Below are positions 1-55,214 of a DNA stretch of 55,214 bases, piece after piece. The number at the start of each line of letters is the position of its first letter. Position 1 is the stretch's first letter. The translations under genes and the position numbers were made by a program. The notes beneath the pieces are model-generated. The model worked only from the letters and a program-made list of their open reading frames with translations, was not told where the DNA came from and ran no database searches. Source of the stretch: Opitutales bacterium (GTDB lineage Bacteria; Verrucomicrobiota; Verrucomicrobiia; Opitutales; Oceanipulchritudinaceae). The stretch covers positions 1 through 55,214 of the forward strand of contig JAFIGH010000024.1 of NCBI GenBank assembly GCA_020831525.1. Direction: 5' to 3'.

Positions 1-19
1 AAAACCATTTATTTTCTCG

Positions 20-100
20 CCAAATACCGACCAAAAAAACAAATAATTTGCTAAAATCCGCTCCGGGGCTGGGTTCGGTTTTCGGCCCCGGCCCCCCCGC
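20..100 (-). terminator. possible terminator hairpin after the PEP-CTERM gene
   Basis: On the minus strand downstream of the PEP-CTERM gene a CCGGGGC/GCCCCGG stem (about 64-92) encloses a 15-base loop and is followed by an AT-rich stretch with short T runs. The loop is long and the T tract is interrupted, so this is only a plausible intrinsic terminator. Nothing else is recognisable in bases 1-131. Confidence 0.35.
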
Positions 101-131
101 GAAAGGGAATCCTTGAGAAAACAGATCCAGT

Positions 132-965
132 TCACCGGCGCATCCGCCGGCGAAGGAGGAAGGCGATGAGTGCTCCGAGCCCGAACAGCGCGGCGTAGGC
201 CGACGGCTCCGGAATGGGCGAATAGGTCACATCAATCGAGCTGACATCGAGAAAGTTCTCCGTATTCCGGTTGTAGTAGCCGAAGGTGACCGTGTTGAAG
301 GTGTAGAAGTCGTTGTTGGGCACACTGTTGTCTGACACTTCAACGAGCGTTGAGCCATCAGTGAAAGCGAGGTCCATTCCTCCCGCAGTGCGGGTCAAAG
401 TAAGCGTATAGGTCTGGAAGGTGTCGGTGATGGCGAGTCCGGGGAGTCCTGACGCGACATCAGTGTGGTCGCCACTGCCGGCACGGCCCAGAAAGCCTTC
501 CGTACCCGCGTCGCGAAGGAGTCCGGAAGCGCCCCCACTTGTGCCGAGAGCGGCGATGTAGCCGAAGTCATCGACGAACACGTTCTGATTGTCGGCGGTG
601 GGAACAGTGCCGTTGTTGTTTCCAATGCCGAACATGATCTCGTTGGGCCGGTTGCCCTGGTCGCCCGTGAGCTTGACCGTGAAAGAAAATGCCAGTTCGT
701 CACCTACGTCACCCAGCGCCGTGCCGGACCAGTTGGAGGCGAGGTAGGTGTGTGAGTTGGACTGCGTTCGACCGAGGGAGAGGACGCCGTCTTCCTGGTT
801 GATGACCACGGCGGCGGGCGAACCGATCGTGAACCAAGCCGGATCCGTCGTGCGGTCATTGTCCGCAAAATCATCGGCAAAGACGATGGTCGCACTCGCC
901 GGAGCGACGGCGACTACCCCGGAGGCAAGGAGAGAGAGCGGAAGGAGGTATATTCTTGGGATCAT
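132..965 (-). CDS. PEP-CTERM sorted extracellular protein with jelly-roll-like domain
   Basis: 277 residues. An N-terminal signal peptide (about residues 1-25, ending PASA) is followed by a beta-rich domain of about 220 residues and a C-terminal PEP-CTERM tripartite signal: the motif IPEPS, a hydrophobic helix and an RRRMRR basic tail. Such tails are recognised by an exosortase, which anchors or releases the protein at the cell surface; no exosortase is visible here. The central domain is a close paralogue of residues about 975-1195 of the beta-helix protein at 9792-13874, with the same DDFADNDRT start and GYYNRNT end. It resembles concanavalin-like or discoidin-like modules, but I cannot name the family. 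The start codon has no clear ribosome binding site. It is transcribed away from the glycosidase-like gene at 1187. Confidence 0.85.
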   Translation of the reverse strand: MIPRIYLLPLSLLASGVVAVAPASATIVFADDFADNDRTTDPAWFTIGSPAAVVINQEDGVLSLGRTQSNSHTYLASNWSGTALGDVGDELAFSFTVKLTGDQGNRPNEIMFGIGNNNGTVPTADNQNVFVDDFGYIAALGTSGGASGLLRDAGTEGFLGRAGSGDHTDVASGLPGLAITDTFQTYTLTLTRTAGGMDLAFTDGSTLVEVSDNSVPNNDFYTFNTVTFGYYNRNTENFLDVSSIDVTYSPIPEPSAYAALFGLGALIAFLLRRRMRR

Positions 966-1186
966 GTTTTATTCGTTCTGATTGGGTTTTCGGATTGAAT
1001 TGCGCACCGTTCCGGTGCGGTCGGAAATAGAGGGAGCCCGAAGATACGCCGGGCCTGCTCAGCGGTCTTCCGCTTTTCCGCAAAAAGCCTTCCGTGATTC
1101 CGCATTGCACTTGCCCGGAAGAGGCGATGGACCCGAGATTTTAAGCGCACATTGATGCCCTTGATGCCCGCAACACGGCCCTTGCC

Positions 1187-3220
1187 ATGCCCCCCGCCAC
1201 CCTTCTCGAACAAGACCAACCCGCCCCCCTGAGGGTCCGCCTTTGGACGGAGGAGGGAGCGGTCGGCCTCCGTGCGGCAATCGCACACAACGGCGGCAAC
1301 GGCTCACCGGAGAATCCCCACCGCTGCCGCCTGCGCCTGGAAAACGCGGCACCGCAGGCATGGTCGGGCATCGTGGAGGTAGCGGTCCGGCGTCCCGAGG
1401 CCGCCGCACGCTTCTTTCTGCCCGGCTTTCTGTATGGGACCAACCGCGCCGGGCACCCGCCCCCGCCCAGCCTCCGCAAACACTTCCCCCGCCTCCGGGC
1501 CGGTCCCGTCGAGCCGCCCTTTGCGCCCGTGTGGCACGCGCACGCAAATGAATTGACCCACCCCGTGGCAGCGGTTTTTGCGGACAAACGCTTCACCGCC
1601 CTTGCCACGGCCCCGTTCGCCGAAGCGGGGCGACCCGGCAACGGGTTCTTTTGCTCGCTCGAAGAGGGCGCGGCGGTCGGTTTCACCCTCGGGCACCGCC
1701 CGTATCCGGGCCTCTACCGAACGCCGCTCGAATTCGAAGCCGAACCGGCGAGGGATACGGAAACTCTTCGTATCGAACCGGCCCATACGCACGAGATCAC
1801 CTTCCGCCTCTACGAATTTGCCGCTGCGTCCGAGACTGCCCTCGGGCGCATCCTTGCGGATGTCTACGCCAGCTACCGCGAACGCCCACGTGCAGGTGCG
1901 GCCCCCGCCCAAGCCGTGGAAATGATCACCCGCGCGGTCGTCGAGGATGCTTACGACGCCGAACACCGCACCTTCGCCCTCATCGGCCTCGACCCGATTC
2001 CCGACGATCCCCAGGCCCCGCGCCAACCGCGTGAATTCGCTATCGACGCACCGGAAAAGGCCACCTACCACCGCCACTACGAGGGCGGGATCGCCTGGAC
2101 AAACGGGCTCGCCATCGCCTTCCCCCTTCTGCAAGCGGCGCACCGATTGAACCGCCCGGAATGGAAAGCGCCCGCGTATGCCGTCATCGACGATATTGTC
2201 GGGCACAGCCTCAACCCGCGCACCGGCCTTCCCTACTCATGCAAAATCAGGGACCGCTGGACAAACGCCGGTTGGTGGAGCCAGTGGATCGCGAGCGAAG
2301 GCCTCGGCCCCGCCCACCCCGCCTATCTTGTCGGCCAAGCCGTTTTCTATCTTCTCAAAGCCTGGTCATGGGAACGGCAAACGACCGGCCGTGCCCCCGA
2401 CGCCTGGCTCGATTTCGCCGAAAGAGTCCTCGCCGCCACCGCGCCGACGCAAAACGCCGCCGGGGCCTTTCCCCGCTTCTGGGATGAGGCCAGCGGCGAG
2501 GGTCACGGTCACGAAGCCTTCGCCGGTTGCTGGATCGCCGCCGCCATGGCCGCCCATGCCAAGACCACTGTCGACGACCGCTGGCACGCCGCCGCCGCCC
2601 GCGCCGAGCGGCACTACTTCGAGACCGCCGTGCAGCGCATGGAGTGCGCCCAGACCCCCCTCGACGTGGCCGATGCCCCCGACGCCGAAGGCATCCTCGC
2701 CTACGTTCGCCTCGCCCGCCTGCTGCACGAGCGCCACCCCGACGCCGCCCTCGCCACGCGCCTCCGCGCCGGGCTCGACTACGCCCTCAGTTTCGTCTTC
2801 TGCCACAATGCCCGGATCAAAGGCCCGCCCCTCGAAGGTCATCCCTGGAACTCCTCCGGCGGGGCCATCACCTCGGTCGGCAACGCCGTCGTGCACTGCA
2901 TGACGAACAGCCTTCTCGACGAACTCGCCTACGCCCACCGCCTCAGCGGCGATCCCTACCTGCTCGCCCGCCTCCGCGACATCCGCGCATTCGGCTTGCA
3001 GACCTTCAGCCGTTTCGAGAACGAATTCTCTTTTGGAAAGCCCGGCTGGTCACCGGAGTATTTTTGCCAGTCGGCCCGTTACGTTCTCGACATCCGCCTG
3101 CGCGGCGGGGTCCGCTCCAACCTCTGGTTTGCTTACCACCCCTGGGCCACCGCCGCCATTCTCGAAGGCCTCTGCGGCGACCTCTGGGAGGAGGGAGCCG
3201 TCGCAACGGGCGGAGACTGA
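1187..3220 (+). CDS. six-hairpin glycosidase-like protein of unknown specificity
   Basis: 677 residues with no obvious signal peptide. The first ~230 residues look beta-rich. The remaining ~430 residues are helical with repeated W/Y/H-rich segments (WTNGLAIAFPLL, RDRWTNAGWWSQWIASEG, AFAGCWIAAAMAAHA, NLWFAYHPWATAAILEG) typical of (alpha/alpha)6 toroid glycosidases or lyases. I cannot assign a CAZy family or catalytic residues. It lies 165 bases upstream of a GH3 beta-glucosidase in the same direction, which suggests a shared role in oligosaccharide breakdown. The chosen ATG is the first in frame and lacks a Shine-Dalgarno sequence; a slightly later start is possible. Confidence 0.7.
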   Translation: MPPATLLEQDQPAPLRVRLWTEEGAVGLRAAIAHNGGNGSPENPHRCRLRLENAAPQAWSGIVEVAVRRPEAAARFFLPGFLYGTNRAGHPPPPSLRKHFPRLRAGPVEPPFAPVWHAHANELTHPVAAVFADKRFTALATAPFAEAGRPGNGFFCSLEEGAAVGFTLGHRPYPGLYRTPLEFEAEPARDTETLRIEPAHTHEITFRLYEFAAASETALGRILADVYASYRERPRAGAAPAQAVEMITRAVVEDAYDAEHRTFALIGLDPIPDDPQAPRQPREFAIDAPEKATYHRHYEGGIAWTNGLAIAFPLLQAAHRLNRPEWKAPAYAVIDDIVGHSLNPRTGLPYSCKIRDRWTNAGWWSQWIASEGLGPAHPAYLVGQAVFYLLKAWSWERQTTGRAPDAWLDFAERVLAATAPTQNAAGAFPRFWDEASGEGHGHEAFAGCWIAAAMAAHAKTTVDDRWHAAAARAERHYFETAVQRMECAQTPLDVADAPDAEGILAYVRLARLLHERHPDAALATRLRAGLDYALSFVFCHNARIKGPPLEGHPWNSSGGAITSVGNAVVHCMTNSLLDELAYAHRLSGDPYLLARLRDIRAFGLQTFSRFENEFSFGKPGWSPEYFCQSARYVLDIRLRGGVRSNLWFAYHPWATAAILEGLCGDLWEEGAVATGGD

Positions 3221-3235
3221 GGGGATCAGGCGGGG

Positions 3236-3297
3236 TCGATTGCGATACCGATTTCGATACCGACTTCGATAGCGATTTGGATTTCGATTTCGAAGGA
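3236..3297. repeat. degenerate 6/12-bp tandem repeat between two glycosidase genes
   Basis: About five degenerate copies of a 12-bp unit near CGATTTCGATAC lie between the stop of the upstream gene and the GH3 start. The repeat would read as alternating Asp-Thr/Ser-Asp-Phe if translated but lies outside both genes as called. It looks like a simple-sequence (slippage) tract. Confidence 0.75.
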
Positions 3298-3385
3298 GAG
3301 GAAAAATGCCATTCCCTCCAGTCTCCCTTGAACTTTGAAATCCGTTCCCCCACCCTCCCGCTCTTCCTCACCATCTCTCCCAACC

Positions 3386-5899
3386 ATGTCTAAATCCCCC
3401 AATCCCAAACAAACCGATGCCGAAGCGCAGCTCGATTCCCTCCTTGCAGCGCTCACCCTGGATGAAAAGATCCGCCTGATCCATGGCGACGGCTGCTTTA
3501 CCGTCGCCGGTGTTCCCCGGCTGGGTATTGAAGATCTGCGCCTCTCGGATGGCCCGCACGGCGTCCGGCAGGAAACCGAATACGACTCCTTTGTGCCCCT
3601 GGGGAACTTTGATGATGCCACGACCTACCTGCCCGTGGGGATGGCCCTCTCGGCCACGTGGAATCTCGACCGGGCGACCGAGTTTGGCGATGTCCTCGGC
3701 GCGGAGGCGCGGGCGCGCGGCAAAGACATCATCCTCGGACCGGGGGTGAACCTCATCCGCACGCCCCTGTGCGGTCGGAATTTTGAATACATGGGCGAAG
3801 ATCCCCTGCAAGTCGGGAGCATGGCCGTGGCCGTGATCCGGGGGATCCAGCGCCACGATGTCGCCGCCGACGTGAAACACTTCGCCTGCAACAATCAGGA
3901 GCTGAACCGCAACGGCGTTGATGTGCTCATCGACGAACGCACCCTGCGCGAGCTTTACCTGCCTGCGTTCGAAGCAGCGATCAAAGAGGGCGGCTGCCTC
4001 ACGGTGATGGGGGCCTACAATCTTCTGAATGGCACGCACTGCTGTCACCACGACCGCTTACTGCAGACCATCCTCAAGGACGAATGGGGATTCGAGGGCC
4101 TCGTCGTGAGCGACTGGGGAGGTGTGCACGATGCCGATGAGGCCGCGCGGCCGGGTCTGGATCTGGAAATGGGCGGTCGCCTCGGGAACCACTACCTGGA
4201 CAAAGCCTTCAAACGCGGACTCGAAAGCGGCACTTATCCCATGGCCTGGCTGGACGACAAGGTTCGCCGGGTGCTGCGCGTGCACCAACGCATCGGGAAA
4301 CTGAATCCGCCGTCGTCGCGGGCCACCGGCGAGCGCCTCACCCCGAAGCACCGCGCCATCGCCAAAGCGATTGCCGATGAGGCCCTCGTGCTCATGAAAA
4401 ACGATTCCGCCACCCTGCCGCTCAAGCGCGCCGATCTGCGCCGCCTCGCGGTCATTGGGGACAACGCCACGCGCGTGCACGCGGGCGGCGGCGGTTCCTC
4501 CGGCGTTCGCGCGGACTATGAAATCACGCCCATGGAGGGTCTGCGCGAGGCGCTTGGACCGGAGGTGGAGATCGTGCACGTGAAGGGGTATCCGGTGGAA
4601 ATCGATGGCGTGGAGGCGATTCCCCTGACCTGCCTCGGCGTGGCCGACCAAGCGGGCATTCGCGGCTGGCTGCGGGAGACCTATGCCAATCGCGGTCGTG
4701 ACGGTGCGCCCCGCGCGACGGCCGTGCTGCCGGAGCTGGCCCAACCCGCGAAAGATCAACCCGCCGGGCTGAACATCGGCGGATGGATGCACCACTACAC
4801 GGCCACCATCACCCCTGAGGTCAGCGGGCGCTACACCCTCGTGGCGCGCGGGGGCGACTATTTCTCCGTCACATTGGCGGGCAGAAAGCTCTTCGATGTG
4901 TGGGACCTGACAGCCGCAACAACCGAAGCCACGCAGGTGAACCTGGAGGCAGGACAGGCCTATACCGTCGAAATCGCCTACCGTCCGAAGGTGAATGCAC
5001 AGGGCTTTTCCTTTGGCTGGATTCCTCCGGGCGGGGAACTCGCCGGCGGCAAAGATCCGTATGCCGAAGCGGAGGCCGCCGCCCGCTCGGCGGATGCGGT
5101 CGTGGTCTTCGGTGGCTGTAGTCACCGCCTCGATACGGAAGGGGTTGACCGCGGCGATATGCAGTTGCCCGGCTGTCAGGATGACCTCATCGAGCGGGTC
5201 GCGGCTGCTAATTCGAAGACAATTGTCGTCCTCTTTGGAGGCAGCGCGGTCGAACTGCCGTGGCTGAATGCAGTTCCCGCGCTGGTCCAGGCATGGTATC
5301 CCGGTCAGGAGGGCGGACGCTCTCTCGCACAGCTGCTCCTCGGCGACCTCAACCCATCCGGCCACCTGCCCATTTCCTGGCCAAAGCGGTTGGAGGATGT
5401 TGCGGCCCACGCCATCGGCGAATACGGACCGGACCGCATCCGCTATAGCGAAGGCCTGAACCTCGGCTACCGTTGGCACGATGCCGATGGCCCGGAACCC
5501 CTCTTTCCCTTTGGCTACGGCCTGAGCTACACCACTTTCACCGCGCGTAGCGCCGGATTGGATACAACGGACCCGGCCAACCTGAGCCTTCGCGCCGTGG
5601 TCGCCAACACCGGAGACCGGGCCGGGGCGGCGCTCCTGCAGGGCTATGTCAGCCTGCCCGCCGGTCTGCTCCCGCACCCTCCGAAATCGTTGGCCGCCTT
5701 CACCAAAATCTTCCTCGAGCCGGGGCAATCGGAAGAAGTGACGATGAAGATCCCCGCCCGCAACCGCAGTTACTACGACCCCGAAGCCGGTGCCTGGATC
5801 GCCCCCGCCGACGAATACCGCATTCACCTTGCATGGAATGCCGCCGAGATCGTGGAAACGCTCACTGCTCACCTGCCCGAAAATCGGCAAGCGCGGTGA
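3386..5899 (+). CDS. GH3 beta-glucosidase with inserted PA14 domain
   Basis: 837 residues from the ATG at 3386 (MSKSPN); the frame is open 17 codons further upstream, but that extension is low-complexity. Family GH3 signatures: RLSDGPHGVRQ near the N terminus, the nucleophile motif VVSDWGG, the second domain beginning DEALVLMKND, a PA14-like insertion (about residues 460-560, GGWMHHYTATI), and a C-terminal fibronectin-like domain preceded by FPFGYGLSYTTF. This matches PA14-containing GH3 enzymes that release terminal glucose from beta-linked oligosaccharides. No signal peptide is visible, so it is probably cytoplasmic or exported by an unrecognised route. Specificity (glucosidase, xylosidase or broader) cannot be read from sequence. 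The pairing with the six-hairpin protein suggests one catabolic unit. Confidence 0.93.
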   Translation: MSKSPNPKQTDAEAQLDSLLAALTLDEKIRLIHGDGCFTVAGVPRLGIEDLRLSDGPHGVRQETEYDSFVPLGNFDDATTYLPVGMALSATWNLDRATEFGDVLGAEARARGKDIILGPGVNLIRTPLCGRNFEYMGEDPLQVGSMAVAVIRGIQRHDVAADVKHFACNNQELNRNGVDVLIDERTLRELYLPAFEAAIKEGGCLTVMGAYNLLNGTHCCHHDRLLQTILKDEWGFEGLVVSDWGGVHDADEAARPGLDLEMGGRLGNHYLDKAFKRGLESGTYPMAWLDDKVRRVLRVHQRIGKLNPPSSRATGERLTPKHRAIAKAIADEALVLMKNDSATLPLKRADLRRLAVIGDNATRVHAGGGGSSGVRADYEITPMEGLREALGPEVEIVHVKGYPVEIDGVEAIPLTCLGVADQAGIRGWLRETYANRGRDGAPRATAVLPELAQPAKDQPAGLNIGGWMHHYTATITPEVSGRYTLVARGGDYFSVTLAGRKLFDVWDLTAATTEATQVNLEAGQAYTVEIAYRPKVNAQGFSFGWIPPGGELAGGKDPYAEAEAAARSADAVVVFGGCSHRLDTEGVDRGDMQLPGCQDDLIERVAAANSKTIVVLFGGSAVELPWLNAVPALVQAWYPGQEGGRSLAQLLLGDLNPSGHLPISWPKRLEDVAAHAIGEYGPDRIRYSEGLNLGYRWHDADGPEPLFPFGYGLSYTTFTARSAGLDTTDPANLSLRAVVANTGDRAGAALLQGYVSLPAGLLPHPPKSLAAFTKIFLEPGQSEEVTMKIPARNRSYYDPEAGAWIAPADEYRIHLAWNAAEIVETLTAHLPENRQAR

Positions 5900-5947
5900 G
5901 CGCCAATTTGAGGTCTGGAAGGGCGGGGGGGCTTTTGCTCCGCAAGC

Positions 5948-6084
5948 GCGAGCAAGCTCGCACGCCACCTCTACGTGACGGCGTAGCGAAGCTTTCAGCA
6001 AAGCTTCGAGGGTGGGTGCTTCGGATTCGGGCACCGATTCCCGGACGACCAACCCACCCCCGTCGAATCTGCCGGGCAGATTCG
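5948..6084. repeat. palindromic elements between convergent GH3 and katG
   Basis: In this convergent intergenic region (5900-6084) there is a GCGAGC-AA-GCTCGC hairpin at 5948-5961, and the same palindrome recurs at 13962-13975 in another convergent gap. A second perfect stem, CGAATCTG/CAGATTCG, lies at 6064-6084, directly after the katG stop. Neither has a T tract. They could be REP-type elements or transcript-end stabilisers. Confidence 0.55.
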
Positions 6085-9678
<3,594 letters not shown>

Positions 9679-9694
9679 GCGGAAGCGCTTTTGC
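9679..9694. promoter_or_regulatory. LacI-like imperfect palindrome upstream of the beta-helix gene
   Basis: GCGGAAGCGCTTTTGC lies immediately after the regulator stop codon. It has a perfect AAGCGCTT core and resembles LacI-family operators, although the neighbouring regulator binds DNA through an AraC domain. It sits about 100 bp before the 9792 start. Confidence 0.3.
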
Positions 9695-9791
9695 GGGAAA
9701 ACGGAAGACAGCCCGGTCGACAGCACGGTAACATGCGTTCATTTCCCCTTTCCCCCACCCCCGTTCCACGACTCCAAACAACCCGCCGAAC

Positions 9792-12700
9792 ATGCGTTTA
9801 TCGCTTCCCGACCGCCGAATCCGCGCTTTCCTCGCCGCCATGGTGACCGCCCCTTCCCTATTCGCTTCCGGTGGAGCGGCCCAGATCTGGGACGACTTTG
9901 CGACCGCACCCCACACCCACCCGAACATTCCCCACAACGCCTACGCTGGCTACCGCGGCGGGGCCGCCCCCATCCCCGACGTCCCCGTGGTGGCCGATCT
10001 CCTCGACTTCGGGGGGAACGGCGACGGCGAGACGGACAACACCGCCGCCTTTCAGCGCGCCATCGAAGCGGCATGGCGCGCGGGCGGCGGTGCCGTCTAC
10101 ATCCCCCCCGGCGTGTATGTCGTGGACAAGATGATCCACCTCAACCAGAGCGGCGTCGTTCTCCGCGGGGCCGGACCGGAGGCGACGACGATCCGCTTTC
10201 CGAACGACCTCGACCACGCCATCGGCACCTTCATCGACGGCAACGGCAACACGCACTGGTTCTGGCAGGGGGGGCTCCTCTGGATGGGACCGGCCGCGCA
10301 ACTCCGCCGCGATTTCCGCCTGAACACTTCTCACGAAGGCGCGAACATGGGCGTCGACACGGGGACCTGGTGGCCCGAAGCCCCGGCCAACCTCGGATTC
10401 ATCGGCAAACGCGTGGCCGAGGTCACGGGCGATCATCCGGAGGGTGCCTTTACCTTGGAAGTGGACGACGCCTCCCACCTGCGCGAGGGTGCCTATTTTC
10501 GCCTCGTCTACAAAAATGCCGCCGCCAGCGGCGACTACGACCTCTACAAAGACATGGTCGGGCACCCGCTCATGCACACCTTCAACTGGGCCGGTGCCGG
10601 GGCCATGAACAGCCGCCACCAATGGGTCTGGCCGGTGCGCATCGCACGTATCGAGGGCAACCTCGTCACCCTCGACCAACCCCTCCGCCTGCGCACCCGA
10701 GCGAAATGGGAAGTGGCCTTCGAAACGATGGGCGAGATCATCAGCGAAAGCGGAGTCGAAGACCTCACGATCGAGCTGACGAGCGCGCCCAACCTCCCCG
10801 ATGCCCACTCGCACGACGTCCGCCACAACGCCCTCTACCTCACCAAGACGGTTAATTGCTGGGTGCGCAACGTCGACATCGTGAACGCGCAAAACGGCAT
10901 CATGACGCGCTCAACAAAACACATCGAGCTGCGCGACGTGCGCATCCTCGGCGACGTGCGCCTGCACCACGGCATCAGCGTCGTGCGCGGTCATGACAAT
11001 CTCATTACGGACTTTGTCATGGAACCCCGCATCTCCCACGGCATCAGCATCGAGGACATGGCTTCGGGCAACGTCTTCCGCCGGGGCAACATGGGCCTCG
11101 GAACGGACTCCGGGGGCGGCTCCTTCGACTCCCACCGCTACATGTCCTTCGATATTCTCCGCACCGACATCCACGTGCTCAACAGCATCGGGCGACCGGG
11201 CGGCAACAACAACACGGGACCCCTCGTCGGGCGGCGTGTCGTCCATTGGAACATCCGCGGCAACACCGGCGACAACAACGGCGAATGGGTCAACCACCCC
11301 GACGCCCACAGCAGCGGGGCCCTCGTCGGCGTGCACGGTCCGCGCTTCAACGGAGCCGCTTGGGGAATGGTCCCCGGCGACAAAGGCAACATCATTGCCG
11401 ACGAAGGCGTCGTGCCGGTGTATCCGGATCTTTACGACAAGCAAATCGAGCTGCGCAAAGCGACCGAGGCCTGGGCCGAAATTGTGAGCCCGCACCTCGA
11501 CCTTGTCGCGCCCGGATCGCTCACGCTCGAAGCCGCCGTCAATCCCGGAGCGGCGGATCTGCAGAGCGTCACTTTTGTCGTCGACGGCTCCCCCCTGCAC
11601 ACCGTCACCGAAGCCCCCTTCACCGCCGCCTGGGAACCGACCAAAGGCGTCTACGAAGTGACCGTGGTCGCGGAGACCTCCGCCGGCACGGTGACCTCCG
11701 CCGCCCGCCAAATCGTCATCGGTCACCGCGACGTGATCGAAGACGGCGATCCCCGCCTTGTCTACACGGGTGCGAAGACCGTCTTCACCAATGCCGACGC
11801 CTCCGGCGGCACCTACACGCAATTCCGCGCCGCCGACAACGCCTACGTCACGCTCAACTTTCGCGGCACACGCTTCATGATCTTCGTGCACAATCTCCAG
11901 CCCACCCAGCAGCGCATGGAAATTTTCCTCAACGACCTGAACAACCCCGTCACCCTCGTGTCCCCCACCCGCCTCACGGAGCCGCGCTATCTCGCCTATG
12001 ACTCCGGTCTCCTCCCCGAGGGCAACCACACCGTGCGCATCCGCCCGCCCTCCCACCAGGTCCTCCTCGATTACATCGTCATTGAAAACACGGGCGAGTT
12101 CGCCGGCGGCGGCCTGCCCGATCTGCCCATCGCGCCCTCCGACCTCATCGTCACCGGAACGACGCACGAGCGCATCGACCTCGCGTGGACGGATAACGCC
12201 ACAAACGAACTCGGTTTCAAAATCGAGCGCTCCGCCACCGGCACCTCCGGCTGGGCCGAAATCGCCACTGTCCCCGCCGGGACCAACGCTTTCAGCGACA
12301 CCGGCCTGCCCCCGTCCTCCACGCACCACTACCGCGTGCGCGCCTACAATGCCGACGGCGACTCACCCTATACCAACACCGTCAGCGCCACCACCCTCGA
12401 AGATACAGGCCCGCCCGAACCCCCGGCCGCGCCCGCCTCGCTCACCGCGACCGCCGTCAACGCCTCGCGCATCCACCTGCAATGGGCCGACCACGCCCAC
12501 AACGAAGACGGCTTCGCCCTCGAACGCGCTCCCCACGCGGACGGGCCCTGGAGCGAGGTCGCCCTCCTTTCGGCCAACACCACCGCACACAACGATACCG
12601 GCCTTTCCGCTGAAACAACCTACCATTACCGCCTCCGTGCCTTCAATGAGGTCGGCTTCTCCGCCTACAGCGGAACCGCCACTGCCACCACCCTCGAAGC

Positions 12701-13874
12701 CGGGGCTGGTCCGCTCTTCGTCTTTTACGACGACTTTGCCGACAACGACCGCACGGTCGATCCGGCATGGTTTTCTATCGGGCCCCCGGCTGGCGTTGTC
12801 ATCAACCAGGCCGACGGCGTCCTCTCCCTCGGACGGACCGCTTCCAACTCCCACACCTACCTCGCCTCCAACTGGTCCGGCATAAGTCTGGATGTGGGCG
12901 ACGAACTGGCCTTTTCCTTCACGGTCAAACTCACCGGGAACCAAGGCAACCGGGATAACGAATTCATGTTCGGCATCGGAAACAACAACGGCACCCTCCC
13001 CACCGCCGACGGGCAGAGTGTTTTTGCAGACGATTTCGGTTACGTCGCCGCCGTCGGGGCGGGCACGGGCACGGCGGGTCTCTTCCGCGACGCCGGCGCA
13101 GACAACTGGCTCGGCCGCTTTCCCGGGGGTGACCACACCTTGATCGAATCCGGTGCCGCCGCTCTCGCCATCACGGATACCTTCAAGACCTACACGCTCA
13201 CCCTCACACGCACGCCCGAGGGCATCGACCTCGTCTTCACCGACGGCACAACCGTCGTCACGGCTTCCGACAACAACGTGCCCCACGACGGCTTTCACAC
13301 CTTCAACACCGTCACCTTCGGCTACTACAACCGGAATACGGCCAACTTCCTCGATGTCAGTGGGGTCAGCGTCACCTACACCCCCGCGCTACCCGCCGGG
13401 CCACCCGCCACCTTCGCGGGCTGGATCGATCAATACGACGGTATCCCCGCCGCCGAGCGCGGCCAACTCGGCATGCCCGCCGCCGACGGCATCGTCAACC
13501 TGCTCAAATACGCTCTCGGGCTCGGTCCCCTCGACGACGCCACTCCCCGCCTCCCCCTCCACTGGACGGAAAGCAGCGAAGGCGAAACCCACCTCTACCT
13601 GAGCTACGCGCGCCTCGCGGGCGGCACCGAGCATGGCGACCACCTCTACGAGATCCACGACCTCGTCTACAAAATCGCCGTCTCCACCGACCTCACCGAA
13701 TGGAGTGTTCCCGGACCCGGCGACACCGCCCTCGTCGAGCGCGTCGCCCCCCCCCAACCCGACCCGCACGACCCCGCCGTCGAACACATCACCCTCCGCC
13801 TGCAAAGCCCCCTTGCCTACCCCGGCGAGCCCCGCGCCTTCCTCCGCCTCGCTGTGGAGACAAAAGACGATTGA
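9792..13874 (+). CDS. secreted multidomain beta-helix (pectate-lyase-like) protein with FnIII domains
   Basis: 1360 residues. Signal peptide at about 1-30 (LAAMVTAPSLFASGGAAQ). Residues ~60-520 form a right-handed beta-helix of the pectate-lyase-3/GH55-like kind: LDFGGNGDGETDNTAAFQ, then GGGAVYIPPGVYVV and repeated short strands. Further along are a bacterial Ig-like module (~575-640), a carbohydrate-binding-like region (~655-770), two fibronectin type III repeats (~785-960, each ending YTNTVSATT or similar), a domain paralogous to the PEP-CTERM protein at 132-965 (~975-1195), and a Verrucomicrobia-type C-terminal domain containing NLLKYALGLGP. No PEP-CTERM anchor is present, so it is probably secreted freely. 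Likely a polysaccharide lyase or hydrolase; substrate unknown. Probably controlled by the adjacent XylR-like regulator. Confidence 0.85.
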   Translation: MRLSLPDRRIRAFLAAMVTAPSLFASGGAAQIWDDFATAPHTHPNIPHNAYAGYRGGAAPIPDVPVVADLLDFGGNGDGETDNTAAFQRAIEAAWRAGGGAVYIPPGVYVVDKMIHLNQSGVVLRGAGPEATTIRFPNDLDHAIGTFIDGNGNTHWFWQGGLLWMGPAAQLRRDFRLNTSHEGANMGVDTGTWWPEAPANLGFIGKRVAEVTGDHPEGAFTLEVDDASHLREGAYFRLVYKNAAASGDYDLYKDMVGHPLMHTFNWAGAGAMNSRHQWVWPVRIARIEGNLVTLDQPLRLRTRAKWEVAFETMGEIISESGVEDLTIELTSAPNLPDAHSHDVRHNALYLTKTVNCWVRNVDIVNAQNGIMTRSTKHIELRDVRILGDVRLHHGISVVRGHDNLITDFVMEPRISHGISIEDMASGNVFRRGNMGLGTDSGGGSFDSHRYMSFDILRTDIHVLNSIGRPGGNNNTGPLVGRRVVHWNIRGNTGDNNGEWVNHPDAHSSGALVGVHGPRFNGAAWGMVPGDKGNIIADEGVVPVYPDLYDKQIELRKATEAWAEIVSPHLDLVAPGSLTLEAAVNPGAADLQSVTFVVDGSPLHTVTEAPFTAAWEPTKGVYEVTVVAETSAGTVTSAARQIVIGHRDVIEDGDPRLVYTGAKTVFTNADASGGTYTQFRAADNAYVTLNFRGTRFMIFVHNLQPTQQRMEIFLNDLNNPVTLVSPTRLTEPRYLAYDSGLLPEGNHTVRIRPPSHQVLLDYIVIENTGEFAGGGLPDLPIAPSDLIVTGTTHERIDLAWTDNATNELGFKIERSATGTSGWAEIATVPAGTNAFSDTGLPPSSTHHYRVRAYNADGDSPYTNTVSATTLEDTGPPEPPAAPASLTATAVNASRIHLQWADHAHNEDGFALERAPHADGPWSEVALLSANTTAHNDTGLSAETTYHYRLRAFNEVGFSAYSGTATATTLEAGAGPLFVFYDDFADNDRTVDPAWFSIGPPAGVVINQADGVLSLGRTASNSHTYLASNWSGISLDVGDELAFSFTVKLTGNQGNRDNEFMFGIGNNNGTLPTADGQSVFADDFGYVAAVGAGTGTAGLFRDAGADNWLGRFPGGDHTLIESGAAALAITDTFKTYTLTLTRTPEGIDLVFTDGTTVVTASDNNVPHDGFHTFNTVTFGYYNRNTANFLDVSGVSVTYTPALPAGPPATFAGWIDQYDGIPAAERGQLGMPAADGIVNLLKYALGLGPLDDATPRLPLHWTESSEGETHLYLSYARLAGGTEHGDHLYEIHDLVYKIAVSTDLTEWSVPGPGDTALVERVAPPQPDPHDPAVEHITLRLQSPLAYPGEPRAFLRLAVETKDD

Positions 13875-14044
13875 CCGGACAAGCGCCACCCCGTGGCGTC
13901 GGAGCTTGCTCCGGCCTTCCGGCGGCAAGGGCTCTATCCGCGGCCCTCCTCCGCCGCAGGCGCGAGCAAGCTCGCATACCGCCGCCCCCGTGGCATCGGA
14001 GCGGTGCGGAGCCCCGCGACTGAAAAGGACGGGACCGCTTCAGG
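13875..14044. repeat. intergenic palindromes in a convergent gap
   Basis: Contains a GGAGC-TT-GCTCC hairpin near 13909-13921 and GCGAGC-AA-GCTCGC at 13962-13975, the latter identical to the element at 5948-5961. No T-rich terminator is seen for either the beta-helix gene or the TPR gene ending at 14045. Confidence 0.5.
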
Positions 14045-15412
14045 CTACATCCGCGCAGCTGCCTGTTCGACGCGGCTGAGATAATCGGCTATATAGGTGG
14101 CGGGGCGCAGGTCATGGGCGCGCCGCAGTTCGCGGACAGCGTCCCCGTAGTTGCGCCGGGCGACGTGGATGCGCGCCATGCGGAGAAGGCCGTCGACACG
14201 GGTGTCCTCGACCTTGGACGCGTTTTCGGCGTAGAGGAGCGCCTCGTCGAGGTCGTCTTCCTCCATGTGGTAATCGGAAAGGAGAAGAAGTGCCCGTCCG
14301 TTCATGGGATCGCGGGAAACGACCTGCTCGAGAATCTCCGCGGCGTCGGCGCGTTCGCCCTGTGCGAGGAGGATGCGGGCATTGAGATTGAGCACGCGAA
14401 GGTCTTCCTCAGGTGTCAGGTCTACGCTCTCCGGCACGCGCTCGAGGAGAGAGAGCGCGTCGTCGTATTCGGAGCGGTTGACGAGGGCCTCAACCATACG
14501 GACGGCCTGCGCTGCGGTCAGTTCGCCGGAGTCAAAGGCGTCACGGTAGGCGTCCAGCGCGAGCGTGGTCACCCCCTCGTTCATATAGATGTCGCCGAGG
14601 AGTTGGAGGGAGCGGGGATTGGCCCGGCCCATCATACGCAGGACTTCAAGATTGGCGGCGGCGCGGGAGGTTTGCTCGAGGCTAAGGAAGGCGTTGGATT
14701 GCCACGTCCAATATTCGTGGTTGCCGGGATCGTCGCCGATAAATTCATAGATTGTGCCCGCGGCTTCATTGTACAATCCAAGGCGCATGAGGCAGCTTAG
14801 TTTACCTGTGCGCCAGTCCGGATTTTCCGGCTGAAACATGATGGCAAAGCGGTAAGCGTCGAGCGCCGAGGAATAGCGGCCTTCATTGAGGTAACAGTAC
14901 CCGACAAGCCCATACATAGAACCGTCACCGCCGTTGATTTCAATGGCTTTGAGAAGAATGGGCAGGGCCTCGCGGTAGCGTCCGGTGGCCACGTAGGCAC
15001 GCCCGAGGTTCTGGTAGGCGCGAAAGAAATTAGGGAATTTGCGGATGGCCTCCCGGTATGCGCGCACCGCCTCCTCGGTGCGGCCTTCCTGATAGTAGAG
15101 ATTGCCGAGGATCTGGTCGAGGGCGGCGCTGGAATCACGGTTGATGACCGAGCGCAAACGCTCGATGGCGCGCTGTGGATTCGAGGCAATGAGCGGCTGG
15201 ATCTCCTGAAAGATCTCCATCTCCTCGCGGCTCACGCTCGGATTCGTTTCCATGTCGAACCCGTAGGTTCCCATGAAGCGCTCCCGGAACTCGGGATTGT
15301 CCCACGAGTTTGTGCTCAGTGGATAAACCTGCGCGACGAGCGCGGCAGGAACAGCGGCGAGGGCCGCCGCAAAGAGAGATAGACTACGGATGTTGTGCAG
15401 GATCGGTGTCAT
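14045..15412 (-). CDS. TPR-repeat periplasmic protein, last gene of TonB2-type operon
   Basis: 455 residues from the ATG that overlaps the TonB stop as ATGA; an ATG two codons earlier (15418) is also possible. An N-terminal signal (SLFAAALAAVPAALVAQ) is followed by at least eight tetratricopeptide repeats (for example ALDQILGNLYYQEGRTEEAV, AYQNLGRAYVATGRYREAL in adjacent repeats). In Vibrio and Shewanella TonB2-type clusters a TPR protein also follows TonB. It is probably a periplasmic scaffold for the TonB complex or its receptors. The four-base overlap implies translational coupling to tonB. Confidence 0.88.
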   Translation of the reverse strand: MTPILHNIRSLSLFAAALAAVPAALVAQVYPLSTNSWDNPEFRERFMGTYGFDMETNPSVSREEMEIFQEIQPLIASNPQRAIERLRSVINRDSSAALDQILGNLYYQEGRTEEAVRAYREAIRKFPNFFRAYQNLGRAYVATGRYREALPILLKAIEINGGDGSMYGLVGYCYLNEGRYSSALDAYRFAIMFQPENPDWRTGKLSCLMRLGLYNEAAGTIYEFIGDDPGNHEYWTWQSNAFLSLEQTSRAAANLEVLRMMGRANPRSLQLLGDIYMNEGVTTLALDAYRDAFDSGELTAAQAVRMVEALVNRSEYDDALSLLERVPESVDLTPEEDLRVLNLNARILLAQGERADAAEILEQVVSRDPMNGRALLLLSDYHMEEDDLDEALLYAENASKVEDTRVDGLLRMARIHVARRNYGDAVRELRRAHDLRPATYIADYLSRVEQAAARM

Positions 15413-16080
15413 TGCCATTCAATGGGAATTTCGATGGTCATTGTGGCGCGCACGGGTTCGCCCCTGCGCGTCGGTTGTTCATAAAGCGCGTTGCGGGCCC
15501 ATTCGAGAACCATCCGCTCATAGCCGCGGTGAGACGCTTCGATCGTCTCGATGTGCTCCAGCGTCCCGTCTGTGTGGAGGGTGAAGCGTATGTTTACATA
15601 ACCGGGCGTCTGATTGCGCCTGAGGTCGCCGGGAATACGCATCCCGGGGTCGCGCACACGACGCGGTTCGCGGTCCAGTTCGTGCAGTTCGAAGAGCCGC
15701 ATCTCCTCCTGAGTCTCGTCGGCGTCCATGCCAAACCCGCCCATATCCATACTCGCCATGAGGGCACCGCCGACACCGGGATTGATTGACATGTCGAGCT
15801 GCGACAAATTGAGCGGCGGAGGCGGCGCGGAAAGATCGGGAGGCGGATCGCTCCGATCCTCCACCGGCGGCGGGGGCGGCTCCGGCGGGGGCGGAGGCGG
15901 CGGAGGCGGCGCCGCAATCATGCGCCGCACCTGTTGCTCTGATCCCCGGAAGCCGGCCAACACCTGTGTGAACGGCAGCAGAGCGAACAGTCCCGCAAGC
16001 ACGAAGAGCGCCAGCAGCACAACCGGCACGGAGCGGATTGTCGGCTTGGGTGCGCGAAAGGCGTTGAATCGGTCACTCAT
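15409..16080 (-). CDS. tonB: energy transducer TonB
   Basis: 223 residues. One N-terminal membrane helix (VPVVLLALFVLAGLFALLPF), a Pro-rich periplasmic linker (runs of nine and more prolines between residues ~58 and 90), then a C-terminal TonB domain (GYVNIRFTLHTDGTLEHIE, YERMVLEWARNALYEQP, TMTIEIPIEW). TonB spans the periplasm and transfers proton-motive-force energy from ExbB/ExbD to outer-membrane receptors. It lies 8 bp after exbD and overlaps the TPR gene by 4 bp. Confidence 0.95.
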   Translation of the reverse strand: MSDRFNAFRAPKPTIRSVPVVLLALFVLAGLFALLPFTQVLAGFRGSEQQVRRMIAAPPPPPPPPPEPPPPPVEDRSDPPPDLSAPPPPLNLSQLDMSINPGVGGALMASMDMGGFGMDADETQEEMRLFELHELDREPRRVRDPGMRIPGDLRRNQTPGYVNIRFTLHTDGTLEHIETIEASHRGYERMVLEWARNALYEQPTRRGEPVRATMTIEIPIEWQ

Positions 16081-16088
16081 GGGCCACC

Positions 16089-16490
16089 CTACTCAGTCGA
16101 CACGTTGATCTCGTTCGCCCCCGCAAGCTTGGCCTCGTCGTAGACCCGCATGAGGAGGTCAACGGACACCGCCTTGTCCGCCTGGATGATGACAGGGATG
16201 TTGTCGCGCTGGGTGAGGCGGCGCACAATCGAACGAACACCGTTTACGCCGATCTCCCTTCCACCGTAAACCACCTGCCCGTTTTCCGTGATCGCCAGCA
16301 GAACACTGTTCTTCTCAAGGTCGATGGCCGATGCGGCTTCCGGTTTGTTCACGTCGACCCCCGTCTCCTCGACAAAGACCGTCGTGACGATAAAGAAGAT
16401 CAACAAAATGAATACCATGTCGATGAGCGGCGAGATATTGATCTCATCGCTCTCCGCCTCTTCTTCAATAGCGCTGCGTCGCTTGCTCAT
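16089..16490 (-). CDS. exbD: ExbD/TolR biopolymer transport protein
   Basis: 133 residues: a short cytoplasmic N terminus, one membrane helix ([16 protein letters not shown]) preceded by the conserved [10 protein letters not shown] with the proton-relay Asp, and a periplasmic domain ending in the family pattern [19 protein letters not shown]. Overlaps the upstream exbB gene by 4 bp (ATGA). It is the proton-channel partner of the ExbB proteins in this operon. Confidence 0.96.
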
Positions 16491-17257
16491 GCTGTTCTCA
16501 CCTTTCGATTTTCGTGGCGTTCTTCATCCGTCGTTCCTTCTTCGCCGACCGCGTCCGTTCCCTCCGCGTCAGGTTGTTTGCCATCCGTGGGCGCGGGCGG
16601 TGCCTCCGCCGCCGTCGGCGGTTCCCCCGGATCTCCGGAGGCCACTCTCTCCGCGAGGTGGCGCCGACGCTGGAAGCGCAGGATCGTCAGTGTCTCAAGG
16701 CGGCTGAGAAATGTGGCCAACTGCTCCTCCCGCTTGCGCAGTGACGAGACCATGACATACGCGGGAATGGCAAGGACAAGGCCGGTCTGTGTCGTCACGA
16801 GCGCTTCCGAAATACCGCCCGCGACAAGGTCGATGGTATTGCCCGCCGTGCTTACGGAAAGCCCCACAAAGGTGGAGAGCATACCCATGACGGTCCCCAG
16901 AAGCCCCATGAGCGGCGCGGCCCCGGCGAGGATATTGGCAAACCGAATACGCGCCCGGACGGGAGGCAGATAGGCGCGCCGTACTTCAGTGAAGCGCCCG
17001 CGAATATCGTCCGCCTTTTCCGCGTCTGCCTGTGTATAGCGGATGATTTCGCCCAGCTCACCTTTTGAGTCTTCAGGTACGTCAATCCAGTGGCCCCATG
17101 TGTTCGGGTCGGCCTTGTAGAAATTGCGCCGCGCAAGGTGGACATACAACTCGAAAACCGCGAGATAGATCAGCAACCCGAGGATCGCGAGAGGGATCAT
17201 CAGCCATCCGCCGGCGAGCCAGATGGGCAGGATCTCGGTGTGAAAAGTTTCCATCAT
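16487..17257 (-). CDS. exbB: ExbB/TolQ/MotA-type proton channel (ExbB2-like)
   Basis: 256 residues. Three membrane segments: [20 protein letters not shown] near the N terminus, [22 protein letters not shown], and [20 protein letters not shown], which are the conserved TolQ/ExbB helices. A ~55-residue acidic, Pro-rich cytoplasmic tail ([17 protein letters not shown]) is unusual. The start is ATGATG; either Met is possible. Gap of 32 bp to the upstream ExbB fusion, 4-bp overlap with exbD. Confidence 0.94.
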
Positions 17258-17289
17258 CGTGTCGGAAGTTTGGCGTCAATTCACCGGTC

Positions 17290-18714
17290 TCAGGCCGCCG
17301 ACTTCGTCCGCTCGGAAGCCCGCAGCTTCTTCACGCCGTTGACGAAGGCGATGGACAGTTTGTCGAGATCGCCGATGTAGCCGCGCGCCTTGCGCGAGAG
17401 AAAGGCGTAGAGAATCAGGCTAGGGATGGCCACAATGAGGCCGAACTCCGTCGTGATCAGCGCCTCGGAAATACCCGAGGAGAGCTGCCGGGCGTCACCC
17501 GTGCCGAAGACTTGAATGAGCTTGAAGGTATTGATCATGCCCGTGACCGTTCCCAAAAGTCCGAGGAGCGGGGCGACCGCCGCCGTCACTGAAATCATCG
17601 GCAGCAACCGCATGACCTTGGGTTTCGTTTCCATGACAATCTCGTACTGGATCTCTTCGATCAGCTCGGTGTCGGAATCGATGTGGCGGATGCCCTCCTC
17701 AAGAATTTTTCCGGCTGCACCGGGAACTGCTGACGCTTCGTGCAGAGCCTCCTTCCGCTTGCCCTCCGCGAGCAGAGCAAAGATCTCCTTCCACTTCGTA
17801 GGCGTCGCCTTGGGTAGGGTGAACAGCTCGAAAGCCTTGAAGAGCGCGACGACAAAGGAGATCGCCGCAAAAGCGAGAATTGGGAAAATCCACATGCCGC
17901 CCTTGGCGATGTGCTCGACGAAAGTCTCCTCGATCTCGGCGAGGGCAAGAGCGTTGCCAAGCGTTGGGTCCAGCGGAACAGTGCCGCTCCCCGACTCCAC
18001 GAGCGAAGCGATTCCACCGTCGAACGCCCCTCGGGCAACCGGCAGAATCGTCGGCTGCTCCGTCGTGCCGCGCTGGGCGATGCCGCCGATACCCCGCCCG
18101 CTTCCATGAAAGAGAACAAGCGGCCCGAGGTGTGCGAACTTGCCCTCGACAACGGAACCGTCCGGACCCACCCCGGGACCATCGACCACCATGCCTCCGA
18201 GCAACGCGTCCGTTCGTTCCATTCCAAGGCCGACAAGGCCGAGAGCGCGCTCCATGTTTCCAACCGGATCCTCACCGATCTCGTCCGTGTCAAGGTCGAG
18301 AATGGCGGACAGCCTTTCAGAATAGATCGGCAATTCGCTCGGCTCCATGCGTGATTCGATGGCACGGGCATATTCGCTCAGGAGATTCGTAATGTACACT
18401 TGCTCCTCCCGCCGCGCCCGGACCGACTCGCGCAGAGTCTCGAGATCAACCTGGCTATTGTCGGCGAGCCGCTGCGCGCGCTCCGACTCCCGCGCCAACT
18501 CGCGCACAGTCTCTTGCAGAGAAGACAGCTCACGGGCGAGCGGTAGCTTGGACTCGCGTATCTCGGCGCGCAGTGCGGAGAGCCGGTCGAGTGATGCCTG
18601 CAGGCGACCGTCGGCATCTTCTTGCGCCGAAGCCAGATCAAGGCGCGCACCCGCTGGAATGACAGCGGCGACGAATGCCGCAAAGGCCGCGACAGAGTGA
18701 ATTTTTCGCATCAT
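17290..18714 (-). CDS. TtpC-like protein: periplasmic coiled-coil fused to ExbB/MotA proton channel
   Basis: 474 residues from the ATG at 18714 (MMRKIHS). Signal peptide about 1-27; coiled coil about 32-110; a periplasmic linker with a GGI-rich part; a membrane helix (MWIFPILAFAAISFVVALFK); then a complete TolQ/ExbB domain (LPMISVTAAVAPLLGLLG, SSGISEALITTEFGLIVAI). This matches TtpC of the Vibrio TonB2 system, where an enlarged ExbB-like protein is needed for TonB2-dependent uptake. It follows the DUF3450 gene by 18 bp and precedes exbB by 32 bp. Two ExbB paralogues in one operon are normal for this system type. Confidence 0.92.
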   Translation of the reverse strand: MMRKIHSVAAFAAFVAAVIPAGARLDLASAQEDADGRLQASLDRLSALRAEIRESKLPLARELSSLQETVRELARESERAQRLADNSQVDLETLRESVRARREEQVYITNLLSEYARAIESRMEPSELPIYSERLSAILDLDTDEIGEDPVGNMERALGLVGLGMERTDALLGGMVVDGPGVGPDGSVVEGKFAHLGPLVLFHGSGRGIGGIAQRGTTEQPTILPVARGAFDGGIASLVESGSGTVPLDPTLGNALALAEIEETFVEHIAKGGMWIFPILAFAAISFVVALFKAFELFTLPKATPTKWKEIFALLAEGKRKEALHEASAVPGAAGKILEEGIRHIDSDTELIEEIQYEIVMETKPKVMRLLPMISVTAAVAPLLGLLGTVTGMINTFKLIQVFGTGDARQLSSGISEALITTEFGLIVAIPSLILYAFLSRKARGYIGDLDKLSIAFVNGVKKLRASERTKSAA

Positions 18715-18732
18715 AGTGAGGCTCAATTGAAG

Positions 18733-19491
18733 TTACCGAATGGATACGGGAAGTGCGATAAACTGTGCCTCGCGCGTGCCCTCGTAGACAGCCATGAGGT
18801 TGCGGAGAGGACCCGACAGTGACGTGTCCGTCCGCCACTCCCAGCCGTCAGCACCCGGAAGTCCGTAGCCGGCGAATGACCCTGTCTGGTCCACAAAGTA
18901 GGCTACGGCGAGTCCAAAATAGAGTGTTGAAACCTCGCGGGCACCCTCCTCCAGATCCCGGATTTCCGATACTTTTGTCACGGTAGTGTTGAAACGGTCC
19001 ACCTGAGAGAGCACCGCGACGAGATTCTGCACCCGCACGGAGAGCCCAAGAGAGGTGTCTTCTGGATCGCGCGGGATGCGGCGTGTCACTGCGGAAAGCT
19101 CCTGCCGAAGCGGGTCGGGCAAGCGCGGAATGAGATCGAGCATCTGCCGCTCGTAGGCGCGCACGGTCTCCTCCGTCAGGCGCGAAACGGCCTCCAGCGA
19201 TTCGCGCTCTTCAGCCAGTTCAAGGCGTTCCGCCGCCGCCCGGGAGGTTGTCTCCTCCGCTGCCGCTTTGCGCTCCTCGAAGGTATCCCGCTGCGCCGTT
19301 AGCACCGCGATGCTGTCGCCGATCAGCTGGCGCTCGATCAACCAGTTGTTCTCCTCTTCGGAGACCGCCTTTTCGACTTCGACCCATTCTTGCAGGGTTG
19401 CTTGAAGGCGGCGGACCGGCTCCGATCCCGTTGCCGCGACTGCTGTGAGGACGAGCGCACCCGCCATGATCATTGAAATGTATTTGGACAT
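18733..19491 (-). CDS. DUF3450-family coiled-coil protein, first gene of TonB2-type operon
   Basis: 252 residues from the ATG inside AAAAAGATGTCCA (MSKYISMIMAG); the frame is open 18 codons upstream, but the signal peptide (about 1-22) fixes the start. Most of the protein is a long coiled coil (residues ~25-140) and the C terminus has conserved aromatic patterns (GWEWRT). DUF3450 genes regularly precede TtpC-ExbB-ExbD-TonB clusters; the protein is periplasmic and its biochemical role is not established. It leads a six-gene operon down to 14045. Confidence 0.9.
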   Translation of the reverse strand: MSKYISMIMAGALVLTAVAATGSEPVRRLQATLQEWVEVEKAVSEEENNWLIERQLIGDSIAVLTAQRDTFEERKAAAEETTSRAAAERLELAEERESLEAVSRLTEETVRAYERQMLDLIPRLPDPLRQELSAVTRRIPRDPEDTSLGLSVRVQNLVAVLSQVDRFNTTVTKVSEIRDLEEGAREVSTLYFGLAVAYFVDQTGSFAGYGLPGADGWEWRTDTSLSGPLRNLMAVYEGTREAQFIALPVSIR

Positions 19492-19497
19492 CTTTTT
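19485..19497 (-). promoter_or_regulatory. shared start motif, copy 1 (TonB operon)
   Basis: AAAAAGATGTCCA on the minus strand; its ATG is the in-frame start of the DUF3450 gene. There is no Shine-Dalgarno sequence upstream. The same 13-mer occurs at 22543, 22881, 31684 and 31907. Confidence 0.8.
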
Positions 19498-19660
19498 GCG
19501 AAAGTGGTTTTGAAACGCTTTCGGCCATACAAAAGCCGTTTCCATGCCAACCCCTGAAGGCAGATGAATTCGAGCACCCGCCGATGAAAATGAACCAGTT
19601 CCGTCGGATCACGTGCGCTATTTCAAAATCCCGTTGGAGCTTTAGCCGTCGCGGGATTGG

Positions 19661-19697
19661 AAAGAGAAAGCCCCGGACGCCTTGGAACGTCCGGGGC
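19661..19697 (-). terminator. intrinsic terminator after the TonB receptor
   Basis: Reading the minus strand, the stem GCCCCGGACG/CGTCCGGGGC with an 8-base loop is followed by TTTCTCTTT. It lies about 40 bases after the stop of the receptor gene at 19739 and so separates the receptor transcript from the TonB operon that begins at 19491. The stretch 19498-19660 must therefore hold the operon's own promoter; I cannot assign -35/-10 boxes with confidence. Confidence 0.8.
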
Positions 19698-19738
19698 CTC
19701 TTGTGGAGTCCCTCAATTAGGGCTCACGATAGCTGACC

Positions 19739-22549
19739 CTAAAATTCCGCCGTCACTGTAAAGGTAACATTGCGCCCGTAATCAGCACGCACGTTTCCGT
19801 TGAACGAGCCGGTGTAGTTGCCGGCGTAGAAGAAGTACTTGTCGAAAAGGTTGTCTACGCTGAGGGTGGCGCGGAATCCGGAGAGCGCCGTATCTTCACC
19901 GAACCGGTAGGTCACCGCCGCGTTGGCCACAGTGTAGGACGGAACCTTTTCCGTGTTCAACGTGTTCACGTAGACGCTGTCGTAGTACTTCAAACCGAAA
20001 TCAACACCGAATCCTCCGATATTGTAGCGGGCATCCAGGCTCGCCGTGAACTCCGGCGTATTGCCCTGCCGCTTGCCCTCCTGCAACTCGCGGGAGAGGG
20101 TCGGGTTGCCGTCCTCGTCGAACTGGAACGGCTCGTAGAAGACCGAACGCGGATCGCTCGGATCGTCATGCCATGTTTGGTAGCCGACGTTAAGGTCTTC
20201 CTGGAACTTACCCACTTGATAGGCAAACGAACCAATAAGGCGGAGGTTCTCCACCGGCGTGCGCCAGTCAAAGGCGATCTCCGCGCCGTAGGCGTCGACA
20301 CCGCCCACGTTGCGGAAGCGCGTCGCTCCCGTCACACCGCTGAGCCCGGCCGCAATCAACTCTTCCTGCGTCAGCGGCACCGAGAGGATACGGTCGTTGT
20401 ATTCATTGTAGAATACAGCGAAGGTGGCACTGAAGTCCTGGCCGAAATAGCGCAGACCGAGGTCATAGTTCTTCGAAGTCTCTGGCCGCAAATCCTCCGT
20501 AAAGGTGTCGCTCGCCACGACGTTGTATTGCGGCGCGGCGAGGTTTTCCGCGTAGCTGCCGAAGATTTCGTATTGATCACTCAGCTGGTAGGTCGCGCCG
20601 ACTTGCGGCAGGAAGTTATCCTTGTAGGTATTGCCGCGCACAACCGAGCGGTCCTCCTCCGGGTTCCACCAGAGCGGTGTCGTCAGAATGCCGCTCGCCT
20701 CACGGTCGAAATTGACCAGCTTGAAGCCTAGGTTGAGCCCGAGACGACCGTCCATGAGCGTGATCTGGTCTTCAATGTAGGCGACAAACGAATCTGTCTT
20801 GAAGTTCTGATCGTAGTTGAGGAAAAGAACACGGTCGTAGAGGAAGTCGCCGAACACACTGTCCCCTTCAAGCATGTAGGTGGGACGGTATGCACTCTGC
20901 TTGTCCCGCTCCACCCAGACACCCGTGCGGATGCGGTGGTTGCCGATCTCGTACTCAAACCGCAACTGTGCGCCGTAGCGCTCGCCGCCGAAGTCCTCGT
21001 CGCGCGCCGTCGCGCCGTTGAGTGCCGGATCCGTGCCGTCGCGCACAGCCAGTGCGTGGCCGGGCGTGAATGGATCGGGACGGGCGTCCGGATTGAGCGT
21101 ATCACCCGTGCTGTAGAATCCGTCACCGCTGAGGTCATTGTAACCCATCGGGATGGCACCGGGGGTGTCAAGGGAAACGAGATTTCCCGATCCATCATGA
21201 AAGAGGTATTCCGGCCAGATGTCCGGACGGGCGACAAAGGTCGGGTTGCGCAGGTTCCCGTCACTGTCGAAGTTTGTCACCCGGTAGGCGTTCTGCAACT
21301 GCGTGCGTGAGTCACCGCGGGCAACATTGAACAATCCGTAGTGACTCTTGTCCTGAAAGTAGGGCGTGAAAAGCACGGAGAGGTCGTCCGTGAGGTCCAT
21401 TTCCAAACGTCCGCGCAGGAAGTGGTCCATCCGGCCGTTGCGCGCCCGGTTGAAAAACCGAGAGTTGATGCCGTCGCCCATGTTGATCGTGGGATCCATA
21501 TAGGTCGTCGGCCCGAAATTCCGCGCGCGGTCGCTCTTGTTTCCGAGGAAGAACCCGTTCGTCAACGGCGCGATCTCCGGAAAGTCCTCCGGGCGGTAGT
21601 CCACGTAGCCATTCGCTGCATACGTTTCCAGAACGAGCCGGGCACTCTCGTTGTAGATATCCGGCGTGCCGTAGCCGGCGTATGGATCACCCGTCTCCAA
21701 TGCGCGCCACCGATCCCACTGAATGTTCCGGGTATCGAAGTCATCGCGGTCATTCCATGTATAGGAGAGAGTGAAACTCCCCGTCTCGAACTCCTGTTTC
21801 GCCTTCGCCTCCATGCGGATGGAGCGACTGTACTCGGGAACACCGGTCGAGCGGAACTGGAACCGCGAGGTGCTGATGTAGCTCGTGAATCCACTCCACA
21901 ACTCGCCGGTCTCGAAACGAGCGAAGAGCCGCGTGGCATCGAAATCACCAATCGACCACTTGACCATCGCCCCCATCTCCTCGGAGGGATCGCGCGTGTA
22001 ATACATGATGGAGCCCCCGAGTGCTTCAATCGCCGGCGTCGTCACATCACCGGTTCCCTGCGAAACCTGAATAGTGAGAATATTCTCCGGATCAGCCACA
22101 CGACCGGCGGGCGTGCCGTAACGCGGCGAGTTCTGCCCCATGGGCACGTCGTCCACAGTCACGGCAAGACGCGAGATATCGAACGAGCGGATACGGATGT
22201 CGTTTCCGAATTCGTAGAATCCGAACGGGTCAGTCGAACGCACGTTCACCCCGGGAATCGCGTCGAGCGACTTCTCCAGGCTCAACCCGGGCAGTTGCGT
22301 CTCGAAATCCTCGAAGGTGATCGCATTGGTGGCACGGCTTTCGCCCTGGCCCACCACACGGATGAGGTCGGTGAACTCAAGGTCCTGCGCCGCAAGCGAC
22401 GCGGACGCGAAGACCGGCAGGGTCAGCAGCGCGACCCGGCGAAGGATGGGGAGGCATGTTCCGGCCTGAGCCGCGCCCTCCCGGCACACTTGCGTGTGCG
22501 TGAGTGACGATTCCCGCCGCGCGGGAACCCGTAGGTAGATTTTGGACAT
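19739..22549 (-). CDS. TonB-dependent outer-membrane receptor
   Basis: 936 residues from the ATG in AAAAAGATGTCCA; the longer open frame (to 22894) runs through the divergent promoter region and is not protein-like. A long signal region (to about residue 53, ending SASLAAQ) precedes a plug domain (LEKSLDAIPGVNV, NDIRIRSFDISRLAVTVDDVPMG read in parts, ALGGSIMYYTRDP) and a 22-strand-type barrel ending NVTFTVTAEF with the terminal aromatic residue. The barrel carries the usual signatures ENLAAPQYNVV, LRPETSKNYDLGLRY and NLFDKYFF. No carboxypeptidase-like N-terminal domain or TonB-box can be named with certainty. Ligand unknown. It is divergent from a second receptor and shares its start motif with the TonB and amine operons. 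Confidence 0.94.
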   Translation of the reverse strand: MSKIYLRVPARRESSLTHTQVCREGAAQAGTCLPILRRVALLTLPVFASASLAAQDLEFTDLIRVVGQGESRATNAITFEDFETQLPGLSLEKSLDAIPGVNVRSTDPFGFYEFGNDIRIRSFDISRLAVTVDDVPMGQNSPRYGTPAGRVADPENILTIQVSQGTGDVTTPAIEALGGSIMYYTRDPSEEMGAMVKWSIGDFDATRLFARFETGELWSGFTSYISTSRFQFRSTGVPEYSRSIRMEAKAKQEFETGSFTLSYTWNDRDDFDTRNIQWDRWRALETGDPYAGYGTPDIYNESARLVLETYAANGYVDYRPEDFPEIAPLTNGFFLGNKSDRARNFGPTTYMDPTINMGDGINSRFFNRARNGRMDHFLRGRLEMDLTDDLSVLFTPYFQDKSHYGLFNVARGDSRTQLQNAYRVTNFDSDGNLRNPTFVARPDIWPEYLFHDGSGNLVSLDTPGAIPMGYNDLSGDGFYSTGDTLNPDARPDPFTPGHALAVRDGTDPALNGATARDEDFGGERYGAQLRFEYEIGNHRIRTGVWVERDKQSAYRPTYMLEGDSVFGDFLYDRVLFLNYDQNFKTDSFVAYIEDQITLMDGRLGLNLGFKLVNFDREASGILTTPLWWNPEEDRSVVRGNTYKDNFLPQVGATYQLSDQYEIFGSYAENLAAPQYNVVASDTFTEDLRPETSKNYDLGLRYFGQDFSATFAVFYNEYNDRILSVPLTQEELIAAGLSGVTGATRFRNVGGVDAYGAEIAFDWRTPVENLRLIGSFAYQVGKFQEDLNVGYQTWHDDPSDPRSVFYEPFQFDEDGNPTLSRELQEGKRQGNTPEFTASLDARYNIGGFGVDFGLKYYDSVYVNTLNTEKVPSYTVANAAVTYRFGEDTALSGFRATLSVDNLFDKYFFYAGNYTGSFNGNVRADYGRNVTFTVTAEF

Positions 22550-22555
22550 CTTTTT
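22543..22555 (-). promoter_or_regulatory. shared start motif, copy 2 (TonB receptor)
   Basis: AAAAAGATGTCCA; the ATG is the in-frame receptor start. Preceded on the minus strand by a further A-rich run (CAAAAAGAA) and no Shine-Dalgarno sequence. Confidence 0.8.
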
Positions 22556-22875
22556 CTTTTTGTTTGTAGTTGGAATTTGCGGTTCCGACCAAGCCCGGAG
22601 CAGAATCGTTGCCAGTATTCGGATCTTTGCGTTTTCGGTCGAACGATTGTGCGGTAATGCCGGGTTTCCCGCCCCCGGAGGACGGGTTTTCCAACCCGTG
22701 CCCAGATCCGATACGGACTGGTTCCGGGGAGCAAATTGACGACATGCCGCAGACCATGTCCGTGCTTTGTTTGGGGACCGTGCTCTTTTCTCCAGCCGTA
22801 GCCTCACACACTCGCAATGGAACGGCGCGTGCTGTACCATCGGTGAACCGTTTGTCACGGAACACTGCAAGCACT
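22556..22875. promoter_or_regulatory. divergent control region between two receptors, with two palindromic repeats
   Basis: About 320 bp without a gene between divergent receptor genes. It holds the hairpin ACGGGTT-TTCC-AACCCGT (22682-22699), repeated at 34545-34562, and the interrupted palindrome GACATG-N8-CATGTC (22741-22760), repeated at 41703-41722. Promoters for both receptors must lie here, but I cannot place them. Confidence 0.6.
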
Positions 22876-25362
22876 GTGAAAAAAAGATGTCCACCCGCGA
22901 GGGGATGGCCTGGCGCCATCCTTCTCTTTCATCTCATATTCCTTTCCGCGCCGCCGTCCTCGGCGGCAACCGATCCTGCCTTTCCCGCCGAGTCGCGGGA
23001 CGAGGCTGCGGTGACCGCTCTTCCGGACACCGAAGGTGCGGCCGCGGAGAATATGTATGCCGAAGCGGACGAGGCGCCGGCTTCATCCAGCCGATCAGAC
23101 GCCGAGTCGCCGCGCGAACGCGGGCGGGTCCTCCAAAAGCGCAATCCCATTGCCTCCGAATACCAGGTAATCGGTTTCCTCGGTGTCGCCCCGGGCGCGG
23201 CGGCGGACGGCGAAGGGAGTGACTACCGGGCTTTCTTTCCGGCGGGAGGGCTTCCCCTCGGCGGAGGTCCGTCGCTGCGGCTGGAAACATTTGCACAGTA
23301 CCAGCGTTACCGCGGCCGGGCGCTACCCGGCGGAAGTCTCCGCGCCTACACACCGCTTCCGGGCGACCGCCCCGCCGGAATCGAGATCAACGCGACATTG
23401 TCGGAGGTGGAACGCTACATCGACCACTACGAGGCAGCATGGGCAAACATTGCCAGTGAAGGTGATTCGACCGAGGCGTGGTTACTTGAGCGTCCCCGTT
23501 TCTCCCGCGACCGTATACGCACCCGCGTGCGGATGCTCCGCCTGCGCGGCGAATACGAGCCTTCTCCGCAAAACACGCTCTACGCGCAGTTACTCGCCGG
23601 TGACTACAATGATTTGCATTTCCGCAACCGCCTCGAACTGAACTTCCGCACAGCGACTCCAGAGGCTTCCCAGGACGGCGTTCCGGGCCGGGACATAACC
23701 TACATTGCGGCGGGCACGGACGTCGGCACGGCGCGCCGCTATTTCGGAGAAACGACAAACCGGCGCACGACGGTGCGGGCGGTGGCGGGCGGCACCCACA
23801 CTGCCCCCCGCTGGACCCTCGACTACAGCGGATTTGCCTCGCGCTGGATCAACCGTCCCCTCGTCCACGCATGGAACTTCGGCGACCGCGATCTTCAGCT
23901 CACCTACCGCATCGAAGACCCGAACTTTCCCGATGTCCGTCTCTCGCCCGTGGAGCGCGTGACCGCCTCCGACGAGAGCTTTCTCTCCAACTACCGTATC
24001 CAGAAAACACGTACTACCGACACCGACCTCGCCGCCCGTTTCGATATCGACGCCGACCTCAACGGTGCCGGCGACTGGCGGTTCTACACCGGCGGGCTCT
24101 ACCGCGAAAAAGAACGCGTCAACCACCACGACCGCGACGTCTTCGGACCCCGGCCCGGGAGTCCCCTTTCCTTTGCGGATGCGGCGGAAGCGGATTTGCC
24201 CGATCCCGTGGTGCGCGGAACCTACTACCTGCCCCCGTGGATCGATTCCGCGCGGGCAAAGGACCTCCGTGCGGAACCAGGCTCCGCCTATCTGCGCAAC
24301 GACGCCCAATCCACCGTCGAAACCTTCGAACAACGCTACCGCTCCTTCGAGTCTGTTGCCGGGGTCTACGGGATTCTCGGCTACCGCGGGCAAAAGTTTG
24401 AAGCCGAAGCGGGCGGACGCCTCGAATCCACCCGCACGCGCACCCTCGGCACGGTCGTGGTTCCGGAGGCATTCGTCGGCACCGGCGGCGGAACAATCGG
24501 TGAAGTGGATGTCAACGGAGAGCGCCGCGTCATTGAGGAGCGTCCCGCCAGCAACACCTACACCAATGCACTTGCCTCGCTTTCTCTTGCGTACCGCCCG
24601 ACCCCCGCGTGGACCCTCCGCACCGCGGCCTACGACGCTCTTATGCGCCCGCAGTACTTTGATATCGTGGAGTATCGTCGTGTCGCGCTGCCCACCCGCA
24701 CGATCAGCGAAGGCAACCCCGCGCTCGCCCCCACCGCCATACGCGCCTACCTTCTCGCCGCCGAACGCACCGGCCTTCCTGTCGGCGACATCGCGGTGGA
24801 ACTCTACCGCATTGACGTCGACGACTTTTTCTATACCGCCCAGCGCTTTGAGTTCATCGACGGCGTCGAATTCTCCCGGTCACGCGTCGAAAACGGAGAC
24901 TCCGGCCGTGTATCGGGGTTTCAAATACAGTGGCAAAACGACCTGCCCCCGCTTCCCGGTGATGCGCGGGCCACCCTTTCGACCGCATACACCTACTCGC
25001 AGTCCTCCGCATCCGTCGGGACCCGCCCCGACGAATCCTTCGCACTCCCGGAACGCTCACGGCACCTCCTGCGCACGAATCTGCGCGTGCGCCGCAACGG
25101 TCTCACTGCCACGGCGGAGTTCTCCTACCAGTCCTCCGCCCTCGATCAACTGGGCGAAAGCGCGGGACGTGACATCTACCGGGGCGATGTTCTCAGCCTC
25201 GACGCCGCCCTCGCCTACACTGCGGGTGACTATACCTTATCCGCCTCGGTCACCAACATCCTCAACCACCCCGAACGCGCATACGCCGGTGAACCCGCCC
25301 GCGCCACACGCAATCAATACAGCTCCCAAATCATCCGCCTCGGCATAGCCGCGCAATTTTGA
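22876..25362 (+). CDS. TonB-dependent-receptor-like barrel without recognisable plug; start uncertain
   Basis: 828 residues if it starts at GTG 22876. That start gives Val-Lys-Lys-Arg followed by a good signal peptide (AILLFHLIFLSAPPSSA). The shared motif ATG at 22887 is in another frame and yields only a 112-codon frame that destroys the signal peptide; removing one base from the GGGG near 22900 would join the two. After the signal and an acidic/Ser-rich linker the sequence passes directly into barrel-type strands (TLYAQLLAGDYNDLHFRNRL, LRTAAYDALMRPQYF, ISEGNPALAPT, TLSASVTNILNHPERAY) and ends in IAAQF. The plug signatures seen in the neighbouring receptor (IPGVNV, RIRSF) are absent. It may be a passive or partner barrel. 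Its stop codon abuts that of the convergent aldehyde dehydrogenase gene. Confidence 0.8.
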   Translation: MKKRCPPARGWPGAILLFHLIFLSAPPSSAATDPAFPAESRDEAAVTALPDTEGAAAENMYAEADEAPASSSRSDAESPRERGRVLQKRNPIASEYQVIGFLGVAPGAAADGEGSDYRAFFPAGGLPLGGGPSLRLETFAQYQRYRGRALPGGSLRAYTPLPGDRPAGIEINATLSEVERYIDHYEAAWANIASEGDSTEAWLLERPRFSRDRIRTRVRMLRLRGEYEPSPQNTLYAQLLAGDYNDLHFRNRLELNFRTATPEASQDGVPGRDITYIAAGTDVGTARRYFGETTNRRTTVRAVAGGTHTAPRWTLDYSGFASRWINRPLVHAWNFGDRDLQLTYRIEDPNFPDVRLSPVERVTASDESFLSNYRIQKTRTTDTDLAARFDIDADLNGAGDWRFYTGGLYREKERVNHHDRDVFGPRPGSPLSFADAAEADLPDPVVRGTYYLPPWIDSARAKDLRAEPGSAYLRNDAQSTVETFEQRYRSFESVAGVYGILGYRGQKFEAEAGGRLESTRTRTLGTVVVPEAFVGTGGGTIGEVDVNGERRVIEERPASNTYTNALASLSLAYRPTPAWTLRTAAYDALMRPQYFDIVEYRRVALPTRTISEGNPALAPTAIRAYLLAAERTGLPVGDIAVELYRIDVDDFFYTAQRFEFIDGVEFSRSRVENGDSGRVSGFQIQWQNDLPPLPGDARATLSTAYTYSQSSASVGTRPDESFALPERSRHLLRTNLRVRRNGLTATAEFSYQSSALDQLGESAGRDIYRGDVLSLDAALAYTAGDYTLSASVTNILNHPERAYAGEPARATRNQYSSQIIRLGIAAQF
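22881..22893 (+). promoter_or_regulatory. shared start motif, copy 3 (plugless receptor), out of frame
   Basis: AAAAAGATGTCCA within a seven-A run, 5 bases downstream of the likely GTG start. Its ATG is not in the receptor frame. Confidence 0.7.
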
Positions 25363-26772
25363 TCAGCGCAGGCGAATGGTTTTGACCAACGTGAATTCGC
25401 GTAGTCCCGCCACCCCCATCTCCCGTCCGTAGCCGGACGCTCCCGCACCACCGAAGGGCACCGCCGGATGCGATCCGGCGCGCTCGTTCACTGCCCCGAC
25501 ACCGACACGCAGGCCGTCGCGCAGAACCCGCGCCGCCCGCTCCGCGTCGGGATCGAAGACGACTGCGCCAAGCCCGTAGGGTGTGGCATTCGCCATGTCG
25601 ACCGCATCCCGTAGGCCCTCGAAACTTGCCACCGCCGCGACGGGCCCGAACAGTTCCTCATCCCAGACAGGCGATCCGGGTCCGCGCGTTTCGAGAACCG
25701 TCGGCGCATAAAAAGCGCCTGGTCCGGAAAGGGCCGCGCCCCCGGTGACCACGCGGTCGCCCTTGCGACGGCATTCCGTCAACTTCGCATCGAGGCCGTC
25801 CCGGAGGCCGTGCTTTGCCATAGGGGCGAGCCGTGTAGCCGGGTCCATGGGCGGTCCCGGCCGTCGGTGCGCAAACCTATCCGCCAAGCCGTCGCGAACT
25901 TCCGCGTACAACGAACGGTGGACAAGCACCCGCTTCGGCCCGAGGCAGGACTGGCCGCAATTGCGCAGGCGCGTGTCCGCCACGGCCTCGACAACCGGTC
26001 CCGCGTCACATCCTTCCATGATGATCCACGCGTCGTTTCCGCCCAGTTCGAGAACCGATTTTTTCACGGCGGCACCCGCCGCGCCTCCGATCAGCGCGCC
26101 CGCCGTGCGTCCACCGGTGAAAGAAACGCCCGCCACGAGCGGATGGCGGACCATGTCGATCGTCGCGGAATTGTCCGCGAATACATTTGAGAAAAGTCCC
26201 GGCGGGAATCCGGCGTCCGCCATCAAGGCCGCGACGCCGCGCGCGCACTCCGGAACATTCGGCGCGTGTTTCAAGACCACCGCGTTTCCCGCGAGAAGAA
26301 GCGGCAGGGCCGTGCGCAGGACCTGCCACACCGGAAAATTCCACGGCATGACAATAAGGACAATACCCAGCGGACAGTAGTGTACCTCGAACCGCCGGTC
26401 CCCTGCATCTACCTTCTCGGGAGCGAGCGCGCCGGGCCCCTCGCCGCATAGCCAAGCGCACAGACGCCGCACGCTTTCAATCTCGCCCAACGCCTCGCGG
26501 TAGAGCTTTCCCATCTCCGCGGTCACGTCAGCGGCAAGGTCGCGCTCGACATTGTCGAGCCGCCGCCGAAGGCGCGAAACCAGACACGCCCGTTCACCCG
26601 CGCCCACCGCCCGCCACATCCGGAAGGCCGCGTGCGCACGCTGCAACTGCGCCTCGATTTGCGCAGGAGAATCGAGAGGTGCGGGTCCGCGGTCCTCCCC
26701 GCTATACGGATCGACAAGCCGCACCCGCGGATCACCAGCGGGACGATTCCGCCGTTGCGCCGCCGTGCTCAT
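25363..26772 (-). CDS. NAD(P)-dependent aldehyde dehydrogenase (succinate-semialdehyde dehydrogenase-like)
   Basis: 469 residues from the ATG overlapping the RidA-gene stop (ATGA). Cytoplasmic ALDH-superfamily enzyme. Visible features: MPWNFPVWQ with the substrate-binding Asn, VLELGGNDAWI with the general-base Glu, NCGQSCLGPKRV with the catalytic Cys, and EELFGPVAAV. The closest known groups are the shorter GabD/YneI-like semialdehyde dehydrogenases, so an amino-aldehyde or semialdehyde substrate is plausible. As the last gene of the amine-oxidase operon it would oxidise the aldehyde left after deamination of an amine. It has no signal peptide, so the aldehyde or its precursor must reach the cytoplasm. 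Confidence 0.9.
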   Translation of the reverse strand: MSTAAQRRNRPAGDPRVRLVDPYSGEDRGPAPLDSPAQIEAQLQRAHAAFRMWRAVGAGERACLVSRLRRRLDNVERDLAADVTAEMGKLYREALGEIESVRRLCAWLCGEGPGALAPEKVDAGDRRFEVHYCPLGIVLIVMPWNFPVWQVLRTALPLLLAGNAVVLKHAPNVPECARGVAALMADAGFPPGLFSNVFADNSATIDMVRHPLVAGVSFTGGRTAGALIGGAAGAAVKKSVLELGGNDAWIIMEGCDAGPVVEAVADTRLRNCGQSCLGPKRVLVHRSLYAEVRDGLADRFAHRRPGPPMDPATRLAPMAKHGLRDGLDAKLTECRRKGDRVVTGGAALSGPGAFYAPTVLETRGPGSPVWDEELFGPVAAVASFEGLRDAVDMANATPYGLGAVVFDPDAERAARVLRDGLRVGVGAVNERAGSHPAVPFGGAGASGYGREMGVAGLREFTLVKTIRLR

Positions 26773-28205
26773 GGCCGCACCGCCGCAAAGCATTCGAGGA
26801 GGACGCGCGCTCCGCCCGGCAACGCGACAACGGGCATGAGCGTGGTCGCCGGCCCCGGATCGAGCTGCGCAAAATAGGCTTCCGCCACCTCCGTCCATAG
26901 TGCCACCGACTCCGCTGTGCCGTCGTCACCCGCGATATAGACGCGCAACGAGGCGACCGCTTCCGGCCCCGCGCCCAGCTGTTCCAGCCTCGTCTCCAGC
27001 GCGGCGAACGCCGCCCGGTATTCTTCTTCCAACGACAGTCCCTCCCGGTCCCGCACCGTTACGCCCGAAAGCCAATAGTGACCCGCAGCCGGGTCGACAG
27101 CCACCGCCGCCGGGCCCGCCGCCGACCCGGCCCCGAAGCCGACCAAAGGTCCGTTGTCGAATGCGGGGGCGTTCTCCTGTCCGTAGAGCGCATACATTTC
27201 GAGGGCCATGAGCTGCCCCCGGTAGGTGTAACCGGGGGCCGACATCACTGTGCGTGTCGGCTTGTTCGGATTGTCCTCGTTGTTGAGGTAGCGGCTGTAC
27301 TCCCGGTTGAAGATGCCGAAGTTGCGCCCGATGCCCACGTTCCGCTCGGGAAACATGATCGTCCGCATAAAGAATACGTCTTCATACCCGAGTCCCGCCT
27401 CGCGCAGGATCCCAAGGCCTTCGCGCAGAATCGACGCGGCCTGGGCGTCGACGCGCCCGTACATCCAGTGCCGCTCCGGCATGGTCGGGTTCATAGGCGC
27501 GGCCAGCATACCGGCAGAAAAGAGGAGCGCCCGGCCCGGGGCGACGGCCTTGCCCGTGCTCATCGGCCAGCGCATGCGACCGTAGGAGCGCCAGCCGTCG
27601 TTTGTCTCAGCGCGTCCGCTGCGCTCGTATTCGCGCGCCGGAACCGATCCGGCGACAAAAGGTCCCCGGCCGTCCGGCACGACTGCCACAAACTCCACCT
27701 CGATCCGGTAGGCCGTGATAAACAGGCGCGATATCCCTACCGTTGTGCGGGCGGGCCGGTGCGGCATCGTGGCTGTACCAAAATATTCACTGTAGGCGCG
27801 GTCCCAGCCCTCGAAGTCGGGCGGATTCTCCGCGTCGCCCACGACATACGCCCGCACGTGCGCGACGTCGCGCAAGGTAAGCCCAACGACCGAGAGATCA
27901 TCCGTCAACTGCTGCAAGACACCGTGGGCCTGCGTGTAGGTGTCGCCATAGCGCTCGTCATCCGGCAATCCGCGCATGGCGATGACGCGGGACCGCGGAT
28001 TTGCCGTCACGCCCCACGTGAAAAAGTACGACGAACCGGGTGCCACGCGCACCGCCGCCGGATCGGCGCCGACACCGTCGTCGATACGCTCCATGCGGTC
28101 GTTCGAACGCACCACCCGGAAGGCGAGGACAAACCATACGACGACCGCCACCCCGAAGACGGGAAAGATCCAGCGCGCGTGCGGGTATTCGAACAAACGC
28201 CGCAT
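26769..28205 (-). CDS. membrane-anchored protein with three RidA (YjgF) domains
   Basis: 478 residues. An N-terminal signal-anchor (IFPVFGVAVVVWFVLAFRVV) places the rest in the periplasm. Three RidA-like units follow: ~55-180 (YTQAHGVLQQL, HVRAYVVGD, PARTTVGI), ~205-345 (ILREAGLGYEDV, PTRTVMSA) and ~350-478 (LEQLGAGPEAVASLRVYI, PATTLMPV). RidA proteins hydrolyse reactive imines and enamines to keto compounds and ammonium; the key Arg lies in the PxRT motif. Units 1 and 2 keep it, while unit 3 reads PATT and lacks it. Canonical RidA is a ~130-residue cytosolic trimer, so this may be an internal pseudo-trimer in one chain. Overlaps the aldehyde dehydrogenase by 4 bp and follows amt by 6 bp. Confidence 0.88.
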   Translation of the reverse strand: MRRLFEYPHARWIFPVFGVAVVVWFVLAFRVVRSNDRMERIDDGVGADPAAVRVAPGSSYFFTWGVTANPRSRVIAMRGLPDDERYGDTYTQAHGVLQQLTDDLSVVGLTLRDVAHVRAYVVGDAENPPDFEGWDRAYSEYFGTATMPHRPARTTVGISRLFITAYRIEVEFVAVVPDGRGPFVAGSVPAREYERSGRAETNDGWRSYGRMRWPMSTGKAVAPGRALLFSAGMLAAPMNPTMPERHWMYGRVDAQAASILREGLGILREAGLGYEDVFFMRTIMFPERNVGIGRNFGIFNREYSRYLNNEDNPNKPTRTVMSAPGYTYRGQLMALEMYALYGQENAPAFDNGPLVGFGAGSAAGPAAVAVDPAAGHYWLSGVTVRDREGLSLEEEYRAAFAALETRLEQLGAGPEAVASLRVYIAGDDGTAESVALWTEVAEAYFAQLDPGPATTLMPVVALPGGARVLLECFAAVRP

Positions 28206-28211
28206 GCTTCC

Positions 28212-29597
28212 TCACTTCCCTCCCGTGAATTCCGGGTACGCCTGCTGCCCGTGCTCGGCCACGTCCAGGCCCTCGTCCTCTTCCTCGGCAGTGACGCGCA
28301 CACCCATGACGAACTTCACCGCGGAGAATATGGCAAACCCAACGGCAAAGGCAAAGAGGGCGTAGGCGAGACAACCGACAACCTGCCAAAGAAACTTCCC
28401 TTCGCCCCAGATTCCCGCGGCGAGTGTTCCCCACGTTCCGCAGATCCCGTGGACGGATATCGCGCCCACCGGATCGTCCACCCCAATCCGGTCGAAGAAG
28501 AGGATCGCGACAACGACCAGCGCACCGGATATCGCGCCCACAAGCATGGCCGCGCCGGGATTCAGGGTGTCCGCGCTTGCCGTGATCCCCACAAGGCCCG
28601 CGAGCACACCGTTGAGCGCCATGGAAATATCCGCCTTCTTCAGAATGAGCGGACAGACGATCATCGCCGCAAAGGCCCCCGAAGCGGCGCCAAGCGATGT
28701 CGTGACAAACACGCGTCCCACCCGTTCCGGATGCGCGTCGAGGACGGATCCTCCGTTGAAGCCGTACCAGCCGAACCACAAGAGGAACACCCCGAGCGCC
28801 GCGAGCGACAGGTTGTGACCAGGAATCGCGCGCGGCTTGCCCTTGGCGTCATACTTTCCACGCCGCGGGCCGAGGACGAGGACCGCCGCAAGCGCGGCGT
28901 ATCCGCCGAAGGCGTGAACAACCGAGGAGCCCGCGAAATCGACAAATCCGTTGCGCTCAAGCCAGCCACCGCCCCATGTCCACGATCCCGCCACCGGGTA
29001 GGCGATGCCCACGAGAAGAATCGTGAATACCATGAAACTGTATAGTTTTATCCGCTCAGCCACCGCGCCGGAGACGATGGTCGCCGCCGTCGCCGCAAAC
29101 ATCGCCTGGAAAATGAAATCCGTCCAATAGGCGTAATTGTTGCCCGACCGCGACGACATCACCTCCATATATTTGTCCGGATCGATGCCGAACCATCCAC
29201 CGAAACGGAGGATGCCGTTGAAGGTCTCAGGCGGATACATCGTATTGAACCCGACAATGGCATAGGTCACGAGTCCGCAGCTGATGACAAAGAAGTTCTT
29301 GTAGAGAATGTTGACGGTGTTCTTGGAGCGGGAAAGGCCCGACTCGAGCATGGCGAATCCCGTGTGCATGACGAACACCATGGCCGCTGCGACAAGCAGC
29401 CAAAGGTTGCTCACCGTGAAGTAGGAATACTCCTCGGAGAGATTGTCGATGTACTCGGCAAATGTCGCCTCGGAAGGGATGCGCACGCCCGCTTCGGCCG
29501 CGCCGTGGGCGGACGCCGCGCAGAGCGCCAAAACGAGGGTTGCCGTGCCAACCGCCACAAGGCGCGGCGGAAGTATTCGTCTTTGGTTTGTTCTCAT
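28212..29597 (-). CDS. amt: ammonium transporter, Amt family
   Basis: 461 residues from ATG 29597, placed about 10 bases after a clear GGAGGAGG; the GTG at 29606 lies too close to that site. Signal peptide (ATLVLALCAASAHG), then eleven membrane helices of the AmtB fold. Conserved parts: FVDFAGSSVVHAFGG with the Asp and first pore His, and ISVHGICGTWG with the second pore His. It brings ammonium into the cytoplasm. No glnK is adjacent, which is unusual for amt and suggests the gene serves ammonia released by the periplasmic enzymes of this operon rather than general nitrogen control. It lies 5 bp after the cytochrome gene. Confidence 0.95.
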   Translation of the reverse strand: MRTNQRRILPPRLVAVGTATLVLALCAASAHGAAEAGVRIPSEATFAEYIDNLSEEYSYFTVSNLWLLVAAAMVFVMHTGFAMLESGLSRSKNTVNILYKNFFVISCGLVTYAIVGFNTMYPPETFNGILRFGGWFGIDPDKYMEVMSSRSGNNYAYWTDFIFQAMFAATAATIVSGAVAERIKLYSFMVFTILLVGIAYPVAGSWTWGGGWLERNGFVDFAGSSVVHAFGGYAALAAVLVLGPRRGKYDAKGKPRAIPGHNLSLAALGVFLLWFGWYGFNGGSVLDAHPERVGRVFVTTSLGAASGAFAAMIVCPLILKKADISMALNGVLAGLVGITASADTLNPGAAMLVGAISGALVVVAILFFDRIGVDDPVGAISVHGICGTWGTLAAGIWGEGKFLWQVVGCLAYALFAFAVGFAIFSAVKFVMGVRVTAEEEDEGLDVAEHGQQAYPEFTGGK

Positions 29598-29602
29598 TAG
29601 AT

Positions 29603-30079
29603 TCACGCCTCCTCCTGCGAGGCAAGAAGGTAAGCCACCATGGCCTCAATGGATTCATCGGGGATCATTCCGTCCCAACCCGGCATGCCGGCGTCGAGAA
29701 ACCCCTCCCGTATCAGGTGTTCAATGGCGGTCGGCGCACTGCCGTGAAACCACCGGTTGTTGAATAAATTGCTCGGCGAGTCGTCGCCGATATCGCCCTC
29801 TCCGTGGCAGGCCGCGCAAAACATGCGGTACTGCTCCTCCCCGTGGGCAATGACATCACTGTCCCGTGCGAGCGTAAGCAGAAACGCATCCCGACCATCG
29901 TCCAAACCGCCGCCGGACATTCCTTCGGACGGCGGAGCGGAACCACCGCGCCGTTCATCCGGCGCGGGCGGTGCCTGCGCCGCCGACAGTTCCCGCCCGT
30001 AGTGAGCAACGCAGGAGATCGCCGCGACGATTGCGACGCACCCGAGAACGGCTACGAGAGAGTCCCACTTTTCCAGCAT
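29603..30079 (-). CDS. membrane-anchored monohaem cytochrome c
   Basis: 158 residues. N-terminal membrane anchor (SLVAVLGCVAIVAAISCVAHYG), a Gly/Pro-rich linker, then one class-I cytochrome c domain with the haem motif CAACH (about residues 88-92) and a likely Met ligand in DAGMPGWDG. It faces the periplasm. Position directly after the exported flavoenzyme suggests it accepts electrons from it and passes them to a terminal oxidase. The gap to the oxidase gene is 23 bp. Confidence 0.93.
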   Translation of the reverse strand: MLEKWDSLVAVLGCVAIVAAISCVAHYGRELSAAQAPPAPDERRGGSAPPSEGMSGGGLDDGRDAFLLTLARDSDVIAHGEEQYRMFCAACHGEGDIGDDSPSNLFNNRWFHGSAPTAIEHLIREGFLDAGMPGWDGMIPDESIEAMVAYLLASQEEA

Positions 30080-30102
30080 ACGGCTCCTTTACGACCGTCG
30101 TC

Positions 30103-31680
30103 TCAGGCCGCGGTCGCCCGCGTGTGAATGTCCTTCACGGCAAGCCGCGCTGACTCAAAGGATCCCGCCTGCCAGCCGCCGAGGTGGCTGGCCCAGTCGG
30201 AGGCGATGTAGAATTCACGCTCCGGGCGGATGAGGAATGGATAGAAGGTCCGGATCATGGCCCGTGGAAAATGCGCAAGGCAGCCTTCGATCCACGGCAC
30301 AGTCGACCAATTGAAAGACACCGCGTTGTCGAACTCCTCCCGGTACTGCGGGTGCATTTTCTCCCCGTGCTCCATCGCAAAAGCGAGCCGGTCTTCCGGG
30401 TTCATGCGGCCGAGGCGGTCGCTCGTCGGTCCGAATACGTAGTAGCCGGTCACGACGCCTTTGGGCGCGAAGAAATCGTAATGCGGGTACCAGACTTCGG
30501 CATTGGGCAGGGTTGTCCAGCTCACGCCGCCAAAGATGCGGTCGTCCTCCTCCCAAAAGCGGCGCTTGAACTGGATACCGATCTTTCCTGAGTTCTGGAA
30601 GGGCACGACGTTGATCACGTTGCGCAGTTGCGGGGTGAGGTCGGTCTGAAGGCGCCGCATGATCGGCGGCGGCAGCGAGCACACACAATAGTCCGCCGTC
30701 TCCTCATGGCTCTCGCCGTCGTGCTCATAGACGATGCGCACTCCGGGATTCGCGTGCCGGATCTCCTTAACCTCGCAGTCGTATTGAATACAGTGGCCGA
30801 CTTTCTTCACAAAACCCTCCGAAATCCGGTCCATCCCACCGACCGGAGCATACATCTGCGTTTGGTACAGTGCTTCGTTCGCCCGGTGGAAGAGCGAGCC
30901 GAACTCCGCCGCAAAAAGGTCGCCCCGGTCATGGGGATCGCCTACCACACCCTCGTTCGTTCCGCCGCCCGGCCAAGTTTCGTAGCCGCGCCGACTGTGC
31001 CCGTTGTAGACCATGTCACTGGAAAGCCCGCCCTCGTAGCGAAGGAAAGCGAGCAGACGCTCGCGGTCTTCCGCCGTTAGTTCGGCGTCGAGGGCGCCTT
31101 GGTCCGCCACCTTGGCAAGCAGCTCCGCGGTGTAGCCACGGAGGTCTGTCTTGGCCTCGCGGATACGCACCGGACGACCGCTCAACGATCCCCCGCGGTC
31201 GGAAAGGTAGTAGGCATTCTCGTTCATCCCGACAAACGGGGCGACGGGCACACCCAGTTCGCGGCAGTAGTCCATTGTGATGTGCCAGTGCGGAAAACGG
31301 GACGGTCCGGGATCGAAATACTGGCCCTCGGCAAAACCGCACTGCTGGCGGCGGCCGTTGGTCTCCACCACCTCATCGCCGCCGCGCAGCGTGAGGCAAC
31401 GCCCGCCCGCCTTCGGCGCCGCCTCCAGAATCTTCGGCGCAAAACCCAGCTTCTCCAGTTCGTAGGCCGCCGCCATGCCCGCCACGCCCGCACCGAGGAT
31501 GAGCACGCGGCCCGCCCGGTCGCCCGACACGCGCGGCAGATCATGCAGGGGAGCACCCTCACCCCGCGACCGGGACATCAGCCCCATCGCTGTTAACGCG
31601 GCAAAGGAAGCACCACTGAACTGGCCTACCTTCACCACGAATTCCCTTCTGGATATTCGCTTAAGCGCCTGCTTGGACAT
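30103..31680 (-). CDS. Tat-exported FAD-dependent amine / L-amino-acid oxidase
   Basis: 525 residues. A twin-arginine signal SRREFVVKVG followed by a hydrophobic stretch indicates folded export. The FAD dinucleotide fold VLILGAGVAGMAAAYELEK and the family motif APKAGGRC identify the monoamine oxidase / L-amino-acid oxidase superfamily; FDPGPSRFPHWH resembles the LAAO substrate-domain segment, and the C-terminal FAD motif is ASDWASHLGGWQAGSFESA. Such enzymes convert an amine or amino acid to an imine, which hydrolyses to ammonia and an aldehyde or keto acid. With a cytochrome c gene next it may act as a dehydrogenase rather than producing peroxide. First gene of the operon to 25363. The annotated ATG is 10 bases inside a nine-codon leader frame opened by the shared motif. 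Confidence 0.92.
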   Translation of the reverse strand: MSKQALKRISRREFVVKVGQFSGASFAALTAMGLMSRSRGEGAPLHDLPRVSGDRAGRVLILGAGVAGMAAAYELEKLGFAPKILEAAPKAGGRCLTLRGGDEVVETNGRRQQCGFAEGQYFDPGPSRFPHWHITMDYCRELGVPVAPFVGMNENAYYLSDRGGSLSGRPVRIREAKTDLRGYTAELLAKVADQGALDAELTAEDRERLLAFLRYEGGLSSDMVYNGHSRRGYETWPGGGTNEGVVGDPHDRGDLFAAEFGSLFHRANEALYQTQMYAPVGGMDRISEGFVKKVGHCIQYDCEVKEIRHANPGVRIVYEHDGESHEETADYCVCSLPPPIMRRLQTDLTPQLRNVINVVPFQNSGKIGIQFKRRFWEEDDRIFGGVSWTTLPNAEVWYPHYDFFAPKGVVTGYYVFGPTSDRLGRMNPEDRLAFAMEHGEKMHPQYREEFDNAVSFNWSTVPWIEGCLAHFPRAMIRTFYPFLIRPEREFYIASDWASHLGGWQAGSFESARLAVKDIHTRATAA

Positions 31681-31690
31681 ATTTGGACAT
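31661..31690 (-). CDS. nine-codon leader frame overlapping the amine oxidase start
   Basis: ATG of the shared 13-mer opens MSKYVQAGA then TAA, overlapping the first seven codons of the oxidase in another frame. The first four residues equal those of the DUF3450 start. It may be a translated leader coupling to the oxidase, or simply the consequence of a duplicated ATGTCCAA. No evidence for expression beyond position. Confidence 0.3.
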   Translation of the reverse strand: MSKYVQAGA

Positions 31691-31696
31691 CTTTTT
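31684..31696 (-). promoter_or_regulatory. shared start motif, copy 4 (amine-oxidase operon)
   Basis: AAAAAGATGTCCA, 10 bases before and out of frame with the oxidase ATG, which itself sits in a second ATGTCCAAG. Confidence 0.75.
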
Positions 31697-31906
31697 GGTT
31701 GGGGAGCTTCCGGCGGGAGCCGGACACCTCAGACCGCCACGCTTGCAAATTGAGTGCCAATATTCCTCCGGCACCGCGCACGGGTCTCTGGGTAAACCTG
31801 GGCGAAAATGCCCTTACCAGAGAACGGGCACGATCCGTGCTCACAAACTTTCGATACGAGCAGGCGGCATGCGTCCGCCTGCAGCAACATCACAACAACC
31901 ATAAGA
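31697..31906. promoter_or_regulatory. divergent control region amine oxidase / aminotransferase
   Basis: About 210 bp between the two divergent starts. A hairpin AGGCGG-N7-CCGCCT lies at 31862-31880, shortly before the aminotransferase start motif, and could form in its leader. I see no clear -35/-10 pair. Confidence 0.4.
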
Positions 31907-31919
31907 AAAAAGATGTCCA
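31907..31919 (+). promoter_or_regulatory. shared start motif, copy 5 (exported aminotransferase)
   Basis: AAAAAGATGTCCA; the ATG is the in-frame start and no Shine-Dalgarno sequence precedes it. Confidence 0.8.
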
Positions 31920-33058
31920 CCCACACCACCGAATCCCACGCGGGACGATTCCCGCGCCTTGCCACGCTGCTCGCGTTTCTCGCCGCGACGCCCTTTGTCT
32001 GGTCGCAGCATGAATTTGACGACGCCGCCGACGAACGCGGCCCGATCCGTATTTCGGGCAATGAGAACGCCTTTGGCTACTCGCCCGCCGCCATGATGGC
32101 GATGATGGAGTCGCTCGGCAACATCAACCGCTACGCCCGCGACGAAGCCGCCGCCTTTGTCGAAGCGATCTCCGCCAAGGAGCGGGTTCCCTCCGACTAC
32201 ATCATCACCACGCCCGGGTCCGGACCCGTCCTCGTCATGACGGCCCTCGCCTACGCCGCGCCGGGCAAAAACATGATCACCGTCACACCCGGTTACCTGC
32301 AGCTAGCGCGCGCTTTTGAGCAAGCCGGCGGCGAGGTGAAGTCGATTCCGCTGACGGACGACCATGCACACGACCTCGATGCCATGAAAGAGGCTATCGA
32401 CGAGGACACCGTGATCGTCTACATCTGCAACCCGAACAATCCGACCGGGACCATCGTCGATCCCGACAAACTGCGCGCCTTCATCCGTTCCGTCCCCCGC
32501 GATATCCTTGTATTTGTCGACGAAGCCTATCTCGAACTGGCCGACGGCGGGCTCGAAGCCAACTCCATGATCGGCATGGTGCGGCAGGGCCGTAACGTCC
32601 TCGTCTCCCGCACGTTCTCCAAGGTCTACGGCATGGCGGGGCTGCGCGCGGGCTACGGCATCGCGCCGCCCGAGGTTCTCGCCAAGCTGCGTCCTTTCCA
32701 CCTCGGCGGTCCCAATCTCCTCGCCTGCGTGGGCGCCACCGCCGCTCTCGGCGACGAAGCCGCCTTTGCCGAAAATGTCGAGCGTTACCGCGCCACACGA
32801 GAAATGGTCACAGAAGCGCTCGACGACATGGGCGTGAAATACGCCGATGCGCACGGGAGTTTTGTCTTCATCCACACCGGTGTTCCCATCGAACGTTTTC
32901 AGGCCCGCATGGAAGAGCGCAACATACTCGTCGGCCGCCCGTTTCCGCCCATGCTCGACTGGTGCCGCGTGAGCATCGGCACCGAGGAGGAAATGATGAC
33001 GTTTCTCCGCGTCTTCCGGGAGATCATGACGGAAGAAGGTCGCCTCGCCTCGCGTTGA
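31913..33058 (+). CDS. exported class I/II PLP aminotransferase (histidinol-phosphate transaminase-like)
   Basis: 381 residues from the ATG in the shared motif (MSTHTTES). A Sec-type signal peptide (LATLLAFLAATPFVWSQ) without twin arginines precedes the catalytic domain, so export is likely. Fold-type I aminotransferase hallmarks: ISGNENAFGYSP, CNPNNPTGT, FVDEAYLELAD with the PLP-binding Asp, SRTFSKVYGMAGLRAGYG with the Schiff-base Lys, and a C-terminal Arg in WCRVSIGTEEEM. The closest well-known family is HisC, but that enzyme is cytosolic; with a signal peptide and this neighbourhood a periplasmic role in amine or amino-acid conversion is more likely. A strong terminator follows. Confidence 0.9.
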   Translation: MSTHTTESHAGRFPRLATLLAFLAATPFVWSQHEFDDAADERGPIRISGNENAFGYSPAAMMAMMESLGNINRYARDEAAAFVEAISAKERVPSDYIITTPGSGPVLVMTALAYAAPGKNMITVTPGYLQLARAFEQAGGEVKSIPLTDDHAHDLDAMKEAIDEDTVIVYICNPNNPTGTIVDPDKLRAFIRSVPRDILVFVDEAYLELADGGLEANSMIGMVRQGRNVLVSRTFSKVYGMAGLRAGYGIAPPEVLAKLRPFHLGGPNLLACVGATAALGDEAAFAENVERYRATREMVTEALDDMGVKYADAHGSFVFIHTGVPIERFQARMEERNILVGRPFPPMLDWCRVSIGTEEEMMTFLRVFREIMTEEGRLASR

Positions 33059-33108
33059 ACAAATCCCTTTGGTTTGGTTGTTGTGCTCATCTCCGCACAG
33101 TTCCAGAG

Positions 33109-33145
33109 AGGGCGGCGCTTTCGGGCGCCGCCCTTTTTTCTTTTT
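33109..33145 (+). terminator. intrinsic terminator between the two aminotransferases
   Basis: Stem GGGCGGCGC/GCGCCGCCC (33110-33133) with a TTTCGG loop, followed by TTTTTTCTTTTT. It should end the first aminotransferase transcript; the second then needs readthrough or its own promoter in 33134-33168. Confidence 0.92.
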
Positions 33146-33168
33146 CCGCCCCTCGAACAAACCGCATA

Positions 33169-34356
33169 GTGCAAAAATTGCCCGCATTCTCCCCGCCGCT
33201 GTCCGCCGTTTCCCGCCGGACGGCCCTCAAGTCGCTCGGGCTCCTCGCGGGCTCCGGGCTGCTCGGGCTGGCGCCCGCGCGGGCGCAGACCGCCGCGCCG
33301 CGGGTGGACGGGAACGGCGATCCGCTCTCCGCCCGGTATCCTGAACTCAACTACATCAACCTCGCGGGCAACGAAAATCCTTTCGGCCCCTCCCGGCGCG
33401 TCACGATGGCGCTCATGCGGGAAGCCGCAAACAGCTCCCGCTACCCCTTCCGCGAAGCGAACATCCTGCGCGACGAAATCGCCGCACTGGAGGATGTCCC
33501 GCCGGACCACATTCTCCTCGGCAACGGCGGCGACGAGGTCCTCGCCTTCGCCGCCGCCGAATACGGGCACCCCGGCGCGGAAATTGTCGCGACCAAACCC
33601 ACCTACCTGCAGCTCATGGACTACGCCGAACGCCGCGGCGCGAAAACGCGTTGGGTGCCGACCACCGGGCCGGACATGCGCCACGACCTCGACGCCATGG
33701 AAGCGGCCGTCAACGGCAAGACGGCCCTCGTCTACGTCTGCAATCCCGACACGCCCTCGGGCACAATGCGCGCACCCGCCGATATCGAAAGCTTTTGCCG
33801 CCGGGTTTCCGAGCGCGTACCCATTCTCCTCGACGAAGTTTACCTCGATCTGCTGGACGATTTTGCGCAGCAAACCCAAACCGCGCTTGTGCGTGAGGGA
33901 CTGCCCGTCCTCATCTGCCGCTCATTTTCTAAACTCCACGCTCTCGCGGGCCACCGCATCGGCTACCTCATCGGCCCGCCGGAGATCCTCCAAGGCCTCC
34001 AGGCGCACCGGATGTCCGGACTGAACTACCTCGGCGTGGCCTGCGCGCGAGAGAGCCTGCGCGACACCGCCTTCCACACCCTCAGCCGCCGCAGCATCCG
34101 CGCCGGTCGCGCCGCCCTCGAAGCCCTCCTCGACGAACTGGCGCTCCCCTTCATCCCCTCCCACGGGAACTTCGTCTTCCATTACACAGGCACCCCCGTC
34201 CGCGAGTTTCAGGACTTCATGCGCGAGCGCCGCCTCTTTGTCGGCCGACCCTTCCCGCCCTACGAAGACTGGGTGCGCATCAGCATCGGCCTTCCCGCCG
34301 AGATGGCTGTCTACGAACGCGCCCTACGCGAATGGCATAGCGCGCGGGACGCCTGA
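33169..34356 (+). CDS. Tat-exported class I/II PLP aminotransferase, paralogue
   Basis: 395 residues from GTG 33169. The open frame runs further upstream but overlaps the previous gene; this start gives a twin-arginine signal VSRRTALKSLG followed by LLAGSGLLGLAPARA. Tat export fits an enzyme that binds PLP before export. Catalytic landmarks: LAGNENPFGPS, VCNPDTPSGT (altered from the usual NPNNPTG), LLDEVYLDLLD and ICRSFSKLHALAGHRIGY with the Lys. It is clearly related to the gene before it (same GRPFPP and RISIG C-terminal patterns) but diverged. Substrate unknown. Confidence 0.88.
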   Translation: MQKLPAFSPPLSAVSRRTALKSLGLLAGSGLLGLAPARAQTAAPRVDGNGDPLSARYPELNYINLAGNENPFGPSRRVTMALMREAANSSRYPFREANILRDEIAALEDVPPDHILLGNGGDEVLAFAAAEYGHPGAEIVATKPTYLQLMDYAERRGAKTRWVPTTGPDMRHDLDAMEAAVNGKTALVYVCNPDTPSGTMRAPADIESFCRRVSERVPILLDEVYLDLLDDFAQQTQTALVREGLPVLICRSFSKLHALAGHRIGYLIGPPEILQGLQAHRMSGLNYLGVACARESLRDTAFHTLSRRSIRAGRAALEALLDELALPFIPSHGNFVFHYTGTPVREFQDFMRERRLFVGRPFPPYEDWVRISIGLPAEMAVYERALREWHSARDA

Positions 34357-34765
34357 GTCCACCCTGCCGCGTTGCCAACCGAAAAAGGTACGCGGGCCTC
34401 GCAGGCGTCGCCGCAGACGGCTCAGCACCTTTACCCGTCCTCACTTGCCAACGGAGCAACGGATTTTCCAACCCCTGTCCCGCGCGACACGGGCCCGAAA
34501 GTCCGTGCTCCAATCAAGGCCGCGCACCCTTCACCCAACGGAGCACGGGTTTTCCAACCCGTGTAAGCGCAAAGTTCCCGTGTTTACGCGTTCACGCCGA
34601 CCCGGTCTTTTTGAGTTGAAAGACCGCAGGCAAAGGTCATCTACTTCCGATGCAGCCTTGGCCTGCGGTTTGGACTGTTTACTGGACATCTTCAGTTCAG
34701 CACCGCATGTGCCAAGGCTGTCTTTTTTGCCATGCATTCACTACTTTAGCAAAATCATTTGCTCT
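34357..34765. repeat. 409-bp convergent gap with palindromic repeats and long hairpin
   Basis: Three related copies of a GGAGCACGGGTTTTCCAACC-type palindrome lie at about 34451-34480 (imperfect), 34485-34512 (inverted) and 34541-34563 (perfect 8-bp stem, TTCC loop). A GGTCTTT/AAAGACC hairpin (34604-34625) and a 14-position stem with one mismatch, ACCGCAGGC.../...GCCTGCGGT (34623-34669), follow. The last could end transcripts from either side. AAGATGTCCA, ten bases of the shared start motif, occurs on the minus strand at 34683-34692, but the 52-codon frame behind it looks non-coding. Confidence 0.65.
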
Positions 34766-35986
34766 TTACCGCAGGGTTTTCCCGTATGCCTTTGAAAAAG
34801 CGTGTTCGGATAGAAAAAAGGCAACAGCGCCCGCCACCAAAACGACCGCCAATCCGCCCGGGGCAAACATGAGGGCACCCAATGCCCCGCCCCCGGCACG
34901 CCCTGCCTGGCCCACCGCCGTGAGAAGTCCCAGCCACGAGCCGGCGTCGCGCCGCGCCACCGCGCCGCTCACAACCACCTGCACCGGACTGAGACGCACC
35001 GACATCACCGCCACCCCCGCGAGATAGACAGCTGTCATCCATGCGGCGGGCAACCATTGCAGGCCGCTGCCCACGAGGAGCAGACCGGCGCTCACCCATA
35101 GCGACAGGCGCACAACCGCCGGGGCGGAAAAACGTTCTGCAAGCAGCCCGCCCCACGCCGTGCAAATCGTCTGCACGATGCCGGCGCCAAAGAGAACCGC
35201 CGCGAGGCCCATGGCACCGTGCCCCGCCGCCAGCGTCCACCAAGCGGGAAAGAACACCACCAGCAGCGCGCTTCCCGCGTACATGAAAAACTGCGCGGCG
35301 CATCCCTGCCAGGCAAACGAGAGCGCCCGCAGTCCGCCGAGCCGCGCCCGCAGTTCTCCCGTCCACGCAAACGGCGTGCCCGTTCCGGCAGCGCCGCCCG
35401 CGGTTCCCGCGTCGAGAAACACCCGCCAGCCGGAAAGCGCGAGCAGCCCCCCGCAACCGGCGAAGACCGCCGCGCCCGCGCCGTGCTCGGCGAGGACAAG
35501 TCCCGCTGCCACCCCCACCGTCTGCCCCGCGCCGCCGCCGCTCATTACCCGGCCGAAGGTGCGACCCGCCGAAAACCGGAAACGGTTGGCCATTAGCGGC
35601 AGAAGCGCGCCGCCGAGGAGAGCGTGGCCCGCCCCGGTGACCACCCGCACAACGGCAAATCCCGCGAACGTGTCCACAAACGCGTGCAGAGATAGACCGG
35701 TCGCGGCGATAAAGACACCCGCCGCCGCCACCCGGCGCGGCCCCGCGAAATCAATCAAAACGCCGCCCGCAAGCGCCCCGACAGCGAGAAGAACCGCATA
35801 GAGCGAAATCAGCGCCGCGCCCGCCGCAAACGGGACCCCCATATCCCGCGCGAGCCACGGCATCCATGCAACCACCAGCAGCGCTTGTGTCGTCAGCGCA
35901 AACTGCGCCGCCCACAGGCCAGCCGCCAGCGTCGCCCCGGAGCGGCGCGCCCGCCGGAACCAATCTGTCTCCGCCCTGCCCGTCAT
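34766..35986 (-). CDS. major facilitator superfamily transporter
   Basis: 406 residues from ATG 35986; a GTG directly before is an alternative. Twelve predicted membrane helices, for example AAQFALTTQALLVVAWMPWL, LISLYAVLLAVGALAGGVLI and AVVLVAGAVAFFL, with the loop-2 motif IDFAGPRRVAAAG typical of MFS carriers. No family-specific signature is visible, so the substrate is unknown. It is codirectional with the dehydrogenase at 36077 (90-bp gap), which may be cotranscribed upstream of it. Confidence 0.88.
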   Translation of the reverse strand: MTGRAETDWFRRARRSGATLAAGLWAAQFALTTQALLVVAWMPWLARDMGVPFAAGAALISLYAVLLAVGALAGGVLIDFAGPRRVAAAGVFIAATGLSLHAFVDTFAGFAVVRVVTGAGHALLGGALLPLMANRFRFSAGRTFGRVMSGGGAGQTVGVAAGLVLAEHGAGAAVFAGCGGLLALSGWRVFLDAGTAGGAAGTGTPFAWTGELRARLGGLRALSFAWQGCAAQFFMYAGSALLVVFFPAWWTLAAGHGAMGLAAVLFGAGIVQTICTAWGGLLAERFSAPAVVRLSLWVSAGLLLVGSGLQWLPAAWMTAVYLAGVAVMSVRLSPVQVVVSGAVARRDAGSWLGLLTAVGQAGRAGGGALGALMFAPGGLAVVLVAGAVAFFLSEHAFSKAYGKTLR

Positions 35987-36076
35987 CACACAGGCACAGC
36001 GGATGGCGTGCCGCTTCAGCGAGCGTTGTGCCGCGAATGCCCTTCGCCTTCCCCCCGCATCCTTCCCCGCTTCAGC

Positions 36077-36970
36077 TTACGGAGCAGAGGCCGCGTCCGA
36101 CCGGTCGAACGCCTTGATGAGCGCATGGTTGCCCGCGCCCCCGAGGCCGGCGCGCTGGAGCAAACGGTAGAGCGAAGTCGCGTTATCCGTGCCGAAGGTG
36201 GGCACGCCGAGGGCGTCGGCCGTCTCGCGCACGAGCCGCAGATCCTTCAGCTGAAGATCGATGGTGAAGCCCGGACGCCAGTCTTCAGCAATGACCTGCG
36301 GACCGCGGTTGCTGAGCGTCCAACTGCCCGCTGCACCGTCCTTTACGGCGGCCAGCGTCGTTTCGAGGTCGAGCCCGCCCGCCCGCGCAAAGTTCAATGC
36401 CTCGCCCATCGCAAGCATACTGCCCGCGACGAGGATCTGGTTGACGAGCTTGACCATCTGACCCGCCCCGTGAGGACCGACATGCGTCACGGTCCTGCCC
36501 ATGGCCTCGAAGGCAGGCCGCGCTCGGCGCACGTCCTCCGCCGCGCCGCCGACCATGATGCTTAGGGTGCCCTTGGCCGCGCCCTCGCTCCCCCCGCTCA
36601 CCGGCGCGTCGAGAAAGGCCGCCCCGTGCTCCGTCAGGCGCGCGGCAATCGCCTTTGTTGCCTCCGGGCTGATTGTGGAGCAGTCGATAAATAGCTTGCC
36701 TGCCGCATCGCCGCACGCCGCGCCGCCCTCGCCGAAAAGCACCGCCTCCACATCCGGCGTATCGCCGAGGCAGAGGATGACCACCGCCGAGGCCTCCGCA
36801 AGGGCACGCACCGACTCGCTCACGGCGATGCCTTCCTCCGCCAGCGGACGCGTCCTTTCACGCGTGCGGTTCCAGACGGTGAGCGGAAACCCCGCCTTGT
36901 GGAGATTGCGCGCCATGCCCGCGCCCATGATGCCCGTGCCGATAAATCCAATGGGTTCCTTTGTTGCCAT
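36077..36970 (-). CDS. NAD-dependent beta-hydroxyacid dehydrogenase (3-hydroxyisobutyrate / tartronate-semialdehyde reductase family)
   Basis: 297 residues from ATG 36970, directly after GGAGGT; an extended frame to 37054 is Gly-rich and runs into the promoter. Rossmann motif IGFIGTGIMGAGMARNL, substrate-binding signature DAPVSGGSEGAAKG, and catalytic Lys in GAGQMVKLVNQ define the family, which includes GarR, MmsB and related enzymes. Reaction: reversible NAD(P)-linked oxidation of a 3-hydroxy acid. The neighbouring GH2 glycosidase and direct-repeat operators hint at a uronate or aldarate route, but this is inference. Confidence 0.92.
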   Translation of the reverse strand: MATKEPIGFIGTGIMGAGMARNLHKAGFPLTVWNRTRERTRPLAEEGIAVSESVRALAEASAVVILCLGDTPDVEAVLFGEGGAACGDAAGKLFIDCSTISPEATKAIAARLTEHGAAFLDAPVSGGSEGAAKGTLSIMVGGAAEDVRRARPAFEAMGRTVTHVGPHGAGQMVKLVNQILVAGSMLAMGEALNFARAGGLDLETTLAAVKDGAAGSWTLSNRGPQVIAEDWRPGFTIDLQLKDLRLVRETADALGVPTFGTDNATSLYRLLQRAGLGGAGNHALIKAFDRSDAASAP

Positions 36971-37048
36971 ACCTCCACCCTCGCCCCCGCCCCGTCCCGC
37001 CGCAATTCCGGATTCCATCCCGCAGGCGCCCCCCCGCCCGCCATCCCC

Positions 37049-37127
37049 TGTCAAATTATTTAACTGAGGGATCTATCAATCTAGAATTTATCTCGGGTTT
37101 GTTTTTGTCAAATATTTTAACTGTGGG
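37049..37127. promoter_or_regulatory. pair of 22-bp direct repeats in the divergent promoter, operator candidates
   Basis: TGTCAAAT(TA/AT)TTTAACTG(A/T)GGG occurs at 37049-37070 and 37106-37127 in the same direction, starts 57 bp apart, 19 of 22 positions equal. The second copy overlaps a TTGTCA...TAGATA arrangement (18-bp spacing, 37105-37134) that would suit a sigma-70 promoter reading towards the GH2 gene. AT-rich sites of this kind are typical for GntR-family and similar regulators; none is encoded nearby. Confidence 0.65.
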
Positions 37128-37179
37128 TTAGATAATACGGAGCGCGTTCCCCCCGCCCGCAGCAGCGCCTCCAGATATG

Positions 37180-37263
37180 GACACCGTGTCAGGCCGGGAC
37201 GCTATGGCAGACTCCGTCACCGTCCTGCGGACGCAATCGGGCCGGAGAGGGCTTGCCATAGCG
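37180..37263 (+). promoter_or_regulatory. structured leader upstream of the GH2 gene
   Basis: The palindrome GACAC-C-GTGTC (37180-37190) is followed by a perfect 10-bp inverted repeat CGCTATGGCA / TGCCATAGCG (37200-37209, 37254-37263) around a 44-base loop. It would fold in the 5' leader of the GH2 mRNA. It matches no riboswitch I recognise. Confidence 0.4.
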
Positions 37264-37290
37264 CGGCGGCGGATTCTCTGTGAAGGCGCA

Positions 37291-38994
37291 ATGAATCAAG
37301 TGTCCCATTTTCCCCGCTACGACACGCGCACCGTGCACCGCTTGGACGGTCTCTGGGAGGCGACCTTCGTCGGGGCCGATGTCGATCCCGGAGAAGTCCG
37401 CCCCGGTGACATCCGGTGGGACGACCTCATGACCGTGCCCGGCGTCTTCGACAGCTGTCCGAACCATGTGCGCAAGCGCGGCTGCTTTGCCCTTCGCCAC
37501 TTCGTCGACACGGTGGACTCTGCCGCGCGCGGGCGCCTCCGCTTCGGCGGGCTGGGCCTGTGGGGCCGCGTCTTTGTCGACGGCGAATGCCTCGGCACCT
37601 GCCAGACACCCTATGCACCGTGGAGCGTCGCCGTCCCGCCGGGCAGGCGGCGCCAGCGTGAACTCGTCATTCTCATCGACAACCGCTTCGACCGCGACCG
37701 CGTGCCGCTCTTCGACCCGTTCTTTGATTTTTACGGCTACGGCGGCATCTACCGCTCCGTGGCATGGCACGAGCTGCCCGCCTGCGCCCTCGACCGCGTG
37801 ACCGTCACGCCCCTCGACCTCGCCGGCAACGTGCGCATTGACATCCGCCTCGACGGCAACGCCCCGGCGAAGCTTGACGCCACCCTCGCCTTCGACGGCG
37901 GGGATCCGGCCGCCTTCAACGGTCTTGAGTTGAACAGCGGCCTTGCCACGCTCACCACCCGCGTGCCCTCCCCTCGCCTCTGGGAACCCGCGAACCCCCG
38001 CCTCCACACCCTGCGCGTGGGCATTGACGGCGACAGCATCACCGAGCGCTTCGGCCTGCGCACCGTCACCGCCGAACGCGGGAAAATCCTCCTCAACGGC
38101 AAACCGGTGAAGCTCCTCGGCTACAACCGCCATGAAGCCCACCCGCAGTTCGGTCCCGCCCTGCCCCCGCAGCAGCTCCTCCACGACTTGCAACTCCTCC
38201 GCCGCCTCGGCTGCAACTTCGTGCGCGGCAGCCACTACCCGCAGGACCAGCGCTTCCTCGACCTCTGCGACGAACTCGGCTTCCTCGTCTTCGAAGAGGC
38301 CCTTGGCTGGGGCACGCCCGCCGTCCACCTCGCCGACCCCCGCTTCAATGAATTGCAGGAGGCCCAGACCCGCGCCATGGTGCGCGCCAGCGCCAACCAC
38401 CCCAGCGTCATCCTCTGGGGCTTCCTCAACGAGTGCGAGAGCCATAAGCCGGAGAGCGACGCCGCCGTCGCCCGCCTCGCCGGCGCCATCCGCGAAGAAG
38501 ACCCCAGCCGCCTCGTCACCTTCGCCACGAACCACCCCTTCGAGGAACGCAATTACGACAAGGTCGACGTCGTCTCCGTCAATCAATACCCCGGCTGGTA
38601 TCCGGAAGACCGCCACAAAGAGCGGCCCCTCGACGAAATCGAGCCCCTCATCGACCGCGTCATCGCGCACCTCAAGGCGGAGGGGCAGGCGGCAAAGCCC
38701 TTCATCATCAGCGAAATGGGCGCGGGCGCCATCTACGGCTGGCGCGACGAACTGGAAGCCCACTGGTCCGAGCAATACCAAGCCGCCTACCTCGGCATCC
38801 TCGCACGCCGCGTCGTCGCCGACGAGCGCATCGCGGGCGTCGCCATCTGGCAGTTCTGCGACGGCCGCACCTACGCCCACGGACACGCCCTCGGCCGCCC
38901 CCGCGCCTTCAACAACAAAGGCTCCTTCGACGAGTACCGCCGCCCCAAAATGGCCGCCGACACCGTCCGGCGCATCTTCACCGGCGAAGCGTAA
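37291..38994 (+). CDS. GH2 family glycosidase (beta-glucuronidase/beta-galactosidase type)
   Basis: 567 residues from ATG 37291 with GAAGG five bases before it; the frame upstream overlaps the structured leader and is not protein-like. Domains: sugar-binding jelly roll (about 10-185, FGGLGLWGRVFVDGE), an Ig-like middle domain (about 185-260), then a TIM barrel with LLGYNRHEAHPQFG, the acid/base Glu in LWGFLNECES and the nucleophile Glu in IISEMGAGAIYG. The length and the NE/SE pattern are closest to beta-glucuronidases and short beta-galactosidases. No signal peptide, so probably cytoplasmic, acting on imported oligosaccharide. Divergent from the hydroxyacid dehydrogenase gene and probably coregulated through the direct repeats. 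Confidence 0.93.
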   Translation: MNQVSHFPRYDTRTVHRLDGLWEATFVGADVDPGEVRPGDIRWDDLMTVPGVFDSCPNHVRKRGCFALRHFVDTVDSAARGRLRFGGLGLWGRVFVDGECLGTCQTPYAPWSVAVPPGRRRQRELVILIDNRFDRDRVPLFDPFFDFYGYGGIYRSVAWHELPACALDRVTVTPLDLAGNVRIDIRLDGNAPAKLDATLAFDGGDPAAFNGLELNSGLATLTTRVPSPRLWEPANPRLHTLRVGIDGDSITERFGLRTVTAERGKILLNGKPVKLLGYNRHEAHPQFGPALPPQQLLHDLQLLRRLGCNFVRGSHYPQDQRFLDLCDELGFLVFEEALGWGTPAVHLADPRFNELQEAQTRAMVRASANHPSVILWGFLNECESHKPESDAAVARLAGAIREEDPSRLVTFATNHPFEERNYDKVDVVSVNQYPGWYPEDRHKERPLDEIEPLIDRVIAHLKAEGQAAKPFIISEMGAGAIYGWRDELEAHWSEQYQAAYLGILARRVVADERIAGVAIWQFCDGRTYAHGHALGRPRAFNNKGSFDEYRRPKMAADTVRRIFTGEA

Positions 38995-39110
38995 ACGGCA
39001 TGCGCCCGGCCCCGCTCTCCGCCGCTTGACAGGAATACACACCGCCTCCATCGTCTCCCATAATAAATCGTTCTTTGAAGTTGTCCGCACAGCTTCAAGG
39101 GAAGGCTTCC

Positions 39111-39468
<358 letters not shown>

Positions 39469-39690
39469 TTTTATCGGCCTTTGTCGGTCGTTTCCTCCCC
39501 TCACTACCAATTGTCTCCGGTCGACATCCAAGTCCATCACCCTTAGGCGGATGAGTTCGGAGACCCGGAGCCCGGCACCGTATTGGACTTGCCCCATAAG
39601 ACGATAATGCCCGGAGAGTCCCGCCAAACAATAAGGCCAACTCCTTCCCGCTCAAGACGCCCGAAGGTTCACCGGGAAGGAAACGCATTC
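39469..39690 (-). pseudogene. integron-type tyrosine recombinase remnant next to ssrA
   Basis: In one minus-strand frame 39469-39627 reads [21 protein letters not shown] followed by [13 protein letters not shown] and RRQLVVRGG, the box-I region of integron-integrase-like tyrosine recombinases, including the first catalytic Arg. A second frame (39628-39690) reads [12 protein letters not shown], which matches the sequence expected just before, so a frameshift separates them. Everything after VVRGG is lost at the tmRNA 3' end. Degenerate relic of an island integrase. Confidence 0.75.
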
Positions 39691-39796
39691 TATTGAACTT
39701 CCATCATTTGCGGGCTTTTTGCCCGTGCGGGCGAGTGACCTCAACCCGGCATATGCGAAACTGAGTATTCCCCATATCACAGTTCGTGCAGAAAAG

Positions 39797-39972
39797 ATTA
39801 TGAAGATATTGCTTTGGCCTTTGGTGTTACCGATTTGGATGCGATCCACGACACAATGACGTCGAAAGATATCGAGGTGATCCAACCCCTGCGGGAGATG
39901 CCCTATGGCAGAGAGTTCTACATTTCAGACCCGGACGGCCATATCCTTGCATTCTTCGACGTGACCAACTGA
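39797..39972 (+). pseudogene. C-terminal fragment of a VOC (glyoxalase/bleomycin-resistance) protein
   Basis: The open segment reads YEDIALAFGVTDLDAI ... YGREFYISDPDGHILAFFD and then a stop. This is the typical second half of a VOC-fold protein with the metal-ligand pattern near REFYISDPDG. No start or N-terminal half exists upstream, so it is a truncated relic. It lies in the debris zone after ssrA. Confidence 0.65.
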
Positions 39973-40000
39973 ACGAAAATGGCCGAACAATCCCTTTGGC

Positions 40001-40282
40001 GTGTTTCGTAGTTCCAAAGATCCGCTGGTAGCCGACACACGTGCTCACCGTAGCCAGAAAGTTGTGATCAAACCCCCGCCTGGTGACCGCGTCGCCGCAG
40101 TTTCCCTGTCGTGGCGCGGTGCGGGGAAGTTCCCACATCGCTATGCAGCGGGTAAGCGCGAGTTCGAAGGAGAGTTTGGCGTTCAAGTGATCGAAAGTGA
40201 ACATGCACTCCGTGATCCCGACTGGCTGTCACTCAATCCAAAAGCGCGGGCGGATGACCTCTGCGTTGAAGTGCCGGATTAG
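40001..40282 (+). pseudogene. N-terminal fragment of an S66 (LD-carboxypeptidase/MccF-like) peptidase
   Basis: 93 codons. From about codon 21 the sequence reads KPPPGDRVAAVSLSWRGAG, FPHRYAAGKREFEGEFG, and DPDWLSLNPKARADDL, matching the start of S66 peptidases. It stops after EVPD where ~250 further residues, with the catalytic Ser-Glu-His, are expected. A fragment in the ssrA-adjacent debris. Confidence 0.65.
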
Positions 40283-40322
40283 CCGCGAGGGACACCTTTC
40301 TGGCCCTCGCTGGAGGAATTAG

Positions 40323-40469
40323 ATGACTTGGTACTTTTCCTTGAGACATGGACTTCGGATACACCGATCCCATGTTTGTGATCCCTTTGGGGGTGTCCCG
40401 CGATTAAACGAATGGGTCTGCTTCCATCCAAAGAGCAAGACACTTGTCGTAGCAGACTTCCATGGATGA
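40323..40469 (+). pseudogene. short remnant possibly of a DUF4336-like protein
   Basis: A 48-codon frame contains LNEWVCFHPKSKTLVVADF, which resembles the HHRPSRTLIVTDL-type motif of DUF4336/metallo-beta-lactamase-like proteins. Upstream codons are not convincing. The rest of 40283-40617 shows nothing else. Confidence 0.25.
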
Positions 40470-40617
40470 AATAAACCGACACTGAATCGGGAAGCGTGGG
40501 GAGGACGGTCGTGAAGTGCGAAAGCAGTAAATCCGGTTGAAAATGAAGGCATTTCCCCTTTTGTTCGATAAAAAACTTTAGTAAAATGCCCGATCCTCCG
40601 GTCGATGCCTCCTTGGC

Positions 40618-41625
40618 ATGCTCCTGAAAAAACTCAAGTCAACGAGTGCGGAAATCGCCTCCCTCGCGGAGACGACGCTCTCGTATTCGGAGGCGGCCAA
40701 GTATATTATGCACCTACTGCGCGGTTTAGTGCCGTCCGACACGATCAATCTCGGCACCATAGACCTCGGGACGGAAGGCGGCTTTCACTTTGCCCTCGAC
40801 GGGTTTCTCATGCCGCCGGAGCGGCGTGAGCTGTTGTCGGACTTCATGCACGAGCATCCCATGGTAGAGTATGCCCGCAGAAACGGCGTCAATCCGCCCC
40901 TGCGCTTCACCGACTTTCACACCCGGCGGCAGCTCGTGGAGGTTCCCATGTACCGGGAATGCTACCGGGGATACGTTCACAGTATGATGACCTTCGGCAT
41001 CGCCGCGCCGCCGGGGCTCAACGTCAGTTTTGCGCTCTCACGGGCCGACTGTGACTTCACAGACAAAGAGCGCGACAGCCTTGGTATTCTCCAGCCCCTT
41101 GTCTCCGCCGTCATGCAGCAGCGGATCCTGCGCGAAGCGTTGAGCGCGGCGTATGCGCGCGGCGTCCCGGTGGGCATCGTCCATGGAGCGGCGGAGTTTG
41201 TGCACACACTCGACGACCATGCCCTCGCTCTCCTGCAGGCGCACTTTCCCAACAGGCCCCGCCACCGCCTGCCGGAAGTAGCCTGGCGCGTCCTCCGCCG
41301 CGAACCCAACCGCGTCGTCACCCTCGCCGGTCTCCCCGGAGGCGGCCGTCTTTGCGCCCGGCTCAGCCCCGACGTCCGGAGCTGGCGCATGGAGGTGTGG
41401 GAAGAACGCTCTGCCGTCCCGCCCGCAAAGCTCACCGCCGCCGGTCTCACCGGACGGCAGGTCGAAGTCGTCCAGTGGCTTGCGAAAGGAAAGAGCACCG
41501 CCGAAATCGCGATGATCCTCAGCATCAGCCCGCGCACCGTGCAAAAACACCTCGAAATCATCTACCGCCAGCTCGGCGTGGAAAACCGCCTCGCCGCCAT
41601 CAATTTCTGCCGCCAGTGGAGGTAG
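40618..41625 (+). CDS. LuxR-family transcription regulator
   Basis: 335 residues. A ~260-residue N-terminal sensor of unknown family (perhaps GAF-like; YVHSMMTFGIAAPPGLNVSF) is followed by a C-terminal LuxR/GerE helix-turn-helix: LTGRQVEVVQWLAKGKST, AEIAMILSISPRTVQKHLEI and IYRQLGVENRLAAI. No receiver Asp or autoinducer-binding signature is visible. No Shine-Dalgarno sequence precedes the ATG. A 50-bp stretch of this gene (41061-41110) recurs at 48304-48353 with four mismatches. The direction matches the XPB gene pair downstream, so it may regulate it. Confidence 0.88.
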   Translation: MLLKKLKSTSAEIASLAETTLSYSEAAKYIMHLLRGLVPSDTINLGTIDLGTEGGFHFALDGFLMPPERRELLSDFMHEHPMVEYARRNGVNPPLRFTDFHTRRQLVEVPMYRECYRGYVHSMMTFGIAAPPGLNVSFALSRADCDFTDKERDSLGILQPLVSAVMQQRILREALSAAYARGVPVGIVHGAAEFVHTLDDHALALLQAHFPNRPRHRLPEVAWRVLRREPNRVVTLAGLPGGGRLCARLSPDVRSWRMEVWEERSAVPPAKLTAAGLTGRQVEVVQWLAKGKSTAEIAMILSISPRTVQKHLEIIYRQLGVENRLAAINFCRQWR

Positions 41626-41702
41626 TGTCCTTTCCCGCTCGGCACAATGGCGCGAAAAAACATTACTCGAAAGCACAGACAAGTTCCGAGGAGCGCAGCG
41701 AC

Positions 41703-41722
41703 GACATGTCGCAGACCATGTC
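41703..41722. repeat. interrupted palindrome GACATG-N8-CATGTC, second copy
   Basis: GACATGTCGCAGACCATGTC; 19 of 20 bases equal to the element at 22741-22760. It lies about 80 bp before the helicase-associated gene. Function unknown; dispersed intergenic repeat. Confidence 0.7.
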
Positions 41723-41803
41723 TGTTTCACATTGGGGGGGCGCGAGAGTCGGCGCGGGAATCCTGTCTTGCTTCCACATCGCCGGCGGCTTTCCAATCGC
41801 GCG

Positions 41804-43624
41804 GTGAAACTCCACGACTTTTTGTGGTCGCTTACGACCGACCGGATGCGGGAAGGCGCCAAGGCACTCGGCGAACGCAAGCTGCCGACGCGCAAGTCGG
41901 ACCTTGTGGCTCTTCTGAAGGAGCGCCTGCTCATAAATCCCGGAAAGTGGGTGGAGCGCGAACCGCGGGCCGAACAGTTGGCCATGGCCGAGATCGCCCA
42001 CGGCGGCGCCGTCAGCGCCGACGTATTTCATGCGAAACACGGCATGGATTTCCCGAAGGTTGCCGACCGGTGGAACAATCGCCCCGTGGATACAGTCTTC
42101 GGGCGAATCGTTTTTTACGACGACACAGGCAATCCCGGATGGGACTTGGCGGAGGAGTTGAAAGAAGCGCTGGCCGCCGTTTTGCCGGAGCCGAAGGCGT
42201 TTGCGCTGCCGGGCCACGACTCGCCGGAGGAGTTGGAGGGCTGGCCGCCTCCGCCACCGGACGCATGGAGCCCGCAGGGGATGCCCCGGGTCGTCAAGGC
42301 GACAGTTTGCGAATGCGCGCCCGCCGCGCCGGTGGAATTGGCCGGTGTGTTGACGCTTGCGGCAAAAGGCAAGCTGAAGCTCGCCAAGAACGGGCTGGCG
42401 ACCGCCGCCAGCGAACGCGCCGTCCAGCCCCTGCTCGTCGGCGGCGATTTTTCCTTGGAGGACGACACCTTCGAAAGCCGGTACTACGGCGATCCCGGAC
42501 CGCCCGGACCGGTGCGGGCCGCGGCATGGCCCGCCCTGCTGGCCGCCGCGAAGTGGGCGAAGGCGTCCGCCGCCGGCGCGCTCACCTTGACCACGGCGGG
42601 GAAGCCGCTCCTCGCCGGTTTCGATGCCATGGCCTACAAAGAGGGCGTCGAGAAGGCGATGTACAGCGAGGCGTTCGACGAACTCGCGCGCATCAACCAG
42701 ATCCGCGGCCAAAGCGGACGGGGCAAGCGCGCCTTGACGAATCCGGCGCTGCGGCGCAGCAGCATTTTCGAGGGTCTCGCCGAGATGCCGGCCGGCAGAT
42801 GGTTTTCCTTCGAGGAGGTCTTCCGGTTTCTGTGGGCAAACGGGTTTGCGTTTGAGACTAGCCGCGATCCGGGAACGCTCTTTATCTGTGAGGCGGAATA
42901 CGGCCGGCTCTACACCGGCGGGGCGGACCGCAAGCTGTCCCGTCTCTACCTGTCGGCGGTTCTCTTCGAAACGTTGGGCACGCTGGGCATGGTCGATGTC
43001 GCCTTCACCCCGCCGCACGAAGCCCGTTATGAGTTTGACCAGGAACTTGGGGTTGAAGAGCCCGCGTACCTGAGCCGTTACGACGGATTGCTGGGTGTGC
43101 GGATCAATCCGCTCGGCGCCTATTGTCTTGGTATTGCGGATACCCTTGAGCTGGCACCGCCCAAGACGTCGGGAAAATTCCGCGTCCTGCCGACACTGGA
43201 GATCGCTTTGACCGGCGGCCGCTGCAAGCCGTTCGACGAATTGCGGCTGGAACGCGCCTGCGTGCCGGAGAGTGACCACGTGTGGCGGTTGGACGAGCAA
43301 ACAGTCCTGCGCTCGATCGAGAACGGGCAGCCAATCGACGAGATCGAGGAGGGCATCGCCGCCCTCTCGGAGGACGCGCTGCCGCCGACCGTCGCTTCAT
43401 TTTTCCGGGACATCCGCGACCGCATTTCGGCGGTTGTCGGCCGCGAGGAAGCGGAGCTGATCCGGTTGCGCGACGCGAAGACGGCGGCGTTGCTCGCTTC
43501 GCGTCCCGACCTGCGCAAGATCTGTGAGCCGGCGGGCGAAACATGCCTTGCGGTGCCGAAGAAAAACCTCCGCGCCTTTGTCTCCCGCCTGAAACAGCAC
43601 GGCTACGTTCTCCCGCAGGCATGA
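41804..43624 (+). CDS. helicase-associated protein with XPB/Ssl2-type N-terminal domain, partner of the downstream helicase
   Basis: 606 residues from GTG 41804 (VKLHDFLWSL); the upstream extension is Arg-rich and overlaps a repeat. The C-terminal ~170 residues resemble the XPB/Ssl2-like domain found before or beside XPB helicases: FRVLPTLEIALTG, DHVWRLDEQTVLRSIENG and EIEEGIAALSEDALPPTV. The middle is helical, with KLSRLYLSAVLFETLGTLG and winged-helix-like segments. No ATPase motif. It overlaps the helicase gene by four bases (ATGA), which implies a 1:1 complex. Comparable long helicase-associated proteins are known in other bacteria, but their role is not established. Confidence 0.85.
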   Translation: MKLHDFLWSLTTDRMREGAKALGERKLPTRKSDLVALLKERLLINPGKWVEREPRAEQLAMAEIAHGGAVSADVFHAKHGMDFPKVADRWNNRPVDTVFGRIVFYDDTGNPGWDLAEELKEALAAVLPEPKAFALPGHDSPEELEGWPPPPPDAWSPQGMPRVVKATVCECAPAAPVELAGVLTLAAKGKLKLAKNGLATAASERAVQPLLVGGDFSLEDDTFESRYYGDPGPPGPVRAAAWPALLAAAKWAKASAAGALTLTTAGKPLLAGFDAMAYKEGVEKAMYSEAFDELARINQIRGQSGRGKRALTNPALRRSSIFEGLAEMPAGRWFSFEEVFRFLWANGFAFETSRDPGTLFICEAEYGRLYTGGADRKLSRLYLSAVLFETLGTLGMVDVAFTPPHEARYEFDQELGVEEPAYLSRYDGLLGVRINPLGAYCLGIADTLELAPPKTSGKFRVLPTLEIALTGGRCKPFDELRLERACVPESDHVWRLDEQTVLRSIENGQPIDEIEEGIAALSEDALPPTVASFFRDIRDRISAVVGREEAELIRLRDAKTAALLASRPDLRKICEPAGETCLAVPKKNLRAFVSRLKQHGYVLPQA

Positions 43625-45336
43625 CCGCCGTCCGCCCCGATAATCCGCTCATCGTCCAGAGCGACCACACCGTGCTGGTCGAGGTGGACAGCCCCCGCTA
43701 CAACGAGGCCCGTGAGGGCCTTGCGCGCTTCGCCGAGCTGGTCAAATCGCCCGAGCACATCCACACCTACCGCCTCACGCCGCTCTCGATCTGGAACGCC
43801 CGCGCGGCGGGATTCGCGGAGGAGGCCATCGTGGCGGCGCTCACCGGGTATGCAAAATATCCGCCGCCCGAAACAGTGCTGGCGCAAGTCCGTGAGTTTT
43901 CCTCCCGCTACGGACGGCTGACGCTTGCGCGCGACGACGGGGGAGAACTCGTTCTGACCGCCGAGGACCCGCTCATCGCGCGCGCCATCACCAACCGCCG
44001 CGAGACGGAAGGGCTTTTGCATCCGGAGGGTGACCGCACCTTCCGGGTCGAGCCGGCGCGGCGGGGCCCGCTCAAGCAGGCGCTCACGCGAATCGGCTAT
44101 CCGGTGCAGGATCTCGCCGGGTACAGTGACGGGGAGCCGTTGCCGCTGCGCCTCGCGGAAACGACGCGCGGCGGCGCGCCTTTTTCCTTGCGGCGGTACC
44201 AAAACGATGCGGCGGAGGCGTTTTACGCGGGCGGCGGGCCACGGGGCGGCGCCGGCGTGGTGGTCCTTCCCTGCGGCGGCGGCAAAACAATCGTGGGCAT
44301 CGCCTGCATGGCGCGGACGGGTTCCTCCACCTTGATTCTCGCCACCAACGTGACGGCGGTGCGCCAGTGGATCGACGAGATTCTCGACAAGACGGATCTG
44401 CCGGAAGAATGGATCGGCGAATACACCGGATCGTCAAAGGACATTCGCCCCGTCACCGTCACGACGTACCAGATTCTTACCTACAGAAAATCGAGGGAAG
44501 CGGACTTCGGACACTTCTCCATCTTCGACCGGCGCGACTGGGGGTTGGTGATCTACGACGAGGTCCACCTCCTGCCGGCGCCGGTCTTTCAAATCACAGC
44601 CAGTCTACAGGCGCGGCGGCGTCTCGGATTGACGGCTACCCTCGTGCGTGAGGACGGCCGCGAGGAAGACGTCTTTTCATTGATCGGCCCGAAGAAGTAC
44701 GACGCGCCATGGAAAACTCTTGAGGCGCAGGGCTGGATCGCCAAAGCGCGCTGCACCGAGATTCGCGTGGCGATGCCGGAGGACCTCGCCTTCGCCTACG
44801 CCACGGCGGAGCGGCGGCGCCAGCACCGGATCGCGGCGGAAAACCCGGCCAAGCTCGAACTCGCCCGCGGGATACTCGCGCACCACCCCGGCGAACCCGC
44901 GCTGGTCATCGGCAGTTACGTCGATCAGGTAAAGGCCGTGGCCGACTACCTCGGCGTGCCCCTCTTGACCGGCTCGACCCCGCAGAAAACACGCGACCGC
45001 CTGTTCAGGGAGTTTCGCGAGGGACGCCACCGGGTGCTCGCGGTTTCGAAGGTGGCCAACTTTTCCGTCGACCTGCCGGATGCCGCCGTCGCCGTGCAGC
45101 TTTCGGGCGCGTTCGGTTCCCGCCAGGAAGAAGCCCAACGCCTCGGGCGCATCCTGCGTCCAAAGGCACACGGCAAACAGGCGCACTTCTACACCCTTGT
45201 CAGCCACCAGACCTGCGAACAGGAGTTCGCCCTGCGCCGCCAGCTCTTTCTTTGCGAACAGGGCTACACCTACGAAATCCTGCACTTGGAGGATGGAAGC
45301 CGATTTGATTTTGCAGTATCGCACGCAAACAGATGA
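43621..45336 (+). CDS. XPB/ERCC3-type superfamily 2 DNA helicase
   Basis: 571 residues from the ATG overlapping the previous stop. Residues 10-125 form an XPB-type N-terminal domain (VLVEVDSPRYNEAREGL, TYRLTPLSIWNARAAG). Helicase motifs: Q-like LRRYQNDAAEAF (~190), Walker A LPCGGGKT (216-223), DEVH (313-316), motif III LTAT (337-340), the XPB-specific RED (343-345) followed by DVFSLIGPKKY, and motif VI EEAQRLGRILRPK. It translocates on or unwinds DNA by ATP hydrolysis; the eukaryotic relatives open DNA in repair and transcription. Bacterial XPB is patchily distributed. No Bax1-like nuclease is adjacent. Confidence 0.93.
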   Translation: MTAVRPDNPLIVQSDHTVLVEVDSPRYNEAREGLARFAELVKSPEHIHTYRLTPLSIWNARAAGFAEEAIVAALTGYAKYPPPETVLAQVREFSSRYGRLTLARDDGGELVLTAEDPLIARAITNRRETEGLLHPEGDRTFRVEPARRGPLKQALTRIGYPVQDLAGYSDGEPLPLRLAETTRGGAPFSLRRYQNDAAEAFYAGGGPRGGAGVVVLPCGGGKTIVGIACMARTGSSTLILATNVTAVRQWIDEILDKTDLPEEWIGEYTGSSKDIRPVTVTTYQILTYRKSREADFGHFSIFDRRDWGLVIYDEVHLLPAPVFQITASLQARRRLGLTATLVREDGREEDVFSLIGPKKYDAPWKTLEAQGWIAKARCTEIRVAMPEDLAFAYATAERRRQHRIAAENPAKLELARGILAHHPGEPALVIGSYVDQVKAVADYLGVPLLTGSTPQKTRDRLFREFREGRHRVLAVSKVANFSVDLPDAAVAVQLSGAFGSRQEEAQRLGRILRPKAHGKQAHFYTLVSHQTCEQEFALRRQLFLCEQGYTYEILHLEDGSRFDFAVSHANR

Positions 45337-46005
45337 GATCCAATCCCATCCGCTCACCGAAACGATCCTCGAACTGGCGTCAACCAAAGCGAAGCCGCTG
45401 ACGCACCACACTCAGAAGCTCAGTCCGGGCAATCATACGTGAAATCCTGCATTTCCTTTGCAGGATTTCAAAAAAAAGGCGCCGGAGTTGCCGGGGATTT
45501 GCCTCCGGAATGAAATGGAACGGAAGTTCCGGACACCCAAAGGAATGGGTATGGCGAGACCGGTCCAGCCAACGTAGCCGACTGCCATCTTGGCGGTCGG
45601 ACCGCGACGCGCGAAGGCCCGTAATCGCGCGATCCCCCGCCTACACCGAACGCCGGTGGCCTCCTGCCCCCGATGCATGAGGCCAAGAACCACGGATAGC
45701 GCGGATGATCACGGATACGCTTTCCAACGGCTATTTGAACCGCGAAGGGAGTATAGGTCGCGGAGACCTTTCCCGCCGAATTATTTTTCCCACCAGCGGC
45801 TGTCGGCATTCCGCCGGGGCTTCCCGGTAAGTCGGAAGTCCGTGAGCCGGATTAGCGAACGGTTCACTTGGAAGGTCGGTCGGTGTTTTCCAAGAACGCG
45901 CGATCAACCCGCCTTTGGAGGTCTCGGCTCTGCCCGCGCCGCAGTGGAAGCGGCCACCCGCCTCGACCCCGCGCGCCGCCGGTAAGACCACAAACAATGT
46001 TCATC
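45337..46005. repeat. gene-free stretch with dispersed repeats
   Basis: Contains a perfect 11-bp hairpin GAAATCCTGCA/TGCAGGATTTC (45441-45469) followed by seven A (not a standard terminator), a ~87-bp dispersed repeat (45574-45660) whose core is CCGACTGCC-N5-GGCGGTCGG (45578-45600), and a CACGGATA-type direct repeat near 45690-45720. I find no credible protein in it. Confidence 0.6.
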
Positions 46006-46055
46006 GGATCCTCACTCCTCGGATCGACCGCGGTCGATCCGGGAAGTGAGGATCC
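46006..46055. repeat. 50-bp near-perfect palindrome
   Basis: Two 25-base arms with two mismatches and no loop; the centre GGATCGACCGCGGTCGATCC is a perfect 20-bp palindrome and the ends are GGATCCTCACT/AGTGAGGATCC. It could extrude as a cruciform or act as an operator. It ends five bases before the 23-bp repeat array. Confidence 0.85.
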
Positions 46056-46060
46056 GCCAG

Positions 46061-46152
46061 GTAGCCATTTGCCGAACTTTAAAGTTGCAATCTGCCGAAG
46101 CCTAATGTTGCAATCTGCCGAAGCCTCCGGTAGCCATATGCCGAGGATGAAG
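46061..46152. repeat. four tandem 23-bp repeats overlapping the start of the DUF4143 ATPase
   Basis: Units begin at 46061, 46084, 46107 and 46130. Units 1 and 4 start GTAGCCAT(T/A)TGCCGA; units 2 and 3 start GTTGCAATCTGCCGAAGCCT and are identical over 20 bases. All share TGCCGA at the same phase. The candidate start codons of the ATPase lie inside unit 4, so a protein bound here would block its own expression signal. About two helical turns per unit suit a repeated operator. Confidence 0.85.
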
Positions 46153-47406
46153 GTCGACTTGTCAGATCAAACTTACTTCCCCCGCCATCTTCGGGGCGCG
46201 GTGGAAGCGGCTTTGTCCGACACGCCGGTGGTATGCCTGCTAGGGCCGCGGCAGTGCGGAAAGTCGACGCTGGCGCGCCTTTGCGAGCCGGGCCGCCACT
46301 ATGTCAGCCTGGATGACAAGGGATACTTCGATCTCGCCCGTCAGGATCCGGAAGGCTTTATCGACGGACTGCCGGAGCGGGCCGCGATTGACGAGGTGCA
46401 ACGCGTTCCCGAACTCACGCTGGCCATCAAGCGCAACGTGGACGCAAACCGCAAGGCCGGTCGCTTTCTCCTCACCGGTTCCGCGAACCTGCTGCAACTG
46501 CCGCGTCTGGCAGACTCCCTTGCGGGTCGAATGGAGTGCCTCCATCTTCACCCTTTGACCGAATCCGAGGTTCGAAAATCGGAGGGGCGGTTTCTGGAGT
46601 CGTTTCTGGACGGAAACGTAAAACCGGAGATCACTCCCTCAGGAAACCCCAAACCCTCGGAACTGCCAGCCCTGCTGGTGGCGGGCGGTTACCCGGAATC
46701 GGTGAAACGAAATCCCGCGCGGGCAGATCGCTGGCGGCAAAACTACATCCAATCTATCGTCGAACGGGATATACGCGACATTGCCGAGGTCAGGGACGTC
46801 AGCGACCTGATTCGTTTTCTCAGTTTCCTCGAGAGCCGCACAGCCCAACTCCTCAACTACAGCGCCATATCCCAGGACCTCGGTCATTCCCGGGCAACGG
46901 TCGAGCGTTACCTGACGCTGCTGGAGCGCCTGTTTCTCGTCCGCCGCCTGCCGGCGTGGCACAGCAACCGCAGCAAACGCCTGGTCAAGGCACCGAAGCT
47001 TCATTTCGTCGACTCCGGGCTCGCGGCCACCTTGGGCGAACTGGATGCGGATCGATGGAACGAAGAGCGTCCGCGTTTCGGCCACTTGCTGGAATCCTTT
47101 GTTCTCCAGCAGATCGTCGCCATGGCGGACTGGATGCCCCGGCCTCCGCGCTTTTTCCATTACCGTGACCGCGACAAGACCGAGGTCGACATTGTCATTG
47201 AGTCGCGGAACCGCATCTGGGGTGTCGAAATCAAAACCGCTTCAAGTGCCAATTCGCAAGACATCAAGGGCCTGCTCAAGCTCGCCGAAATCGCAGGAGA
47301 GCGTTTCCAGCAGGGAATCGTCTTCTATGACGGGCAGGCCACTCTCCCTTTGAACAAACATCCTGACATTCTCGCCGTGCCGCTCTCCAAACTCTGGACA
47401 CTCTAA
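46138..47406 (+). CDS. AAA-type ATPase with DUF4143 domain
   Basis: 422 residues from ATG 46138; ATG 46147 is equally possible. Walker A LLGPRQCGKSTLAR, Walker B AAIDEVQRVPEL, sensor LLTGSANLL, then a winged-helix region (NYSAISQDLGHSRATVERYLTLLE read in parts) and a C-terminal DUF4143 domain with the nuclease-like pattern EVDIVIES...GVEIKTA. Such ATPases are widespread in bacteria and archaea and are often horizontally transferred; a biochemical role is not established. No toxin or antitoxin is adjacent. The array of 23-bp repeats at its start suggests autoregulation. The frame is open for 90 more codons upstream, but these run through the palindrome and repeats. Confidence 0.9.
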   Translation: MPRMKVDLSDQTYFPRHLRGAVEAALSDTPVVCLLGPRQCGKSTLARLCEPGRHYVSLDDKGYFDLARQDPEGFIDGLPERAAIDEVQRVPELTLAIKRNVDANRKAGRFLLTGSANLLQLPRLADSLAGRMECLHLHPLTESEVRKSEGRFLESFLDGNVKPEITPSGNPKPSELPALLVAGGYPESVKRNPARADRWRQNYIQSIVERDIRDIAEVRDVSDLIRFLSFLESRTAQLLNYSAISQDLGHSRATVERYLTLLERLFLVRRLPAWHSNRSKRLVKAPKLHFVDSGLAATLGELDADRWNEERPRFGHLLESFVLQQIVAMADWMPRPPRFFHYRDRDKTEVDIVIESRNRIWGVEIKTASSANSQDIKGLLKLAEIAGERFQQGIVFYDGQATLPLNKHPDILAVPLSKLWTL

Positions 47407-47557
47407 GCCATGCCGCGGGACAGCACAAAAAAGCACAAGAGCCAGTAGCATATCCGAGCGCCATTGCCGACAGGGCCGGCCTGCTTCGATGCGGTCAACG
47501 GCGGAATTGACCGCGGCGCGGGTGCTGCTTTAGGTTGGGAAGAAAGAAGACCCGCTC
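47407..47557. repeat. short gap with partial dispersed repeat
   Basis: TATCCGAGCGCCATTG at 47450-47465 recurs at 48541-48556 at the end of the longer dispersed repeat. Otherwise nothing recognised. Confidence 0.45.
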
Positions 47558-48259
47558 ATGCAGTCACACCTTTCATGGCAATACGACGAATTCAACGCCG
47601 TCGGACGCGACTATGGCAGTCCGTCCGAAGTGGACGTCTACGATTCAAGCCACGCTGACTTCCGCGACATCAAGGCGGAGAGTATTCGCGTGCTCGATAC
47701 GCTCGGCATAAAGCGGGGCGATGCCGTCATCGATTTCGGCTCAGGCACCGGCACTTTTTCGGTCGAAGCCGCAAAAAGAGGAGCGAGGGTCTATGCGGTG
47801 GATGTTTCCGAGGCCATGCTTGCGCGGGCGAAGGCCAAGGCCGGTGAGGAAGGCGTGTCCGGTATTCGGTTTCACCATGCCGGATTTCTGACCTACGAGC
47901 CTACCGAAGACTTGGTGGACGCCGTTGTGACGATCTATTCATTCCACCACCTGCCGGATTTCTGGAAGGGCATAGCACTCAAGCGCATCCACCGTATGCT
48001 GAAGCCCGGCGGGCGGTTGTACATGCATGATGTCATCATCGAGGAACCATGCGCCCTTGAGAACGTCGCCCTCTTCATCAACAAGCAGGAGAAGGCCGGA
48101 GGGGACTTCCTCCGTGAAGACGCCGAGGGGCATTTCCGCGATGAGTTTTCCACCTATGATTGGGTAATGGACGGGCTGCTCGCCCGTGCCGGATTCAGTA
48201 TTACAGACAAGCACATCGAAGGGGGAATTCTCGGCACCTACCTGTGCACAAAGAACTGA
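47558..48259 (+). CDS. class I SAM-dependent methyltransferase
   Basis: 233 residues. Motif I VIDFGSGTGTFS binds S-adenosylmethionine, followed by the acidic loop VYAVDVSEAMLARA, motif II-like DLVDAVVTIYSFHHLPD and the post-motif LKPGGRLYMHDVI. Methyltransferase-11-like. The accepted substrate cannot be read from sequence. It lies 151 bp after the DUF4143 ATPase in the same direction; both are bracketed by copies of the dispersed repeat (45574 and 48465). Confidence 0.92.
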   Translation: MQSHLSWQYDEFNAVGRDYGSPSEVDVYDSSHADFRDIKAESIRVLDTLGIKRGDAVIDFGSGTGTFSVEAAKRGARVYAVDVSEAMLARAKAKAGEEGVSGIRFHHAGFLTYEPTEDLVDAVVTIYSFHHLPDFWKGIALKRIHRMLKPGGRLYMHDVIIEEPCALENVALFINKQEKAGGDFLREDAEGHFRDEFSTYDWVMDGLLARAGFSITDKHIEGGILGTYLCTKN

Positions 48260-48282
48260 AGAAGCCCTGCCGGGCAGCGGAG

Positions 48283-48353
48283 CGGGAAGGCGGTAAATCC
48301 AGTAGACAAAGAGCGCGCCAGACTCGGCATTCTCCAGCCCCTTGTCTCCGCCG
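48283..48353 (+). pseudogene. fragment of a LuxR regulator gene
   Basis: 48304-48353 equals 41061-41110 of the LuxR gene in 46 of 50 positions; in the matching frame it reads DKERARLGILQPLVSA. Just before it, GGTAAATCC at about 48288-48300 resembles the region upstream of the LuxR start (40517-40540). A possible HTH start (MLTERARP) appears near 48440, right before the next repeat. It is a decayed paralogue or duplicated piece. Confidence 0.55.
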
Positions 48354-48464
48354 GGCTGCCGACCACGCTTCGGCAGGGCTCAGCCGACCGAGTCAAGGTC
48401 AGGCAGCGACGACCTCCCAACCGCACACGCGCGCCGCGATGCTCACCGAACGAGCCCGCCCACA

Positions 48465-48556
48465 GTAGCCGACTGCCGTTCCGGCGGTCGGTCGAGCGTG
48501 CCCGAAGTCCCCGAAGTCCCGCAACCTCGCGATCCCATGCTTATCCGAGCGCCATT
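48465..48556. repeat. ~90-bp dispersed repeat, second copy
   Basis: Core hairpin CCGACTGCC-GTTCC-GGCGGTCGG (48469-48491), then a conserved CGCGATCCC and TATCCGAGCGCC tail. It matches 45574-45660 in the same orientation. From here on the sequence becomes clearly more AT-rich. Confidence 0.7.
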
Positions 48557-48755
48557 GGGGCCTGCCGGGACGAGCATGCAAATCAGAAAGAAGACCGTAA
48601 AGCTATGCTCGGTTGATTTTTTTCACCGGACCTTTCCGGGAAAACGACCAGACCAATGCTTACCACTTTTCCCCTCCCTCACCGACCGTCTATGAAACCG
48701 TTTTGAGTCCAATATAGTGTTGCATGGGAGGTCTATATCGGAAAGGAGTAAGCTT

Positions 48756-49703
48756 ATGCGAGGTTCTGTTCAATATCCACGGCATGATCTGTCTGTCAAA
48801 ACCGGCCTGATTTTCAGCGCCCTAGTGTGCTTCCTAGTCGGTGCGGTATGGCTTCTTGCCAGCGCGCAGAGACCTTCAGTGTCCACACAGCGAGTGGATG
48901 TAAGAACAACCGGAATGCCAAGCAACGTTGGGCGTGGAAACGTTTATCTTTTGGATGAACAAAGAGGGATGATTCTGCAGGTCGGACGTTTTTCCGATAA
49001 CGAAGGCGAAGTCATCCTCTCGCTTCGGGTTCCGAATCATCAACTCCGAGAGGAAGTTCGTTGGCAGGCCCAATTTTGGCATCCCGGTTATTCAAGTTAC
49101 AGCCCTTATGTAGATTTTATCAATGATGTTCGCTTGCGGAACAGTATTTCCGAAATCGTTTCCACAGCCTTTCGCGATTCTGCTCTGCGGGAGGAGGCCG
49201 AAGAGCTTGGGCGGAAGGTATTCGAGGAGCTGTTTGCAAAGGCCCAGCCCAGTTTTCGGGAGATAACCGATGACCCGCAATTCCGTTCTCTGCTGGTGGA
49301 CGTTGCCTTGGAAGAGGGAAGTCACCTTCTTCCGCGTGCAGAGCATCGACGAATCGAACGAACTTGGGTTGGGCCAATGGTCGATGTAGTCGTCGCCAAA
49401 GCACGGCTTTGGCCTTGGTCTGAATGGGTCGGCGAGATTGTTTCAGATCCTGAAAAAGAGGAAACCCTCAACTCGCTTCTGAACAGCATGGAACCTTACT
49501 TTCGCGAAGCCCTGCAGGATTTCCTCTGGAACCGTGACCAAATTCTTCGGCCCGGACCCCAGTATGCCCCTAATGTTCGCTTGCTCTGGGTTGCCCGCCG
49601 GACTTTATTCGGTGCCCGTGAGTCGGCCATTACCTTGTTGGAAGCAACAGACGGAGAAAAATTGTCAGGGGAAACCACTTTGACCGTGCAGGAGATCCAA
49701 TGA
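48756..49703 (+). CDS. membrane-anchored MCE/MlaD-like protein (tentative)
   Basis: 315 residues from ATG 48756, with AGGAGT six bases before it, one of the clearest ribosome binding sites in the window. One N-terminal membrane helix (TGLIFSALVCFLVGAVWLLAS) is followed by a ~90-residue beta-rich part (GNVYLLDEQRGMILQVGRF, EGEVILSLRVPN) that resembles a divergent MCE domain, then a ~170-residue helical region (SEIVSTAFRDSALREEAEEL, WVGPMVDVVVAKARLWPWSEW). MCE proteins carry lipids between membranes together with an MlaE permease and MlaF ATPase. The MCE call rests mainly on the coupled downstream gene, which overlaps by 4 bp. Confidence 0.75.
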   Translation: MRGSVQYPRHDLSVKTGLIFSALVCFLVGAVWLLASAQRPSVSTQRVDVRTTGMPSNVGRGNVYLLDEQRGMILQVGRFSDNEGEVILSLRVPNHQLREEVRWQAQFWHPGYSSYSPYVDFINDVRLRNSISEIVSTAFRDSALREEAEELGRKVFEELFAKAQPSFREITDDPQFRSLLVDVALEEGSHLLPRAEHRRIERTWVGPMVDVVVAKARLWPWSEWVGEIVSDPEKEETLNSLLNSMEPYFREALQDFLWNRDQILRPGPQYAPNVRLLWVARRTLFGARESAITLLEATDGEKLSGETTLTVQEIQ

Positions 49704-51199
49704 TTCTTGAAAACATTGTATTGAAGCGCTCCGGAAAAACGTTGATTAAAGGGGGAAACCTCCCTTTGCAACCTGGTAAGGTTACGGTTTTTTTCGGCCC
49801 GAGTGGTGGAGGAAAGTCCACCCTGCTTTATGGTTTAGCAGATTTGGACCGTCATGTCGTGTTGCGAAGCGACCAAGGAGAACAGCCTCTCTCTCGGCTT
49901 CGCGTAGGAGTAGTCCCCCAGCAATCAGCTGTTTTTGAGGATTTTGGAGAAGCACGCAAGAATCTCTCCTTTGCCTATGATCACTTGCCGCGTGGGGAGA
50001 GAGAGGAAGGCCAACGGGCGATGAAATGGGCAAGGGACTCTCTTGGTATCGATGGGACATGGCGTTTTCCGCTCTCCGGCGGACAGAGACAGCGGGTGGC
50101 TATTGCGCGGGCATTGGTCGGAAATGCCCGTGTTCTATTGTTTGATGAGCCTACCAGTGGTCTGGACCCCGCGAGCCGGGCAGAAGCTATCAAGGTGGTG
50201 GGAGAAGCGGCTCGCACAGGGGTTTCGGTGCTGGTGGTAACTCATGATCTGGAGTGGAATCATCCGGAGGCTGCGGACACAATCGTCTTGCTGAAGAATC
50301 GCATCCTGGAAACCCGGGGGCCGGGCGAGGATTTAGCGCCGTCGTTTTTTTTGCGCTCGCCCGTGGATGCCGAAGAAGACCAACCACCGCCTCTTTGGGA
50401 GCGAAAGATGGCTCAATGGGGCAGGACCCTGTGGTGGTTTGGAAGCGTTCCAGCACAGATCGCTCTTGGCCTGAGGGGAGAGGAGAAGGTCAAGCCCGGT
50501 TGGCTGGCCCTTTTTCTACGGCATTTCGGAGGGATGGTCTGGGGAGTGTCATCTCTCATTTACCTTGCGGTGGCAGGAATATTGGTGGGCTTCTCCAGCT
50601 TATATTTCTCGGTGGGAGCCCTTGAGCCGTCGCCCCATTTGCAAACCATTCTAGTGCCCGAGCTATTGAGCGGTAGTGGATTTGGCCTCTACCGGGTGAT
50701 TATCCCTCTACTAGCTGCGCTTTTAGTCGCTGCCAAATGCGGCTCCGCTCTCGCTGCCGATATTGGAAACCGTGCCTATGGCGGGCAGATTGGGGTGATG
50801 CGGACCATGGGGACCAATCCGGAAACTTATCTTCTGCTCCCCGCATTGATCGGTTTTGGTATCGGCCTTCCTCTGCTCCACCTGCTGGCCTTCGCCATGG
50901 CTTCGACAGGTTCTCTCATGGGATATCTCCTGACCTTTCCCCAAGAAACAGTCTTTTCTTGGCGAAGCGGATTCTTCCGCCTGCTCTGGGCGGAAGGTGG
51001 ATTTCTTCCCGCGGGTACTCTTTGGAACTTCACCAAACTTTCCCTTTCCGGAATGGGCGTGGCCATGATCGCCTACTACTGCGGAAGCTTGCCGAAAACC
51101 AGTAACACCGATGTCGGGCAGGACATCTCCCGAGCCACGGTCTGGGGCAGCTTATGGTGCCTGATTGTGTTTACCCTTTTCGCCTTGGTGGAGTTCTAG
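49700..51199 (+). CDS. ABC ATPase fused to MlaE-type permease
   Basis: 499 residues. Residues 1-~225 are a complete ABC ATPase: Walker A GPSGGGKST (33-41), signature LSGGQ (125-129), Walker B VLLFDE (146-151), H-loop VVTHDLEW. After a linker, residues ~260-499 are an MlaE/YrbE-like permease: MVWGVSSLIYLAVAGILVG, PLLAALLVAAKCGSALAADIG, GQIGVMRTMGTNPETYLLLP, LPLLHLLAFAMASTGSLMGY. In known Mla systems MlaF and MlaE are separate proteins; a single-chain ATPase-permease is unusual. It probably forms a dimer that moves phospholipid or another hydrophobic substrate, working with the MCE-like protein encoded just before. Confidence 0.9.
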   Translation: MILENIVLKRSGKTLIKGGNLPLQPGKVTVFFGPSGGGKSTLLYGLADLDRHVVLRSDQGEQPLSRLRVGVVPQQSAVFEDFGEARKNLSFAYDHLPRGEREEGQRAMKWARDSLGIDGTWRFPLSGGQRQRVAIARALVGNARVLLFDEPTSGLDPASRAEAIKVVGEAARTGVSVLVVTHDLEWNHPEAADTIVLLKNRILETRGPGEDLAPSFFLRSPVDAEEDQPPPLWERKMAQWGRTLWWFGSVPAQIALGLRGEEKVKPGWLALFLRHFGGMVWGVSSLIYLAVAGILVGFSSLYFSVGALEPSPHLQTILVPELLSGSGFGLYRVIIPLLAALLVAAKCGSALAADIGNRAYGGQIGVMRTMGTNPETYLLLPALIGFGIGLPLLHLLAFAMASTGSLMGYLLTFPQETVFSWRSGFFRLLWAEGGFLPAGTLWNFTKLSLSGMGVAMIAYYCGSLPKTSNTDVGQDISRATVWGSLWCLIVFTLFALVEF

Positions 51200-51316
51200 C
51201 GAAAGAGGTTCTCTCCAGTTTGCGGCTTCGGCATTCCGGAAGTTATCGCTACATCCTGCTACGAGAAGGAACAAAATGAAAGATAAACGGAAAGAAACGA
51301 CCGGCTCACTCCTCGA

Positions 51317-52144
51317 TCAGTCTTCGGCTGGAGGAAATTCATCGCGGATATATGTTAATAAGGCGGCGAGTTTACGCTCAGGATGAGATCCGCTGAACCG
51401 GTAGGATTCTACGTCATCAAGGGATTGAATATGTTCAATCACGCTGATCGGAGAACCCCTGCGAGAGGTCCGGAAATGATTACGGTAGAAATCCCAGCGC
51501 GAAGATCCCGCGGATTCCCTGAATATTTCGGTAAACCAAACCATGTGTTCATAGTAGACATAGTCTTGCCTAAGAAATACTCTCTCGTTGTGAGGGCCTC
51601 TACTTGAAACAGAAAATTCTCGACTCCTCCTTTCCGAAAACGCCTCGAATAGCTCCGGGAAAAGTGGATTAGCTGGCAATCCATCAAGTCCGTTCTGGAT
51701 TTCATTCAAATGGGTAGTGAATTCAGACATAAAATTCCTGTAACTCGCAACAGAATCAAACCGATCAGTTATATTTCTCATGTCCGAAAGGCCGATCTCA
51801 CTCGGACGAAAAACGAATCGATTAGGATGAGGATTTTCACGAAGGATTGCAGAAAGATTAGGATCGCTTAGAGTATCGACTCTTTCATATAAAATATGAA
51901 TGCCCTTAACTTCGAGAAGAAACGCTGCAGCTTTTTGTAGTTGTTCGTCGTCAGATTGATCGTACAAAAATTCTGACCAACTCACCAATTCCTGCGGCGG
52001 ATGCATTGGCGCAGGTTGTTGCTTAGTGACACAACCCGAAGGCATCGAAAAAAATACGAGCAAACCAGCGAAAAAGAGCAGCAACAGTGAGATACAAACC
52101 ACTTTCCGCGTCATAAAATAAACTGCCATAACAAGTGCCTTCAT
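51317..52144 (-). CDS. uncharacterised membrane-anchored or lipoprotein-like protein
   Basis: 275 residues from ATG 52144; ATG 52114 (MTRKVVC) would suit a signal peptide better. A hydrophobic segment VVCISLLLLFFAGLLVFFSM ends in PSGC, a poor but possible lipobox. The mature part is hydrophilic and mixed helical, with a Tyr/Trp-rich stretch (DYVYYEHMVWFTEIFRE). I recognise no family. AT-rich like its neighbours and convergent with the ABC fusion gene; it is 69 bp downstream of the next gene in the same direction. Confidence 0.75.
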   Translation of the reverse strand: MKALVMAVYFMTRKVVCISLLLLFFAGLLVFFSMPSGCVTKQQPAPMHPPQELVSWSEFLYDQSDDEQLQKAAAFLLEVKGIHILYERVDTLSDPNLSAILRENPHPNRFVFRPSEIGLSDMRNITDRFDSVASYRNFMSEFTTHLNEIQNGLDGLPANPLFPELFEAFSERRSREFSVSSRGPHNERVFLRQDYVYYEHMVWFTEIFRESAGSSRWDFYRNHFRTSRRGSPISVIEHIQSLDDVESYRFSGSHPERKLAALLTYIRDEFPPAED

Positions 52145-52213
52145 GTAGTATTTTAATTAAGGTCGTCGATTCCTGTATTTAAATTTTCGGCGCATTATAA
52201 AAAAATGAATCTT

Positions 52214-53221
52214 CTAATTAATTCGATTTAGCGCTTCAAGAATCTTATCCTCAATTCTGGTTGGATCCTCTGCGTCAAAATCCTCAACTCCCCTGACTTT
52301 TCTCAATCCCTCTCGTAGATTCAGCTCATTGTCCGCTTTGGAATCGTTGATTATTTTCTTCAAAATTAACTGCAGTCTCTCAATTTGTTCATCAAGATCA
52401 GAAAGATGTTCCTTGTTTAAAACGCTGAAGGATTTTGCAGCGGCGTCAAATTCGCCGTCTCTTAGGTTTTGAAGAAATCTCTCCCAATCCATATTAACCT
52501 CTTCCACAGTCAAAAGGCTTGCCTCACCCTGGTCTTCTCCCAACCTTTCTTCCTGTAGAGCAATATCTGATTGTAATCCTGAATTCCCCGGGACCAAATG
52601 CCGAACCAATAGGATTATGAGGATAAGGCAGACGACCGCAAGTAATCCCGGAAGCACAATCCGACGTGTTTTTATTTTCGGGGCAGACTTTACGATAAGG
52701 ATTTGCTTAGTCTCTCCACCGGCATTTGGGCAGACATCGTTCGGACAATGCATTTCCACTTCGGCGGGAGAGGACCCGGCACCAGCGTGCATCGTTCGGG
52801 AAATGGGTAGATTTAACCGCTCAAGCAGGCTATCCATCCGCGGGTCGCGTGAAAAAAGGGGACCTTCGCGACCTCCACCGACTCCCTCTCCGTTGATCCA
52901 TTTGTCGATCTCGTTAATCAGATAACTCTGCAATGCAGTCCGGATATTCAACCTGTCTTCGTGACTCCACTGTGTTCCATCGGGGGTCAACAGAAGGAGG
53001 GTTTCCGTACCTTCTCGGGTGGTTCCACAAGGTTCCTTGTGCGTTACCCGCCGACTCACACAGGGATAGATATCCCTGTTCCCCGACCTGATTCTTTGCA
53101 GGGCTTCGAAAACTTCCTCTCGGTTCGGGGCACAGCTACTGACCACTAAAATATACCCTTGCCCCCCCCGTGATCGCGGAGTTTCTAGAATCAGGCAAGG
53201 TGTTGAAAAGGAAGATCCCAT
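52214..53221 (-). CDS. uncharacterised single-pass membrane protein
   Basis: 335 residues. The N-terminal ~180 residues are cytoplasmic-type with six or more Cys (SSCAPNREEV, PCVSRRVTHKEPCG, MHCPNDVCPNAGG), the last resembling a small metal knuckle. One membrane helix (VLPGLLAVVCLILIILLV, about 192-212) is followed by ~120 helical, acidic residues (WERFLQNLRDGEFDAAAKSF, EQIERLQLILKKI). No family recognised. It starts 12 bp after the stop of the GTPase-like gene and so belongs to the same operon. Confidence 0.8.
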   Translation of the reverse strand: MGSSFSTPCLILETPRSRGGQGYILVVSSCAPNREEVFEALQRIRSGNRDIYPCVSRRVTHKEPCGTTREGTETLLLLTPDGTQWSHEDRLNIRTALQSYLINEIDKWINGEGVGGGREGPLFSRDPRMDSLLERLNLPISRTMHAGAGSSPAEVEMHCPNDVCPNAGGETKQILIVKSAPKIKTRRIVLPGLLAVVCLILIILLVRHLVPGNSGLQSDIALQEERLGEDQGEASLLTVEEVNMDWERFLQNLRDGEFDAAAKSFSVLNKEHLSDLDEQIERLQLILKKIINDSKADNELNLREGLRKVRGVEDFDAEDPTRIEDKILEALNRIN

Positions 53222-53233
53222 GCAGATTTAAGA

Positions 53234-55207
53234 CTAGTAGTCACCTCGAAAAGAATGATACTGACCCTTCCATTCGTCGGGGGGTCTTCCAAATCCATCG
53301 GTTTCTCTTAGACGAAGGGCAACCTTTGTTCCTCCATCGGTGGAGGAAACATTTATTCCGTCGTGAGTAGAGCGAAGAACTCTCACTGATATTTCCCGTT
53401 CGCTGGATTTGTCATCGTTTGAACTGGAAAACCAATAGCGCATTCCCCAAAAAGTGGGGTTTGTTCTAGATCGGATATGGTAAGATAATCTAAACATCTC
53501 TGAATCCCGGGCAATCACTTCAGGTCCCACATCAACCCAATTATCAAGAGCCTTTGTATCTGTAATCCTTCCATGCTCCGAACCCTCCAAAAAGACCCTC
53601 AAATCAATCTCATCGGCATTACCGAGCGAACCGTTCCCTCGCAGTTTTACTTGCAGACGACCATGATAATCCCCCCTTAGCCACTGTTTAACGAAACCTT
53701 GCATGAAGGGCTGTTTGAGGTTGGGGTTGGAGCTTCGCAGATATTCCTCAGCTATTGCTCTCGATGGATCATCCCGTATTTTAGAGTAAGCTTGAAAATC
53801 GTCATGCGCCTGCCTAATTAATTCTATTGCGTGCGCGATATCCTTTGTTAACCATTCCCATTGTGCTTGGCGCTCAAATCTCCTTTCGAGATCTCGTAAT
53901 TCCCGAATGCGCGAATCAAATTCAAAAAGTCGAAGGGCTTGGTTCACCGTATCCAGGAGGGCGGCCTTCAATTCCTCGTTCATTCGGTCCTGAAGGCCGG
54001 GAGTAAGGTTTTCCCCGCCAGTCAACAGAGCAGAAACATAATCACAAGCTTGTTTTATGTCGGAACTACTCAGATATTCTCTGAAGTTGGCCCAGTTTTG
54101 CAGCCACTCCCGACGTTCGCGGCCGGTCTCCAAGGCCTCCCCGATATGGCGCAATCGCTCTTGCATTACATCATCTTCTCGACGGCGCCGGGGAAAGCTA
54201 TCTTCCACAATCGCCCGCAGGGTGGAAAATTTTTCTTTTGCGGGCGAACTCTCTCTAGATAGCTCCTCAGCCACGCATTTCAAGAGGTTCCACCACTCAG
54301 TCATTAATTCCACCGAGATTGAATCGCCATCATGACCCAATGCGGTGGCGAGTCGGGATGTCGCGCGGATGTGATCTTCATGATCGGTATCCAGTGGCAT
54401 TTGAGCTATGACCCGCTTAGTCCTCGCAAGGCTTACGCGATGCAGTTCTCGCAGGAGCTGTTCCTTTTCGCTTTCTCGCATGGGGGAACGTGGCCACGGC
54501 CAGATCGACGCATAGATGGCCGGCTCCTGGTTAATACGTTCCACCGATTGCCGGACACTTTCGTCGGGAACTTGATTTGATTTGTTTTCTATAAAATACT
54601 CCAGATCTTGCCGTGCCTGCGAGATCGGCGTCACGTATATCCGGTTCTTTATGATTCCCCCGACGAGAAGGCTTACCAATAAAAGAGCCAAGACAGTAGC
54701 CCCGTAATTCCTGCTTCTGATGAGACCGATGCGGATAAATTTCCGAAGTTCGAGTCGACTGCTGGCATCATACACAATCTCCTGCAATTCGTCCATGATC
54801 GTCGGCAGCATTGCCTCCATGCCGGAATTGCTTTGAATCTCACGCCGCAAGGAACTCGCCTCATCCTGCAGGGATTCGACTTTGCGCACACTTTCTTCGT
54901 TGAAGAGTAAAACAGGGAGATCCAGCACCTCTCTCTTCATTTCCTCCAATCTACGCTCTGTCTGCTTTTGATATTCATCACGTATGGCTTGGACCATCAT
55001 GCCCAAGGTATCCTCCAAGCCAAAGGACGGAAGGAGATTGTTCCGGATTACCGGTCGTTCAATTCTATCACCCCCTGAAATCTTCTCGACAATCTCACTT
55101 TCTCCAAAGGCACTGACCGGTAGCAAAAAAACGGGGCCATTGGCAATTCCGGCCAACACATTTCTGGTTCTTCGGAGATTTTCATGGAAACATGCTGAGC
55201 TTTCCAT
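53234..55207 (-). CDS. GTPase-like membrane protein, 5' end cut by the window
   Basis: At least 657 residues from the ATG at 55207, but the frame is open to the window edge and the first visible residues (NVLAGIANGPVFLLPVSAFGE) look like the G5 end of a P-loop GTPase, so the true start is probably outside. After a coiled segment (RRLEEMKREVLDLP, KVESLQDEASSLRREIQS) there is one membrane helix (YGATVLALLLVSLLVGGI, about 170-190), a ~350-residue helical domain and a C-terminal beta-rich domain (~510-640; RLQVKLRGNG, DLRVFLEGSEHG). The order GTPase, membrane helix, helical domain, beta domain recalls TssM/IcmF proteins in outline, but I see no IcmF signature. Function unknown. Confidence 0.78.
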   Translation of the reverse strand: MESSACFHENLRRTRNVLAGIANGPVFLLPVSAFGESEIVEKISGGDRIERPVIRNNLLPSFGLEDTLGMMVQAIRDEYQKQTERRLEEMKREVLDLPVLLFNEESVRKVESLQDEASSLRREIQSNSGMEAMLPTIMDELQEIVYDASSRLELRKFIRIGLIRSRNYGATVLALLLVSLLVGGIIKNRIYVTPISQARQDLEYFIENKSNQVPDESVRQSVERINQEPAIYASIWPWPRSPMRESEKEQLLRELHRVSLARTKRVIAQMPLDTDHEDHIRATSRLATALGHDGDSISVELMTEWWNLLKCVAEELSRESSPAKEKFSTLRAIVEDSFPRRRREDDVMQERLRHIGEALETGRERREWLQNWANFREYLSSSDIKQACDYVSALLTGGENLTPGLQDRMNEELKAALLDTVNQALRLFEFDSRIRELRDLERRFERQAQWEWLTKDIAHAIELIRQAHDDFQAYSKIRDDPSRAIAEEYLRSSNPNLKQPFMQGFVKQWLRGDYHGRLQVKLRGNGSLGNADEIDLRVFLEGSEHGRITDTKALDNWVDVGPEVIARDSEMFRLSYHIRSRTNPTFWGMRYWFSSSNDDKSSEREISVRVLRSTHDGINVSSTDGGTKVALRLRETDGFGRPPDEWKGQYHSFRGDY

Positions 55208-55214
55208 GCCGGAA

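Follow-up and report, generated by a model that had tools for sequence, protein, structure and literature searches.

To our knowledge, MlaE-type permeases that have been characterised are paired with an MCE protein and powered by an MlaF-type ATPase that is a protein of its own. An ATPase placed ahead of the membrane domain in one chain, as in the protein described here, is a feature of the homodimeric half-transporters of the MacB/ABCG type. MlaE is distantly related to the membrane domains of these half-transporters and has a small periplasmic helix in the TM3-TM4 region, and the E. coli protein carries a conserved charged cluster (R97, E98, K205 and D250) whose alanine mutants were unaffected in growth on SDS and EDTA; the published account leaves the role of these residues unclear (PMC7790496). 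A coupling-loop motif, EExDA, has been described for the MlaE/DUF140 family (PMC1810536), and MlaD consists of a membrane helix and a periplasmic MCE domain that forms a hexameric ring (PMC12436622). Modules fused N-terminal to MlaE are on record as well, in Brucella MpcE (PMC12436622) and in copy C76 of the genome studied here; the fused module in these cases is a STAS (MlaB-like) domain, not an ATPase. Finally, Casali and Riley (2007) mention 'one case' of a DUF140-ABC ATPase fusion, RB3287 of Rhodopirellula baltica (PMC1810536). An ABC-MlaE fusion is therefore not unprecedented, and the initial annotation went too far in stating that described systems keep MlaF and MlaE separate.

The locus considered here lies near one end of a 55,214-nucleotide stretch of DNA, referred to in what follows as the window, from an Opitutales bacterium whose genome also holds a canonical mlaEFDCA cluster, with which its MlaC and its one MlaA match sit. 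As in this cluster and in the E. coli MlaFEDB-MlaC system with MlaA, genes for an ABC ATPase, a permease of MlaE type and a single-pass protein, here presumed to be periplasmic, stand together. In both canonical systems, however, the ATPase and permease genes are separate, the partner is an MlaD with a recognised MCE domain, the ABC signature reads SGGM and the charged cluster is kept, all in contrast to the pair of proteins, P0001 and P0002, described below. RB3287, which can be set beside P0002 by its published description as an ABC ATPase and DUF140/MlaE domain in one chain, may belong to the same group. The kind of fusion is thus known; what is new is a strongly divergent version of it that occurs in two distant bacteria.

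The gene pair and the ATPase-permease fusion

The operon in the window consists of the P0001 and P0002 genes only, with the following features.

48743-48748, plus strand: Shine-Dalgarno sequence AAGGAG, 7 nt ahead of the P0001 ATG (sequence)
48756-49703, plus strand: P0001, open frame of 315 aa, one N-terminal hydrophobic helix, no recognised domain (no family match)
49690-49694, plus strand: Shine-Dalgarno sequence AGGAG of the fusion gene, within P0001, 5 nt ahead of the P0002 ATG (sequence)
49700-49703, plus strand: ATGA start/stop overlap of P0001 and P0002 (sequence; ATGA also in the Azospirillum locus)
49700-51199, plus strand: P0002, open frame of 499 aa, ABC ATPase-MlaE permease fusion (Pfam; full-length homologue in Azospirillum sp. 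B510)
49700-50344, plus strand: ABC ATPase half, approximately residues 1-215 (PF00005, ABC_tran, 8.3e-20, residues 19-153)
49796-49822, plus strand: Walker A, GPSGGGKST (sequence; G33, P34, S35, G36, G38, K39, S40 and T41 common to P0004, the Azospirillum fusion)
50075-50086, plus strand: ABC signature SGGQ, in contrast to SGGM of MlaE-adjacent ATPases (sequence comparison)
50132-50152, plus strand: Walker B with DEP, VLLFDEP (sequence)
50543-51187, plus strand: MlaE-type permease half, residues 282-496 (PF02405, 6.5e-23; 84 bits in the whole-genome scan)
50753-50809, plus strand: coupling-helix region AADIGNRAYGGQIGVMRTM, with GQxGV at the EExDA position (hydropathy and alignment)
50960-50980, plus strand: WR..FFR stretch in the TM3-TM4 region, common to the Azospirillum fusion (alignment)

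Both genes are real. In 2000 random sequences of 1500 nt with matching base composition, the longest stop-free run in three frames reached 284 codons, so that the 499-codon frame is not a product of chance. Their ATGA coupling and good Shine-Dalgarno sites are as initially annotated, as is a full ABC ATPase N-terminal to an MlaE-type permease: PF00005 and PF02405 match within one open reading frame, the latter over profile positions 9-211 of 212 with a score of 81.9 bits (cut-off 22.5), and Walker A, signature motif, Walker B and H-loop histidine are all present. The PF02405 match sets the membrane half apart from the MacB/ABCG-type half-transporters. Among the window neighbours searched there was no match to MlaA, MlaC or STAS. 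The minus-strand genes at 51317-55207 have no similarity to the Azospirillum neighbourhood and were dropped as members of the system. A promoter scan of the window gave one site, on the minus strand and not above chance; there were 8 terminator-like sites, more than the 3.9 +/- 2.0 of shuffled sequences, and 7 of them lie inside or beside coding regions.

A second fusion and the divergence of both

A search for other ABC-MlaE fusions, as the initial annotation had proposed, yielded one of full length, P0004 (WP_012976576.1), on the complete plasmid pAB510b of Azospirillum sp. B510, with 29.0% identity to P0002 at 100% query coverage (E 2e-36) and the same domain order (PF00005, 8.2e-24; PF02405, 2e-7, 31.3 bits, profile positions 12-211). 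Since a full-length homologue with the same layout exists on a complete plasmid, a frameshift or assembly error is an unlikely source of the fusion. The upstream gene, encoding P0003 (WP_012976577.1), overlaps the fusion gene by ATGA and its product has one N-terminal hydrophobic stretch. The two fusions are collinear, and the loci share ATGA, SGGQ, the WR..FFR stretch and the loss of E98 and D250; they differ in that identity between the fusions is only 29-31%, R97 is Q in Azospirillum, and the partner there has 377 aa and no convincing similarity to P0001. Downstream they differ as well: the window operon is followed by convergent genes that lack a family match, and in Azospirillum the second gene after the fusion, on the same strand, encodes an outer-membrane lipoprotein of the MlaA family (PF04333, 5.1e-29). 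This proximity, seen at the one Azospirillum locus, suggests lipid exchange between membranes.

Searches of viral contigs, of phages (with P0001 as query) and of plasmids (5000 records in one search) gave no fusion beyond that of Azospirillum sp. B510 among the matches listed. An A. oryzae match was rejected, permease and ATPase being a separate gene pair; a Paenibacillus match covering 92% of the query spans a pair of genes with ABC ATPase and permease annotations; and three genome-contig matches were set aside as ATPase only because their query coverage falls within residues 15-220. A profile of the two fusions, with up to 4 candidates scored per genome, matched at least 193 of the 387 genomes of the phylum at E 1e-30; all matches listed, with the exception of the window, end at or before position 271 of the 532 in the profile. 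The P0002 search in 89 relatives scored up to 17 candidates per genome. The phylum to which a Prevotellaceae MAG belongs, searched in 395 genomes, gave 0 matches at 1e-28, a result that shows little, with 3 candidates per listed genome and no positive control.

The permease residues were compared with 46 canonical MlaE rows, mostly from one order together with E. coli and one Prevotellaceae genome, domains below 190 aa and duplicates being left out. In E. coli numbering, neither fusion keeps the whole charged cluster. K205 is present in P0002, P0004 and 46/46 canonical rows; E98, found in all 46, is V in P0002 and A in P0004; D250 (41 D and 5 N in the canonical rows) is F and H, respectively; and R97 (42 R, 2 Q, 2 L) is R in P0002 and Q in P0004. 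With E98 and D250 lost from both fusions, the same substrate or mechanism is not assured. EExDA is likewise not kept, reading GQxGV in P0002 and SQxSA in P0004. Its D and A are each found in 45/46 canonical rows, the exception being E. coli MlaE itself, with EQLSS; the motif is therefore not strictly defining and its change counts little. The permease halves of P0002 and P0004 group as sisters (SH-aLRT 99) outside the 46 canonical sequences, and in a phmmer search of 2662 ORFs that of P0002 scored 78 bits against the Azospirillum half and at most 41 bits against any other. The PF02405 profile search suggested in the initial annotation returned a match well above cut-off, and the score of 84 bits in the genome scan compares with at least 208 for other full-length MlaE proteins among the matches listed in 89 genomes. 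Judged by sequence, P0002 is a divergent member of the PF02405 superfamily, not a canonical MlaE/YrbE.

The ATPase halves of both fusions have SGGQ, versus SGGM in E. coli MlaF and in 49/49 MlaE-adjacent ATPase ORFs (48 distinct), a count that leaves out the E. coli and Azospirillum loci; SGGM as a marker of MlaF/Mkl ATPases is empirical and was derived in this analysis. After omission of ORFs below 200 aa, identical ORFs, one identical core and E. coli MetN (no core), the free ATPase tree contains a 51-row MlaF clade (SH-aLRT 96) with the fusions outside it, on very long branches. A tree that joins both fusion ATPases with MlaF is not rejected, its likelihood being higher by 6.2 (p-AU 0.65).

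The partner protein and the question of an MCE domain

P0001 had been annotated as a single-pass protein with an MCE-like beta domain and an extra helical domain. The hydropathy profile confirms one N-terminal hydrophobic segment, at residues 10-40; the MCE domain found neither a profile match nor a confident fold. The regions of the protein are as follows.

48789-48866, plus strand: N-terminal hydrophobic helix, residues 12-37, membrane anchor or signal peptide (hydropathy; best-scored part of a poor model)
48885-49121, plus strand: predicted beta-rich stretch, approximately residues 44-122, possible MCE-like region (strands in low-confidence models)
49134-49544, plus strand: predicted helical region, approximately residues 127-263 (low-confidence model)

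The helix is followed by an AxA-like 'ASA', and the signal-peptide option is a reading of these letters only; the orientation of P0001 and retention of the helix are what we infer. P0001 matched nothing in Pfam, NCBIfam, PADLOC or PHROGs, nor anything up to E 10 in a PDB sequence search. PF02470 found two MCE genes in the genome, neither within the window. An MCE HMM built here, which matches 60 ORFs of the fetched loci, gave nothing for P0001 or for P0003 with filters off, and P0003 had no MCE match in Pfam either. One predicted structure is poor (pLDDT 43), and so is a 94-residue domain model, which has six strands with pLDDT 58 and pTM 0.41; six strands followed by helices is a reading of these low-confidence models. 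With the domain model as query, structure searches pointed to no clear fold, and the 50 rows each from Foldseek and VIA-align contained scattered folds and no MCE entry, which means little because the model is so poor. An MCE domain in P0001 accordingly lacks support from profiles, the MCE HMM and the PDB sequence and structure searches; the MCE-like label would follow from gene position and topology, and no profile or fold result supports it.

Comparison of P0001 with P0003 gave a BLASTP E of 0.14, and in five shuffle tests the score was reached in 49, 94, 16 and 145 of 500 shuffles and, for the N-terminal part, in 418/1000, the best result (16/500) being that for global BLOSUM62 alignment. 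Homology was ruled unconvincing on these grounds, so that position and topology are all that is conserved of the partner. By eye the alignment is suggestive, an impression that was not counted as evidence.

Origin, mechanism and alternative readings

The region had been described as more AT-rich than the rest, and this is so: GC3 is 0.51 and 0.58 in the P0001 and P0002 genes versus 0.77-0.87 in eight genes measured between 31808 and 45336. Genes 45868 and 47558, ahead of the operon, are at 0.69-0.70, and values of 0.41-0.58 extend over the last 6.5 kb to the contig end at 55214. Neither P0002 nor the 53234-55207 protein has a match in 88 relatives, and a search for P0001 in 386 further genomes from the phylum found none. 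A foreign origin of the operon is thus plausible. The proposed transfer from another lineage gains from both observations but shares them with a chimeric contig end, and both are possible. That the low-GC end is a chimeric join, with an operon from another organism in the same sample, strikes us as rather unlikely; low GC3 and the missing matches fit it, but GC3 falls stepwise through genes 45868 and 47558, the genes are intact and have a counterpart in Azospirillum, and an acquired island would look alike. Were there such a join, nothing would follow on transfer into the host genome.

Most likely, the pair forms a fused homodimeric lipid transporter whose MlaD-like partner has diverged or been replaced, and probably it is a further lipid ABC transporter of the inner membrane, a member of the MlaE (PF02405) superfamily in which P0001 stands in MlaD's place. 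Since P0002 combines ATPase and permease in one chain, a homodimer would bring together two membrane domains and two that bind nucleotide. The N-terminal helix would anchor P0001 (or serve its export) and leave the remainder in the periplasm, where P0001 would take up or pass on lipid on the periplasmic side of the permease, and ATP hydrolysis would move lipid between the inner membrane and P0001. The dimer, the periplasmic handover, the lipid substrate and a link to the outer membrane are all inferred.

As to the nature of the partner, it is quite possible, if short of our expectation, that P0001 is a true MCE protein, a very diverged MlaD, the whole being a compact Mla complex built from two fused chains and an MCE ring. 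Its gene adjoins that of an MlaE permease, and the order of a helix, about 80 residues modeled with low confidence as six strands, and helices resembles MlaD-type proteins, with their membrane helix and hexameric periplasmic ring (PMC12436622). The silence of PF02470 and of the unfiltered MCE HMM argues against it, the structure searches with the pLDDT 58 model adding small weight. Somewhat doubtful, yet credible, is an unrelated periplasmic partner replacing the MCE ring, within a separate MlaE-type lineage that has an ATPase and a partner of its own. Such a lineage is favored by the loss of E98 and D250 from two distant fusions, by SGGQ in place of SGGM, by the lack of an MCE signal in P0001 or P0003, and by WR..FFR where MlaE has its small periplasmic helix (PMC7790496); on the other side, little weight attaches to a missing profile match when a beta domain evolves fast, P0001/P0003 homology cannot be demonstrated, and the EExDA change counts little given EQLSS in E. 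coli MlaE. The stronger version, a sparse separate lineage in two distant bacteria and on at least one plasmid, in which a non-MlaF ATPase became fused, the charged cluster was lost and a new class of single-pass partner replaces the MCE ring, we regard as unlikely. An ordinary Mla transporter with mlaF and mlaE simply fused appears improbable. Its domain content fits, the Rhodopirellula fusion is recorded (PMC1810536), and a one-clade tree of fusions and MlaF is not rejected; but the PF02405 score is far below those of other full-length MlaE proteins, SGGQ replaces the uniform SGGM, the free tree has an MlaF clade without the fusions, and the host retains mlaEFDCA.

A natural single-chain form without E98 and D250 would help probe the role of these residues, and a single-chain construct could make reconstitution simpler. 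The partner, for its part, could be an MCE protein that has diverged very far or else a new subunit for lipid handover.

An ATPase-permease fusion and its counterpart in Azospirillum

The window spans the whole of contig C45, one of the 184 contigs of a 5.3 Mb genome, and carries an ATGA-overlapping gene pair followed by three convergent ORFs:

48756-49703, plus strand: upstream gene, product P0001, 315 aa, with Shine-Dalgarno site
49700-51199, plus strand: fusion gene, product P0002, 499 aa, with Shine-Dalgarno site
51317-55207, minus strand: three ORFs, of which one resembles a lipoprotein, another has a TM-like segment and the largest (657 aa) extends to the end of the contig

Profile searches place ABC_tran (PF00005, 8.3e-20) at residues 19-153 of P0002 and MlaE (PF02405, 6.5e-23, profile positions 9-211 of 212) at residues 282-496. 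Because both matches lie within P0002, the single chain with an ABC ATPase N-terminal to an MlaE-type permease, as proposed in the initial annotation, is real, and the MlaE similarity, ATGA coupling and Shine-Dalgarno sites that it described are likewise borne out. Its statement that MlaF and MlaE are separate in described systems goes too far, since one passage of Casali and Riley (2007, PMC1810536) reports a DUF140(MlaE)-ABC ATPase fusion, Rhodopirellula RB3287, so that the architecture is already on record. No other account of an ABC-MlaE fusion was recognised in the literature searched by titles and the beginnings of abstracts; the words 'fused' and 'fusion' are absent from the retrieved portion of PMC10665443, as is 'fused' from that of PMC5561183.

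A search for further fusions and their neighbours, also proposed initially, yielded a second copy. P0002 was compared by tblastn with 72,556 plasmid records; 5000 were listed, nearly all by ATPase similarity, and the one full-length match among these that falls within one gene is on plasmid pAB510b of Azospirillum sp. B510 (product P0004, 29.0% identity across the entire query, E 2e-36). A query with just the permease half matches two of the 72,556 records at 1e-3, the B510 plasmid and, weakly, a plasmid of A. oryzae; the latter was rejected as a second fusion because permease and ATPase are separate genes there. The P0004 start lies in an ATGA overlap with the gene of P0003, a 377-aa protein with one N-terminal hydrophobic stretch, and on the same strand follow a protein whose Mitofilin match falls just short of the cut-off and, after it, a lipoprotein of the MlaA family (PF04333, 5.1e-29). 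Elsewhere near P0004, the protein at L040 19105-20193 weakly resembles, below the cut-off (E 0.0057), neurotransmitter-gated channels in their ligand-binding domain (PF02931).

Divergence of the permease and ATPase halves

MlaE is present in 81 of 89 genomes (own included), where P0002 scores 84 bits versus at least 208 bits for the other full-length matches listed; two rows that score lower are contig-end fragments from a single gene family. The other genomes of the 89 hold no P0002 match at 1e-30, and the other genomes of 387 in the phylum no P0001 match at 0.001. A tree built from 48 permease domains places P0002 and P0004 as sisters (SH-aLRT 99) against 46 canonical MlaE, both on long branches that drew a program warning.

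In E. coli MlaE, R97, E98, K205 and D250 make up a conserved charged cluster; according to PMC7790496, alanine mutants of these residues have no SDS+EDTA phenotype. E98, found in all 46 canonical rows of the alignment (for the most part from a single order, together with E. coli and a Prevotellaceae genome), is replaced by V in P0002 and by A in P0004; at D250 (41 D, 5 N) the two have F and H, respectively; K205 (46/46) is kept in both, and R97 (42/46) is kept in P0002 and Q in P0004. The EExDA coupling motif, proposed in an excerpt of PMC1810536 as a contact with the ATPase, reads GQxGV in P0002 and SQxSA in P0004. Its D and A each occur in 45 of 46 canonical rows, the exception being E. coli MlaE itself with EQLSS, so this change carries little weight. 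In the TM3-TM4 region the two fusions have a WR..FFR stretch in common.

Both fusion ATPases carry the signature SGGQ, as against SGGM in E. coli MlaF and all 49 ATPase ORFs (48 distinct cores) that adjoin MlaE in the loci fetched. The other 24 ATPase ORFs comprise 19 SGGQ, 2 SGGM, 1 SGGE and 2 with none found; an MCE match was the reason for fetching the loci of the two SGGM rows, which are probably MlaF with a permease that escaped the adjacency rule. The signature suggests that the ATPase may have been recruited from a non-MlaF source. The free tree has MlaF as one clade (SH-aLRT 96) with the fusions outside; trees joining both fusions to MlaF (p-AU 0.65) or the two fusion ATPases together (p-AU 0.66) have likelihoods above that of the free-search tree. 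The MlaE-adjacent MlaF at L011-L090 split by Walker-B context (DEPTSELDP, DEPSAGLDP, DEPTTGLDP), which may mark subgroups.

The upstream partner

P0001 had been described as a single-pass, MCE-like protein. One N-terminal hydrophobic segment (residues 10-40) is read directly from the sequence; the MCE assignment finds no profile match. An MCE HMM seeded with the MlaD domain of E. coli picks up 60 ORFs in the fetched loci but, with all filters off, neither P0001 nor P0003, and P0001 has no match in Pfam, NCBIfam, PADLOC or PHROGs and no PDB sequence match up to E 10. AlphaFold models built without an alignment have pLDDT 43 (full-length P0001) and 58 (residues 37-130). The latter model shows six strands; at E 0.001 or better Foldseek found nothing like it, and VIA-align listed scattered beta folds. 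P0001 and P0003 lack convincing likeness (BLASTP E 0.14; in five shuffle tests the score was reached by 16/500 shuffles at best and otherwise by 49/500, 94/500, 145/500 and 418/1000), so the partner is conserved only in position and topology. P0001 may be either a diverged MCE protein or a replacement for one.

Genomic setting and proposed function

Two further MlaE genes lie on other contigs of this genome. C171 has mlaEFDCA in one cluster, mlaA included (L001, L101; MlaC 1e-38, MlaD 2.5e-22, MlaA 8.2e-62), and C76 a STAS-MlaE fusion, then an SGGM ATPase. A PF02470 scan found the genome's two MCE genes on C171 and C133, neither inside the window. If the contig is sound, the P0001-P0002 operon is an extra system beside those of C171 and C76.

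The AT-richness from which transfer had been proposed is seen as a drop in GC3, from 0.77-0.87 (eight genes within 31808-45336), through 0.69 at 45868 (0.69-0.70 across 45868 and 47558), to 0.51 and 0.58 for the two operon genes and 0.41-0.50 for the convergent ORFs; intergenic 48260-48755 has GC 0.60. Acquired DNA would account for this, and so would a chimeric contig end. The convergent ORFs have no significant family match, and 88 relatives hold no match to the 657-aa protein. Elsewhere in the window are an AAA_14/DUF4143 ATPase (45868-47406; best PADLOC match candidate model PDC-S01, 5.2e-155), an XPB/ERCC3-like helicase (43543-45336) overlapping a 630-aa upstream ORF (41732-43624) with no Pfam match at 1e-5, and a tmRNA gene (39111-39466, tag GEQEYALAA) adjoining a local dip in GC (0.55-0.56 at 39-41 kb).

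We consider it rather unlikely that the fusions form a separate, sparse MlaE-type lineage in which a non-MlaF ATPase was fused, the charged cluster lost and the MCE ring replaced by a new partner class. The domains, motifs, operon layout and divergence of the P0002 system are direct observations, and the pair most likely encodes a fused lipid transporter that works as a homodimer, with P0001 as its single-pass partner in the periplasm. P0002 would dimerise, its substrate would be lipid, handed over between P0002 and P0001 in the position of MlaD, and the one MlaA gene near the B510 copy would point to a link with the outer membrane.
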